NCBI GenBank assembly: GCA_019096065.1
Contig: JAGUCH010000009.1
Location: 1,312,001 to 1,376,000 of the forward strand
From: Paracyclopina nana
Lineage: Eukaryota; Arthropoda; Copepoda; Cyclopoida; Cyclopettidae
Direction of reading: 5' to 3'
DNA: 64,000 nucleotides
Under the pieces are notes generated by a model. It was given only the letters and a program-made list of their open reading frames with translations, was not told the DNA's origin and made no database searches. The position numbers were made by a program, and so were the translations under genes. Below are positions 1-64,000 of this stretch, piece by piece (position 1 is the first letter of the stretch; the number at the start of each line of letters is the position of its first letter).

Positions 1-237
1 TACGTAGGTTGAAAAGGAGCATAAAAATGCAAAGCTAGGAAATGCTCTTCCCTAATTAATTTGATTTCAGTTTCGTGGGCTGAAAGCTCAATTTGAAGAT
101 CACTCTCGAATCACATTACTGACTCATTTGATTTGATAGCATTTTAGTGCCGTAAAATTACTGTCTTCAAATGTCGTCAAAAGTTTTGTCCTTGAGGATT
201 CAATATGAATTATCAGTTTTTATATTTTTTTGTTCAG
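1..237 (+). other. Rbfox intron, 3' part
   Basis: Intronic sequence upstream of the RRM exon, ending in a cag acceptor at 235-237. I see no other feature here. Confidence 0.7.
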
Positions 238-2498
238 AAATTCGGAACGTTATTGGACGTGGAAATCATCTTCAACGAGAGAGGATCCAAAGGATTCGGT
301 TTTGTCACATTTGCCAAAGGTTCTGACGCAGACAGCGCCAGAGACGAGCTTCATGGAACCATTGTCGAGGGCCGGAAAATCGAGGTAAAGAATTAACCAG
401 TTCATGCAAACACGATCAGATTTCACGATTCCTTTATCTAGGTGAACAACGCGACAGCAAGAGTACAAACGAAAAAGCCTGGTGGTGAGTACACTTTTTG
501 AATTTTCGCGCCATTTTCTTGGATGACATGTGCAAAACTGGAGTTTTTCTCTACATCTATCTTTCTCTCTCTCTCTCTCTCTTGCTCTTGAAACTGTGAA
601 CTGAAAAAGCCAGCTTGTGTTTTGCTTACAGATTCTGTAACTTTACATACACTATATGCTAATATTGGTGGCCCTACTTTTTTGATCTCTCAAAAGGCAA
701 AAACTGCATTGAGAACTGGATTTCAGATTTTCTTTTGTAAACACCTTTTGGGTGATTCCTCATAAAAAATTGGCAGAAAAAGTGCATGAAGCCCATATTG
801 AGAGCTGTTTTTGACTCCATTCAACCCCACTACATTGACTATAAATACAGAATATGTTTTGATTGTTTTACTTTATAAGGATGGAAAAGGTAGTTATTAT
901 GAAGCACCGGCCTGTCCACCGAAAATAATAAGCATGCAATATTAAGCTTAATTCCCATGTGTCACTTCAGTAGAGATTAGGGGAGCTCAATTTTTTCGGG
1001 CCATGAACGAGACACCCTGTACTGTACATGTATGAGGAATTCATCCAAAAACCATGACTTTCTTATATCCCAACAATTTTTAGCTCTCGATTCTTCTTGA
1101 ATTTTATCTGCAGCATTATGAAGGGCTCCCTTTTATGAGCTTTTGCCAGATGATGACAATCAAGTTTTCTCTAAGGAGCTTATTATAGCTTGATGAAGAA
1201 GAAGATGATTGTATTCAGCTTTCCTCACTGATTATGCAATACCAGGGTGTCTCCTGATTAGAAACGTATATAATGCCCCCCGGAAAAAAATAACCCACAA
1301 TAATCTCACAGTTATATGCATAATGTATTGCAAGTATTACAGCTCTTGAATGATTGTATTCTCATTCTTTTCTCTTGCATGTTGTGACCTAATGTAGCTG
1401 GTGGTTTAACCTGTGGCACTACTGCAAATTCTGCATCAAATTCCTTACTGAATGCTGCGTCAGCTGTCGTCGGCACCACTCCTACTTCCAACTCCACTAG
1501 TTCAACCAGTTTTGCACGAGTAGCCAATCAGACGGCGGCAGCCATTGCCGCCGCAGCCGCCGCCGCAGCTGCCGCGGCAGCACAAAGAGCGAATTACCCA
1601 GCCTCAGTTATCTCAGCCCTCAACACGGCTCAGCAGAGAAACCTGGCGGCGGCAGCTGCAGCGCAACAGCTGACAGCAGCTGGGTGCTACATGCCAGCTG
1701 TCATGCAGCAGCAGCAGCAGCAGCATAACCAGTTCCAAACCTTTACCTTGGCAGCTGCCCAGCAACACCAGCAACAAGCCGCGGCGGCGGCGGCTGCCAA
1801 CCTGCAAAATTTGACTGCACTGTAAGTTAAATACGTTATTTATGTGTGTATGCCTTAACAGTGCATGCAGTACTGTGATTATCTGTTATATTGAGCCTCT
1901 GTGCAAGTGCTTTCAAGTTTCGATTAACCGGTTCGGTTGCTTTGCAGCGGCTTCTTCAATCCCTACTCACAGGCTATCATGGGAAATCCGATGGCTTCCC
2001 TGCAGCACCCTCAGGCTGCGGCTCCTTTTAGCATGAACCACCCGTTTCTGGGGCAAATACAGGTAAATTACCCAGCTCTACAGACTCGATTAGGCTCTTT
2101 TTACGGAAAACTCAAAGCTGACTGGGAATTTATGCTGCATATAATGACTTTTGCAGGGACTGAGACCTGGCTTAACCATTCCAGCTCTTTCACAGGCCCA
2201 GCTGCAGGGCGCAACCGCCAACACGCCCATGATAGCTACTACGTAAGCATAGCTAATAAATGTGTCACTAGGTGGCGCTGATTAAGGTTTTTTTTTTTAC
2301 TGCAGTGCTGCAAATGTCAACGCGGCTTCATCCATGGTAGATTCTTACCTCACCAGTCAAGGAATTGGACCAATCTCTGGAGTAAGTTGCTAGCCCAATT
2401 TTTATCACGTTGCAACAAGTTTAACCGGTTCTTGCCTTTTTTTCCCCTCTATGTAGGCAACTATATCAAAAAGCCAACAACGTTTTGCTCCCTACTGA
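238..2498 (+). CDS. Rbfox: Rbfox-family RNA-binding splicing regulator, 3' part (5' exons lie left of the window)
   Basis: Nuclear RNA-binding protein that controls alternative splicing by binding (U)GCAUG. Seven exons join in frame: 238-384, 442-484, 1398-1821, 1948-2062, 2157-2242, 2306-2381 and 2457-2498. The first two encode the second half of the RRM, with the near-invariant block [20 protein letters not shown] (RNP1 GFGFVTF) and EGRKIE followed by VNNATARV. The 1398-1821 exon is a low-complexity tail rich in Ala and Gln. The last exon ends in RFAPY before the stop, the usual C-terminus of the family, so the 3' end is complete. The RRM start (RNP2) and N-terminus are upstream of base 1. 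All introns are GT-AG. Splice sites were placed by reading frame and family similarity, not from transcripts. The 485-1397 intron could hide alternative exons. Confidence 0.93.
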
Positions 2499-3144
2499 GA
2501 ATAAGAGCAATTGTACACGGTGCATTTAGCGTCTCTATATATAGTGAGCTTTTTCTGAGTCTCATGATCACGATCATCATCTTTATATAACTATCATCAT
2601 ATAGACTTCCCCCAACTTTATACATATAGAAATATTAGTTGTTAATTTGTGTTTTTTTTTCTTCCTCCCCCAAAAAAAGACCTCAATGCAAACAAAGAAT
2701 ACTCAAAACAATGAAGTGAAAGGGGAAAATGGGAAATTGCTCAAAATGTTCCATTTTAATGATCATCCTCCTATTCCGCCTCTTTTTGAAGATTGTGCAA
2801 AAGCATCAATATTTCTGTCTAAATTGTCTTTGCATCTAATAACAACAACTTATATATAATTATATCTAGTTTTTTTGCGATGTATCTGGTCATCAAACAT
2901 TGAAATATACACTCAACAAGTACAAATCCATACTTATCTTGTCAATTGAAGTCTCAATCAACAAGCCAAAATAATTCAGGTTGACTGAGTCTCTTAATTT
3001 TTTTCTTTGAAAAATTAGGGAATTAGGGCTTCCGACTAAGAGTAAAAGATCCCGACATTTTGGCTGGCATTTCAAAAAGCATAACTGTGCTTGGCTTGCA
3101 GTAACTATAAAGCACTGTTAGTGCAATGGAAACAGCTGTGGAAA
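2499..3144 (+). other. Rbfox 3' UTR and intergenic or upstream-intron sequence
   Basis: AT-rich sequence after the Rbfox stop with no convincing coding exon. A good acceptor (ttgcag, ending 3101) comes shortly before the next gene's first Met, so part of this stretch may be an intron of that gene. Confidence 0.5.
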
Positions 3145-4810
3145 ATGGAAGCTGCATTGTTTAACTCGGTGTCTCCTCTGATTAATGCCTCATTTTTTGG
3201 CTATAACTCAGCTTCTGAGCTAATTGAGCATGAATTAAATCCAGAAGCCACCACTTTTGACACACCCTTAACGGTGGCCAAAAGCAGGTTTAAAAGGAAC
3301 AGCAATAATGACGTGATGTATGTGAATGTTGGTGGCTCCCAAGCAGATAATAATGCCTGTCCTTCAATCGCTGATTCGGCTGCAGTCAGCCTAGCTCAAA
3401 TGGCCTTTTTGTCCATGACAGTGTCCATTTTTACGGTGGTTGCCACCGTGGCCAACAACATTAACAACAACAACAACAATCACAACGAGAACAACTTGAA
3501 TTTCGTGCAGCAGAAACAGAACAGCTTGAGCATGAACCAAAACATTGTGAATCAAATTAACATTGATTTGCCACCTCCTGTGCCAGGCAAAAGGTACGTG
3601 AAAAAAAAGGCAAATAAAAGTGCTGCACTGCATTAAGCGTGGGCTGGTGGTTGGTGGGGGCGAGCATTTTTTCGTGTCCTGTTGCCAAATGTAATTTTTT
3701 CCCTACTCAAATTTATTCTATGGTCAGTTGTGTGCATTTGGAAAAAAATCCAAATGAGGGGGATTCAGCTTGCTTTGTTTGGATTTTTTTCAGTTTTTTA
3801 AACATGCTCAGAGTATATAAATACAAAGGGATTTAGCCTTTGCTTGCATAAAAAAGCCTCTCTCTTCACTTGAAGGCGTTTGGGCGTTTGGCTGCTATTT
3901 ATTGTGCCCCATTCCAAAAGTCGTAAACGTGTGAAAGCATGTTGTAGTAATCTCTAGGGAACATTTTCGGGAATAACTGCAGAATTTCCGTGTCAAGTGT
4001 ACAGACATATATATTTATTTAGCCTACCCATTCGATATTTATGCTAATACATTGATGGCCACTTCCCGGTCGAGAATACAAAAATACCGTGAAATTGGCA
4101 AAAAAATCATGTGTACGTGAAGACCACATAAAAATACTCCAAGATTCTTTACTCAAAGGAGAAATTGCAATTATCGACGCATTTCGAAGCGTGCAAAAAG
4201 CTTTAGTTATATACAATATCACGCTTGTACGTGGGTAGTTAAAGTCTAATTTCTCGATTTTCAAATATACCTTTCCGCGTATTTATTGCCTGTCATTGCG
4301 TAACTTCAGATATTGCAAATTCGAAATTCTTCAATTCAACCACACTTGCATGAAAATTATTTTTCCCATAGAGCCATTTCGGATGTCATCATGGAGAACG
4401 AGATCAAATCCATGCTGGAGCAAAAAATTCACAAATATAAGGCATGCCAGAATAAGACCTTGGACTTTACTCCAGAGGCTGCTAAGGCCATAATGAACAT
4501 CTTGAGGGGATTAACCAGCCAGAAATGGACGGGTGACAGCCCAAATCAGCGTGAATGCATTGGACGTGAGTTGTGCCTCAAATCCCTTGGGCAACAGGAG
4601 CCATCTCCTTATTCGTCTTCGCCTGTCCAGAAAGTCGTTTACCTCATAGAAAGCTTTGCCTTGCTCTACATGCAACTAGATGACCATTCCGGATCTTTCG
4701 GGGCTTTCATACAAGCAATGACAAGACCTGTCACTCCAGATGAATGCTTTCACATGTTCCCCAAATGTGGTGTGGATGAAGATTACGAATACAAGCCTAT
4801 CATGAAATAA
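3145..4810 (+). CDS. Asn-rich secreted or membrane protein of unknown function (arthropod type)
   Basis: Two exons, 3145-3593 and 4372-4810, join in phase through a GT-AG intron to 295 residues. The N-terminal part has a dibasic RFKR cleavage-like site. It is followed by a hydrophobic segment (LAQMAFLSMTVSIFTVVATV) that runs straight into a poly-Asn tract. The C-terminal exon is a helical-looking domain with spaced cysteines (KACQNK, ECIGRELC, DECFHMFPKCG). I recall similar proteins, hydrophobic segment then NNNN tract then Cys-containing tail, as uncharacterised arthropod proteins, but I cannot name a family. The reading frame is open upstream to an acceptor at 3101, so 3102 may instead be an internal exon start and the protein longer. 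A polyadenylation signal AATAAA lies at 4894-4899. Confidence 0.68.
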
Positions 4811-4893
4811 GTCGCATTGCTGATTATGTGCAATAATGCCTCGATGAATCGTTTGAAAGAACAGCACTTTTTTGCTTTTTGATTCTCAACTAA

Positions 4894-4899
4894 AATAAA
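4894..4899 (+). terminator. AATAAA polyadenylation signal of the Asn-rich protein gene
   Basis: Canonical hexamer 84 nt after the stop at 4808-4810. It is followed by about 380 bp with no visible gene, up to the convergent Rab35. Confidence 0.55.
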
Positions 4900-5227
4900 T
4901 CAAATCAAGGTATATACCTATATATGGAGATGTATCAAATTAGGTTTCATTTAGCCAATTGCAATCACTTAACCTGAATAGTAATGGCCCTGAATATCAC
5001 TTATCTCCTTTTGGTGGTGGTTTACGACTCGAATATTCCTTGTAGGAGCAAATCAAGAAATTTAGAGAAGGCTAATTACTGGAATTACTGGAAGACTTCT
5101 ACAAATGTCCCTTAAATCATTCATGCAACTCTAAGAGACCACATCATGCCACAAAGAGCCTCGAAAGTAATGCGTTCAAATCAATCAACAATGATAATTG
5201 AACTGGGAATAATAGCCATCGATGTAG

Positions 5228-5233
5228 TTTATT
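5228..5233 (-). terminator. AATAAA polyadenylation signal of Rab35
   Basis: TTTATT on the + strand reads AATAAA on the - strand, 47 nt beyond the Rab35 stop codon. Confidence 0.55.
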
Positions 5234-5279
5234 GTCTCTGTAAAATGCACACAGTTGTTTAGTAGGTAATATCCAATAA

Positions 5280-6016
5280 TCATTTGCAACACGAGTTCTT
5301 TTTCTGTCCTTTTGTGCCCGCGTTGGGCCGCCCACTGGCGCCTATGCGGATGTTATTCGTGCTGTTTCTCTCGTTGCTTTCACTTCTTGCCTTTTTTGAG
5401 CTCAACACCAGGTCAGTGATGGCCCTGAACATCTCCTCCACGTTGATGTTTTCTTTGGCCGAGGTCTCGAACAGTTGAATGTTCATTTGGGCTGCGAATC
5501 GGGTGGCATCCTCGCGAATCACGACTCTTCGATCCGGATCATCACACTTGTTACCCACAAGCACTCGGCTGACATCCTCGCAGTTTTGGTTGATTTCATG
5601 CAGCCACCTGGAAGAGAAGGACCTTTTTATGAACTCACAGTAATTGAGAGACGTTTTGCAAATTTCCCATTGGGATAGAAAACCTCAGGTCAAAAATTAG
5701 TTGCTCACCGTTTGACGTTTGCGAATGAGTCTCCCGATGTGACATCGTAGACCACAATGACCCCGTGCGTTCCCCTGTAATATGTGGATGTGATTGTGCG
5801 GAATCGCTCTTGTCCGGCCGTGTCCCAAATTTGCAATTTCACGCGCTCGCCATTGATGTCAATGGTGCGGATCTTGAAGTCAACGCCTATAGTGGTGATG
5901 TAGTTGCCGGAAAACGTGTTATCGGCGAACCTCACAAGCAACGAGCTTTTACCCACGCCCGAATCACCGATGATCAGCAGCTTGAACAGGTGGTCGTAGT
6001 CACGGTTGGAGCCCAT
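5280..6016 (-). CDS. Rab35: Rab35 small GTPase
   Basis: Small GTPase of endosomal recycling, acting at the plasma membrane and early endosomes. Two exons: 5709-6016 (start) and 5607-5280, split inside an Arg codon by a GT-AG intron of 99 nt. Visible motifs are the P-loop GDSGVGKSS, switch I with TTIGVDF, switch [14 protein letters not shown] (the NKxD guanine-specificity box), and ETSAKE. The [20 protein letters not shown] start and [14 protein letters not shown] block are characteristic of Rab35 rather than Rab1. The C-terminus ends in a Cys-Cys pair plus Lys, suited to geranylgeranylation. An acceptor just upstream of the ATG (around 6056) indicates a non-coding 5' UTR exon. It is transcribed divergently from VPS72. 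Confidence 0.95.
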
Positions 6017-6055
6017 CTTTGTCGATTTTCACACCTTCCCGTTTTATTGGATCAT

Positions 6056-6734
6056 CTGCAAAAACAACAACAAACGACTTGAAATCATCACTCCTGCCAG
6101 AGATTAGATAACGGACATCGCGACAACTCTTGAATCCACGCGCTCGGAATAAGTGGTGTAAACAAAGCAGCGAAATTCCGTCAAATGACGGGAGGTCACA
6201 GCTAACCTGGGCGGACTCGAGTAGCTTTAGCGGAAAAAGCAATTATTGGCAAAAATGACTCACTTTGTCACAAAGCCGCGTCGATGTGTTCCCAGATGCA
6301 AATTTCAAGTCCTCAGGTACCGGTGAGGCTGCGAAAAAATCGAGGCCGCCCAATTCGACCTCAAGCAGCTTGCGCTCACAATTAAGACGTAAACAGATCT
6401 GACAAGAGAAGAAGCTGTTAAATGTCGCCGATGATGATTGCTAACATCTTTCTTCAATTCACTCGAGTTATTCAACTTTGCCTCTATCTTTGAAAAGGCT
6501 TTATGGCCATACGATTACTTTAAAAGCCAAAATGGGCTGTTTTTCATTGAATGGAGGCTAGCTCTGGAAACGCTGCCACTTTAAAGCTTGGTGGGCGTAG
6601 TGAGAGGTTGCTGACGGAAACTAACAATAAGTTGCGCGCTTCAAGAATACAAATGTTGCGAAATCGCAACGTAAAGCCGTGAACAGTAAGCAAGGCAGAA
6701 AAATTTGACGCGGCGACTTTTCACAGTGTGCAGA
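6056..6734. promoter_or_regulatory. Putative bidirectional promoter region of Rab35 and VPS72
   Basis: The only space between two divergent housekeeping-type genes. It must hold the Rab35 5' UTR exon or exons and both start sites. I see no repeats in it and cannot place the start sites. Confidence 0.45.
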
Positions 6735-8804
6735 ATGGCCTCAGAACGTGCTCGAAGGGCCAATGCCGGGGCCAAAATGGCCTCGTTGCTCAACACCATG
6801 GATGCCGACGACTTTTACAAGGAAACGTATGGCGGCTTCGAGGAGGAAGAGAACGACGGCGAGTTCGCGTACAACAGCCCGAATGAGGATGAAGTTGACG
6901 AGGTCGACTCCGACTTCTCCATCGATGAGAACGACGAGCCCAAGTCCGACCTCGAGGACGAAGGCAACGAGGCCAAAAGAGCCAAACGTCAACTGGGTGT
7001 CCAGACCAAGGCCTACAAGGAGCCTAAGCGGAACAAGGACGGCTCAATCGTGAAAAAGGCCGCTAAAGCTACGCCAGTCCAACCTGTCAAGGCCAAGCCT
7101 CGGCCTCAGGTTCGAGCTGTCCTTCTCACCGAGTTTGGGAGGAAGTACACAAGAGCCTCGACTGTGAGCAAAACGGCTGAAACGGCCAAAAGGCAGAAAG
7201 AACGCGTGGCCCAGGCCAAGAAATTGCTCAAGAAGAAGGCCAAGCAGAGCAAAAAAGTCGAACGTGAAATGACCCAGGAGGAGAAGCTGGAAGAGGCCAA
7301 GCTAACCGAGCAGCTGAACATTGAATCCTTGAAGAAGTACGAGCAAATGGAGCTGGAGAACAAGCGAAAGGCCATCAGGCTGACTAAGAAGGCCGTCCAA
7401 GGTCCATTCATACGGTACAGGTCAGTGGCAATGCCTCAAATTCAAGTCGTGGAAGACAAGATCAACGTTGAGGAAATTACGTCGGACAGTGAAAAGCAGA
7501 CGTCAACTGACCCCCAGCAGCCGTTGCACGAAAGGACATTTTTGACCTTCTCCGATTTCCCGACTTTTCGCAAGGCTTTCCCGGCCTCGAAGCGAAGGCT
7601 GATACAGGGCAAAATTTGCCCCATAACGAGGCTACCCGCTAAGTATTACGACCCTGTGACCCAGCACCCCTATGCCAACCTTCAGGCATTCCGGATCCTC
7701 AGAGAAACCTACTACAACCAACTGGAGTTGAAAGGAGACCGAAGTGATCCAGAAGTGGCCGCTTGGATTGAGTGGAGGCTGAAAAACAAGCCCAACAAGC
7801 CACCTGTCATCAGCCAGGCTGTGTCCAAGCCGCCGCAAGCATTTGCCAATTTGTTGGCTTTGAATAACCCCGGAGTGTTCCAGAGAGCCACCCAATCGGC
7901 CCCAACGACTCCCAACAAATTGACAGGAATCATTCGAGCCACTACAACAACCATGCCGATCATGGCACAACAGAGGATTATTCAGCAGCAGCAACAACAG
8001 CAGCAGCAACAGCAAAAAGTTCTCATTCAAGCTGGCCAACAGCAGCAGCTCCAGCATCAGCAGCAAAGCATAGTTTTGCCAGTGAGGACCACTCCTCTGA
8101 CAACCCATGCTGTCACCTCCGTGTCATTCCCCGTGACATCTCAAATGCACACAACGACAGCCTCCCTGCCCACCCATCCCATCACTGGCACCATACAAAC
8201 GGTCAAGATTGGTGGAGGTCAAGCTCAGGTCAATATCACCGGTGTGTCGAGGACAATTGGAACGACAACTTTAACTGCGCAACAACTGAGCCAACTCCAG
8301 TTGGCCACATCTAAAGGTGGAGTTCTTCAATCTGCCCTGCAGAACGCGTTGCGAGGTGGCACAATGACGAGGATCACGAGGCCGCAAATGATCACGGCCT
8401 CGCCAGGTGGAGGCCAAACTGCTGTGCTGAGGCCGCAACAGCTGCAGCCTGGCCAACAGCGCATTGCCCTTCATAGGCCAGGCGGGGTCATCCAGGGCCA
8501 ACAACGGCAGACGATTGCCCTTCAGCCAGGCACAATTCGCACGGCCGGAGGCCAAATTGTGGTAGGCAGTCCTCAGGGAGGCCAGAATATGCGCCAGCAA
8601 ATTGTGGTCGCTAGCGCTGGACAGCAGTTGCAGGGTGGAGGACAAACGAGGCAAATTATCATGACTCAAGGTGGAACGCAAGCCGTGAGGTCTGGACAGA
8701 TTTTGCAGGTGACCGGAGCTGGAGGTCAAGTCCAGCAGATAGTTGTATCTCAGAGTGGCCAAATCATATTGAGCCCGCAGCCTCAGCAGCTGCAAAAGCA
8801 GTGA
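6735..8804 (+). CDS. VPS72: VPS72/YL1, subunit of SRCAP/Tip60-type chromatin remodellers
   Basis: Nuclear histone-chaperone subunit that handles H2A.Z/H2A.V-H2B for the SWR1-class and Tip60 complexes. It is a single uninterrupted exon of 689 codons starting at ATG 6735. The N-terminus is an acidic YL1 region with the dimer-binding signature (ASLLNTMDADDFYKETYGGF, then Asp/Glu-rich). A Lys-rich coiled-coil-like segment follows, then the YL1_C domain (RRLIQGKICPITRLPAKYYD, NLQAFRILRE). From about residue 380 a long low-complexity tail rich in Gln, Gly and Thr runs to the end. I remember vertebrate YL1 as about 360 residues, so this tail roughly doubles the protein. AATAAA lies at 8841-8846. Confidence 0.93.
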   Translation: MASERARRANAGAKMASLLNTMDADDFYKETYGGFEEEENDGEFAYNSPNEDEVDEVDSDFSIDENDEPKSDLEDEGNEAKRAKRQLGVQTKAYKEPKRNKDGSIVKKAAKATPVQPVKAKPRPQVRAVLLTEFGRKYTRASTVSKTAETAKRQKERVAQAKKLLKKKAKQSKKVEREMTQEEKLEEAKLTEQLNIESLKKYEQMELENKRKAIRLTKKAVQGPFIRYRSVAMPQIQVVEDKINVEEITSDSEKQTSTDPQQPLHERTFLTFSDFPTFRKAFPASKRRLIQGKICPITRLPAKYYDPVTQHPYANLQAFRILRETYYNQLELKGDRSDPEVAAWIEWRLKNKPNKPPVISQAVSKPPQAFANLLALNNPGVFQRATQSAPTTPNKLTGIIRATTTTMPIMAQQRIIQQQQQQQQQQQKVLIQAGQQQQLQHQQQSIVLPVRTTPLTTHAVTSVSFPVTSQMHTTTASLPTHPITGTIQTVKIGGGQAQVNITGVSRTIGTTTLTAQQLSQLQLATSKGGVLQSALQNALRGGTMTRITRPQMITASPGGGQTAVLRPQQLQPGQQRIALHRPGGVIQGQQRQTIALQPGTIRTAGGQIVVGSPQGGQNMRQQIVVASAGQQLQGGGQTRQIIMTQGGTQAVRSGQILQVTGAGGQVQQIVVSQSGQIILSPQPQQLQKQ

Positions 8805-8840
8805 AAAAATACCACGCTCACCTCGTTATGGATGGAATCA

Positions 8841-8846
8841 AATAAA
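8841..8846 (+). terminator. AATAAA polyadenylation signal of VPS72
   Basis: Canonical hexamer 37 nt after the VPS72 stop. Confidence 0.6.
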
Positions 8847-9775
8847 TGTCGATCGCATCTCTTACCGCACTAGTGAACTACCAGGATCATAATTTTGCAA
8901 ATAGCATCCAAAGGAAATTTTTGGTAAATCTTTGGAATCTATGCTGCTAGCTAATTGTTCCCAGATCTCTTTCGTGTTTCGAGAGAATGACCTCTTTCAG
9001 GGACATTCGGATCTCCTCAGTAAGATATTATGCCTGATGGCAATAACAAAAAAAAATTATTAATGCCCTTGCTCTAGGAGGAGCAATTCTCTTGAAACTA
9101 ACCGTAATTGATGACTGACAGAAAAACTCAAAAACGAGTCATTTTGACGTCTTTAGCTAAAGCTACCAATAAAACGCTCTGTGCAATTTAAAACACATTC
9201 GCGGTTTTAGGCAATGAACGACCTGGGCGCATGGTAGGCTTATTTTGGCGAGATAGCCGTTAGTATGGTAAATGTATCAGTTAGCTCAAAAGGCTTAGAT
9301 GAAATGAATGGCAATTAATGAACTTTTTTTCAGGTCATTTCCACGAAAACGAGTTTTCCCACCGCAGAGAAAACCTTGAAACGTACAAACCCTACACATA
9401 ACCTTGCCCCAGAGCATTTTAGCAGCAATAGTCAATTAATAGCTTTTTTCGGCCATTTTCACCAGACAAACTATTGTTAGCAAGGATCATTCAATCTTAG
9501 CTTAAAAAACTGCATTTATTTCATATGGAGTCAGGAACGTTGGACCAAGTTTTGAAGTACATTTTCTTCACATAAGTTAGCCAGCTCGTGTACTTTTGCC
9601 ATCAGCACAGAGGGATTTACTTTTAAAAAAACACTTGATAAAATAGTACATATGTCAAAATTATGTTACATCCCATCTTTTTCTGAGAAATGCAAGAATA
9701 TATTTTTTTCCACTAATGTGACCACTGTGTCTGGCCAAAGATCCACCTGTATTAGTTATTCATAATCAGTTTGCA
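8847..9775. other. Intergenic, no gene seen
   Basis: AT-rich sequence with short ORFs only. No exon with family similarity, RNA gene or clear terminal-inverted-repeat element was recognised. Confidence 0.5.
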
Positions 9776-10816
9776 ATGAATTGTCATATTGCCAAGGTAA
9801 AACTAGCATAATATGGCGCGATAATTTTATTATAATTATTATTTTGTTTTGCTTTAAGGCATTTGTCAGTCTCATTGTTCTTGGTATTTTCGGCTGTGCT
9901 ACAATTGAGGCACAACGAGGCCGACAAGTATGCCGAAGGTGCGACCAAACTGTGTCTGGTCGAAACATGCGGTACAGAAGAGCCTTGAGGATTATTCAAA
10001 GTGAAGACTATCTCACTCAAACTGACTTGGACATCATTAAAAAAAAGTCTTCATTCGAGGTCAATGCGAGGTCCAAAAGGCAACTTACATCATCAAACAC
10101 TACAACCAATAGCACAACCAGTATTTTCCAACTGTTTACTACTAGCACAATCATCTCTGGAGACTACTCACAACTTCCTGCAACAGCTTTGATTGTTGGC
10201 CTTATCGCTGCCTTGGGATGGGCCTTGCAAGGTCCAGAAATAACTATAGGTATCATAAGATATATACACTTGTATGTACTCCTGATGATGCTAAGGATGA
10301 TTCAAATTAGGAGCTGCTCCATCTGGCGAGCCCCAGCCTGGAACCCCTGGGGGCGGTCGATCCCCTCTGGGCAATGATGCAGTTGCAAGAGAAGCCAGAA
10401 GCCTTGTACCACTCAACTTGGCCCCAGTCGCAGTTTTCCCACCATTTGAAACTCCTCGTACTTACCCTGCAGTAGCTGTCATTTGGGAGGAACCTCCTTT
10501 GAGAAGAAGAAAATGCTCTCTGGATGCATTGTATAACCAATCGCTATATTTTTTTCAACGACTCTCAAGAAAGTCTGGAAATCACTTGGAAGATCGTGCC
10601 AGCTATTTGCAAGAAAAGCTGTATGGCTTTAGAGTAAGGGTGACACTAGTTAACGAGCCTTGCGAGGTTGGCATCACTTGCTCTCAAAGTGGAGATAAGA
10701 TGACACCAAATTATGGGTATGGGCCTCCTAGCTATGCTCAAGAAAGGCAAACTGGAGAAACGTACAGCAGTGACGGGCCACCAACTTGCAGAATTCAGCG
10801 CAGGAGTACTTGCTGA
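9776..10816 (+). CDS. Secreted Cys/Arg-rich protein, tandem paralogue A (unknown function)
   Basis: Three exons, 9776-9796, 9859-10249 and 10311-10816, give 305 residues through two tiny GT-AG introns of 62 and 61 nt. The first exon encodes only MNCHIAK. Together with the next residues it forms a signal peptide ending near TIEA, followed by QRGRQVCRRCDQTVSGRN. The body has a hydrophobic stretch (ATALIVGLIAALGWAL). The C-terminal domain has VAVFPPF, PRTYPAVAVIW, a KLYGFRVRVTLVNEPCEVG block, and ends in RRSTC. I do not recognise the family. It is clearly homologous to the next gene (same exon 1/2 split, same motifs). It differs by an extra intron and an insert of about 35 residues (CSLDALYNQ...) replacing a shorter, less basic stretch in the paralogue. 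AATAAA lies at 10907-10912. Confidence 0.82.
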
Positions 10817-10906
10817 GTTATTGTGATATTTTATGACTATTTCACTGCGATATTGCATGGAATATAAATTGCCATGTAAATTGCCATATTGTGTCATTTT
10901 TCATTA

Positions 10907-10912
10907 AATAAA
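10907..10912 (+). terminator. AATAAA polyadenylation signal of paralogue A
   Basis: Canonical hexamer 91 nt after the stop. The remaining 270 bp to the next gene show nothing else. Confidence 0.5.
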
Positions 10913-11185
10913 TTGATTAGGCAACTAAAGCGACAATTTAATCCTTTTTTATTACTGCCAAAAAATATTCGCGTTCCTCATCGGCTTGGACCACTGCAAC
11001 AAAAATAGACCGAATGCAGTCATAGATAGGATATGCCAATTTCTTCGAGAAATTCCCACAGTGACTCAAGCTTGGGGCAGGCCAAGGTTAACCACTTGCG
11101 CTATTTTTAAAAGCATTGTCTTATTTGCCCGCACGCGGCTAATTCAGCAATATTCTCCTTAATCAGTCAACATTTGAATTTCACC

Positions 11186-12118
11186 ATGGAACGTCACAAG
11201 ACTTTCAATGTAAGTTGCTATGTTTTAACATACGTAGTATTTTAAACTTAATTCAGTTAATTGGTTGTTGTTGTCAATCTGCAGGTGTTCATTGTTGCAC
11301 TTGTCATTAGCATCCTCTGTATTGGCATCGAGGCTCAACGAGGCCGACAAGCATGCAGAAGATGCGACCAAACTGTGTCTGGTCGAAACTTGGGCTACGG
11401 CAGAGCCTTGAGGATCATTCAGAGTGAGCAATATCTGGAAGCAGCTGACCTGGATTTGATTAAAAAAAGCTCCTTTGAATACCTACCGACTGTATCCAGG
11501 TTCAGAAGACAACTGCCCGACTACCTACCTCTTAACTATGGAACCAACGTGACCGTCAATGCGGATTACAGATTCATTATTCCTGCGGCAGCCTTGATTG
11601 CTGGCCTTTTCGCTGCCTTGGGTTGGGCTGCACGAGACCGTGGAACAATCATAGGAACTGTTCCTCTCGATCAACCCCAACCTGGGACTTTGGGGGGCGG
11701 TCGACTCCCTCTGGGCAATGATGCAGTTGTAAGAGAAGCCAGAAGTCTTGTACCAAAGAACAGGGCTCCAGTCGCAGTTTTCCCGCCATTCCAAACTCCT
11801 CGTACTTACCCTGCAGTAGCTGTCATCTGGGACGAAACACCCCTGCACATCTCAAAAGCGCATCCGGAAGATAACGGTGGCTCTTATCAACAGTCGTACG
11901 GGTATTACGAGCCGGAGAAGCTCTACGGCTACAGGGTACGGGTAACACTAGTCAATGAACCTTGTGAGGTTGGAGTCACTTGTTCGCAAAGAGGAGAGAG
12001 GCTCACGCCTCATTATGGTTATGGATCGAACAGCTATGCTGAAGAAAGGCAACTCAGGGAAAATATCCGAAGTGATGGGCCACCCGTATGCAGAATACGG
12101 CGAAGGCAAACCTGCTAA
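11186..12118 (+). CDS. Secreted Cys/Arg-rich protein, tandem paralogue B (unknown function)
   Basis: Exon 1 (11186-11209, MERHKTFN) is spliced through a 75-nt intron to exon 2 (11285-12118), giving 285 residues. The signal peptide (VFIVALVISILCIGIEA) precedes QRGRQACRRCDQTVSGRN, nearly identical to paralogue A. Conserved blocks are ALRIIQSE, AALIAGLFAALGWA, LGNDAVVREARSLVP, VAVFPPF, and a C-terminal domain with CEVGVTC and a final RRRQTC. The even number of conserved cysteines (CRRC near the N-terminus, CEVGxTC, late Cys) suggests disulphides in an extracellular protein. The second intron of paralogue A is absent here. Function unknown. A dibasic RFRRQL site could allow processing after the N-terminal CRRC segment. 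Confidence 0.84.
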
Positions 12119-12228
12119 TTTATTGACTGAGAATGATTTGGCGTCATATGTTTTTTAGCAATTTATTATATGTTGCGCATGCATGACTGACTCAAAGCAT
12201 GTTTTGATTGCTTCTCCCACTTATTTAT

Positions 12229-12475
12229 TCAGTTTCTGTAGAATACATTTACAATAGTTTTGTAAGCAAAATCTGATAGCTTTGGATTCTTCAAAATCAT
12301 AATTGCTGGAATTAGGTCGATGTTGACTAGGTTAATGGACACCTGGATTTTCAGCCTTGCTCGCACTCCACCATCAGCAGCCATAGCATCATGAAACCAA
12401 ACAAAAACCAATAGCCCACAAATGCCAATTAAAGCCACTATGGACCTTAGAGTCCAAAATGAGTATCCAAAATCC
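12229..12475 (-). CDS. Candidate 3'-terminal exon of a small membrane protein (weak)
   Basis: An 82-codon reading frame without its own ATG, preceded on the - strand by an AG that could be an acceptor. It contains one hydrophobic helix (SIVALIGICGLLVFVWF) and ends at a stop followed within about 10 nt by an AATAAA (- strand, around 12222-12227). The signal falling where a 3' UTR would be is the main support. Its upstream side is overrun by a MITE starting at 12478. No family recognised, and it may be chance. Confidence 0.3.
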
Positions 12476-12477
12476 AC

Positions 12478-12861
12478 TACTCCTTAGGAAAATGCACGAA
12501 AAACACCGCAAGGAAAGGAGAAAAATTGTCTTATGACAAGCGCCAGCTGATACAAAAAAATCGGATCGACTTTAAGCCAACTGTAAAGTAAACAAATCTA
12601 ATTTGGGCAACTAAGCACTCCGCATTTTAGCCATTTTGAGCAAAATCACTAGTTAAATTTCATCTCTTATCAAAGAAACGTTAAGAAAGCTAGTTTGCTT
12701 TCATAAAAAGCTGAAAACCATGACAAAATAGCAAAAATTGCCATTAAAAACGCTACTCGGCCCCAAGCTGAACTCGTAGAGTAGCAGTCAGCAACAGATT
12801 CACTTTTCCTTATGACAATTTTTTCCATACCTTAAGGCATTCTTAATACATGAACAGGGCA
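12478..12861 (-). mobile_element. MITE, PIF/Harbinger-like family 1, reversed and truncated copy
   Basis: Reverse complement of the copies at 13400 and 56876. The intact terminus at 12861 reads TACATGAACAGGGCA, next to TTA. The opposite terminus, about 20 bp, is missing. Confidence 0.75.
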
Positions 12862-13006
12862 TTAAAGCAACTTTCGCGCAAAAAATCGCCAAACTTGTTG
12901 TTCGTCGCAACTCCTATGGCAATCGTAGTTGATGTGCATTGCGTCATTTAAAGCAACTTTTCAACTTTGCCATTTTGTGTTGGTTATGAAAGCAATCTTT
13001 CTTCAG

Positions 13007-13077
13007 ATTTGTTAAAGGAATCTTTGGTAGCCTGTCCTCTAGAATTTATAGAGGCCGAAAATGCAGGAATTAATTAT
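13007..13077 (+). CDS. Candidate isolated coding exon
   Basis: A 71-nt stretch between a strong acceptor (tttcttcag) and a strong donor (gtaagt). One frame is fully open (LLKESLVACPLEFIEAENAG...). It lies between two copies of the same MITE. I cannot join it in phase to the exons at 14436-14564 without another exon, and I do not recognise the protein. Confidence 0.3.
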
Positions 13078-13399
13078 GTAAGTTTAAAAGTATTATAGGT
13101 ATTTGAATAATAAATAGCGTAAAAAGGTTTTGTGATGGTAAAAATATTAGATTGCGATTTAAAAGCTGTGATCTTTATTTGCTTAGTTAATTAAAATCCA
13201 AAATCATCGGGTCTTATGCTTAATGTTTGGAAAACAGCCCATTTTTCTTACTTCCATTTTGCGCGAAAAATCTGAAATTCCTGAAAATAATGATGCATGA
13301 TTTCTGAAATGATTGCGAGCAGTGTGACATTTATTATGAGCCAGGCCTTTTAAAATTTGTGATAATATTATACGTGGTCAAAATTAGTTATTAATTTAA

Positions 13400-13807
13400 T
13401 GCCCTGTTCATGTATTAAGAATGCCTCAAGGTATGGAAAAAATTGTCATAAGGAAAAGTGAATCTGTTGCTGACTGCCGCTCTACAAGTTCAGCTTGGGG
13501 CCGAGCAGCGTTTTTAATGGCAATTTTTGCTATTTTATCTCATGGTTTTCACCACATTTCAACACAAACTATCTTTCATCATGTTTCTTTCATATAAGAT
13601 TAAATTTAACTTTTGATTGTGCTCAAAAGGACTAAAATGTGGAGCACATAATATCCAAAATTAGATTTGTTTACTTTCAAGTTGGCTTAAAGTCGATCTG
13701 ATTTTTTTAGTATCAGCTGGCGCTTGTCATAAGACAATTTTTCTCCTTTCCTTGAGGTGTTTTTCGTGCATTTTCCTAAGGAGTTTGGGGCGTACATGAA
13801 CAGGACA
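13400..13807 (+). mobile_element. MITE, PIF/Harbinger-like family 1, full-length
   Basis: 408 bp with terminal inverted repeats TGCCCTGTTCATGTA and TACATGAACAGGACA, flanked by TAA/TAA. It is nearly identical to the 56876-57283 copy and forms an inverted pair with 12478-12861. Confidence 0.85.
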
Positions 13808-13943
13808 TAAAAATATCATAAAATGAGAAGTTTTCCAAAATAGAAGGTAAGGAGAAGGAGAAAAAAAATATTATTATGCTAGAAGTGCCGAATCAATCTT
13901 CATTCTAAAGTGGAGCACTACCAAAAAATTCCAAGCGCGCACA

Positions 13944-14117
13944 AATGTGTCGCTCATATTTTACAATAATATTTTTAATAGAACTGAACGTGAAGCACCA
14001 AAAATTCCGATTGTAATTTAGACTTGCTATTCACGTTGATATATTGCTAGAATATTGAGCAAAAAAGGCAGCTGAACATTTGACGATTTTCCTTCATTTT
14101 GTAGATGAGCACCGCAT
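13944..14117. mobile_element. Small MITE with 'GTTCATCTAC'-type ends
   Basis: Ends ATGTGTCGCTCAT and ATGAGCACCGCAT are imperfect inverted repeats about 170 bp apart. They resemble the ends of several other short elements in this window. Confidence 0.45.
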
Positions 14118-14435
14118 CGATTGCAGCATAGATTCATGAATCAAAAAGTCAGAGATTGCACTAGTGGTAGATATCTGATAGTGGAATGCATAAATAGTCG
14201 ACATTCCTGTGAAGCTGTTGAAATATCTGATATATCATCGACTTTTGACCAACATTTTTTCCTTGTGCTGAGAGGAAGATGCGAAAATGTAAATGAATTC
14301 ACAATTTCCCTAGTAGCTTGATGGGTGAAAACTGAAAAAGTACAGGGTGACTCCGCGCCACAAATCATTGATTATTTTTCTGTGATTGGTGCCCAGCATT
14401 ATAAAAGAGCCATGTTTTTTTGTGTGTGACTGCAG

Positions 14436-14564
14436 CTGATAAGTTTGAAGAAGAAATAATTATCGAGGAGTCACGCAATAGGTGGGTAGCATATAGTGGA
14501 ATAGACCTGGTTTATATCTTGTGTTCTTCCCAGCAAATCTAAGAGCCAGTCTGCCCAACTGTAG
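14436..14564 (+). CDS. Candidate last two exons of an unidentified gene
   Basis: Exon 14436-14481 (DKFEEEIIIEESRN) joins in phase through a 52-nt GT-AG intron to 14534-14564 (SKSKSQSAQL, stop TAG). Both splice sites are good (ctgcag, gtgggt, ttcccag) and the result is a plausible acidic then Ser/Lys-rich C-terminus. Upstream exons were not found with confidence. It could be the tail of a gene broken up by MITEs, or chance. Confidence 0.3.
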
Positions 14565-15134
14565 CAGTTATGGTGTAGAGAGAAAGAAAGACTCCCTCAT
14601 TATTATTAGGGTGCCCGCTCGGGTCTGCCACAGGCTTCAACAAATGAACAGACAAGTAATAATCAAGGCTTTTGTAATCACTTTTTGGCTCTACTGTGCA
14701 TCAAATGTTTTAAGAATCAGATTACTTAGCAGACTTTGAAGTGAGTGAAGCTAAAATGCGTGGTGATTTGAGCTTTAATAAAAAATTTATTTGGTTACAT
14801 TTCTGTCTTATAAAATATAAGAGGATTTTTAAATATCATCTGAGATGTGTTAAAATTCAAAAATTACTTTTTATCTCTTTTAAAATGTCCGTTTTCATGG
14901 CACATCCTGCATTAGAGCTGGGTGGTTGTGGTTCGTTGGTCGGTCGGGCCAGGTAAAAGTTTAGGTTTTGGGCCGTGCACCAAGAGGAGAATCCACAGGT
15001 AGATTTATCCCAAAGCTGAGCCGGCCAGCCCGGTCTGCTGCTGCTGCTCCCTTTGGGCCATGTCATTAAGTTCTCAAGACAAAATGGTCGACCCGATTGT
15101 GCTGCTGTGGTGATTTCAACGCGCGGGGATCGCC

Positions 15135-15149
15135 ATGAGCATAGCATAA
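15135..15149 (+). promoter_or_regulatory. Upstream ORF overlapping the Dachsous start codon
   Basis: Four codons (MSIA) whose stop TAA shares its last A with the main ATG (TAATG). This arrangement can permit termination-reinitiation. Confidence 0.4.
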
Positions 15150-18100
15150 TGCTCCTCCGTTTTTTGGCTGTTTTGGCTCTTGCCACGGCCTCTTTGGCCC
15201 AATCCAGGGTCTTAAGCGTGGAGGAAGGGGCACCCATAGGAACCCTCGTCGGGGATTTGGGCGCCTCGGGGCCTTTTCTCATTGTGAGCCCGGACAAAGC
15301 CGAAGACCACTTCGTAGTGAACCAGAACAGTGGGGAGATTCGGACTCGCACCTTACTCGACAGAGAAGCTAAGGACACTTTTACACTGAGTGCAATTCCT
15401 GCCCAAGGAGACACCATCCAAGTCACCATCCAAGTGCTGGACGTGAATGACAATGCTCCAGACTTTGGCCAAGGCGAGTTCAAGATTGACATACCTGAAA
15501 ATATTCCGCCTGGTACCAGGAGAAAGCTTCCCTCAGCCATTGACCTCGATGCTTCTGGAGTGGAAGCCTACCACATTGTGAGTGGAAATGTGGGGGAAGC
15601 CTTTGATGTGGACTTTGACAGGGCCAAAGATAGCCTTGATTTAGTGGTCAAAGGCTCATTGGACAGAGAAAAGCTCGAAAAGTACTCCATGGTCCTAGTG
15701 GCCTCGGATGATGGCCAACCTCCTCGATCAGCATCCATGACACTGACTGTTCAAGTGCAGGACCTAAACGACTCTCCACCCATTTTCAGCAAGCAAAGGT
15801 AACTAAGATAGATAAGCTCAAAGCAAAGGAAAGCTTTAACAGCTAAATCTAATTTGATAGTGTTTTGATGGAACACTTGACTAATATTGGTAACTTCTTT
15901 CAGGTACTTCACAACAATAGCGGAAAATCTACCTGTGGGATCCAGTGTGCTTCAAGTGTATGCTAGTGATGCTGACGATGATGTCAACTCGAAAATTACC
16001 TACAGCATCAATAGGAGGCAATCAGATAAGGAGGCTCTCTTCAACATCGATGCCTCCAATGGACTCCTCACTGTGAACAAAGCTTTGAGCTTTGAAAGGC
16101 AATCAGTCCATGAGATCGTGGTCGTTGCTAAGGATGGTGGGGAAGTCCCTCAGGAAACAAGTGCTTTCATCACTGTCAGATTGACAGCAGCATCTCCTTA
16201 CAGCAGATCTCCAATTGTGCCAAACAGCAATGACTTGCCCAAGCTCAAGATTGAGTATGATGATGATGGGAAACAAGTGTCGGAATTTGCTCAAGTTGGG
16301 CGTGATTTCGCCACTCTGATTGGCATCAATGATTTCTCTCTTGATAAGGAAGACAAAGTTGAAATCAGTGGAAATGTCTTTACTGTCAACAAGAAGGGCA
16401 GCCAGTTCAAGTTGGTTGTGAAACAGCAATTAGACTATGAATCACAGTCGACTTACTATGTTACCATCAAAGTGAGCAAACCAGATGGGTCAGTGTTTGA
16501 AGTGCCTTTAACCATTGATATCAGTGATGGGAATGAGCATGCTCCCAAGTTTGACAAAGAAACATATGCTGTTAGCTTATCAGAGTCTTTGGCCATTGGA
16601 TCCTCAATCCTGACTGCAAAAGCCACTGATGGGGACAATGGAAAAACTGGACAGATATCATACAGCCTCAGATATGGAGACTCAAGTAATGAAAATTATT
16701 TTTATGCTTTTCATTTCATGAAATTACTGTAATCCTTATTTTGCAGGCTCAACCACATTTGCAGATTGGTTCAGTATCGACGAAGAATCAGGCCTCATTA
16801 CTACTCAATCCAAGCTAGATTGTGAGCTAGAGAGCAACCCTAAAGTGATCATAGTTGCCAGTGACCATGGTGACCCAGTCAAAACTGCCACAGCCACCTT
16901 TTCTGCCTCAATCAGCGATGTCAATGACCACAAGCCCATTTTCAGCCAGACCTTCTATGACATGGAACTAAGTGAAGATTCTCCCAAAGGAAAGTGCTTT
17001 CTTACCCTCGAAGCCACAGATGGAGACTGTGGAGAAAATGCCTTAGTTTCTTATGCACTGAAAGAGCCTTCAGATTATTTCAAAGTCAATGAAAAGAATG
17101 GTGAACTTTGTATTGCGAGGCAGCTTGATTATGAAAAACAATCCACTCACACCCTAATTGTTCATGCCAAAGACAAAGGGGGCCTGAGTTCCAGCACTCT
17201 TGTCAACATTGCAATCACTGATGTCAATGATAATGCTCCTGAAATCATGCCAACTGTTTATGTGGCTAAAATCGCCAAATCCCTTGATCTTAATGTACCT
17301 ATCCTAACAGTCATAGCCTCTGACAAAGATGAAGACATGCAGGGAAGATTGACTTATGCATTTGTGTCTGGCAATGAAGAAGGTGCCTTTGTCATAGAGT
17401 CTACTTCTGGTATCATTTACCTAGCAAAGAAACAACCAGGACAAAAAACTTATCGATTAACTGTGTCAGCAACAGACAGTCAAGGAGTGAAAAGCTCAAG
17501 TGATGCCAGTGTTCTCATTCAGGTGGTAGAAGATGGAAATATTCTCTTCTCAAAGTATCAGTATGAATTCAATGTCCCCGAAGACATATCACCTTACTCT
17601 GAAGTTGGAAGAATCTCTTCAAATGAAAGGGGCTTCAAATTTACCCTCACAGAGCAGAGTGTTAGTGGTTACTTTTCACTGGATACAGGCACAGGAAGGA
17701 TAAGAACAGAATCAAGACTAGACCATGAATCTCACCCATTTGTGGTCTTGAATGTCATGGCTGAAAATTCCCTAGGTGACAGCTATAATGTTCAGGCTCT
17801 TTTCACCATCAGTGATGTGAATGACAATGCTCCAGAGTTTCCTTTCTCCTCAGTGTCCACAACAGTCCCAGAGGACTTTCCAACTTCTGGTGTACTATAT
17901 ACTTGTCTTGCCAAAGACAATGATTCAGGAGACAATGGTAAAATAACATACAAGCTTCTCAGTGGATCACCTGAATTCCTGATTGATCCAGTCACAGGGG
18001 AAATAAAGCTTTCAACGCCTCTGGACTTTGAAAAGAACCCTGATCACCAGATTATCATTGAAGCTGAAGATACTGGTCTTCCGAGGTTAAAGAGCACCAT

Positions 18101-21100
18101 GAAACTCACAATTTTTGTCCAAGACATCAATGATAATGCTCCTGCCTTTGACAAAGTTAGATATGAAGTTTCACTGCCTGAAAACCAACTGCAGGGCACT
18201 CCAGTTCTGACCATCAATGCTCAAGACAAGGATAGCGGAAAAAATGGAAGGATAACTTACACTATTTCACCAAATCCCTACTTAAGCATACTACCAAATA
18301 GTGGAGTGCTCATTTTCAATGGTCAGTTGAACAAGGAAATCAATCCAACTTTGGAACTGACAGTGACAGCTACAGACAATGGGGTTCCTGCAAGGAAAGC
18401 ATCTGCTCCAGTGAAAGTGAATATCTCAGATAAGACTGACACCACACCAAAATTCCACAGGCCTAAATATTTGTTCAGAACAATTGAAAATCTCCCCAAA
18501 GGCACTTTGGTAGGCTCTGTAGAGGCAACGGTCAATGATGATGAAAATTCCATTGAATACAGGTTTAGGACACCCTCTACCAAATTTGAGATTGGCCACA
18601 ATACAGGTAATGAATTACATGGGATTTCCTTCATATCTTAAACATGTATCAACTTTTAGGAGAAATTAAAATACTTGAAAGGCTTGACAGGGAAGAAATG
18701 GACTCATATGAGCTTCTAGTGGAAGCTTTAGATCAGAATTCCAGCCTAAGGAAATCTGCTCAAACTTTGGTTAAGATAACTGTGGATGATGTCAATGATG
18801 AGCCTCCTAAATTGGAAGCTCCAGCCAATAGGATGGTGTATGTGTCCAAAACTGTGAACTCTCCTTCCTTAGTTGTTGCCACAATCAAGGCAACTGATAA
18901 AGACAAAAATGATGCCTTAACCTACAGTATATCAGGTTTGTGCGCTATCTAATTTACATGTAAATTTGAATGTTCTTAATAGTTGAGCTTATCTATAGGG
19001 GGAGAAAATGCACTCATCATTGACAAGTGGACTGGTGAGCTCAAATTAACAAGTAAAGAAGCTGCTGCACTAAGGTCTTCAAATATGACTATTACTGTTA
19101 AGATATCTGACTCAGCCAAGCCAGTTCCCAACAGCTTGACAGAAGATATTAGCATATTCTTCATTGATGAAACATCTAATGAGCTCCTCTCAAAAATTAC
19201 TCAAACAATCAATGTCAGCAAAGATGTCAATCTTGGATCAATAGTGGGCAATATCAACTCAGCTCTTTCCACAACTATTGAGAGGAAGGTTTTCATCAGC
19301 CAAGCCAAGAGCAGACAACATTTCCCATTCTTAATTAATGCAGCCACAGGAGAAGTAGTGACAATATCTCTTTTGAACTCCACTACTAATGGGCATTTTG
19401 AATGTGAAGTTGTGGTGCAAGACATGTCTGGAGCAATTCCACCGATTCATGTGCAAGTTGTAATCAAAGTGTCTGAGGAAAATCAATCAGAAAGACCTCA
19501 TTTTGAAGAGAACCCCATAAAAATCAGCGTTCCTGAGGGCTTGCAGTTAGGAGAAGTTGTTTACACAATGTCACCTATTACATCAAATCCATTGAGACAA
19601 TTGACATTTACCCTACTTGAGCAATTGCCTCATGAAGTTTTTGTCATAGAAGATGGGACTGGACGCATAATGCTGTCCAAAGTTTTGGATTATGAGAAAG
19701 ATCCGAGTTACATTGTGACAGTTCGAGTGACAGAGAAAAGATCCCAGTTATCATCATTTGTGACTCTTATTGTTTCTGTGCAAGACACCAATGACAATGA
19801 GCCTCAGATTCTTTCCAGTGGAGAACTTAGGCTTCCCTCTGATCCCCTCCTCAATTCACCGATTATGAGGATTATAGCCACTGACAAAGACTTTGGCGAG
19901 AATGGGAAGCTTGAGTTTAGCATTGTGAGTGGCAATGATGATGGTGCCTTTTTGCTCAATGCACACTCAGGAGATCTTTTCCTTATGAAACCAGCCTTGA
20001 AGGACTATTATTTGAGGATACGAGCTCAAGACTTTGGCACTCCAAGACATTTCAGTGACAAAGAGTTGCATGTAATAGCCACTCAAAATAAGTTGGGTCA
20101 GCCAAAATTTGCACAATCAACCATGATTCTTAATGTGCAAGAAAACTTACCCCCAGGGACACCTGTATCAGCATTGAAAACTCTAAATGGAGACAGCATC
20201 AGCTTAGATTATGAGCTATTGGTGGGTGGAGACAAGTTTAGCATTGAGCAATCAAGTGGTCAACTTAAGACTCTAGCTGAGTTAGACAGAGAAGAGCAAC
20301 AATCGTATTCACTAGTTGTCAGTGTGTCTGATCAGAGGTATCCTGATCAAAGTGATACAGCTATTGTGAATGTCTATATAGAAGATGTAAATGACAATGA
20401 TCCCACATTTGGAGCAACCTGCAGAGACTTAAAGATACCAGAAAACGCAATGGAACAGTATATTCACACTTTTATTGCATTTGATGAAGATGCAGGAGAC
20501 AATGGACAAGTCACTTACAAGCTCACAAACTCACAAACAACATTTATGCTGAATGCAGACTCTGGCCAACTCACAGCCCCTCCACTTGATAGGGAGTCAA
20601 AGGGCAAGTTTGAACTGGAAATTATTGCTGAAGACCATGGAACAGGCCAAGTAAGGTCAGCTAGTTGTACCATCACTGTCACTGTTCTAGATGAGAATGA
20701 CAATGAGCCAAGCTTCACCCAGTCTATATATTCAGCATCTGTCAAAGAAGATGTCCCTCTGGGCACAGAGGTCCTCAAGGTTCATGCCACAGATTCTGAT
20801 CTGGGAGACAATGCAGCCATTGAGTACTCTATTGAGAATGCCACCTTTAGTGCATTTGCTATTGACAAGGATTCAGGAGCTATCAGTACAACAGACATTC
20901 TAGATAGAGAGACAATTGATGAGTACACCTTTACTGTTTTGGCTGTTGATGGGGGCAAAGGATTGGTAAAGTCTAGCAGAGCTGTTGTTACAATCCTTAT
21001 CACAGATGCTAATGACCATGCCCCTCAATTTGCTGAGTTTCCATTTAAGATCAACATCACAGCAACTCCACCAGTTGGTGCTCCCCTCTTAAGACTGTCT

Positions 21101-24100
21101 GCAAATGATCCAGATCTTGGAGCCCATAGTCAACTGACTTTTAACCTAGTTCGGCCAGAGCAAAGAGCTCTGTTCGATCTCAGTGCTAATGAAGGAATCC
21201 TCACCATTCAGAAGAGTGACATATCTTGGGAACCTGGTACAGTCCAAACCTTGGAAGTCTCAGTGAGTGATGCAGGCAGTCCTCCTAGGAGCTCAACTGG
21301 ATTGGTTGAGGTATCCATTGAAGGTGGACCAGCTATCACTTTGACTTTTCAGCAAAATACCTACCATTCAGAGTTGGCTGAAAATCCTGCCAGTGGAGAA
21401 GATGTGGCAAAAGTTCATGCAGTGAGATCAGATGGAAGGAGGCAAAGAGTCATTTACACCTTTCTCAGAGGAAATGAAGACGGTGGCTTTGAAATCAACA
21501 GTAACAATGGTCTTATCAGAGTTAGAGATCCTGAGGTTATCGATTTTGAGAAGCACAGACAATTCATCTTGACAATTCAAGCCCAGGGGCTTGGAGAAGA
21601 GAGTGACCTCAATGCATACACAACTTGCATTATTACAATCAAAGATAGGAATGATAATGCCCCAACATTCACCCAAGCAATATACAGGGCCAGAGTAATT
21701 GAGGGGCTCAGCAAGAACAGCCTTATAACAACTGTGGCTGCATTTGATATGGACTATGAACAATCTGGAGACATTACCTATGAGATTGTTGGAGGCAATG
21801 TTGATGAAGCATTCTATATGGGAACAGCCCAGCCAGGAGTCATACTTACAAATACCGTGTTGGATAGAGAAGTGCGTGACTCCTATGAGTTGACAATTGC
21901 GGCCAAGGACAATGGTTCTCCACCTCTTTTGGGTAGCTGTCAGGTCATCATCAGGGTTATAGACTCAAATGATTCGCCACTGCAGTTCCCTGCCTTCCCA
22001 CCATTTCGAATTGCCCAGGACTTGCCAGCAGGTTCTCTGATAGCAACCATCAGAGCTCATGATATTGACCTACAGTCAGATGTGGCATACTCAATCAAGG
22101 ATGGTGCCGATTCAGATAAAGTTGCCCTTACAACCTTCACAGGACAGATGTACCTTCAAAAGTCGCCATTAGCTTGGAGTGAAAATGAGATCAATGTTGA
22201 AGTGGAGGCCTTTGATGGGAAATTCAAAGCATCACAATCAGTGAAGATATTCTATGACAGAGGAGGCAAAGATTGCCATCCAAAATTTGAGCAATCATTG
22301 TACAGATTTCAGCTCTCCTCCAATGCTACATTTCCAACTAGCATTGGTGACATTGCTGCCATTTCCTGCGGAAGCAATGACAATCTCATGTACTCTATGT
22401 TATCCTCAGGGGTTGTCTCAGTTGTGGCCAACAATGGGACACTTGTTGTTAACCAAGCACTGCTCTCTAACAGCTCTAAATTCATAGTTCAAGTTCAGGA
22501 CAGAAGATCAAAGCAATCATCAACTGCAGTTGTTGTTGTTGAGACCAGAGCAATCCTGGAGGAACCATTAGAATTTGACTTGCCGACAGACACTTTTGAG
22601 ATTGGGGGCTCACTAAAAGTTTTCAAGGCTAACCTGAAATCCATTCCTGCTGAGCCTGTGGTATTTAACATAAGCAGAAATGCATTTGTGACCATTGACT
22701 CATCAACCGGAGATGTCTACAGGTTATCCAACATTGAATCATCATCAGGGAATGAAAATGCTGTGTTATCTGTCAGGAGAATGAGTGATGATGCTTCAAG
22801 TGGCATCAAAAAGACTGTAAGATTCTTTTTACCACCATCACAGTTGAGAAGTGCAGCAGCCAAAACCAAGGAAAAGAAAGTTGAGCTGTCAATCCTCAGT
22901 CCTTTAAGCACCAAGGTTAGCATTTGTGATGTTGAGGCTCCTTCTATCGCTCAAATACTCTCTGGAAATGATGACAACTTGTTCACCTTGGACACCACAA
23001 AACAGTTCCTTGTCCTCACCAAATTACCACAAGCAGCTGTTAAGACAACCTTGGTTGTGAGAATGGGAGGTCTAAGCGAAATCACAATTTGCTCTGTATC
23101 AGTGACATTCAAAGAGGCAATTGAGAGTGACCATGAAGAAAATCAAGCCAACAAAATCTTTCCTATTGATACATTTGTCACTAGTGTTCCTGAGGACTCA
23201 TTGGTTGGCACTTCTTTCTTTGAAATTCCTGTTGGCTCATTGAGCAATGATCTGTCCTTTTGGTCAGAATCAAGTGTTTTTGAGGTCAATCCCATGGCTC
23301 CTGTGATTTCAGTGAATGCTCCCTTGGACTTTGAATCTGAGCCCACTCATAACATTGTGATTTTTGCCAAGGAGCAAGTCACCAATAAGCAATTCTCATG
23401 TAACATCCAGATCATGATTGAAAGTGTTGATGAGTTCCAACCAGTATTCAGCCAAGATGTGTACACCTTCAACATTCCAAACAATGCTGGACCTGGTTAC
23501 CAGTTGGGATCAGTAAGAGCTAATGATGCAGATTCAGGACCTGATGGTTTTGTCAGTTATTCTGTCAGCCCACTGAACCCATACTTTGATGTTGACCACA
23601 AAACTGGAGCTGTCTCACTGAGGAGGCAATTGGATACTGGTGTTCTGAAGCAGACAGTCAGGAGGAGGAGATCATTGCAAGAAATTCAGATGACAGTAGT
23701 ATCAAAAAGTCTCAAGCCAGACTCACTTTCATCCTCAGCAAAGATTGTGCTCTACCTTGAAGATGCTTTGCTCCCAATTGCTGCCTCAACTGAGTCTGAC
23801 TCTGGTGTGGCACCTTGGATACAAGGTGTATTGGTTGGACTAGCATTGATCCTTGGACTTCTAGCATTTGGTGCAGTGTATCACTGCAGAAAAGTGAGAG
23901 ATGCAAAGCAGGCCCAGAAAATAGCCCTTTTGCCAAGTCCTCCGTCTGGGGGCATTGTGAACACCTCATCATCAACATACTCAGGAGATCAGACCTTGGA
24001 AATGGTAGGAGTGGGGTCTAGATATCCTCCTCAATATAGTGAAATCATGTCTGACTTTGATAGAGCCAATTCTTCAACAGTTACTTCCAAGCCTGTCACT

Positions 24101-24910
24101 AGGTCAGAGTTGTCAGAGAAGTCACATCGTTCAGCTTCAAGTGGAAGAGGCTCAGTTGAGGACTGCGATGAGGATGCTGATGTGGAAATCAGAATGATCA
24201 ATGAAGGCAACTGGAACATCCCTTGTTCAACTTCTCAAATGTCAGGATCTCACCACTATGAAGGTGATGATAGGATAAGCCAAGGATCAGTGCAAAACAC
24301 AGAAGAGTACTTGGCCAGGCTGGGTATTGACATTAGAAAGCCACCAAATGTCAAAATACAAATGTCTGAGGACCCCTACTCTAGGGCTGGGGGAGCTGGC
24401 TCAATCTACAACCGAATTGGTGATGACGCCATGAGTGAACACAACTCAACGATTAGTGCCAAACCCCATAGTTTGCTCTATGGATCAACTGGGAGGCAGT
24501 TGTCAATGACTGGTTCTCTCAGCTCTATAGTTCATAGTGAAGAAGAGCTGGCTGGAAGCTACAATTGGGACTACCTATTAGACTGGTGTCCTCAATACCA
24601 AAATTTAGCTCATGTCTTTAAAGAGATCTCCAAGCTGAAGGATGATGACCCTGGTGATGCCCAAAACAAGAGAGTGCTGAATGCTTTTGCCAACATTAAG
24701 AACCCTTCCATAGGTCGCAATAGGTTGATTCCTGTGAGAAGCACCCAGTCTCCAATAGCTCAAGACATGTTATCCCAAAATGCATTGTCTCCAAGTTTTC
24801 ACCCTTCATTGTCACCACTAGCCACAAAGTCTCCTTCAGTCTCTCCAATGTCAGTTCCCCTCAAGAGAGATATTGGACCACCTCGAATAGGAAGAGGGCC
24901 CCTCCAATAA
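15149..24910 (+). CDS. ds: Dachsous protocadherin
   Basis: Giant cadherin of planar cell polarity and Hippo growth control, the trans ligand of Fat at the cell surface. Five exons (15149-15798, 15904-16685, 16747-18606, 18660-18935, 18999-24910) join in phase to 3,159 residues. Signal peptide MLLRFLAVLALATASLAQ. Roughly 25 cadherin repeats follow, marked by recurring LDRE and DxNDNAP motifs (for example LDVNDNAPDF, QDINDNAPAF, KDRNDNAPTF). One transmembrane helix lies near residue 2797 (GVLVGLALILGLLAFGAVY), followed by a cytoplasmic tail of about 340 residues. The tail holds the Dachsous-diagnostic block SYNWDYLLDWCPQYQNLAHV. An RRRR site lies about 50 residues outside the membrane. The fly protein is somewhat longer, about 3,500 residues as I recall. 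AATAAA at 24961. Confidence 0.95.
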
Positions 24911-24960
24911 ACAATCAATGCTGCCATTGAAATGTGATTCATGCTCCTATAGCAAACAAA

Positions 24961-24966
24961 AATAAA
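24961..24966 (+). terminator. AATAAA polyadenylation signal of Dachsous
   Basis: Canonical hexamer 51 nt after the stop. The rest of the gap to 25495 shows no gene. Confidence 0.6.
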
Positions 24967-25495
24967 GAGTTCTTTTTCATGAGTTCTGCATTGCACTGTT
25001 AAATGGCAGAGACTGTCAGTTATTTGGAAATGGTGGGAGGTCAAGTTCTTCTTAGAAGTCTGTGTTTCCTAAGTCTACTCATGCAACAGCAATCCTTGTC
25101 ACTCAATGTGGCCTTAAAGTGCTTTAACTTCACAATTTCATACACCTGCTTGTCTTATTTTTTGCCAACATTGTTCCACAAGCAGTTGTGGTGCAAAGGT
25201 AGACAAAAGGTATTGTCAGTAGAGTGGTAAACGTAATAATACAGTACAGTAGGTATAGCCAACTAATACATAGCAGAAAGGAGCCATGCTCTGAAGGGAA
25301 GCAGGTAACATTTATTCAGGCTCCTCTTGGCTAAAAATAGCATGACTTGTGACTGTGGTGTAGCAGCAGCTTGGGCTTTCTTCAGTCTTCAGTGAAGTTT
25401 TCACCTGAGAAGAGTTATTGTAAACAAGTGTAGTACACTGAGGTACTCTCTTCAAATCTCACCCACTCTCTCAAGATTAGCCAACTACGCAAGAC

Positions 25496-28400
25496 ATGGA
25501 TGCTTGCTTCAAATCTTTTGACAAGGATGAGTAAGTGTTACTATGTTTTTTTCCAAAGATTTTTTAATGTCATCTTTGTTGAACTCAGGGATAGCTCATT
25601 GAACATCAATGAGTTCTCAGCCTTGATCAAAGCCCTGTTTAGAAATGAGAAGGGAAAGCCTTACCCCATTGATTCTCATATGATCACTGAGATCTTCAAC
25701 ATCTTTAACAAGTCTGGGGTAAATACTTTCATTCATGGTCATTTTCAATTCACTGACTCTTGATCCCCTTCAGGATGGAAGCATTAACAAGGAAGAATTT
25801 GCTTATTGCTGGAATAATTGGATTAAGAAGGTAATCTTTTCCTAATTCTACAGTTGTTTACTGAAGATAAGCTCTAATGTGTATGCCTGTTTTTCTAGAT
25901 TGTGAGGCCTGTATCAGCTTTGCTCGTTATTGATGTGCAAAATGACTTTATTTCTGGGTCTTTGGCTATAACCAACTGCCCTGCTGGTCAAAATGGGGAA
26001 GAGGTAATAAACAATTGCACCTTATTTGCACTGAATGCATATAATGCATAAGAGGGGGGAGTTCAAAATGCTGAAAATAGCATTCACTTCTATTTTTACC
26101 TTTTGGATGTATGTCACATATGCCTATAAAATTGCCCATTTTGTGATGATTAAGAAAAGTTGAAAAAGGAACTCTGACAAATGAAACAGTTGAACTTGTC
26201 AGTGTTGTTTTCATGCTCAGACTTGAAATTGATATATTCCCTTGCTCCTCAAAAATATATGAGACATTTAGCACATATCGCATAAAAATGCCTTCAAGAA
26301 ATGCAAGCATGAAAGTAGCTCATGAAGCTTACATGCGTAGTAGTTCTATATGTATGAGTAGTTTCCGGTTTCATGCCTATAATGAAGTGTGAAGGCCACG
26401 TGACGATGGTCTTTTAACTGTGACGTCATAAACGCGATTGGCACACTGGGAATACACCAGGGTGAAAGCCAAGCCTTGAAATACTGTCATTATTGCATCT
26501 TGGCGTGCAGCACGCCACAACAAAAGATTTTCATTGATCCAACAAGTTACTACGACGAAACTTTTTATGGCGTTTTTACTGCACTAGCTGGCTCTTTTCC
26601 TCACTGCAAACTTAATCAAACTTGCCTCTCTTGTTTTTACACTGCACGACTTGTACATTTTGGTGATTGATTGAGCTTTAATGCAACTTTTGCGTTTTAA
26701 CATTACACTGAAAAAATGAGGCCATTTTGTAGCCCAAAAATGGCTTCAGAACACGAAAATGCTTCCTGCTTCGTGCTTAATTTGAGGCCCTTTAAAGATT
26801 TTGCATGTCATGGCTGAATTTTACCGTTTTCACAACTGCTTTCTACACCAAGTTTCTGCACGCTAGAAGCCATGAAAAAATTACAATTTACTCTGGTGTG
26901 CAAATGTTTCTGATCTTTTTAAATTTTCTTTGCCTCATAATTTAGTGGAGGACAAAAGGCTTTCAAATTATACCTTACTATTTGTTCTGTCCAAAGCTAA
27001 TTAAAAAAAATATTCATTTTGAGGCTGTAGATGAGCACCACTTGGAAAAACCTTTTCAGCAATCAACAATCTGCAATTGCAGAGAAAAAAGAAGTCTCCT
27101 TTTAGGAACTTTCAAGGACATTTGAGTGGTGTTGTAAAACGAAACTTTTGCACCACCACCATTCATGGGCCAATATCACGAAATGGCGGTAATTAAAGTT
27201 GCTGCAGCATGACTCTGTCTTTCTTGCCCTTTTTTACTGCAGAAAGCCCACTGTTGCAAAAGTGGCCTTTTAACAACTTTGGAATATTTTTCAGGGCCAA
27301 ATAATGCGGGAAATTGCGTGCTACACGTGCGCCAAAACTTCATGTCTGTAAAATCGCACAAAATGGCCAGAAAACGTTTTTCTCATAGCCATGCCTTTTG
27401 TTTCGCGGAAAGTGAGGCCTTTATTGGACAGATTGTTTTTAATGCATTTTCTTTCTTCTATTCTAGGTTGTCCCTCCAATTAACAAGCTGATCGAATCCG
27501 TTCCATTTGACATGATTTGCTACAGCTTGGATTGGCACCCTCAGGATCACATTTCCTTTGTGGAAAATGTAGCAATGAGGCCATTGGACCCAACAAGCTC
27601 TGTAAGCTCCTTTTAAAAATAACTCCCATAATCTTAGAAATGACTAAATGCACTTTAATGGGAAGCTGGATAGTAATTGCACTTTTTGCCACAACTTCAA
27701 AAAATTGTTATGAAAAAACCGTTTCAGGCAGATTTTACAAAGGCCTTTCTAGAAGCAAAAGAGCATGTAAAATTAGCACACTTTGTCTACTTTTAAAATT
27801 GGCCTTTTCGCCCAATTTAAGCTAAAATTAGCATAACCGCCAAATTGCAGATATAAATATAGGCATGGTTCACTTGCTTATAATATCTGATATTTTGTCA
27901 AAATATCAGAGCGAAATACTGAGAAACTGAGATTTTAGATACTGTTGTAGGATGGCTTTTGGTACCAAAAGGCCGATTCCGAAGAAAAAATCGAAAAAAT
28001 GATTTTGGAAGTACCTGATATTTTCAAATATCAGCATAATATCGCTCGATATTTTGATCATAATATCGCAGGTGAACCAGGCCATAGTTCCATATTAGGC
28101 TTGTTAATCATAGGTACAAACTTTTCGGCTTTCCCACTCCAAAAAAAGAGACGCAGTGTTTAGAGCAGAAATGCTAATGTACTATTTTTGGTGGAATCAG
28201 ATTTCAGACCCCTCAAGAGCCAAGGTTGGTGACATTGTGGTCTTCACTGGGCCACCCAAAACCGATCAAAAACTGTGGCCAGCTCATTGCGTGCAGGAAT
28301 CCTGGGGAGCCGAATTTCACAAGGATTTGATTGTAAGTACTTGATAATTAGAATGAACAGTCTATGACTTGAGATGATGGGCAAATAGATCCACCCGCAA

Positions 28401-29856
28401 GGCGAAGTAGTTCACAAGGGAACAAATCCCAACATTGACTCTTATTCGGCCTTCTTCGACAATCAGAAGCTGGGCCATACTGCTTTGGAGGAAATCCTCA
28501 GAGCTGGGGGTGTCACAGATGTCTATGTTTGTGGAATTGCAACTGACGTCTGCGTTGGTAATGATCACCCCACAACTCAAATAAATCAATCTATGTAGAA
28601 ACAGAATACTGTTCAAGCTAAAAAAGTGTGTAAATCTAGTAAGCTGCATAACAAGTTCAATTTTAAATTGGTTCGTTGCTGTTGAACTGATTGTTTCATT
28701 TAAAAATAACCTTGCTTGCAGTTAAACTTAGTGCGTAGATTGAGACTAAACTGTACTGTTCAAGCTTACAATGAGTGTAAATGCACTGGATAATCTGGTA
28801 GCCATTCTGTGATAATGTTAAAAAAGGCCATGACCCTTACCTTCACTAGTGTCCTGTCCCTAGTCCCACTGTGCTTTTCTTTCTGTTTTTGACCGTCTCT
28901 CTCTCTCTCTTTCTGCACACAAATAATTTCAGATTGCCAAAAACAGTGTCATGATCTACAAGGGCAGTAAGAGTGAAGTTGACTCCTACTCAAGTTTCTT
29001 TGACAATCAGAGACTCCATGAGACAAAGTTGAGAGCTGAATTGGAAAAGAAAGGAGTCACAGATCTCTATATTTGTGGTATAGCCACTGATGTTTGTGTG
29101 GGTAAGTGGCTGCATCATAATAATTTGGGCTTTCTTCACATTTCTTCACTTAATAACTGCATGCTTATAACCTTAATCATAACATATGTATGTAGTCTCT
29201 TTGTGAGCTCTGTTTAAGATCACCTGAGTATCAATGCAATGTTCATCAGCAATATTGAAAAAAATGTCAATGAAAATTAGGAATTCTGTCAAAAAAGGAA
29301 AAACTTATCAAAAAAGCACCATTTATTAAGATTTCTCTCTCTGAGTTGAGATAACCAATCATTAAACGTTATATTGTGTGAACATTACATTGAGCTGAAT
29401 GCATTATGATAAGAGTTATGCAAAAATATCCCTTTTTCAGCCTCGACTTCTTTGCATGCACTGGAATTGGGATTCAGAACAACTCTGATAGATGATTGCA
29501 GCAGAGGCATTGATAGCGTGGACATCAGCAAAACATTTGACAGGATCAGGGAATTGAACGGGCTTGTAGTTCAATCCAATGAGGTAATTTTAAAGATGCA
29601 ATAAATGGGATAATAAAAGAATACTTTTTTCTTCCAATTTAAGGTTCGGGCAATGGTGCAGGGGCGTGACAGGAGGGTGGAATTGGGCTACCAATGGGCC
29701 ATTGAAATCAGGAAAAACATCATTTACCCACCGAAGAACAAGAACAGCAAATACAACCCAGCTCCCCCTGGTGTCAGCCCCAACACTTCAGTGGATCCTG
29801 GCCAGAATAACAATGCTGAGTCAGAGTCTCAGCCAGAAGTCACTGCTAGTGCTTAA
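25496..29856 (+). CDS. Naam: EF-hand nicotinamidase (Naam type) with two mutually exclusive exons
   Basis: Hydrolyses nicotinamide to nicotinate in NAD salvage. Exons: 25496-25530, 25589-25718, 25774-25830, 25899-26003, 27467-27601, 28201-28332, then either 28389-28557 or 28933-29101, then 29441-29583 and 29644-29856. Either choice gives one open frame. The N-terminus has two EF-hand-like loops (DKDEDSSLNINEF and NKSGDGSINKEEF) fused to an isochorismatase-fold domain, as in insect Naam. Catalytic Asp is in LLVIDVQNDF. The metal site is in LDWHPQDHISF, with WPAHCVQESWGAEFH after it. The catalytic Lys (HKG or YKG) and nucleophile Cys (GIATDVCV) lie in the alternative exon. The C-terminus is a Pro/Asn/Ser-rich tail. 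A 1.46-kb intron (26004-27466) has no recognised gene. AATAAA at 30391. Confidence 0.93.
27862..28083. mobile_element. MITE, PIF/Harbinger-like family 2, in a Naam intron
   Basis: 222 bp with ends GGCATGGTTCACTTGC and GCAGGTGAACCAGGCC, flanked by ATA/ATA. The inner sequence (ATATCAGAGCGAAATACTGA) matches the copy at 58645. Confidence 0.75.
28389..28557 (+). other. Naam: Naam alternative exon a
   Basis: 169-nt exon (IHPQGEVVHKG..., GIATDVCVG) containing the catalytic Lys and Cys. Same length and phase as exon b, with a good acceptor (aaatag) and donor (gtaatg). Confidence 0.85.
28933..29101 (+). other. Naam: Naam alternative exon b
   Basis: 169-nt homologue of exon a (IAKNSVMIYKG..., GIATDVCVG). 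Because 169 is not a multiple of 3, including both exons would shift the frame. Confidence 0.85.
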
Positions 29857-30116
29857 TTAGCTGTACCACTACAACATATCATAGAGCGTGACTTTTTGGT
29901 TGACAACTCTTTTTCTATCCAAGCCTTTTTAGTATCCATATACTACAATCTTACATCAAAAAGCTTCTTCCAATTCATCTCATGTGGGGACAATTTTTGA
30001 CAGCCACTCAATCCCACGAAATTATGTTCTGTGTGCACCTCAAACTACTTTCAAAAAGTCACATGTTAAAAAACAACGATAGAGCTTCTTATCCACACTT
30101 CATGTAAAGTAGTGCT

Positions 30117-30314
30117 ATGCGTGGTGCTCATCTGTGTCGAATTTCTCTTTAAAACAAAACTCCTCGAGTTAAAATCTGCAACAAAATCTAAAATACTGAA
30201 TCTACGATATTCATCTCTCACCTTGGAACTCTGTTTTGAGTTACCTTAACTGAAATTGAACCTTGCAGGATCAGGATTCGTTACACCACGATTAGCTGTA
30301 GATGATCACCGCAT
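30117..30314. mobile_element. Small MITE with 'GCTCATC' ends between Naam and Shank
   Basis: Imperfect inverted ends ATGCGTGGTGCTCATC and GATGATCACCGCAT, 198 bp apart. They lie in the gap between the convergent genes (29857-30757), which holds otherwise only the two 3' UTRs. Confidence 0.5.
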
Positions 30315-30390
30315 GATAGCTTATCGCTTTTATAATCACAATGCTTGAATTGAATGAGACCAAATCATGTCATACATCAGTTGAGGAGCA

Positions 30391-30396
30391 AATAAA
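30391..30396 (+). terminator. AATAAA, candidate Naam polyadenylation signal
   Basis: Nearest clear hexamer I saw on the + strand, about 530 nt after the stop. Confidence 0.35.
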
Positions 30397-30549
30397 AAGC
30401 AACTTTTATTCTCCAAAATTCGAGAAAGGAATTTTAAATGTTTCACAGCCATTCATCATCCTCAATAATGGAAAGGGAATTTCAGCGTTTTTTTGCATTG
30501 CAATTTGATGATAACAACAAGCATTATTCTAGTATCAGGCTGGACTAGC

Positions 30550-30555
30550 TTTATT
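30550..30555 (-). terminator. AATAAA, candidate Shank polyadenylation signal
   Basis: TTTATT on the + strand, about 200 nt beyond the Shank stop codon. Confidence 0.4.
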
Positions 30556-30757
30556 TTGACGCGTAATAATAAATGCTCGTTTTCTTTCGGGTTTTTTCTG
30601 GGCTAGATATTGAAAAAAGTGGTGGTGGATCATAAGTACGTGACCAGGCCATTTCACGTAAAAAGTAGAAGAGTATGAATGAATATTAAGTGTTGTGTGC
30701 AAAAAGGTCATTGGCACAGGAATAATCTGTCGTTTTGGCAGTAATTTTTAAGCAAAG

Positions 30758-33700
30758 TTAGAAGGTGATCTCAAGGTATCTCTTGAGGGATCGCTCAATG
30801 TTGAGCATGTGACCCACCCGGATGACTCCCAAGGATTCCAGCTCTGATTTGGTCAAGCCAGCCAATTTCAGCCCGTCCACATCAGCTTGAATAAAAGCAG
30901 GCTTGTATTCGGGTAGGAAGAGCGAGTCTAACCAGTCGCAGACATCATGGATGCTCCAGCCCATGAGGGGTTTGTTCCGGAAGCTTTTGGCAGAGTTGGC
31001 AGCCAAAAGCTGCTTCTTGGACATCGTCCCATAGAATCCGGAATAGTCCATCGACTTGCTCATCACGTCATTGGCATTGATCAAGCCCTGCACCGATTGG
31101 TCCAAGAAGCCCTCAACGCTCCTGGTCATGTTCCAATGCTGGTGGTGGTGGTGATTATGATGATGATGGCTTCCCTGATATTCCTGCTTCAGCTTGGCCT
31201 TGTGGTGGCCTTTCTTGGCCTTTTGGAAGCCTTTGCTGCCGTTGCTTGACAAAGACTCGTTATCGGAGTAGGAATCCGGATCGGAGAATCCAGGAGGCGG
31301 AGCCAACACTGTATTGGTAGTGGCCTCATTGCCAAGGCTGCTGACATGCTGGTTAATCAAGGCCAGACTCTCTGAAATGCTTCTCTCATCACTGATCATG
31401 GCCTTTTTGCTACCATTGCTATTGTTGGCCTTTGGCCTATGCGGCAAAGTTTGGCTGCTATAGCTGCGGCCTGAAGGTGGCATGTCGAAGATTGCTTGCA
31501 ATTTGGGATGCAACATTTGCTTCATGCTGACAAACTTCTGGGGATCAGGCTCAGAAGACTCTGAGCTCTCACTGTCATATGACTTCTTCTTGGGGTGATT
31601 GGATAACTGCACAGTGGAGGAAGGCACTGAGCTTTCCACGGGGAGATAGGTGACAAATTTGGTTGTTGTGGTGACATTGGATTTGGCATTGTTTTTGGTC
31701 TCCTGGTCGGAGGACACTCCAGAGCTGGAGTTGTCATTGTCATTCAACTCATTGGGAAATGACCTGGATGGCTTCAATGCTGAACGAGCATTGAGGATAT
31801 CGGTTTCGCTGATGCCACTTGATGTCGACATCTTTTGGCCCTGATGACCTCCTGGAGGGACTTGCTGCTGAGTCAGTCTGGTCAAGACCTTGTCAGCACA
31901 AAAGCTCTGGGACTTTTGCAAACTCAACGAAGAAGAAGAAGAAGCATGATTTGTGGAGGAGGACACCACAGAGCTGTTGGACCTGTTCAAATTGCCGCTG
32001 CTCGTGCTTGGCACTTCAATCCGGATTTTGTCCTCCTCCGGCACGACCTTGACGACAGTTCGAATCGGTTCCATCGAGGGCTTCAGCCTTGGGATCCTCT
32101 CAATGGGCTGCATGTACTTTTCCCCAACCAAAACTGGCTGCTGCTGTCTCAAAATGGGCTTTCCATGAAGGCAGTGAGTGGGTGGAGATGGCTCCTTCAG
32201 AATCGACTCTGGCTGCTTCTTCGAGCCACTGCTATTAATTTTCTTGACAGAAGCTTCCTCCTTCCTGGAGATGTCCTCCACAAAACTTACGGATTTTTTC
32301 TTCTTCCTCTCAAGGGTCTTTGAGCCTTGACAGTCATCATAGTCAGGCTCGGGAATCAGCGGCACCACTCCTCCCTCTTCGGCGGGTTCATTTGGCAACT
32401 CATCCGGAGTCAGGGGGGACCTGAAGGTGGTGTAGGTGGTGTAGTTGATGCCATTGATGGAGTAAGTTTCCTTGGTGGACTCCTGAGTCACCTTTTTCAA
32501 CACTTGTGGCCTTGATGGCCTTGGGGGCATTGAATTGGCCCTGGAGGGGGGAGATCTCTGCTTGAACATTGGGTGGTGATCATTGTTATTGTTGAGACTT
32601 TCTGGCTGCTTCAGATCCTGGCTTCTGGGCTCAGGCTGAGAGTAGTCAGGGGAATCTGGCTTGAAACTGGACATCACTGGTGAAGTCACATTGGCTGGTG
32701 CCTTCTCTGGAGACTTGACCATCATGACCTCAGATTTCACCACTGGAGGTGGAGGTGGGGCATGCTCTGGAGGTGGGAACTTCTTCAGCTTCCCAGTTCT
32801 CCCTGGCAGAGTGAAATAGCCTCTGTTGGCACTCACTTTCCCATCATCAGTGAAGTGGTGCAGGTCAATGAGGTCAATGTCAGTCTTGGCCTTAAGCTCT
32901 TCAAGGGGTAAGAGGGGCACAGTAGCATTGGTGGAGGAGGTCTTCAGGTCTGGTGTGGAGCTGAACCCCTTTTTGAGGCCGCCACTACTTGAGTCAGGAC
33001 TAGAGCTTGGTGGTTTCTGGTTATCCGTAGATTTTGACTTCATTGACGCGTGCAGCTGGAAAAGAAAGCAAATCTTGGCGTAACGCAACATCAACATTTC
33101 AGTATATCTGCTCACCTTCATTCGCTTTATTTCTGACACACTGGCATACACCTTATTATTGGCATTCCTCTCAGCTGAGGAGGAGCTCTCCACCACCAAA
33201 TCTGGCATTCGCTGCACCGAGTCGACCGAACCAGTGACTGATTCGCTTGTGCTCGAGTCATGCTCATTGATTGCTTTGTCCAAGGCCTCGAGGGCAGCCA
33301 TATTGGCCACCATGGATCTTGCCCTGGCCCTGCCCACACTGAGTGTGGTGCTTGGATCTCTTTTGGGTGGTGGTGGCGGTTGAATGGCAGAGGAGCTCCT
33401 ATTGTTGCCACCGTGAAGCTTTCTGGGCAATGTGGAATACTGCCTGGGGTTATTGTTATTATTGGGAGTTGGTGGCAAGCTCAGCAAGGCTGCTGAAGGC
33501 TGCTGAGCAAGGTCAAAGGCTATGGTGACAACAGACAACTTGACCAGGTCACCAGATTTCCTGATGAGTGCGACCACAGTTTCGTGGCTGGCCTGCCTCA
33601 CATCTTCGCCATTGATCTGGAAGTAATTTCAATTTCAGAGTCTGATGCTTGAAAAAAATTGCAATTTCAGTACCTCGAGCAGAAAATCCCCCTTGCGAAT

Positions 33701-36700
33701 GCCAGCCATGTCGGCTACTCCCCCGGGATCCACGTCGTCCATATACTGAAGACCTGGACATCTGTCAGATGGAACCATTTCCATAAGTGGAGAGGCTGCT
33801 TTAGCTCCACGCAGCACAAAGCCAAAGCCTTTTTTGCCCTTGTGCAATACTGCAGTCCTTGGCTCGCCAATAACGCTGCAATACATAAACTGTGTAGTAG
33901 TAACTTTCTACCCAAAATACAATCAGGAAATCACGGTTTGCACATATTGAGTCTGATACAGAAGATATCAGGCTAGGAACTGTTTTTTTTCAAAATACTA
34001 CATGGAGGAGAAAAGGTCTGAAAGGACTGTTATAGTAGAAATGTAGTGAAAGTTAGTATGGAATTTTCTGAATCACCCTCTAAGCAAATCCTGCTGCTTC
34101 GCAAATAATGGGATTTCTCTGTAAAAACGAAAAGGGGCCACGGCCGCAAAAACCACGGCGGAGAACTCTTTAAACTTTGCTATACTTTTAGTCTACTTTG
34201 CCAGAAATTTTGCCTGAAGGAAGTTGGAAGACTTTTGTCAATGTCAGGCAACTATTGATCGGGGCATGGCCCCGACAAAAATGGTAATATAATCAGATAT
34301 AAAATTGGGCAGTTGTCAAAAAAACTGACCAAGGATGGTCCTAGACTGCTTAAGGGCTACTCACACAAAAAAGTCGGGGAAAAACGATTCCCTGGACCTT
34401 TTTCACTTAAAGCCAACATAAAAAATATAGGAAAAACTTAACTTTTTCTAATTGAATTCAAACTTTGCAGACTAATATCCCGTTCATGTGCAAAGTTGCT
34501 TTCGGAAAGTAAAAAATTGTCATAAGGCAAAGGAGTTTTGCTATCAAACCACTTAAGAAGGGCTTCTCAACTAGTTGAACCAGGAATCGAGTTCACAAAT
34601 TTAGGGCAAAATTCAGAAAAACTTTGATTATTTCAGCTGTATCGTAGATGCAATAACTCTGCAATTTTTGAGTTGATTCATATGAATTTGTATGATTCAG
34701 AAGTAACCACTTTGGCACTGATATTGAAATAAGCTTTGTGAGTGTTTACTTTTCAATAGTCTTAAAATTGACCCGTTTCTTTCCGAAGTGTTGGCATCAG
34801 CATAAGTTTACTTTTGTGCTTGTCATACGACAATTTTTTTCCTTTCGGTAAGGCGTTCGGCGTGCATTATCGTATGGAATTTGGGGGCACATGAACGGGA
34901 TATTATTGTCTGTCAACTGGCAATGGAGACTTTGGATTATAGAAAAATGAAATAAAAATGGTCAAAATGAAATTATGACTTACATGGAATCTTTGGCCCT
35001 TTGGGCAGTAGCAAAATGCCTTTGTTGATTTGCTAGTGCAGAAGACACGTTATTATCATTTCTTGGGGCTGTGGTAATGGCTTGCTTCACTGAATTGGGA
35101 TTTCGCAGCCTCACTTCTTGGACACAGTGGACTGGAAAAAAGCCTTTTTTGCCACGCAGGATACCTTCCAGCATGTTCGAGCTGTCCTCTGTGCCAGTCA
35201 CTGAAAAAGAGGGAGAGCAAAAAATTCAATTTCATTACTGCAGTCGCAATTCCTACATTTCACATATATAGTACTACTATATATTTTTGGTTAATGCTTT
35301 TTATGGAGCATTTAAAAATTCTCCTTGGCCAAAAAGCCCCCAAGGGATCAATTAGGGGCTGGAAAATGCGGCATTCCACCAGGCTTGGCAAGGATGGTAA
35401 TTTTGGATGTACTGTAAAAAGTCCGCGATGTGAAATGTCCAGATAAAAAAAGTCCGGTTGCAAAAAGTCCAGATACTATAAGTCCGATCATATAAAGACC
35501 AGATATCAAAAGTCCTTTTTCCAATTAAATAATCATTTGAGGTATTAGATTGCAAAAGATTCTATTAAATCTTTAATGAAGATCTATGAAGCCATAAGAC
35601 TTGAATGCATGAAAAGGCTGACCCAAAAAAACTAGCTTTTTACTAATTATTAGTTTATTAATCCCCGCTACCATTCAATAACCCAACTCGAACTTTGATA
35701 GAACTTTGAAAAATTGATTCTATACGCAGTTGTTCTAAGGTTGCTTTCATAACTTTATGGTATCCTGGACTTGTTCTTTAAATTGAACAATTTTGTGCTT
35801 TCTGAGATAGCCATGTACATAACATGAAAACAATAGTTATTTATTTCGAGCTGGGCAGGGTCATTAAATAGCTGACCTCGGATTTTAAAATGGAAAAACA
35901 CTCGTACAATTACAGTCCTCGCAGGCTCGGGCTAGTAAAGCTGTAATCAAGTTATCCCATTTTTACGTCCTGTTTTAAGTCCTATACATAGCATGTCATT
36001 TTCATGATGTTTCCATAGCTCAGAGTATTGGAATGCTGATCCAAAAGTCTGAGGTTCAAACCTAGGATGATCCTCTCTTTTTTCTAACTTCTTTGGAATT
36101 TGGATTAGTTCCATGGAATATGTGTAAATCTGATCACTGTAATCTCGACTCGATGAACTGATAAAAATAAACGTCGCACGAATAAAAGAGCACTCTAAAG
36201 GGATCTTTGGGTCAGATCGTTTATTTTGACGACCGCCATGCATAAAATCCGATAAAGTACTAAAGTAAACAAACGAATGACAGATCGAAAAGTGAGTCCA
36301 GCCAGATAGAATCACACAACCTCGCCGGGAGGCAAACAGTCCCCTCTGGGAGTCTATCAGGTGGACCAGACTACTCGAACCTTCTCAGAGGCTTGATCGC
36401 GCCATATCGTTGAATCACCAGAATTTTGCCGTTCCTGTCCATCTGCCGGACAGCCATCACATGCACGAATGGGGCGACGCGCTCGCCCGCGAAGAGCTGG
36501 ACCAGATCATGGTCCTGGTGGTGGCCAGCATTGTGACCGCGCCCTCCACAGCTCATGCACCTTTCTAACACTTGTGGGCACACTTTTGACGCGTGGCCAT
36601 CCCGGCCACAGTATGGGAGCGTGCACGTAGGTAGCTCCAAGCAGTCAGATGCGTCGTGCTCAAACTCGCCACAAATGAGGCACGCGTGAGGGTACTTGAT

Positions 36701-39700
36701 GATCTTGCGGTTCTTCTTGGCTGTCGTAGTCACTCGTCCAACAGCCCCATCCATGACAGCGGCCCCATGAAGGTCAACCAAGGACGCTTCAAGGTCGCTC
36801 TCCAAGGACTGAACTGCCGAATTGGACAAGTGAGGAAAAAAACTTCTCGAGATCGGCCAAAGGAGCTCCAGACTCCTCAACTTCTTCATCACATGCTCCC
36901 GCGAGTTGAACAGTCTCGACTCGACTCTCAGCACGTCTAGGGGCACTTCGGGCTCGTCCAACAGGCCTCGAAACTCCACTCGAGGCTGCGTGCCAAACTT
37001 CAGGGGCACGTTTTCGTAGAGGGCCAGCAATGCCAACACGTACGGGTACAAGTTGTCGCCATCTTGCAGCCCCTCGCACTCAGCCACACGGCAGGCAGCT
37101 TTGAACACTCCCGCCATCGGGGCAAACTGATCAATTCTATCGTAGTAGATTGTTGAGTCAGAGTATTCATCCACGAATCCGCCATATGGGTTTTCGCGCG
37201 CCCATTTTGGGAAGCGCACTGAGTGTTGAACCCCGAGCAACCTGAGCATCTCCTCTTTGCCGACATTGGCGGACGGCCTCAACAGCTTGATGATGTGACC
37301 GACATCAACCCAAGATCGAACGTTGATCCCCATCAGCTGAAATCTCTTCAAGTCTCCATCCACTCCAAAGCCCAGCTTGAACACGCTTCTGGACTCAAGC
37401 AGGTCGACAATTCGCTGAGGCAGCTTTCGGCCGACAAAAGTTGGGCCCACGAAGCCCACTCGCGTGCCAAATGCGATGCCATTTGGGGCTCCCATGTGCA
37501 CATACGACGTCATGTTGTTGAACTCGTCCACCGTGGGGGGAAACTTCTTGGCGTACGCAACCTTGTGCGATTGATGGAAGCCTTCACAGTCGACCGTCAT
37601 CATTCTTGCTTTCTCAATGCACTCGAAAAATTCTTCCAGCTCCAGGGCATGCTCTATCTCTGGAAAACTATTAGAAGAGTACATATTGTCTTTTTTAGTT
37701 AGACCATAAATATACACCGATCGAATCTTAGGTGATTCCAAGTCATATGGTGTGCCTTTTGCCATGGATGCCAATCGACGAGCCTCCTTGACGGTGACAA
37801 CCAAGGCCACCGTCATGGACTTGTCCGTGGTTTCCACCAGGTCAAATTCCCTCCGGATGGCACAACCCAAGTGATGACACTTCCGCTCTTGCTCACTCGT
37901 CATATCATAAACTTTGCCGGCCTCCAGCTCCGGGCATTCATAAGTCTTCGTATACTTGCGCAAATATTTCTCGTCTTCGTCCATGGGCGTGACTGACGTA
38001 CTCAGCTTGGAGACGTCCTTCAGCTGGGAGCCTCGAAAGTCAGCCATGATTTCATCCTCCATTCCAGCCGGGATGACCACTGGCGTGGACGTCGTTGGCC
38101 TGGGCGCGGCCTCCGTCCTTTCTTCTGTCTGACAAGCAATTGTGATGAGCTCTGCCACTCCTGCTGCCTGACAAGCGACTGAGATTAGCTCCACCTTCGC
38201 TGGGGCTGCCTCCATGTCCACATCGACATCTTCCAGGACAACTCGTCTATTTTTGTCCATTCCGGGTTGAACTCCACTGGGGCCAGGACAACCAAGGTCC
38301 TGGCCTTGATGGGGTGCAACCCCGCTCATTTCAGGGTCGGCCTCGGTTTGACATCGCTTATGATGGACAACTTTCATTCGAACTTCCAGCGCCGGTGCGT
38401 TGATCGCTTCCAGCGTGTCCTTCAAGGCCTTCACAAATTGGTCGTTGTGTTCTCTTGTGACTATTGGCAGCTTTTTGAAGACGGAGAGTTGCTCCATTTC
38501 GTCGATTGACAGACTCGTTCTCATTTGGTCGATCATGATGACGTCCGCTACATCGCCCTCCTTGTACAACTTGTACATTTTCGGTACAACGTGCATGCCC
38601 ATTCCAGCTTCCATTGCCTGGAGGACTCCTTTTTCCCATGCTGGATCCGACATCGAGTCTTTGATGTACTGGCCGAGAGCTCTCGCCGCCATCCAACATC
38701 TGGTCATCGTCGCCTTGTCGGGCAGCTCCTCCAGCTCCGGGTCGGGCTGCTCCTTGTACATCCGCATGATGTCCACGAACTGATTGCCGTAAGAGAACAT
38801 GTACGTTTCCATGAGCGACATACCTCTGGAGCGACAGATAAGCGCTCTATAAGCTCTCCACTCGTCCATGCGTCGCATTTTCCTCCTTCTTTCGGCCGGC
38901 CTCGAATCGTCTGGCAACTTCTCGCCCCAGTTGTACTGGTCGCCGATGAGCAGAATTTCTGGGTCCTTAAAGACCTCAAAAAAGGCGTCTCTTCTGCTGA
39001 CATCGTTGTTGGTGTACCAATGAAGCCGTCGAAATCCCGTAGCTCGCATGATTTCCGCCGCGTGATCAATTTGGCGCTCCGACGTGAAAGCGGCCATTCC
39101 ATGTTTCGGCTTCGTCTCGCTGGGTTCCTCTCCGGTATTTGCGATGGTGATCCTCAAGTCCTCTGAAGAGTCCCTCGAACAACCAGGGTTCGTGGAGACT
39201 CTCCTCTTCTTCCTTTCGTCGTCCTCGCCACTGCTGCCGGATCTTTTCTTGTCCGCCATTTTCACTTTTTTGCACTGTTGTGTTTTGACGAGAAAATTCG
39301 GCGCACTTTTATTATTATTGGCGCGCTTCTTGCTGAGCCGCCGCTCAGCTTCACTGTTGGTCAGCGCTACCAGACACTTCATGTTATGACAGCGCTACCA
39401 GATGTTTTCCAGTCTTTTTCTGTTTCACTTTCTTCTCTGTGGTGTAAAGTCTTTTTCTTGGTGTCGACGAGTTGTGCTATCACTTTTTTTTTTTTTTTAG
39501 GCTAAATCAATGTGCGGAAATTCCGCTACTGGAATCACGTCTCTGATTCCTCTCTCGAACACACTCTTCTTCTGTTGCACAATTACTCGTCTCACCAATC
39601 CATCAGCACTTCTTTGCACTTTTAGCACCTTTGCTAGCTTCCACTGATGTCTTTTGACATTGAGGTCTTCTTCAGCCACCACAACCAAGTCGCCCTCTTT

Positions 39701-42700
39701 AATTTTTGCGTTGTACTTCGTCTTGAATTTGCACCTATCGTGCATGCTCTGTAAAAAGTAATCACACCAGCTCTTCTCGAATTTGGCCATTCTTTCGGCC
39801 AATTCGTGTACACTAAATCCAAGTTCATGATCTTGGGAGAAAATTCCCGCGTCACCCAACCTCCCAACTAAAAGGTGGTTGGGTGTTAAAACCAGCTTTT
39901 CGTCGTTGTCTTGTTTGATCACGGCTATAGGTCTTGAGTTAACGACATTCTCTGCTTGCGCGACCCAGGTTCTGTACACTTCGAGGTCCACTTCACCTCT
40001 GTCCACATTGTCTTGAATTGCATTCTTCGCCAATTTCACAAACGACTCAATTTGTCCATTTGCTTCGTGGTCTCTTTGGCGACAGAGTCCACTTTCGCAC
40101 ATATTTTGCTGTTTGCATCTGGAGCTTTTCCCAGTCAATCTGCTCCACTTCGTGCTTCAAGTCTTGTGGCTTGACTTCTTTTTCGAGCAACCTCTTTGCC
40201 ATTTTGAAGCTCCCTCCATTGTCTGAGAATGCCTCCTCAATTGGACCTCTTCTTGCCGCAATCCTCGTCAATGCTAAAATTAGGTCCTCTGTGTTCATTC
40301 CCATCGTGATTTCCAAGGTTACTACCTTTGTGCTCAGGCACACAGCCACTAGCACGTACACTGGGATTCTTTTACGCCTGAACTTGACCCATTGTGCACC
40401 CGTATAATCCAGCGCTATTTTCGCGCATGGTCTCAGGTTGGTCAGATCTACTTTCGAGATTCCGCCCATCAATTGTTTTGGCATCTTCGCGTGATTCCTT
40501 GTACACCTGCTGCACTCCCTTGACACCTTGTATGCTGCCTTCTTCACTCCAGGGCCTGCAATCTCCTTCGACACTCTGTGCCAAAGATTGTCATACCTTA
40601 TGTGATTTTCCAGGAGATGCACACTCCACACATATAGTGTGAATGGCCAGGTGTCTGCCATCAGTACTGGATTGATTCTTGATCCTGCCAAGTCCTGCTT
40701 GTACAATCTCGTGCAAATCCTTAGCAGGCCGTCACTATCCATCATCAGCGTGTGCTTGTCTTGCAATGTCATCTTCCATTTTCCTGTTTTTTCGAAGTGT
40801 AGGATTTCTTTCTCCCACTTGAGCCACTGTGCGTAGATTAGCACTCTTCTCACAACTTCTGACAGAATCTCCTCCGGAATCACAAATTCCACTTCCAATT
40901 TCCTGCTCTTCGCGACAATCCTTGCCATGGCTCTAATCATTGTTGACCACCTGCTTGCCATCCGGAGGCTCACGATCTTCTTCATTTGTTGGAACACTAC
41001 ATGGCTCCCCTGGACAGCATTCATGCCGCCTTCGACAACTTCATGAGGTTGGATCATGGCCAGCTGATTCACCGCTATTTTGCGGGGACAACCAAGGTCC
41101 TCGCCAAGCAATGTGATCTCACCTGACCCTAGCAGTTCTTCTTCTAGGACTTTTATGTCCGTGAGCTTCCACTGGTCTTGCGCTTCTTTGAAGAATTCTG
41201 GTCCCTCCCAGTAATTCTTGTGATCCTTCAGCTGGTCTCCAGTGCAGCCTCTCGTTGGAAGGTCGGCTGAGTTCTCAGCTGTAGCTATATGATTCCAGTG
41301 TTCCATCAAGGTCGTGTCCGCAATCTCAATGACTCTGTTGCGTACAAAGACACATCTTTCTACTCCTGGCTTTCTTATCCAGTAAATGACGGGTTTGTTG
41401 TCTACCCAGTACCAGACGTTTTCTCGTTTGATGCCAAAGAGTCTGATGAGTCTGTTGGACAGTCTGGCACTCAGCAACGTGCCCGCCAACTCCACTTCCG
41501 GAATCGATCTCTGTCGAACTCCTTGGATCCTCGCTTTTGTGGTCAGCCACCTTGGTTGTGGCTGGCTTCCTCTTTGACTAATGTAAGCGACTGTTGCGAA
41601 GGCTAAATCCGATCCGTCACTACACATGTGTAGGATTGTATCCTCGTTGATCTCTGCTGCTACTTTCCTGGGATAGCTCACACTCGTCATCTGGTTGAAC
41701 TCCTTTTGCCATTGTTTCCACAACTTGACTGCTTCTTTGGCATCCTTGCTATCGACTTTTGACAAATCCTCATCCCACGAGATTTTTTTCTCTTTGTCAG
41801 CCTTGTGTGCGAGCTGCAGCGCTTTCCTTGCTTTCAATAGGCATGGAGCCAGCGCCCCCAATGGGTCGAAGACTGATGGTATTTGGCTTGCCATAATTCG
41901 CTTCGTCACTACATCCTGGTTATGTTTTGACAATTGGTACCCGATTTGATCAGTGACTGGGTCCCACTTAAGTCCCAGTGTCGAGTGAATTCGTGTCTCC
42001 ATTTCTTCTTCAACCACCATCGCTTTTCCTCTTCTTTCTGCCGGAACTTTTTCCAGAACTTCCTTGTCATTTGAGACAAACTTTCTTAACTCCATTCCAA
42101 TTTCGCTCATTAGTGGTATAAGTTCCTCGATGACCTTCTTTGCAGTGTCCTTGGCCTTGAAGGCCACGATCACATCGTCCATGTAGATGTTAACAGTGTC
42201 CTGAAGGAGCTTGGAGCCTCTGGCCTTTATATGGGACTTCACCACGAAATTTGCCACTGATGGTGCGGCTCTTAGGCCAAAAGGCCACCTACAGAATTGG
42301 TACTGTTTGCCGTTGATGATGATCCTCACGTATTTTCTGTCCTTTTCCGGCAAGGCTATCATGAGATACATTTTCTCTATGTCGGCCACAACTGCAATGT
42401 CTCCCACTCTGAACTTGAGCATCGTGTCAAATATGTCCTCCAGGTAATTGGGTCCTGTGTACATCTGCTCGTTTATAGAGGTGCCATCAAACTTCTGCTT
42501 TGCGTTATACACGAATCTGTACTTGGTGGTTTCGCTCGTGTGTCTTGCTACGCAGAATACTGGCAGAAAGTAGCCTTTTCCCAGCTCATGCTTTGGCACT
42601 GGTTCAATGATGCCTAATGCCAGATATTCTTCAAACGTGGATCCTATTGCTGCCATGACTCCTGGGTCTGCGGCATGTTTCTTGTCGAGGCTGCGTTGTA

Positions 42701-45700
42701 TGGCTGCGCACTGGGTGAAATTGTCCGGTAGATCTGGGATGTCTTTCACAAAGGGGATGGCCACCTCCACATGACCTGAGGGCAACAGCCTCATCGATGA
42801 CTTCATCTTGATTAGTGCCATCTCTTCTGCCAAATTCAGTCTCTTGATTGGCTCCTCTTTTTTGTCGATGCCGATGGACTCGAGTCCGTACTGCCTGTCA
42901 AGCATGTATCTGAATTCTGACTCGGTCATTGCTGATTGGTTGAACGTTTTCCAGTCATCCACGAGGAGAGTACTCTCTTCTCCTGTCGATCCTGGGTAGT
43001 TCAAGATTGACCATCCCAATGGTGTCTTTCTTGCTAGTGGTCCATTCTTGACCACCACATCCTGTTCGCTACTCATCAAGATCGTGTTATTGAATCCAAT
43101 CAGGAGGCCAACCCCTCCTGCTTCTGGAACTGGGAAGTCAATCTTTTCCAGTTCCGAGTGTAACTTTGAATTCATTTGGGTTGATCGGCTTAATGGAGAC
43201 CGGTAAGTCGAACGTGCTGAACTTCAGTTCATACACCTGGTTCTTGTCGTTCTTGGCTCTGATGTAGATGACGCCCTCTTGGGATGGTTGCGTGATCGAT
43301 TTGTCTCCGACCACTTTTACGGTGAGAGGCTTTCTTTTACCCTTAAAGCCGAGGCTTTTTGCTAGCGAAGGCTTCAGCAGTGTTGCACTCGATCCGGCGT
43401 CAATCAGTGCATTTGTTGAGACTGTTTTTTCGAACATTGCGTCAACTGAGATCTCTACTGGTACCGTGAGCCAGGATCTCGTTGCATTTGCTGCCAAAGG
43501 ATCACATCTTCCTTTCCATCTCCGTTGTCAGGACAACCAAGGTCCTGACTCAGAAGTGTTGTCTCAGACAGCTTTGTCATTAGTTTAGTCATTGATGCCA
43601 AAAGCTCCTTCATGTCTTCTTTGCCGGTCTTCTTGGATTCTTCTTCTTTGGGCTTCGATCTGTGGATTTTCGTGTGGTGACTTGTTGATCCACAGACATC
43701 GCAATGCGATTGTCTCTTGCAGTCAGCTAACGTGTGCTTTCCTTGGAGACATCTCGGGCAGATCTTGGCATCCTCAATCACCTTAATGATGTCTTGAAGC
43801 TTGAACAAACTCCATTCTGGGCACTCACAGCATCTGTGTCCAGATTTTTTGCACAACAGGCAGATGGTCTTTCCACTGACTAGGTTGACACATTCTTCGT
43901 CTTGGTCTTGACATCCAAAGTCATACCACCCACCGCGGCCTTGGTTGTCGCAGTGGGCCACCACTTCTTGCTCGTAGCCTTGGTACTGAGGTTCTCCAGG
44001 CGTTGCACTTGGCTGATTGTGGTCCCACCAGTAAACTTCTTCATCACCATAAGGATCCTCGTATCTGGTGGGGTACTCATCTTGCCACACATAGTAAGAT
44101 TGCTCTCTTCTGCCTCCAAAGAATGGCCTCCTTGCTCTGCCTCTGTAGCCTCCGCCTCTATAGCCTCTGGTTGGCTGGCTTGGCTCTGCCGCTTGTGGGG
44201 GTGGCACGAGGCCGTAGTTCTGACCTCCTCCTCTGTGGTAGTTCCTGTCATGCATCTTGTTGATATCTTCGACCACTGTGCAGACTTTTCTGCTTCTCTG
44301 AATCTCTCTGATTCGAGTCCTGGCCCACGTTATGAACAACCTCAGCGAGTTGCGTGATTGCATTTTCTGTTCCTTGAACCTCTCGTAGTCCCTTCTGGCA
44401 TTGACTTGAACTGAATGTTGCTCAGTATTGACTGTTCGCCGTCTAGGGCATCTCTTCCTCCTCGCCCATTGCAATCGATAATTTCTTCCACTAGGGCTAG
44501 CGTGGTTTCCAGTGTCGCGAGATTTCTCATATTTATTGGTATCATTTTCGTGAGCTGTGCAGACAAGTCATGCACCATTTCTTCAGCTTCGCCTGGGTGC
44601 CCAAGGTATGTCGCATCTAGATTTTCCAGTGCGCTGACCAAACCTTCGAAGTCCAAAGTACACCGCCTAACTGCAAACTTAGCTCCTCCTGTGCACAGGT
44701 ATTTGAGCTTGGAAATCTTCTCAAACCAACTCATGTTCTTTTTCTTGATGATGGCTGCGTGCACGTATTCCTTGAAATCTCTGTATGCTCCTGTATTCGC
44801 CCCATCAAAGAACATCGGTTTCACGTCGTCTCTCGAGTTGGTGTCTTTCGGCAGACTTGGATCATAATATCTGTGGAGGTTTCTTCTTTGCATGATGTCC
44901 GCCCAGCACACATCCGCAGTCTTCCTTCTTCTGACTTGCTCGATGACTGTGTGCTGATCCAGAAATTCCTCCTCTTTGGTCAGTTTCTCCTTATACTTTT
45001 CTTCTGTCAGGTGAACTGCTGGGACTCCAAGCTGCAGCATCTTCATGTCTTCTTCCATCCTCGGAGCGTAGTTGTTTTCTTGAGTCCCCCCGTCCATGGT
45101 TGGCGGGGGTGGCTCTACTTGCCCTCTTGTTCCGGTGGGGAATGTTGACACAATATTCTCAGCTTCCTTGTTCCCTATCACTATGCACTGCCTGTTAATG
45201 GGGAAGTCTTCGCTATCTGGCATTGCCATGAGTTGCTCACTAACTTCCACTCTTCTCTTGTTGACAGTCCTCATCATGTTGACTTGCTGGGTCGCTTCCA
45301 TAGACCCCGCTCTGAGCTTTCTAAGCTCCCTGTCAGCACTCTTTAATTGGGCAACTAGCGAAAAAAACTCACCGTTTAACGCGATGGCTCGGTCCACTCC
45401 CGATTCCTCGGTGTCATTCTCTTGCTGAGCTGGCTGAGTTGACTGTTGCGTCTGCACTTTTTCTTCTGGTCTGTTGGAGGCAGCGGCAACTAAAGCCTCT
45501 GCCTCCGATGAGACTCCCAGGACCATGATGCTTCTGGCTTTTGCGCTGGCTTTCATCACTAGCCCCACAAGCTTTTGATTCATGGCTCTCATTTCTACCC
45601 CGAATTCCTCTCTGTCTCCTTGAGTCACTAGAGAGTCCAGCACAATTGCGTCACTCTTCAGGGTTTCAATGAGGTTGCTGAATCCGTTGCGGACGCACTC

Positions 45701-48700
45701 AACTGCTCCAGTTTTTGTCGCTGCTTTGAGACTGTCCTCAAGCCTCGTAATGTCACTTTCGAGGCTCGCTTTTGCTGAAGCCCAGGCTTCCTTCCATGGA
45801 GCCATGCCTGCATGTGTTGGATCTACAGCTGTCATCATGTGCACACTGTTTGTCTCATCACCAAGCATCGTCGAGTCGCTATATCTGAGATCTAGCTCCG
45901 TTGTTGCCGTGTCCAGGACGCTGGTGCTTGCATTTTCCACTATGTCCGGGTGTCCCGCTATGCAGACTGACTGATCACTCGAAATCCTGGCTTTGAAGTC
46001 AGCTATTCGCTTGCTGACTTCATTTTGCCTTGCGCTCTCGATGTCGCTAGCTCGGTCTGCCACAGTCGATGTGCTCCTCGCTTCTTTTATTTCGTGTTCG
46101 TAGTCTCCCGACGTCAGCCTTACATTTCTGATCGGGTTGTGTCTGAGACCGTACTTTTTGGTGGTCTCCTTGGACATCCGCTCCTCTGTCCCCTCGTTTG
46201 CGCTTCGTGGGACAATATTGTCCCCCCGTTCGCAAACTCCTTCAGCTCGTCAGCAACAGCTGACTCCGATGGCCGCCGGCTCCTCGATAAGCTTGACTCT
46301 TGATCACTCACGGTGTGGAACTGATAACGTTGGTCGCCATGTAAATCTGATCACTGTAATCTCGACTCGATGAACTGATAAAAATAAACGTCGCACGAAT
46401 AAAAGAGCACTCTAAAGGGATCTTTGGGTCAGATCGTTTATTTTGACGACCGCCATGCATAAAATCCGATAAAGTACTAAAGTAAACAAACGAATGACAG
46501 ATCGAAAAGTGAGTCCAGCCAGATAGAATCACACAACCTCGCCGGGAGGCAAACAATATGAGGGGCATTAAATTACTTAAAATCCCTCAAATTTGATTCC
46601 AGGGCCATTAAAAGTATGTAATATCCCCCAAATTCCTTAGAAAGATCTGTGGTTTAAAAGAGCTGAGTCGGATCGGTAAACTGAATTATAACACTAGGAA
46701 ATCATATTACAGTATATAAAACCATTTCGTTTCATTTCATTTCTTTGATATTGAAACTTGATTGTAATGCGCATGGGTGCTTTGCTCTTTTCTGTATTTG
46801 TTCTATGGAGCAAAGAAACACCTTTTTGAGAAGTTATGGCATTTTATGAAAAGCTTTATTAAACTAACATGAAACTAACATGCAAAAAACAATAATTTTA
46901 GAACTTTTTTCAGTTACTAAAGATTATTTAGATGGCTTATATGATCATCTCTGTCATCTATAATAGTCAGAAATAGTCTTAGTATTAGTAAAGTGTACTT
47001 TTTACATCAGGACTTTTTACATTAGGACTTCATATATTAGGAGTTTTTACATGATGATTTTATATATCAGGACTTTTGACATTGCGGACTTTTTACAGTA
47101 TTCCCGTAATTTTGCATTTACTTTGTTGGTGGAATGATGAAGATTCATTCTTGCTCCTCGAGAATAAGGACACAATTTGCATCAGCAGAAGGTAATGGCA
47201 TTTGTGTGTACTACGCTATGCACTTTTCCTCTCAAGCTCTAGTACATAGTGAGGGGAAAGCAGGGAAATCACTCAAACACATGAAATTGCAAAACTTGTG
47301 CTTCTTTCCAGCCTCCCTTGGTTTTTTGCTTGGTGGGGAGGACTAATGGTCATTTTTTTTCCTTATTGGCTCTCGATGTATTTCTGGCTTCTTCCCACAT
47401 CATGATGATGTGGGCCAAATAAGTTGCCCATACATAATAGATTTCATGGCTAAAGAGGAAACCGTTTACTTAGAAAGCAAGTTGTTGTGGTGGATTTGTG
47501 TATCGGTTTTCCAAGCTTCAAAGATGTTGCTGTATTTTAGAAAGGATTTCATGCCTTTCTTTGATGCATCAAACAGATACATTTTATACAGGAAATCAAG
47601 GCATAAATACAGCATTTGTCCAAAACCTGAAACCTGTATCTTCTAAATGCCATTATTTCAGTTTGGCTTAACGTTAGCAAAATAGAAAGCGTAGGATTGA
47701 GTCTCATTACTGAGCAGATTGGTTTTGAGCCAAAAAATGGCATGAAGATACATCCATGAAAATATCGTAAAATAACAGTAAAAAACCTTGCCTTCAATGA
47801 TGTCTCCTTGAGTTATATGTAGGCCATTAGGATGATTGGGATTTGAAAAGTTTTCGAGGCAAACAACATGCATCCCTGGCAGGATTAAAGATGGCGGATG
47901 GCTCTCAGTTGGAGTTGTGGAGCTACCCGCTGACCCAGAATGAGACGAAGTTCCAACTCCTGAGCTCAGAGACTCGGACTCCACCAGGGAATCTGCAAAT
48001 AGTAGCAAAGTAGTAGCACAAAGTAGTCAATTAATATGCCCAGCCACTTCCACACTATAAAATATGGACAAGATGGGCATACTCTAGTAGCTAATAAGGA
48101 AAATACGATTGCACAGTGGGTTTATTTGCCGATTTCACGCGCACGGAAAAAAGTCGCGAAATCAACGTAGCACCTTTTCTTATTGGTTGTAAGCTAAAAA
48201 TATTCCATCCCGGCACCCGGGAGAGCAAGTAAGAGCAGCTAATTCTGGTGGATTATCAATTTATGCTATTAGCTTGACTTCCCTGACTTGGTCACTCAAT
48301 TTGAGTTGTTTTAAATCAAAAGTTATGGGAGATTCAATTTTTTCTCAAATTGTGCATAGTTGCTGTTCTACTGAATTTGCCAAAATCAACTTTTGCCCAA
48401 AAATTATGTTTCCTTCATCAAATTTGAATCTTTATCTGTCAATAAACATTAATTTGTGCTCTTTAGATAGCCTAGAAGTCATACAAATACGAAACTAAAA
48501 AAGGGTGCTAAAATCGGAAATCTGCGATTTGACGTAATTTCTCGTGCGCGTAAAATCGGCTTTTTGATCCACTGTGGATTGGCAAAGTCAATAAAAATCT
48601 TGCAGTTAAGAATTACTTTTCACACCAATTTCAGTTTTGGGAACTGAAAACCAAATTGAAGTCTCATTAAAGTGCCAATTGTATTGAGGCCAAAACTTGG

Positions 48701-51700
48701 CCAAAAAACATTTAAAAAATAATTAAATGAATTTTAATTACCATTAGCAATGCTGACAGCTAGAGCTGAGGCCGAATCCAAGTGCTCGTCCTCGTGGATG
48801 ATATTGTTGTGCAACAGAGACTGGTGCAGCAGTGATTTGCTTTTGCCGTTGTTTGGCGGCGCCACCATCGACGAGGAACCAGATCCTGTGGAAGTTGTCT
48901 CCGAAATGGAAGATCCTGAGGAGAATGGAGGCAACGACCGATCTGACGGCGATGGCGAAGAGGGAGGAGGCGCCGTCCTCGGAGAAGAATCGAGCCGCGA
49001 GTTTTGGGCCAGAAGTTGAGGCTGCAGCCTCGGAGATGAAAAAGCAGTCGTCAAATTGGCAGCACTTGACCTCCGCCTGGGATTGAACTTCGGGGCCTCT
49101 TTGAATGAGACTGAAAAAGATGTGAATGGATGATTTAAGGCTAGAAAGCAGAGTCACGTCCCAAGGGAGGATCAGCATAAATTTCACAGCTTTTGCTCCA
49201 CTACCAATGTAGTTAACATTTGAGATGACACACTCCCTAGGGATTTGAGAAAGCAACTCCTGCTACCCATAAATGTGAAAATCGATGGCTCATGAGGAGG
49301 TAGCATGTTACATTTTTTCGTTCTCGTAGCTCTGTCGTAAAATAAATAAGCTAAAAAAGCCAGAAAAGGTTGTGTGACTTCATCGCTGATTTTTTGTCGA
49401 TGTCGTTAAAAAAAAAAAAGAAATCTCAGTTGTCAGTTCAGTTCTACAGATTTTTTTGCAAAACAAACATCAAACTAATGAGAGTCAGCGAACTGATACT
49501 ACACTGATGTGATATTTCCATAGAGATGAGAATTGCTGCACAATTTTTTTTAAAAGCAATTTTCCGCCCTGAAGGATTCTTCTGCGAGATAATGGAAAAG
49601 TTGACCTAGAGTTCGAATTCAGGTGAAAAATGGCGTGTGCAGAAACAGAATCCTCGACATTTCATTGACATTTTGACGACACTTCACGAAAAGAAACCAT
49701 GAAGCTGTTAGATGTAGGCGCCATAAAAGTGGATGCTTTTGGCCTTGAGAACGACCCATGACCAATAGATTAAAACAAACCATCGATTCCATGCAAGAGG
49801 ATGATGAAGACACTTTTGGTGCCACTCAGCAAATTGAAGTTAATGGCAAACTTGGCACACGAGCCTACTGCAGATCCACAACAGCTGATTTGCCAAATAA
49901 GGTTCACACTTCATGGCTGTCAGACATCAACTGGCTGCCACTGATTTAGCCAGTAAAGTAATTGCAGCCAAGATCCCCTCCAATGCAGCGAAGATCCGAT
50001 GATGATGATGATGATGATGGAACGCCTACTGTTCGCGAATGGGGCATTTAGGGCTTCATGATTGCTCATCATGCTTGTAACCAGATGATCATTACTGCCT
50101 TGATCATGCACATTGTGCATGATGATGAGCAACAATAATCACACCTAGCATCAGAATTACTACATCCGCCATGAGGAAATTTGCAATTACTCCTTGAACA
50201 TGGTGATCAGATGTGCAAGTCATCTACGGTGTTCATCCATGATGAGATGCGTCACCAAACAATTAATACTTGATGCGGTTTGACGACATTGGGGCGTTCC
50301 CGTATTGGCCTGTTAGTCAAGTTAAGTTAGGTAAAAAGTTAAGTTTAGTTCAGTTCCGTTCCCAGATATTTATGTAGGTGGAACTTAACTTAGCTTGATT
50401 TTATGTAGTACCAGCTCGCTTGCCCAGCTAAGTTCAGTTGCCAAACTGAACTTAGCTACAAAAAGTGTTCTCATATGCATAGTGCTTGAAGCTCGCTCAA
50501 TTGAGAAAAGCTAACTTTGCTCATCAGCTGCTGATGTACAACACGTTGGCGTGTCAGCTCAGCGGTCAACTGAACATTGCTAAAACGAATCGAACTTGGC
50601 TGGAACAAGCTGAACTTAACTGATCAAGTAAGGTTACTGCTTTAGCAACGTAACTTGAATAAAAATTCGAATATGGGATCGCCCTATTTTCACTTTTGTC
50701 GCAAGATTCAATTTTTTGACGCATTATTGCTGGCCCAAAATCAAATAGTAAATGAGAGTCATCATTTGGTTTTCATGATATTGAAATCGAACTATGAAGG
50801 AAAAAGTGTCTTTGCGCCAGGATTTTCCTTGAAACCATGAAATCGCCTTTTGGAATGCTTGATCTCTCCTTGGCATGGCTGTGGCATGTAAAAATACCAA
50901 TTTTGGCCATTTCAACGAGTTTTACATGAGGCGATCTTCGAAGCAGAAAATTATGAGGAGTTTCAAAGTTCCCACATTCCAACAACCATAGCAATAAAAC
51001 TTCCATTTAGGTCAAGATCCAATTGGCATGGTATGGGAAGCTGCAATAAAAAAACATGCTCCTCTTCCTCGACTTTTTTTCCAGTTTCCTTGACTAATGC
51101 AAATTCAAAGCTTATTATTTTTGCTGTCAAATATGGCCATTTGTTTGAATTGATTTCTTTTTTGCTGCCCTGAGGTCTGCTTTGTTCGATAATAACCCAG
51201 CCAAGATGGCCAAAAAAGGGTATGATGAGTACTTTTATGGGGAGGTGGAACTAATCTCCTTCTCCCCATAATAATGGCAAAAGTATATATAGGTCAGTGC
51301 CATAGAAGAGATTTGAGATTTTACCCTGATTTTTGGTGTCAGGACACAAGAATTCAGATGACCTGCAACATTCTTGCATGATGCACGCACGTGGTAAAAT
51401 CACGCCAAGGACTTGTAAAATGAATGTCAGAAATGGTCGCCATCTTAGATTATTCCATGGGTGGAGCTGGAACCTTTTCCCCAGGATTTTCCACATAAAT
51501 TCCCTTTGGCAGGAACATAAACTCGCAATTGTTAAAATGCATGACTAGGGTTTCACACAAATCTAATCTTTGAGTTCCAAGTTCAATGCTCCGTTCATGT
51601 ACTAATGCACCTTGTTTAAAGCGTGCTCTGTGCGAAAACCTTGCATTCTAACGATATATGGGCTCATTATCTTCCGCGTCTTTGATCGTGGCATGCTTAC

Positions 51701-54700
51701 GGTTGTTATCGCTTCTTATTTACTGACATCGCAACCTCGTCAGTAAATAAGAACCGACAACAACCGCAACCATGCTACGATCAAAGACGCGGAAGATAAT
51801 GAGCCATGGAATACTTTCTTGGTGCATGTAGATGAACAAGGCACAAATATGGCTCTCGGAAGCGAATGCTCAAAAATAGTCGGGTTTTCGGCAAGGCTGT
51901 AATTTTAAGCAGCCCTTCTTTGAATACATTTTGCCGGTGGTGGTCAGTACTAAAAAATATGCAATTTCTGTCTTGTCAGATCAGGGGTATGACTACTTCC
52001 ATATGGAGTTATTCACAAAGAGGCTGTAATTTAGGCTACTAGCCTGGCCATTATTGTAATTAGGTGCGAGTCTGGCTTTTGATGTTATTGCCATGGGGGC
52101 TTTTAGAGCCGTCGTTTTTGGGTAGAACCAATATAATATTACTTCATGGAATTACTTCTGGTAACCCCTCCATAAAAGACACACTAGACATTCTACAAAA
52201 GCTTTGTCCAATCTGGGCCAAATTCAGTTCAGGAAAAATTACTTTTAAAAACGTACTGATACGATTATTTTTCAAGGCAAGCGCAAATATGTTTAGTTTG
52301 AAATGAGCATGCAGTAGGTGAACGTCACATCAAAAAGTGAGTGCAGTTTTGACACGATTTTTATAGGAGAGCAACCAAGATGGCAGGCGTGAAAAGTTTA
52401 CTTAGAGCAAGCAAATTGCCATAGCTAATGCCTATTTACTATACAGAGCACGAGGCCTGAAAGTTAAAAACGGATCTCATTTCTGAAATGTGATCATTTC
52501 AAGAGGCAAAACTCGAGAATCATTTTTGAGGTCATTTCTCACACACAACGCTTAATTCAGCAGCAACTATTAAGAACTGCTACTACGCTTAATTAAGAAA
52601 ATAATTGCTGTCATGGGAAATAAGCAGCAACAACTGAAGTAATAAACTTCACCAAAACAAGGAATTAAAAATGGGCTTCATTTCTGTGAGTGGACGAAAA
52701 TGCTGCTTTCAGCCAGGGTTTGCTTTGGGGTGGCGAAGGAAAATAGAGGAGCTTGCCAAAAAGGGGATTTGACAATGGTTCATCAAGAAGTTATGTGGCG
52801 TTCACCTAATACAGCACACAATACATGCACAAAAAACGCATCTTGTAAAACATCGAATATTTCGTTAAATGAGACTCCATATAAATGAACTTTCAATTTC
52901 GTTTTCAGTTTTCGATGCTGGAATTGATTGCAAAAGGAAAAACTTTGCGGAGGTCAACGTTGAGGTTGTATTTTTTCCAGCCAGAATTTTCCCATCTTTT
53001 TTTAACTGGCCAAAGCCCAACAGACATGAAAGGAGGGCTTTTTTGGGGGCAGGGAACAAAGGTTACTGTTGCATGAATGCATGTGAAAGAAATTGTTGCA
53101 TCGTGCCCCAAATTAGACAAAGTGAGACTCGAAATGGACGCGTTTATGGCCTTCAACCAAATTGCGGCAGTATAAACCAACAACTTATCTCGTTATCACC
53201 ATTTCGCCATTTTTTCAGGTTTTGCCCTCGCAAATTGCGCTATAAGAGAAAGTGCCAATAATTGAGTACTTCAACCTTATTTGGTTACACAATTGCTCAA
53301 TGCTGTGATAAAACAGCTTTAATTATGGCTGAAGAGAGCTGATACATTGCAATTACGACTGCAATAAAAATGCACTCTGTGATGTTCATCTCCCAGATTG
53401 ACGAAATTTCACGTCCCACATTCAATTCAGTTTAAGGCCCTGTTCACCTGCAATATTTTGCCAAAATAATGGCTATAATAAGCAGGTGAACAGGCCCTAA
53501 AATGAACTAAATCTTAAGTATTTTTCACTTGGCATTTCATGCTACAAAAAAAAATGTGCATTTTCTGCCAAAACCTAAAACACCGACAAAACTTGAAAAT
53601 TGGAAAAATTATGCACTGATTCCATTCATGAAAAAAGACATCTCCCAGAATGCGAACAGGTAGAGCCAATTCTCAATAAGGTCATCATCTACTCAAAAAC
53701 TCGCGTGTCCTTCACTGCGCAAGCACAAAAGATTCTCTCATTCAATATTTATGAAGTTTGACAACTGGATATTATTCATTGCTGTTATCATGATGTTATT
53801 AAAGTCAGCAAAACTGGAACGACCCAACTACACCAATCTCAGCTTCATTTAGGCTAGACAGAAGTTTGCAATACAGTAAATCAGGCAATTTTAAGAGGCC
53901 TCTTAAAAATGGCGGCCGCAATCATCTTTTTACTTTTTTCCAGATAATTTAATTCTCGACATGCGCGGCGGTCTAAAATATCACCGAGCACATTGTTGTG
54001 GGGTGGAGTTCGCTTCTTTTCGAGATCAAGAAATGTGATAGAGTCCGAAGCGTTTCTTGAAATGCAACATGATCTGAAAATGAAGTATATATACACACTG
54101 CGCGAGTATTGCAGTTCCGGATACACCTCTTCCCCTAATTTCATGAAGAGCATCTCTTGAGAAACAAAGCTAATGTTTGTAATGTGGCGTTCATCTACAT
54201 CCTTGATTTTTTTATTATTATTTTTGGCATCGTGACGAAAATCGGTGTTTTCTTGAAGACTTAAAATTTTTTGGCCAAAAGAAGTATTCAAGTCAAATGT
54301 CCTTGTTATGGCACTCGATTGCCAACTTTTCATTTTGTTTTCAGTTCACAATACTGAAAAAAGGATCATCAATGAAAAAGTATCTTTTACGTCCAGATTC
54401 AAGTTTGCTCCTGTAGATGAATGAACTCAGCCAAACTGGAACGACCCAACTACACCAATCTCAGCTTCATTTAGGCTAGACAGAAGTTTGCAATACAGTA
54501 AATCAGGCAATTTTAAGAGGCCTCTTAAAAATGGCGGCCGCAATCATCTTTTTACTTTTTTCCAGATAATTTAATTCTCGACATGCGCGGCGCAGCCATA
54601 TAACATCTGTGCATCGAATTTAATATTCACCTACGCAACAAGGAGCACATATATCCTGATTTTGCCCCATGTTGCATGCCTGGTATATCCTTGATTCGGG

Positions 54701-57700
54701 TTTATCAATCAATCACTCTTAAGTGGCTCGGACTACTAAAAAGGCAATATCAGCTCCCAATTCTTGGGTGTCATGGCAATTTCTGCTTAATTTACAGCTT
54801 CTGCCATGTAACTTGAAATAAATGGAGTACTACTGTTGCATTGGGCTCCTCGCATAACTAATTGCATTCGAGACAACACTTGTAGCCTGAAAATTGAGCC
54901 CGTAGAACCAACTAATGTGCATTCCACGTGTGTGTGGCAACACATGACACGAGCACTGAACTCCCAAGTAATCTAATAAGTAGGAAGCTTCGCTACATAG
55001 ATCCACTTCTTCACGTGATCTTTTGTGACCAAACTGGAGCTGCGACCTGATTTGCTGCACGAGTCGACAAAATTCGACGTAAAGAAACTTTCATCCTTTG
55101 TAAATTATTTTCAGTGTGGCCAACTGAAAACAAAAAGCAAGGAGGAAAATCAACTGTCATAACTTTGCCATTTGCTTTGAAAACTTGAGTGTACCAAAAA
55201 AATGCTTCTTGCTGGTAAAAATGAGAAATGCAATTTATGGCACATAGATGAACACCACATTAAATTTTGCATTAATCAACAATTGCTGACCTTTTCAAAA
55301 TAAGATAAAGTGCCAGTTGGTGCAGAAGTGATGCGAAAAAAGCTCATTTTTTGTCGATATCTGTTCCATGTGTGACTTGGACAAATTAGATCTCCTAGGA
55401 TATGGTCATTAAGGGTAGAGATATTATACTGTGTGCACACTGGTAGCTTAGGGCGGGGGAGAGGCCTCCGCCCCCACAAAACACATTGACCACTCGGACA
55501 AACTAGACGATGATGCTCATTGTTCCCATCATCGAATTTGGGTAGCAACATGACAGCTCATTCTGGCCAAAATTCACAAGTCTATTCAAAGCCAGTTATT
55601 TTTCAAATCTAGTTCTCATTTGGAGCACTTTACTTTGCCATTAATCTGTATTTCAAATTTTAAAAAAAGTTATCGCCAAAATAACTTGGTTTTCTTTCAG
55701 ATTGTAGGAACTGCTTCGTGTCTGTTGTAGCAATTTGAGAGATCGATAAATTGGCCTTCCCAAATGTGTTTTATGTGAGCGTCACCTGGATGGCCTCAGC
55801 TTAATTGTGGCCGATTTATGATGACCAAGGTCCCAATTCAGATGTGCTGTTCTCAACTGAGATCAACGGGGCCTACAGGGCACTCATTTATGAAACCAAA
55901 ATTGGCCATTAAAAACTCCAGGAGTTGCACGAAGGGGAAAAGTCTCCTACTAATTGATGCACAATCTCTCAAAGGCATTCCTGGCCATTCTTTTGAATGA
56001 AACTATTTCTCCTTGGCAAGTTCATCATCTTTATGCCATATTTGGGAGAAATATGAAAGATGAACAGAGCATATATCGAAGTTTCAGTAGCCACCTGTTG
56101 TTACCCATATAAAGGTGCACAATGGAGATTTCTTTCGGCTCTCCTCTCTCACGCCCAACAACTTGGGGCGCGGGCAATTATGTTCGAATTGTCCCTGACT
56201 TTTAGGTGTTGGAGCAGCAGCCAGGGGCAACCAGTTTTTTAATGCATTTTTCGCATATACATAAATACAGTTCCCCTAAGTAATTAATTGAGCGGCCTTG
56301 AGCAAATACCACGCATGCCTTGACAATGGCTGCATCTAATTCAACCCTGCTGTGGGGATAGCGAGGAAATTTGAAAAAATTCCTCACCCCTTCCTGCCCC
56401 TAAGTACTTAATGTCATGATGGCATTAAGAAAAGGCCATCTTTTTGACCTCTTGTCATTTATAATGCGCTTAATCGCAGCCATTACGAAAGTGCGGCCTG
56501 ATACTGCCCAAATGTTCTCGACACAAAACTGCGTCAAGTAGACTCAAAAATTATGAAAAAAGTATGGTACATGCAGAATACTGCAGTTGAAAGCAGAATT
56601 GAATATTTTTATGCAGTTTTTGGCCATAGTGATGAAAAGCCAGCGATTAAGATACATGAGGTCACGGAACCCCATTAGACAGCAGTAGTAGCATTTTTTC
56701 GATCTTAATTGGCGTCCCCTATGTTTACTTTTCATCTGCTCAGTAGATCATCATGATGGGGCCTGTATCGTTGTGAGCCTACCGCCAAATGTGAAATTCA
56801 ATGAGTCAGACATTTTAGCCCTGTAATTTAGATCACGACAGAGGCGCCCTCGGGCTGCAAGAACGGCAACACTTATGCCCTGTTCATGTATTAAGAATGC
56901 CTCAAGGTATGGAAAAAATTGTCATAAGGAAAAGTGAATCTGTTGCTGACTGCCGCTCTACAAGTTCAGCTTGGGGCCGAGCAGCGTTTTTAATGGCAAT
57001 TTTTGCTATTTTATCTCATGGTTTTCAGCACATTTCAACACAAACTATCTTTCATCATGTTTCTTTCATAAAAGATGAAATTTAACTTTTGATTTTGCTC
57101 AAAAGGACTAAAATGTGGAGCACTTAATAGTCAAAATTAGATTTGTTTACTTTCAAGTTGGCTTAAAGTCGATCTGATTTTTTTAGTATCAGCTGGCGCT
57201 TGTCATAAGACAATTTTTCTCCTTTCCTTGAGGTGTTTTTCGTGCATTTTCCTAAGGAGTTTGGGGCGTACATGAACAGGACATTAAAAGGATGAAATAT
57301 TGGAAATTTCTCCATTTCTCAGCAGTTATGAAATAAAACCTGTGTCTTTAATCGCTGTTATAGAGTTAAAAGCTGACTTACCCACGTCGTCAGGTTTGTG
57401 CCTTTGGATGACATCTGCCAAGTCAAGATTTCCGGCGATGACAGCCACCTGTGGGGGTGCCAAAAAGGCAAAAAAAAAACATTAAATACTTGAATGGAAA
57501 TCCGGTCACGAGTTGAGGTACAGCAGCAAAAAAGCGAGCGGCTTCTGGAAATCTTAATTGGGCATCTCTTTCTTATGACATCAAATGGCGATAGCACGGA
57601 CACCTGGCCACCTTTAACTTGATGGCCATTTCATGCATGTGCATTTTACTACTCTATGATGTGCTGTTCATCTACAGCCTCAAATGAAAAAAAGTTATTT

Positions 57701-60700
57701 TTCCGCAAAGACTTGAAAAAAATTCAGTTTGAATTGGCTTTTTGATTTGAATGGGCTGTTTGGCTGAAAACCATGATTGTGTATTTGAGGTAGATGAACG
57801 CCACATTCAAATCCTCACGTAGATCTTCCAAAGAATCTCCATCTCCAACAGGGGAAGAAATGAGGACCACTTTTGAGATGTATACCTTTGCTTAATGATG
57901 CTTTTACGCAGCTCCTACAAAACTGGTTCTGGATAGCAGCAATATTCTTTGAATACTGGAATACATAATTCTTATCTAGTAAATTAACCAAATGGCTTTT
58001 TCCATCATCAAGAAGAATGAGGCCTTTTTTTTCAAGTTTTTAGCTTTGTGTCCATCAATCTTGGAAAAGTTTGCTGAGGCCACCATCATACCATGATGAT
58101 AACAAACATTCAAGCATGACTCAGTCAAAGTCATGCTGCAGAAATATGAGCTGCGGTCATGAAAAATCTTGACTACTACTGCCACTCTATGCATGATCCA
58201 TTTACATTTGGTGTGTGGCAAAATAATGAAGCTGCGTTCGCCTGCAAGTGCAACGCGGAACCCCCAAAAAACAAAACTTTCCAGATAGAGTTGCATTCAG
58301 AAAGATTATAGAAAAATTGCCGTTATTTGCTTAAGGTATAAAAAGTGTTCGAAAGGCAGTGCAAGAAACAAGTCTTTTGCATATGAATAGTGAGTCAAAC
58401 AAGTTGGGCGCATGCTAGGCCGTTCTCATATTGCCGGAAAAAGCTAAGCTAAGCTAAGCAAACGCTCAACATTTCAAGCAAAGTAGTTGCTTTTTTGTGA
58501 ATGTTGAGCGAAATAACTGGTTTTCGTTGCATAATTTTTACCTTTGCTTAGCTTCTTCCGGCAATATGAGAACGGCTTACAATACTGGTTAATCGTACTT
58601 ATACTACACTTATTGTGTTGTTGGAACCGGGCTTATGCGTTTAAGGGCCTGTTCACCTGCTTATTATGGCCGTTATTTTGGCAAAATATCGAAGAGAAAT
58701 ACTGAGAAACTGAGAATTTTATTATTAGAGTAGGATGGTTTTTGGTACCAATATATCGATTCCGAGGTCAAAAATTGAAAAATGATTGTGCAAGTGCCTG
58801 ATATTTGCAAATATCAGCACAATATCGCGCGTTAGTTTGCTGATAATATTGCAGGTGAACAGGGCCTAACTCGTTCCGCTACGCTCACTTCGCTCGATCG
58901 AGCTGGCTTTTTTCCTACCTGATAAGGCGTTTGCCCGGCAAAATTGAGGGCATTTTTGTCGGCTCCCCGGTAGAGTAAGGTCCTGGCACAAGACTCTTGG
59001 TTATTGACGGCACACACGTGTAGCGGCGTGTTGCCGCTCGCGTTTCTCGCGTTCAATTCCCCACCGTAGTAAAGCAACTGCTCTAGGTGAGCCACGAGGC
59101 CGTTTCTGCAAGCCTGATGCACTTCTTGCCACCCTTGCAAGTCTGTGGCTCCCACTATGGCCCTGTCGTGGAGCAAAAGTTCGCAACACACCACATCTGA
59201 GCCATTGGTCACACAATAGTACAAGGGGGTGAGGCCTTTGAGATCCTTGTAGTTCGGACTGGCTCCCAAGTCCAGCAAAGTCTGCAGAGCCTCGATGTTG
59301 TTCCTGGTGACAGCCCTGTGCAGGGCAGTGCTGCCATCCAGTCGATTTCGGAAATCCACAATGGCCCCTCCATTCACGAGGGCCAACACCATTTTGGAAG
59401 ATCGAGATTTCAGCCCCATGGCCAAGCTGAGTGGAGTTTCTAAAAATAGAAAAGGAAATGAATTGCAAAGCATCATTTATGCCCTGTTCATCTACAACGA
59501 CAAATTCAGTCTTAACTTTAGCAGTCTTACGAAATTTTTTCGTTATTCTATAGCTACAAAAATTGTCTTAAGTGAGCGTAAGATCAGTCGTTAGTGTACG
59601 AATTGGGTAAGCGCGTTGGTCAAGTTAAGCACATTATGGCTAGGGCTGACTAAATCAATTTGTATTTGCCTTTGTTCAAGGGCAAACTTCTAACCTTCCT
59701 TTGGTTTAGTGTGTCCTAACATAAGGATGAGGCTTACTGCAAGTAAAGCCGGCCTGCTAGGGCTGACTAAAACATTCTACCAGGTCTATCATTTCGGTGA
59801 ATTCTTTCTAAAGTTGCATTAGTTTAGTCAATCCTAGAGGGATCGCTAAAATAACACCAGTTTAGTGATGGAACGAGCCGGAAATTTTCAGCTTGATCAA
59901 GCTTCAAGCTTTTTGAAAAGTGTTCGAGCGATCCCAAGCTTTTGAAAATTATTATCAAGCTTTTTCAAGCTCAAAATTTCACATTTCAAGCTTTTTTCAA
60001 GCTTTTCACTTTTTTAGTACTTTAAGATAAAAAATTGTGATTAGTCACCAGATTTGACAAAATTGCCCAAAAAATGTAAAAAAAAATGACAGAAATAGCT
60101 TTAACTTTGATTATGTACTGCATTCCCTTAACTATTTGTTAACTTTAAAATCAGACCTTTTTCTTTTGATTAAAAATGAATTAAGTTTTTTTTGGGTGTC
60201 AAGCTTTTTCAAGCTTTGCATTTTTGGGTTTCAAGCTTTTTCAAGCTTTTCAAAATTTGGTTCGAGCGATCCCAAGCTTTTTGCTTATGTAGCTCAAGCT
60301 GGGTTTCAGCTTCAAGCTTTCAAGCCAAGCTGAAACTCGTTCCATCACTACACCAGTTCTAACAAGCTACGACAGCTAATAGAAATTCGTGGAGTTACGA
60401 CAACTTTTTTCGTAAGGTAGAACAAGAAAGTTACGAAAACATAGCTTGTTCTCATAAAACTCAGTAAGGCAGGCAGTAAGCAAAGCAAGGCACTTTGGAA
60501 GCTCATAACTCAGTAAGTACTGAGCCGATTGGAACCAAATTTGGAGGTATTCATTAGAGCATATTGAAGAATGTTCATGCAAAATTTCATCAGGATCGGA
60601 GAACTCTAAGGAGGTGACTGATTTTTCTCCTTTGCTTAACTGATTTGCCTCACTTTCAGTAAGGCGGCCTTAGCGTCCTCCGATCCGGATGAAAATTGGC

Positions 60701-63659
60701 ATGAAGATTCTTCAATATGTCCTTATGAACTCCTCCAACTTTGGTTCCAATCGGACGAGTAGAAGCTGAGTTATAAGCGCGCAAAGTTCCTTGCTTACCT
60801 TATAGAAATGTTTATGAGAACAAGCTATAGAGTAGATGAACAGGGCATTAAGGTCATGAGAAGCGGAATGAGTTAGGCCTTGTTCAGCTGCTAAAAATGC
60901 TGGGACTGCAAAGGTCAATTTCAGTTTTTGACGAGCTTGGCAAAAATTGCTCGTTGAGTAGCATTATTTTCTCAGTTCGAATATGGGCGACGGTAGAGGG
61001 CGTTGCTAGTGCACCAGAACTACAGAAACAATGGTCGCAGATGAAAAGTGGCCCAGTTGAACAATAAAATCATTAAAATCCACCCGATTTATTTTAGGGA
61101 GCGGAACGAGAAGTGGCGTGTGGGCTGCTGCCAATTGTCCCCATTTCTCTGATATGTTGAAAAAATTGTATTTCCTCTTTCCGTGCCAATGCCTCAATGC
61201 CAGTCAAATGGGAAACCAATCCAGCGTGAACAACTGGGCTTGCATAGATAACATGTAATTGTTTTTCTCTCGCAATATAAATACATGAAATGCCTTTTTA
61301 TTGCCAATAAAAACTCGACCAACAAAAGATGGTATTTTTCCAAGGAACATTTTATTGTCATATTCCAAGGCAGCCTTCAAAACTTCAAAAGTGTGTTAAA
61401 TTAAATGTGCTGCTGTTCATTGAGTATCGTTAAAAAATGTTAGCACAAGTAGATGAACACCACAATGTGCTACGACAACAAATGTTATATCGAAATTCAA
61501 TATTCCCAGTGAGGTAGGAAAGCTTACTGCACAGTATCAAGGTTGGGCAAAGAAAGTAAATGATTCTTTTTTCCTAGGGGTCAAATAAAGATATTTTTCC
61601 CCAGAGAAGCATTGTTTTTGAGCGCTCATGTGTTTGTTTATGGCTTCCAAAATCAGCTGATCTCGAAATCTCACAGCAGTGGTGCTGCAGAAACGTGACA
61701 TTTCGAGTGGCCAGAAATGTGAGCCATGATAATTAAGGCCCAGAGGAGAAAATTGAGGTAGACAATCATTTTCGACCCAATTTTCATGAGGATAATTCAA
61801 CGCAATTGGCCTGAAGGAGGAGCTGTCAAAGTAACAGTGAAAACAGGCATTAACATATTAGCTACTATGATTTATCACTAAAGGAATGGCTTTTAGTAAC
61901 GTGGGTCAAGTTATGTGAAAGTCGTGAGGCAGTTTTTGATCATGGCTTTATCGGATTTCGCCTGTCGTGTAGGGCTAAAAATAATGCATCATGCTTAAGC
62001 ATCACTGAGTCAAGAGAGCGTTCCCGTATTGGCCTGTTAGTCAAGTTAAGTTAGGTAGAAAGTTAAGTTTAGTTCAGTTCCGTTCCCAGATATTTATGTA
62101 GGGTAGAACTTAACTTAGCTTGATTTTATGTAGTACAAGCTTACTTGCCCAGCTACGTTCAGTTGCCAAACTGAACTTAGCAACAAAAAGTGTTTTTACA
62201 TGCGTAGTAACTGAAGCTTGCTTCACTGAGAAAAGCTAACTTTGCTCATCAGCTGCTGATGTACAACGCGTTGGCGTGTCAGCTCAGCGGTCAACTGAAC
62301 ATTGCTAAAGCGAACAGAACTTGGCTAGTAAAAGCTGAACTTAGCTGATCAAGTAAGGTTGCTGTTTTAGCAACATAACTTGACTAAAAATTCGAATATG
62401 GGATCGCCCTAAGAAGTCAGCGGCTTTTGGTGCAATTTTTTAATTGTTAATGTCCAATTTATTTTCAGCTCAGCAAAACTATAAAGAGAACACTAATGAG
62501 GTAAAATAGTTTTTTTACATCAAGATTCATTCTTTTTAGCTTTTGCATTACGTTTGGCTGGAAGTTACTCAACTATTAAAGTGTAGTTAATCTAGCCCAA
62601 AATAGAGCATAATTTGGAGTGTCTAGACATTGATGCAATTTTACTGGCCAAAAGTAGTTACTTCTCTCCTTTGCAGAATTCCGCAATTAGGGTCAGCAGA
62701 CATTTTTTCTAGGTTAAAGGTGAGAAGCCATCGATACTTTTTTATGCTCAGAGGAAAACCTTGGCTCTTCCAATAAATCAACTCTATCATTTCCCATTTT
62801 TTGCTGCTTAATGACATGTAAGCGCGTCTTCTTCGGGAATATTTCTCATTAGAGCAGCATAAAAAAGGCGGAAAACCATTTGGCAAATTAGCAAAATTAG
62901 CCATCATCTTTTGTGCAAAAATGTCGAAGAATAAAAAGTGCAACGGAAACACCACGTGGGCGAATGACATAATAATCAGGAAATCTGGTTGAATTGCAAA
63001 AGTGAAGCACTTCAAATCATTTGAAATTGCGGTTTGCAATATTTTCATTGCGAACAGAAAATTCACACCTGACGAAGACGAAGAAAACATTTGCTCCAAT
63101 TATTTATTGATGCCACAGCTTCAAGCATGATCATCTACAAAATCAAATATTGACATTACGCAACTTTTTCCTTTTAAGATCATTTATTTTTTCAAACCAA
63201 AAATTAAAATTGAAAAATGACGACCGAGGTTCATTTTATGAAAAATTTATCATGAAAATAACAAAAAAGGAAATATAGCCTTTTGAGCAAAGCGTTTTTG
63301 TTGGTAACATCTCGCAATTCAGATGAACGCCGCATTGCAGAAGGGCGTTAACTTGAAATGGTCTAAAGTTTGACCTTAATGTAATCTAATGCTCATTTAC
63401 TATAGAGGATTTCGGTTAAAATGGTGCCCATTTGAAGGCCTTTTTGCAAAGCATCATTATATCATTACGTACCTCCAGTGTTGGCATCTTGGCAATGGAA
63501 GTTCGAGTCGATTCCTTTGGCACACATTTTGTTGACTTTTTCCACATTGTTGCTGATCACATGGTCGATGAACTTTTTGCGAGAAGCCTTCGAATTAATG
63601 GCTTTGAGCTGCTTTTCATCCATGTGCAGCATCTTATACACTCGTCTCTTATACTTGAG
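30758..63659 (-). CDS. Shank: Shank postsynaptic scaffold protein (N-terminal exons lie right of the window)
   Basis: Master scaffold of excitatory synapses and cortical junctions. Nine exons, in transcript order: 63659-63473, 59439-58919, 57448-57382, 49110-48742, 47992-47792, 35200-34984, 33875-33674, 33616-33116, 33055-30758. All phases match and total 4,563 nt (1,520 residues plus stop). The first exon is the end of the SPN region. Ankyrin repeats follow (DGSTALHRAV, GNTPLHVCAV). Then comes VVSFKEAPKFNPRRRSS, matching the conserved post-ankyrin linker, and an SH3 split over two exons (LEGILRGKKGFFPVHCVQEV). The PDZ is KGFGFVLRGAK...LQYMDDVDPGGVADMAGIRKGDFLLE. A long Pro/Ser-rich region has a Homer-type PPPGF motif. 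A C-terminal SAM domain ends the protein (GWSIHDVCDWLDSLFLPEY). A 12.6-kb intron with a GC-AG splice pair hosts a retrotransposon. Confidence 0.95.
33056..33115 (-). other. Shank: 60-nt in-frame Shank intron (retention would keep the frame open)
   Basis: Donor gtgagc and acceptor ttttccag flank exactly 60 nt with no stop codon. Retention adds 20 residues between PDZ and the Pro-rich region. Confidence 0.7.
33876..34983 (-). other. Shank intron between the SH3 and PDZ exons
   Basis: Contains a MITE at 34473-34905. Nothing else recognised. Confidence 0.7.
34473..34905. mobile_element. MITE, divergent relative of family 1
   Basis: Ends TAATATCCCGTTCATGTGC and GCACATGAACGGGATATTA form 19-bp inverted repeats. 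Inner subterminal sequences (attgtcataaggcaaaggag, gtcatacgacaattttt) resemble family 1. Confidence 0.75.
36118..36122. repeat. BEL target-site duplication, left copy (ATATG)
   Basis: ATATG directly abuts the LTR. The matching copy is at 46556-46560. Confidence 0.9.
36123..36338 (-). repeat. BEL 3' LTR
   Basis: 216 bp, TG...CA. It reads identical to 46340-46555 and contains AATAAA on the - strand (36230-36235). Confidence 0.93.
36339..36352 (-). promoter_or_regulatory. BEL polypurine tract
   Basis: Sense strand reads CCCAGAGGGGAC directly before the 3' LTR, the position of the plus-strand primer. Confidence 0.6.
36371..39382 (-). CDS. Accessory ORF: DEDDy exonuclease-like domain plus three zinc knuckles, encoded by the BEL element
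   Basis: 1,003-codon uninterrupted ORF in the env position. Start is ATG 39382, or more likely the internal ATG at 39259 (MADKKRSGSSG). The first half is basic then acidic or helical with no recognised domain. Around residues 590-770 lies a WRN/EXD-like 3'-5' exonuclease fold. Exo I is MMTVDCEG (D598, E600). Exo II is FKLGFGVDGDLKRFQ (D677). Exo III should be Y-x3-D, but F753 and A757 occupy those places (QFAPMAG), so activity is doubtful. At the C-terminus, near 901-950, are zinc knuckles CLICGEFEHDASDC, CTLPYCGRDGHASKVC and CMSCGGRGHNAGHH. It could bind and trim, or merely bind, nucleic acid. Function is inferred only. Confidence 0.78.
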   Translation of the reverse strand: MKCLVALTNSEAERRLSKKRANNNKSAPNFLVKTQQCKKVKMADKKRSGSSGEDDERKKRRVSTNPGCSRDSSEDLRITIANTGEEPSETKPKHGMAAFTSERQIDHAAEIMRATGFRRLHWYTNNDVSRRDAFFEVFKDPEILLIGDQYNWGEKLPDDSRPAERRRKMRRMDEWRAYRALICRSRGMSLMETYMFSYGNQFVDIMRMYKEQPDPELEELPDKATMTRCWMAARALGQYIKDSMSDPAWEKGVLQAMEAGMGMHVVPKMYKLYKEGDVADVIMIDQMRTSLSIDEMEQLSVFKKLPIVTREHNDQFVKALKDTLEAINAPALEVRMKVVHHKRCQTEADPEMSGVAPHQGQDLGCPGPSGVQPGMDKNRRVVLEDVDVDMEAAPAKVELISVACQAAGVAELITIACQTEERTEAAPRPTTSTPVVIPAGMEDEIMADFRGSQLKDVSKLSTSVTPMDEDEKYLRKYTKTYECPELEAGKVYDMTSEQERKCHHLGCAIRREFDLVETTDKSMTVALVVTVKEARRLASMAKGTPYDLESPKIRSVYIYGLTKKDNMYSSNSFPEIEHALELEEFFECIEKARMMTVDCEGFHQSHKVAYAKKFPPTVDEFNNMTSYVHMGAPNGIAFGTRVGFVGPTFVGRKLPQRIVDLLESRSVFKLGFGVDGDLKRFQLMGINVRSWVDVGHIIKLLRPSANVGKEEMLRLLGVQHSVRFPKWARENPYGGFVDEYSDSTIYYDRIDQFAPMAGVFKAACRVAECEGLQDGDNLYPYVLALLALYENVPLKFGTQPRVEFRGLLDEPEVPLDVLRVESRLFNSREHVMKKLRSLELLWPISRSFFPHLSNSAVQSLESDLEASLVDLHGAAVMDGAVGRVTTTAKKNRKIIKYPHACLICGEFEHDASDCLELPTCTLPYCGRDGHASKVCPQVLERCMSCGGRGHNAGHHQDHDLVQLFAGERVAPFVHVMAVRQMDRNGKILVIQRYGAIKPLRRFE
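36768..36791. other. Heptaloop hairpin 1 of the BEL element
   Basis: 8-bp stem with one bulged base (36786) around the loop AACCAAG (+ strand). Confidence 0.5.
37789..37815. other. Heptaloop hairpin 2
   Basis: 10-bp stem around AACCAAG. The one non-Watson-Crick pair is a G-U in sense RNA. Confidence 0.7.
38281..38305. other. Heptaloop hairpin 3
   Basis: Perfect 9-bp stem GGCCAGGAC/GTCCTGGCC around AACCAAG. Confidence 0.75.
39486..39499 (-). repeat. Poly-A run between integrase and the accessory ORF
   Basis: Homopolymer (T on the + strand) at the end of the integrase frame. A 13-bp direct repeat CAGCGCTACCAGA follows at 39390-39402 and 39362-39374, on either side of the first ATG. Confidence 0.6.
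39497..40138 (-). CDS. BEL integrase C-terminal part
   Basis: Frame 1 segment overlapping the preceding pol frame by 92 nt. It carries the end of the catalytic core (Glu in NGQIESFVKLAKNA) and the BEL-type integrase tail (KEGDLVVVAEEDL, HQWKLAKVLKV). The frame change relative to RT/integrase is +1 in sense. Whether this is a mutation, an assembly error or programmed cannot be told. Confidence 0.85.
   Translation of the reverse strand: MTGKSSRCKQQNMCESGLCRQRDHEANGQIESFVKLAKNAIQDNVDRGEVDLEVYRTWVAQAENVVNSRPIAVIKQDNDEKLVLTPNHLLVGRLGDAGIFSQDHELGFSVHELAERMAKFEKSWCDYFLQSMHDRCKFKTKYNAKIKEGDLVVVAEEDLNVKRHQWKLAKVLKVQRSADGLVRRVIVQQKKSVFERGIRDVIPVAEFPHIDLA
40047..43175 (-). CDS. BEL reverse transcriptase, RNase H and integrase N-part/core
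   Basis: 1,042-codon frame. RT has FCRWPFGLRAAPSVANF and the active-site YMDDVIVAF. RNase H has HMCSDGSDLAFA and YWVDNKPVIYW. The integrase zinc-binding segment contains HLLENHIRYDNLWHRV and CSRCTRNH. The core has the first Asp in ALDYTGAQW and the second in FSDNGGSFKMA. The catalytic Glu continues in the next frame. It makes cDNA and inserts it into the host genome, acting in virus-like particles and the nucleus. Domain order is normal for BEL/Pao. Confidence 0.93.
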   Translation of the reverse strand: MNSKLHSELEKIDFPVPEAGGVGLLIGFNNTILMSSEQDVVVKNGPLARKTPLGWSILNYPGSTGEESTLLVDDWKTFNQSAMTESEFRYMLDRQYGLESIGIDKKEEPIKRLNLAEEMALIKMKSSMRLLPSGHVEVAIPFVKDIPDLPDNFTQCAAIQRSLDKKHAADPGVMAAIGSTFEEYLALGIIEPVPKHELGKGYFLPVFCVARHTSETTKYRFVYNAKQKFDGTSINEQMYTGPNYLEDIFDTMLKFRVGDIAVVADIEKMYLMIALPEKDRKYVRIIINGKQYQFCRWPFGLRAAPSVANFVVKSHIKARGSKLLQDTVNIYMDDVIVAFKAKDTAKKVIEELIPLMSEIGMELRKFVSNDKEVLEKVPAERRGKAMVVEEEMETRIHSTLGLKWDPVTDQIGYQLSKHNQDVVTKRIMASQIPSVFDPLGALAPCLLKARKALQLAHKADKEKKISWDEDLSKVDSKDAKEAVKLWKQWQKEFNQMTSVSYPRKVAAEINEDTILHMCSDGSDLAFATVAYISQRGSQPQPRWLTTKARIQGVRQRSIPEVELAGTLLSARLSNRLIRLFGIKRENVWYWVDNKPVIYWIRKPGVERCVFVRNRVIEIADTTLMEHWNHIATAENSADLPTRGCTGDQLKDHKNYWEGPEFFKEAQDQWKLTDIKVLEEELLGSGEITLLGEDLGCPRKIAVNQLAMIQPHEVVEGGMNAVQGSHVVFQQMKKIVSLRMASRWSTMIRAMARIVAKSRKLEVEFVIPEEILSEVVRRVLIYAQWLKWEKEILHFEKTGKWKMTLQDKHTLMMDSDGLLRICTRLYKQDLAGSRINPVLMADTWPFTLYVWSVHLLENHIRYDNLWHRVSKEIAGPGVKKAAYKVSRECSRCTRNHAKMPKQLMGGISKVDLTNLRPCAKIALDYTGAQWVKFRRKRIPVYVLVAVCLSTKVVTLEITMGMNTEDLILALTRIAARRGPIEEAFSDNGGSFKMAKRLLEKEVKPQDLKHEVEQIDWEKLQMQTAKYVRKWTLSPKRPRSKWTN
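41082..41104. other. Heptaloop hairpin 4
   Basis: 8-bp stem around AACCAAG with one G-U (+ strand) or A-C (- strand) pair. Confidence 0.6.
41542..41566. other. Heptaloop hairpin 5
   Basis: 9-bp stem GTCAGCCAC/GTGGCTGGC (one G-U) around CTTGGTT on the + strand. Confidence 0.7.
43138..43497 (-). CDS. BEL aspartic protease
   Basis: About 119 codons in frame 0 with the retropepsin active-site motif ALIDAGSSATLLKPSLA (DAG in place of the common DTG/DSG). It overlaps the knuckle ORF by 43 nt and the RT frame by 38 nt. It would mature the polyprotein. It opens without an ATG, so it is read only as part of gag-pol or through a frameshift. Confidence 0.85.
   Translation of the reverse strand: MAANATRSWLTVPVEISVDAMFEKTVSTNALIDAGSSATLLKPSLAKSLGFKGKRKPLTVKVVGDKSITQPSQEGVIYIRAKNDKNQVYELKFSTFDLPVSIKPINPNEFKVTLGTGKD
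43455..44474 (-). CDS. BEL gag C-terminal, nucleocapsid zinc-knuckle part
   Basis: Frame 2 segment with an Arg/Gly-rich stretch (TRGYRGGGYRGRARR). The BEL-type Cys/His clusters are CLLCKKSGHRCCEC, CPRCLQGKHTLADC and CDVCGSTSHHTKIH. It binds element RNA in particles. It overlaps the main gag frame by 133 nt with a -1 relation. Confidence 0.88.
   Translation of the reverse strand: MQWARRKRCPRRRTVNTEQHSVQVNARRDYERFKEQKMQSRNSLRLFITWARTRIREIQRSRKVCTVVEDINKMHDRNYHRGGGQNYGLVPPPQAAEPSQPTRGYRGGGYRGRARRPFFGGRREQSYYVWQDEYPTRYEDPYGDEEVYWWDHNQPSATPGEPQYQGYEQEVVAHCDNQGRGGWYDFGCQDQDEECVNLVSGKTICLLCKKSGHRCCECPEWSLFKLQDIIKVIEDAKICPRCLQGKHTLADCKRQSHCDVCGSTSHHTKIHRSKPKEEESKKTGKEDMKELLASMTKLMTKLSETTLLSQDLGCPDNGDGKEDVILWQQMQRDPGSRYQ
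43527..43549. other. Heptaloop hairpin 6
   Basis: Perfect 8-bp stem GTCAGGAC/GTCCTGAC around AACCAAG. Confidence 0.75.
43929..43957. other. Heptaloop hairpin 7
   Basis: 11-pair stem around CTTGGTT on the + strand. It includes one G-U and one C-A pair on that strand. Confidence 0.6.
44342..46177 (-). CDS. BEL gag, N-terminal and capsid part
   Basis: 611-codon frame starting at ATG 46177. The N-part is Ser/Thr- and Glu-rich with helices. A DUF1759-like region of BEL gag includes KPMFFDGANTGAYRDFKEYV and KLKYLCTGGAKFAVRRC, typical of BEL/Pao capsid proteins. It is the structural protein of the particle. The zinc knuckles follow in another frame. Confidence 0.88.
   Translation of the reverse strand: MSKETTKKYGLRHNPIRNVRLTSGDYEHEIKEARSTSTVADRASDIESARQNEVSKRIADFKARISSDQSVCIAGHPDIVENASTSVLDTATTELDLRYSDSTMLGDETNSVHMMTAVDPTHAGMAPWKEAWASAKASLESDITRLEDSLKAATKTGAVECVRNGFSNLIETLKSDAIVLDSLVTQGDREEFGVEMRAMNQKLVGLVMKASAKARSIMVLGVSSEAEALVAAASNRPEEKVQTQQSTQPAQQENDTEESGVDRAIALNGEFFSLVAQLKSADRELRKLRAGSMEATQQVNMMRTVNKRRVEVSEQLMAMPDSEDFPINRQCIVIGNKEAENIVSTFPTGTRGQVEPPPPTMDGGTQENNYAPRMEEDMKMLQLGVPAVHLTEEKYKEKLTKEEEFLDQHTVIEQVRRRKTADVCWADIMQRRNLHRYYDPSLPKDTNSRDDVKPMFFDGANTGAYRDFKEYVHAAIIKKKNMSWFEKISKLKYLCTGGAKFAVRRCTLDFEGLVSALENLDATYLGHPGEAEEMVHDLSAQLTKMIPINMRNLATLETTLALVEEIIDCNGRGGRDALDGEQSILSNIQFKSMPEGTTRGSRNRKCNHATR
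45087..45109. other. Heptaloop hairpin 8 (variant loop)
   Basis: 8-bp stem CCCCCGTC/GGCGGGGG (one G-U) around CATGGTT, one base different from CTTGGTT. Confidence 0.5.
46209..46224. repeat. 16-bp perfect palindrome in the BEL leader
   Basis: GGGACAATATTGTCCC, upstream of the gag ATG in the 5' leader. Position and symmetry would suit an RNA dimer contact, but that is speculation. Confidence 0.45.
46322..46339 (-). promoter_or_regulatory. BEL primer binding site
   Basis: Sense strand reads TGGCGACCAACGTTATCA immediately after the 5' LTR. The TGG start fits a tRNA 3' CCA end. The TGGCGACC start resembles primer sites I recall for other BEL elements. Confidence 0.7.
46340..46555 (-). repeat. 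BEL 5' LTR
   Basis: 216 bp, TG...CA, reading identical to 36123-36338. Followed by the ATATG duplication at 46556-46560. Confidence 0.93.
47790..47791 (-). other. Shank: GC splice donor of the 12.6-kb Shank intron
   Basis: Sense sequence GAAG|GCAAGG. Joining here gives GDIIE-V-TGTED and keeps the SH3 frame. Using the nearby GT (gcaag|gttttt) would give an immediate stop. Confidence 0.8.
50292..50684. mobile_element. MITE family 3
   Basis: Ends GGGCGTTCCCGTATTGG and CGAATATGGGATCGCCC are imperfect 17-bp inverted repeats. The interior repeats AAGTTNAGTT motifs. A second copy lies at 62016-62409. Confidence 0.8.
51661..51805. repeat. Long hairpin, 67-bp arms
   Basis: Arms 51661-51727 and 51739-51805 pair with about five mismatches around an 11-nt loop. 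It lies between MITE-like ends (CCGTTCATGTAC near 51590, GTAGATGAACAAGG near 51827), inside a Shank intron. Confidence 0.8.
53436..53497. mobile_element. Very short MITE, family 2 ends only
   Basis: 62 bp between TAA/TAA with ends GGCCCTGTTCACCTGC and GCAGGTGAACAGGCCC. Confidence 0.75.
53811..53970. repeat. 160-bp direct repeat, copy 1
   Basis: Reads identical to 54433-54592. Confidence 0.88.
54433..54592. repeat. 160-bp direct repeat, copy 2
   Basis: Reads identical to 53811-53970. The 462 bp between them is unique. Confidence 0.88.
56876..57283 (+). mobile_element. MITE, PIF/Harbinger-like family 1, full-length
   Basis: 408 bp between TTA/TTA, with the same ends as the 13400 copy. It lies 99 bp from the small Shank exon 57382-57448. 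Confidence 0.87.
57659..57806. mobile_element. Small MITE with 'GTTCATCTAC' ends
   Basis: 148 bp with ends ATGTGCTGTTCATCTAC and GTAGATGAACGCCACAT. The inverted match continues inward (CCTCAAAT/ATTTGAGG). Confidence 0.75.
58419..58576. mobile_element. MITE family 4
   Basis: 158 bp with perfect 21-bp inverted ends. The left end starts GCCGTTCTCATATTGCCGGA. The interior has a tandem of AGCTA units. Confidence 0.75.
58645..58866. mobile_element. MITE, PIF/Harbinger-like family 2
   Basis: 222 bp between TAA/TAA with ends GGGCCTGTTCACCTGC and GCAGGTGAACAGGGCC. It lies about 50 bp from the donor of a Shank ankyrin exon. Confidence 0.85.
59480..60847. mobile_element. TIR element with TTA duplications, interrupted by a hAT-like MITE
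   Basis: Ends TGCCCTGTTCATCTAC and GTAGATGAACAGGGCA between TTA/TTA. No transposase. It contains the nested 59863-60350 element. Confidence 0.75.
59863..60350. mobile_element. hAT-like MITE
   Basis: 488 bp with ends TAGTGATGGAACGAG and CTCGTTCCATCACTA. A perfect 8-bp duplication CACCAGTT lies at 59855-59862 and 60351-60358. The interior repeats CAAGCTTTTT. Confidence 0.9.
62016..62409. mobile_element. MITE family 3, second copy
   Basis: Close copy of 50292-50684, with ends GAGCGTTCCCGTATTGG and CGAATATGGGATCGCCC. Confidence 0.8.
63126..63335. mobile_element. Small MITE with 'GATCATCTAC' ends
   Basis: Inverted ends CATGATCATCTAC and GATGAACGCCGCAT, imperfect, about 210 bp apart. Confidence 0.4.
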
Positions 63660-63705
63660 CTGCAAAGGAAAAAATGAGAAAAAGTCATATCTGCCTTTAA
63701 TTACT

Positions 63706-63918
63706 AATGTTCTGTTCATTTATGAGTCGAACTTATTTCCACTACGAAAAGTTGCGTTAAAGACATTTTTCGCAATTTTTGGCTGAAAAGGGGTAATTTG
63801 ATCAAATCACACAAGCAATGCGACCTATTTACTTTCCGTTCACAAAACTGAAAAGACTCGAAATAATAATAAGGGAATAAAATCAACGTTTCTTATTTTT
63901 ATAGATGAACTCGGCATT
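63706..63918. mobile_element. Small MITE upstream of the first visible Shank exon
   Basis: Ends AATGTTCTGTTCATTTAT and ATAGATGAACTCGGCATT, about 213 bp, imperfect inverted repeats. The rest of 63660-64000 is Shank intron with nothing else seen. Confidence 0.5.
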
Positions 63919-64000
63919 TTATATCCAATTTGGAGTCACTAGACATTCTTTTTTGACTGATTATTTCGTGCCTTTGGGCACGGCTGCACCAGCCCCAAAA

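Follow-up and report, generated by a model that had tools for sequence, protein, structure and literature searches.

A BEL/Pao retrotransposon of Paracyclopina nana carries an exonuclease-like, zinc-knuckle gene in the env position

The element and its second gene

The window, a 64,000-nucleotide stretch of a Paracyclopina nana contig, contains a BEL/Pao element that spans positions 36123-46555 on the minus strand, with the following features listed in the direction of transcription.

46556..46560, no strand; second copy 36118-36122: 5-bp target-site duplication ATATG, read from the flanking letters
46340..46555, minus: 5' LTR, 216 bp, 100% identical to 36123-36338
44342..46177, minus: gag-like ORF, 611 aa (DUF1759, E = 0.0035, below cut-off)
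40047..43175, minus: pol ORF, 1042 aa, with RVT_1, Peptidase_A17 (Pao) and, below cut-off, integrase H2C2 and part of rve
39497..40138, minus: integrase C-terminal ORF (DUF5641, E = 2.3e-14)
39390..39402, minus: TCTGGTAGCGCTG, copy 1, immediately 5' of the exonuclease ORF
39362..39374, minus: TCTGGTAGCGCTG, copy 2, the same motif
36371..39382, minus: exonuclease-like zinc-knuckle ORF P0001, 1003 aa, from ORF scan and alignment
39257..39259, minus: Met42 of P0001
38333..39037, minus: conserved N-terminal domain, residues 116-350, from the alignment
37862..37936, minus: invariant Cys cluster C483...C502...C507, from the alignment
36983..37705, minus: DEDDy exonuclease domain, residues 560-800, with D598, E600, D677, Y747 and D751
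36518..36682, minus: three zinc knuckles, residues 901-955, from alignment and profile comparison
36123..36338, minus: 3' LTR, 216 bp, the pair of 46340-46555

Both LTRs start with TG and end with CA, and the LTR pair and target-site duplication are those of a BEL/Pao element. The single pol ORF has the corresponding domain order PF00078, PF05380 (E = 4.1e-27) and PF00665 (below cut-off), and 99 of the 100 protein-database matches of pol carry PF05380 and/or PF03564. The preliminary description had called the element complete, which is correct for the LTRs, the target duplication and the presence of reverse transcriptase, Pao peptidase and integrase. The gag and pol frames of the window copy are interrupted, whereas in two siblings whose pol is 99-100% identical the gag-pol frame is open over 2252 and 1946 aa. 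Thus, the element is structurally complete, but the pol of this copy is not intact.

The long intact ORF noted previously is confirmed: it runs from an ATG at 39382 to a stop at 36373-36371 with no internal stop. It was also placed correctly 3' of the integrase, in the position of env, with reverse transcriptase, Pao peptidase, integrase and DUF5641 on its 5' side and the LTR on its 3' side. Met42 is probably the true start of P0001, as the alignment has Met at this column in 18 of 23 rows, P0001 included, and four of the five remaining rows are too short to reach it. The 12-mer core CTGGYARCGCTG of TCTGGTAGCGCTG occurs 366 times genome-wide versus three times for the reversed control, and the TCTGGTAGCGCTG pair is a candidate internal promoter motif. 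The conserved N-terminal domain matches no known family (HEPN_Swt1 aligns with residues 254-346 at E = 0.1, below cut-off). A single-sequence AlphaFold2 model of the ORF had a mean pLDDT of 30.8, too low to inform on its fold.

Active site, zinc knuckles and host relatives

The DEDDy pattern had been recognized from two motifs, MMTVDCEG (P0001 residues 594-601) and GFGVDGDLKRF (residues 671-681), and a third, Y747-D-R-I-D751, can be added to them, so that the D-x-E, D and Y-x3-D parts of the active site are all present. Residues D598, E600, D677, Y747 and D751 are invariant in all 23 aligned copies, which share 26-72% identity with P0001, and this excludes chance. In a regular-expression check of 34 loci of the window's clade, all three motifs were found at 33, and motif I was missing from the decayed copy L031. 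Of the 23 members, 15 match the 3'-5' exonuclease profile PF01612 with E-values of up to 1, the lowest being 9.9e-5; eight are not matched, and the profile does not detect P0001 itself. The curated PF01612 cut-off is passed by four family loci, L009, L011, L013 and L014, the last of them only if the frame includes its neighbours. The P0001 product probably trims RNA or DNA ends.

The three C-terminal CCHC-like knuckles were also borne out, with all 12 ligands unchanged in each of the 23 aligned copies, and the third proved to be CCHH. In P0001 they read C901-X2-C-X4-H-X4-C, C920-X4-C-X4-H-X4-C and C942-X2-C-X4-H-X4-H, and the second has C-X2-C spacing in 4 of the 23 copies. Profile comparison matched the knuckles to TbRND (E = 0.0027), LIN28 (0.0029) and a retroviral Gag (0.0093).

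Six host DEDDy genes were identified in the genome, and the family profile has a significant alignment with only one of them, EXD2 (E = 3.9e-9), compared with E ≥ 0.019 for the other five and E ≥ 0.066 for shuffled and reversed controls. The identity of host EXD2 is supported by a match to PDB 6k17 (E = 1.2e-19). The host gene read as EXD1 (E = 0.028) was not significant against the family profile, nor was the gene that we read as EXD3/mut-7-like, compared as two pieces (E ≥ 0.29); these exclusions are of limited sensitivity, as single-sequence profiles also leave most of the six genes unlinked to one another. No WRN gene was recognized in this genome. BLASTP aligned P0001 with host EXD2 over residues 522-799 (E = 4e-8) with all three motifs in register, and at E ≤ 1e-3 it linked 3 of 23 single ORFs to EXD2 and none to the other five genes. 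With hhalign, the 23 single members gave E-values against EXD2 from 2.6e-7 (P0001) to 0.079 (L019). Judged by sequence, EXD2 is the nearest relative among the six host DEDDy genes tested. The likeness covers the whole exonuclease domain and the C-terminal tail of that domain, whereas the N-terminal domain, Cys cluster and knuckles of P0001 have no significant BLASTP counterpart in host EXD2. Host EXD2 also differs in a hydrophobic stretch close to its N-terminus. The proposed kinship with Nibbler, mut-7 and EXD1 is therefore not upheld, which weakens the small-RNA argument built on it. EXD2 is described in the available text of PMC9859823 as acting on mRNA and DNA and as digesting mRNA in vitro.

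Conservation in the clade and loss of the active site in a sister group

P0001 has matches at 39 loci on 9 contigs of the same genome, with 25-100% identity per matched piece. At 38 of these a pol of one BEL clade lies on the 5' side, 12-2360 bp away at 36 loci and 6.2 and 10.0 kb away at two, and all 38 pol loci with at least 45% identity have the exonuclease ORF. The check suggested earlier, run in this genome, thus identifies the gene as a stable lineage feature. ORF and pol distances agree (Mantel r = 0.96, 15 elements, 0 of 9999 permutations). For the whole ORF, dN was 0.08-0.21 with dS at least 1.3 or saturated in all seven pairs, and purifying selection acts on the exonuclease ORF of the window's clade.

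A protein database gave no match at E ≤ 0.01 to the exonuclease part of P0001 (7993 scored candidates) or to profile A2 (7997 scored candidates), in a search that requires shared 5-residue words and could miss diverged ORF homologues elsewhere. The pol control query retrieved 100 relatives, several from named animals, so animal proteins are present in that database. In viral contigs, none of 13 pattern matches was confirmed.

A sister BEL group has a homologous ORF at the same position, at 36 loci among the matches listed. The active site is kept in none of the six sister copies read. L059 and L060 retain the ORF together with the second and third knuckles, and the sister ORF was under constraint in the one pair tested. 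Thus, not every element needs catalysis from this gene. A BEL group with 28-33% identity had been taken to be without the gene; this was wrong at the two loci where the 3' DNA was read, tblastn having missed a diverged homologue there. At C4:3040662 and C9:3496196 of that group, neither search found the ORF.

Possible function and comparison with known systems

With moderate confidence, we regard the gene as a second gene of a BEL/Pao lineage in the env position, encoding an EXD2-related, three-knuckle DEDDy 3'-5' exonuclease that would act on nucleic acid of the element's own ribonucleoprotein. The protein is probably a 3'-5' exonuclease that grips single-stranded RNA within this particle. 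It would be made apart from gag-pol, perhaps via an internal promoter; by analogy with TbRND, the knuckles would hold single-stranded RNA and pass its 3' end to the two-metal active site. The main target would be the 3' ends of genomic RNA or cDNA in the element's own ribonucleoprotein and not host small RNAs; we prefer the element's RNA or cDNA to host RNA as a matter of judgement. The sister-group protein would be an RNA binder only. More tentatively, and with less confidence than in the exonuclease itself, an ancestral gene of a large BEL/Pao radiation may have split into catalytic and pseudo-exonuclease branches, comparable to the active and inactive exonucleases paired in host small-RNA and RNA-decay pathways, both persisting in one genome as expressed ribonucleoprotein proteins in the position that env occupies in infectious relatives.

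The enzyme could instead counter silencing by trimming or destroying small RNAs of the host that target the element. Small-RNA 3' ends suit single-strand 3'-end nucleases, the gene is retained across the lineage, and the bdelloid rotifer authors likewise point to a connection with silencing, of the mut-7 type but self-limiting (available text of PMC5408684). The nearest host relative, however, is EXD2 and not Nibbler, mut-7 or EXD1, within the limited sensitivity of that comparison, and the sister copies read dispense with catalysis. In animals, piRNAs usually carry a 2'-O-methyl group at the 3' end, which hinders 3'-end nucleases such as this one. We consider this role unlikely.

Also rather improbable is a non-catalytic, nucleocapsid-like RNA-binding protein in all lineages, with the exonuclease fold as a scaffold. 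The sister copies without an active site, and the ORF and two knuckles kept in L059 and L060, fit such a protein, as do the resemblance of the knuckles to those of nucleocapsid and LIN28 and the description of EXD1 and Maelstrom as inactive RNA-binding DEDD proteins (available text of PMC5408684), but the five catalytic residues invariant across the window's clade are hard to explain without catalysis. An env-like entry or membrane protein, suggested by the position of the ORF and by 19-residue Kyte-Doolittle means of 1.82 at P0001 residue 399 and 1.72 in L036, is very improbable: maxima range from 0.87 to 1.82 in the 23 copies and L059 at positions that differ between copies, that of P0001 falls in an unconserved linker, and the protein is built like a nucleic-acid binder. 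Chance capture or an assembly artefact in one copy, to which the interrupted pol frame might point, is refuted by 39 constrained loci on 9 contigs inherited with pol.

The exonuclease of the window's clade resembles TbRND of Trypanosoma brucei (PDB 7c42), its top profile match via the knuckles, in placing CCHC knuckles C-terminal to an RNase D-type exonuclease. The available text of PMC7797062 describes TbRND as a cellular guide-RNA trimming enzyme, not element-borne, with four fingers that bind RNA and raise cleavage; the shared domain order may have arisen independently. EXD1 and Maelstrom offer an analogy for the sister ORFs as exonuclease folds without catalytic residues, but they are host genes of the piRNA pathway and not element-borne.

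The preliminary description was aware of no BEL element carrying a gene like this. Our literature searches likewise found no BEL/Pao element with an exonuclease ORF (the available text of PMC3118150 contains the word 'exonuclease' zero times), but DEDDy ORF3s have been reported in other LTR retrotransposons since 2017. These are in the bdelloid elements Juno and Vesta, and also in the Penelope-like Athena (Rodriguez, Kenefick and Arkhipova 2017, PMC5408684; available text, here and below), and share with P0001 an extra DEDDy exonuclease ORF 3' of pol; the ORF3s of Vesta2 and Vesta5 also have a Cys-His-Cys motif. That paper names Juno, Vesta, TelKA and Mag as the LTR clades, whereas the carrier here is BEL/Pao, which joins the element classes with an exonuclease gene. 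The bdelloid ORF3s have an altered DEDDy motif, and the extra ORFs showed no significant departure from neutrality in intragenomic evolution. By description, the window's clade differs in keeping all active-site residues through deep divergence, in having EXD2 as host relative and three invariant knuckles, and its family in including a sister group without the active site. New here are the BEL/Pao carrier, the depth of conservation, the EXD2 kinship and the split into active and inactive forms. The role of enzymatic ORF3s in retrotransposons has been a standing question since the rotifer paper, and an active site kept in one clade and missing from sister copies within one genome provides a ready contrast that makes the purpose of the gene testable: comparing the two groups for RNA and DNA ends, copy numbers and small RNAs could reveal the benefit of catalysis.

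The BEL/Pao element and the start of its exonuclease-like ORF

The 1003-aa open frame reported in the preliminary description is present at its coordinates on the minus strand, within a BEL/Pao element bounded by two identical LTRs.

36123-46555, minus strand: BEL/Pao element with two LTRs of 216 bp each, 100% identical
39382-36371, minus strand: exonuclease-like zinc-knuckle ORF (protein P0001)
39362-39402, minus strand: two copies of TCTGGTAGCGCTG at the ORF start (motif search)

The element ends in TG/CA and is flanked by an ATATG duplication. Its minus-strand order is gag-like ORF (weak DUF1759 match), RT, Pao peptidase A17, integrase, DUF5641 and the exonuclease-like ORF, which stops 32 bases short of the 3' LTR. 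Gag-pol is interrupted in this copy and forms frames of 2252 and 1946 aa in two siblings with 99-100% pol identity. Since the end repeats of two further elements (219 and 308 bp) are 100% identical, the lineage has moved recently. Host genes with long uninterrupted frames occupy 6705-8804 (YL1/VPS72, 699 aa), 16845-24910 (cadherin, 598 and 1975 aa) and 30758-33601 (a SAM-domain protein, 947 aa) of the window.

In the 10-kb stretches that were read, gag-pol and the ORF are separated by a short gap or, in family member L056, overlap slightly. Relatives of TCTGGTAGCGCTG occur at the same place in several subfamilies and are absent from others. The core 12-mer CTGGYARCGCTG was found 366 times genome-wide versus 3 for the reversed control (~120-fold), and is similar to DMv2 (TGGYAACR), a core-promoter motif of Drosophila (PMC1779564). 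It is perhaps a host promoter motif, and the YL1 ORF has a near-match on its 5' side (6563-6575); within the window, matches with up to two mismatches were not in excess (6 against 3.64 expected). As a guess, it could provide an internal promoter for the exonuclease-like ORF. Four exact CCCTAA/TTAGGG repeats were found in one place only, a short array close to the end of a contig (C8:8704-8787).

Inheritance of the ORF with the element

The preliminary description had proposed searching other copies of the element for the ORF, which proved to be a stable lineage feature. P0001 gave at least 61 matches (25-100% identity) across the 10 contigs (92 Mb) of the same genome, merging to at least 39 loci, and pol gave at least 46, hand-merged to at least 42; these counts are lower bounds, because the best 46 of 249 and 44 of 369 candidates were scored. 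Among the listed pol loci, each of the 38 with 45-100% identity is followed on its 3' side by the ORF, at 12-2360 bp in 36 pairs and at 6.2 and 10.0 kb in two less certain ones. One ORF locus, C7:2730082, had no pol among the matches listed. Across 15 elements, pol C-terminus and ORF distances agreed (Mantel r=0.96, 0/9999 permutations). The deep branches of both trees match, and the order differs inside the window's closest group, where pol-tree support is weak. The ORF has been passed down together with the element. One element type occurs twice on the same strand ~10.7 kb apart (C9:5656965 and C9:5667630), with very similar ORFs (L049 and L050).

Catalytic residues, host relatives and a sister group

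The family alignment and profile comprised 23 ORFs of this clade (the active clade), excluding near-identical, broken and unfetched copies, with some rows cut at the 5' end. D598, E600, D677, Y747 and D751 (P0001 numbering) are invariant in all 23. In a motif search over 34 of the at least 39 active-clade loci, 33 had the complete set of three motifs, some of these in broken frames; the decayed copy L031 lacks motif I. PF01612 was matched by 15 of the 23 members at E<=1 (best 9.9e-5), and the window ORF itself had no match in this search. Seven pairs compared over the whole ORF gave dN of 0.08-0.21 and dS of at least 1.3 or saturated, so that dN/dS ratios are rough; in these pairs the exonuclease and N-terminal domains were among the most constrained parts. 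Residues 116-350 of the window ORF form a conserved N-terminal-half domain of no known family (HEPN_Swt1 was below cut-off).

Six DEDDy genes were found in the host genome: EXOSC10, Egalitarian and EXD2, named by Pfam and PDB matches, two that we read as EXD1 and EXD3/mut-7-like, and the unnamed L007. The preliminary description had pointed to Nibbler, mut-7 and EXD1 as relatives; of the six host DEDDy genes compared, the closest was EXD2. The family profile matched EXD2 alone significantly (E=3.9e-9; E>=0.019 for the rest and E>=0.066 for controls with shuffled or reversed sequence), the non-match with EXD1 and EXD3 being weak evidence because the same method links few host DEDDy genes to one another. 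By BLASTP, window ORF residues 522-799 aligned with EXD2 at E=4e-8, including the three motifs, and the two share a VPLKF/VPFKF tail. When the 23 ORFs were searched against a small database, three reached E<=1e-3, always with EXD2, and none of 200 shuffled EXD2 sequences did (best E=0.035). Matches of individual members to EXD2 varied in strength, with E between 2.6e-7 and 0.079.

The genome search found no ORF match for four pol loci with 28-33% identity. The 3' DNA of two of them, L059 and L060, contains homologous frames of 1213 and 1185 aa, truncated at the edge of the retrieved DNA (E=7e-13 and 3e-11 with the profile; L059 BLASTP E=2e-9). L059 and L056 share a short stretch around DPxxxILGxxLNFGPR. 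One such sister ORF gave at least 66 genome matches (best 38 of 417 candidates scored), merged by eye to at least 36 loci. Checked against 69 of the at least 150 peptidase A17 matches listed, all 36 listed sister loci have A17 2.1-3.7 kb to the 5' side; the other 33 of the 69, and most of the at least 150, had no ORF among the matches listed. BEL/Pao elements are numerous in this genome, with at least 150 Peptidase_A17 matches over cut-off (best 150 of 243 candidates), many in long open frames.

None of six sister loci compared over the exonuclease region has the full catalytic set: D598 and D751 are replaced in all six, and E600, D677 and Y747 are kept in one, two and four, with alignment uncertain in places. 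Differences between L059 and L060, the one pair compared, are mostly at silent sites. One branch is thus predicted to have kept catalysis and another to live without it. Because EXD2 and the active clade have all five residues, loss in the sister group is probably the likelier direction.

Possible function and known systems

EXD2 is reported to act on mRNA and DNA (PMC9859823), and through this kinship the target of the window enzyme would lean to mRNA and DNA. We slightly favour a 3'-5' exonuclease in the element's ribonucleoprotein, acting on RNA or cDNA ends; preference for the element's own nucleic acid over that of the host is the weakest step. Counter-silencing, raised in the preliminary description, seems unlikely.

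The best PDB matches of the family profile were TbRND, LIN28 and a retroviral Gag, all through the knuckles. TbRND, like the window protein, joins an exonuclease domain to zinc fingers (CCHC), a pairing its authors call very unusual (PMC7797062), and is the best model for how the window protein might work: the fingers would hold single-stranded RNA and the 3' end would enter a two-metal site. We found no report of a DEDDy exonuclease ORF in BEL/Pao elements in the literature searched. Such ORFs are already known in retroelements: the bdelloid Juno, Vesta and Athena elements have an ORF3 with a DEDDy domain, which carries a DEED change (PMC5408684).
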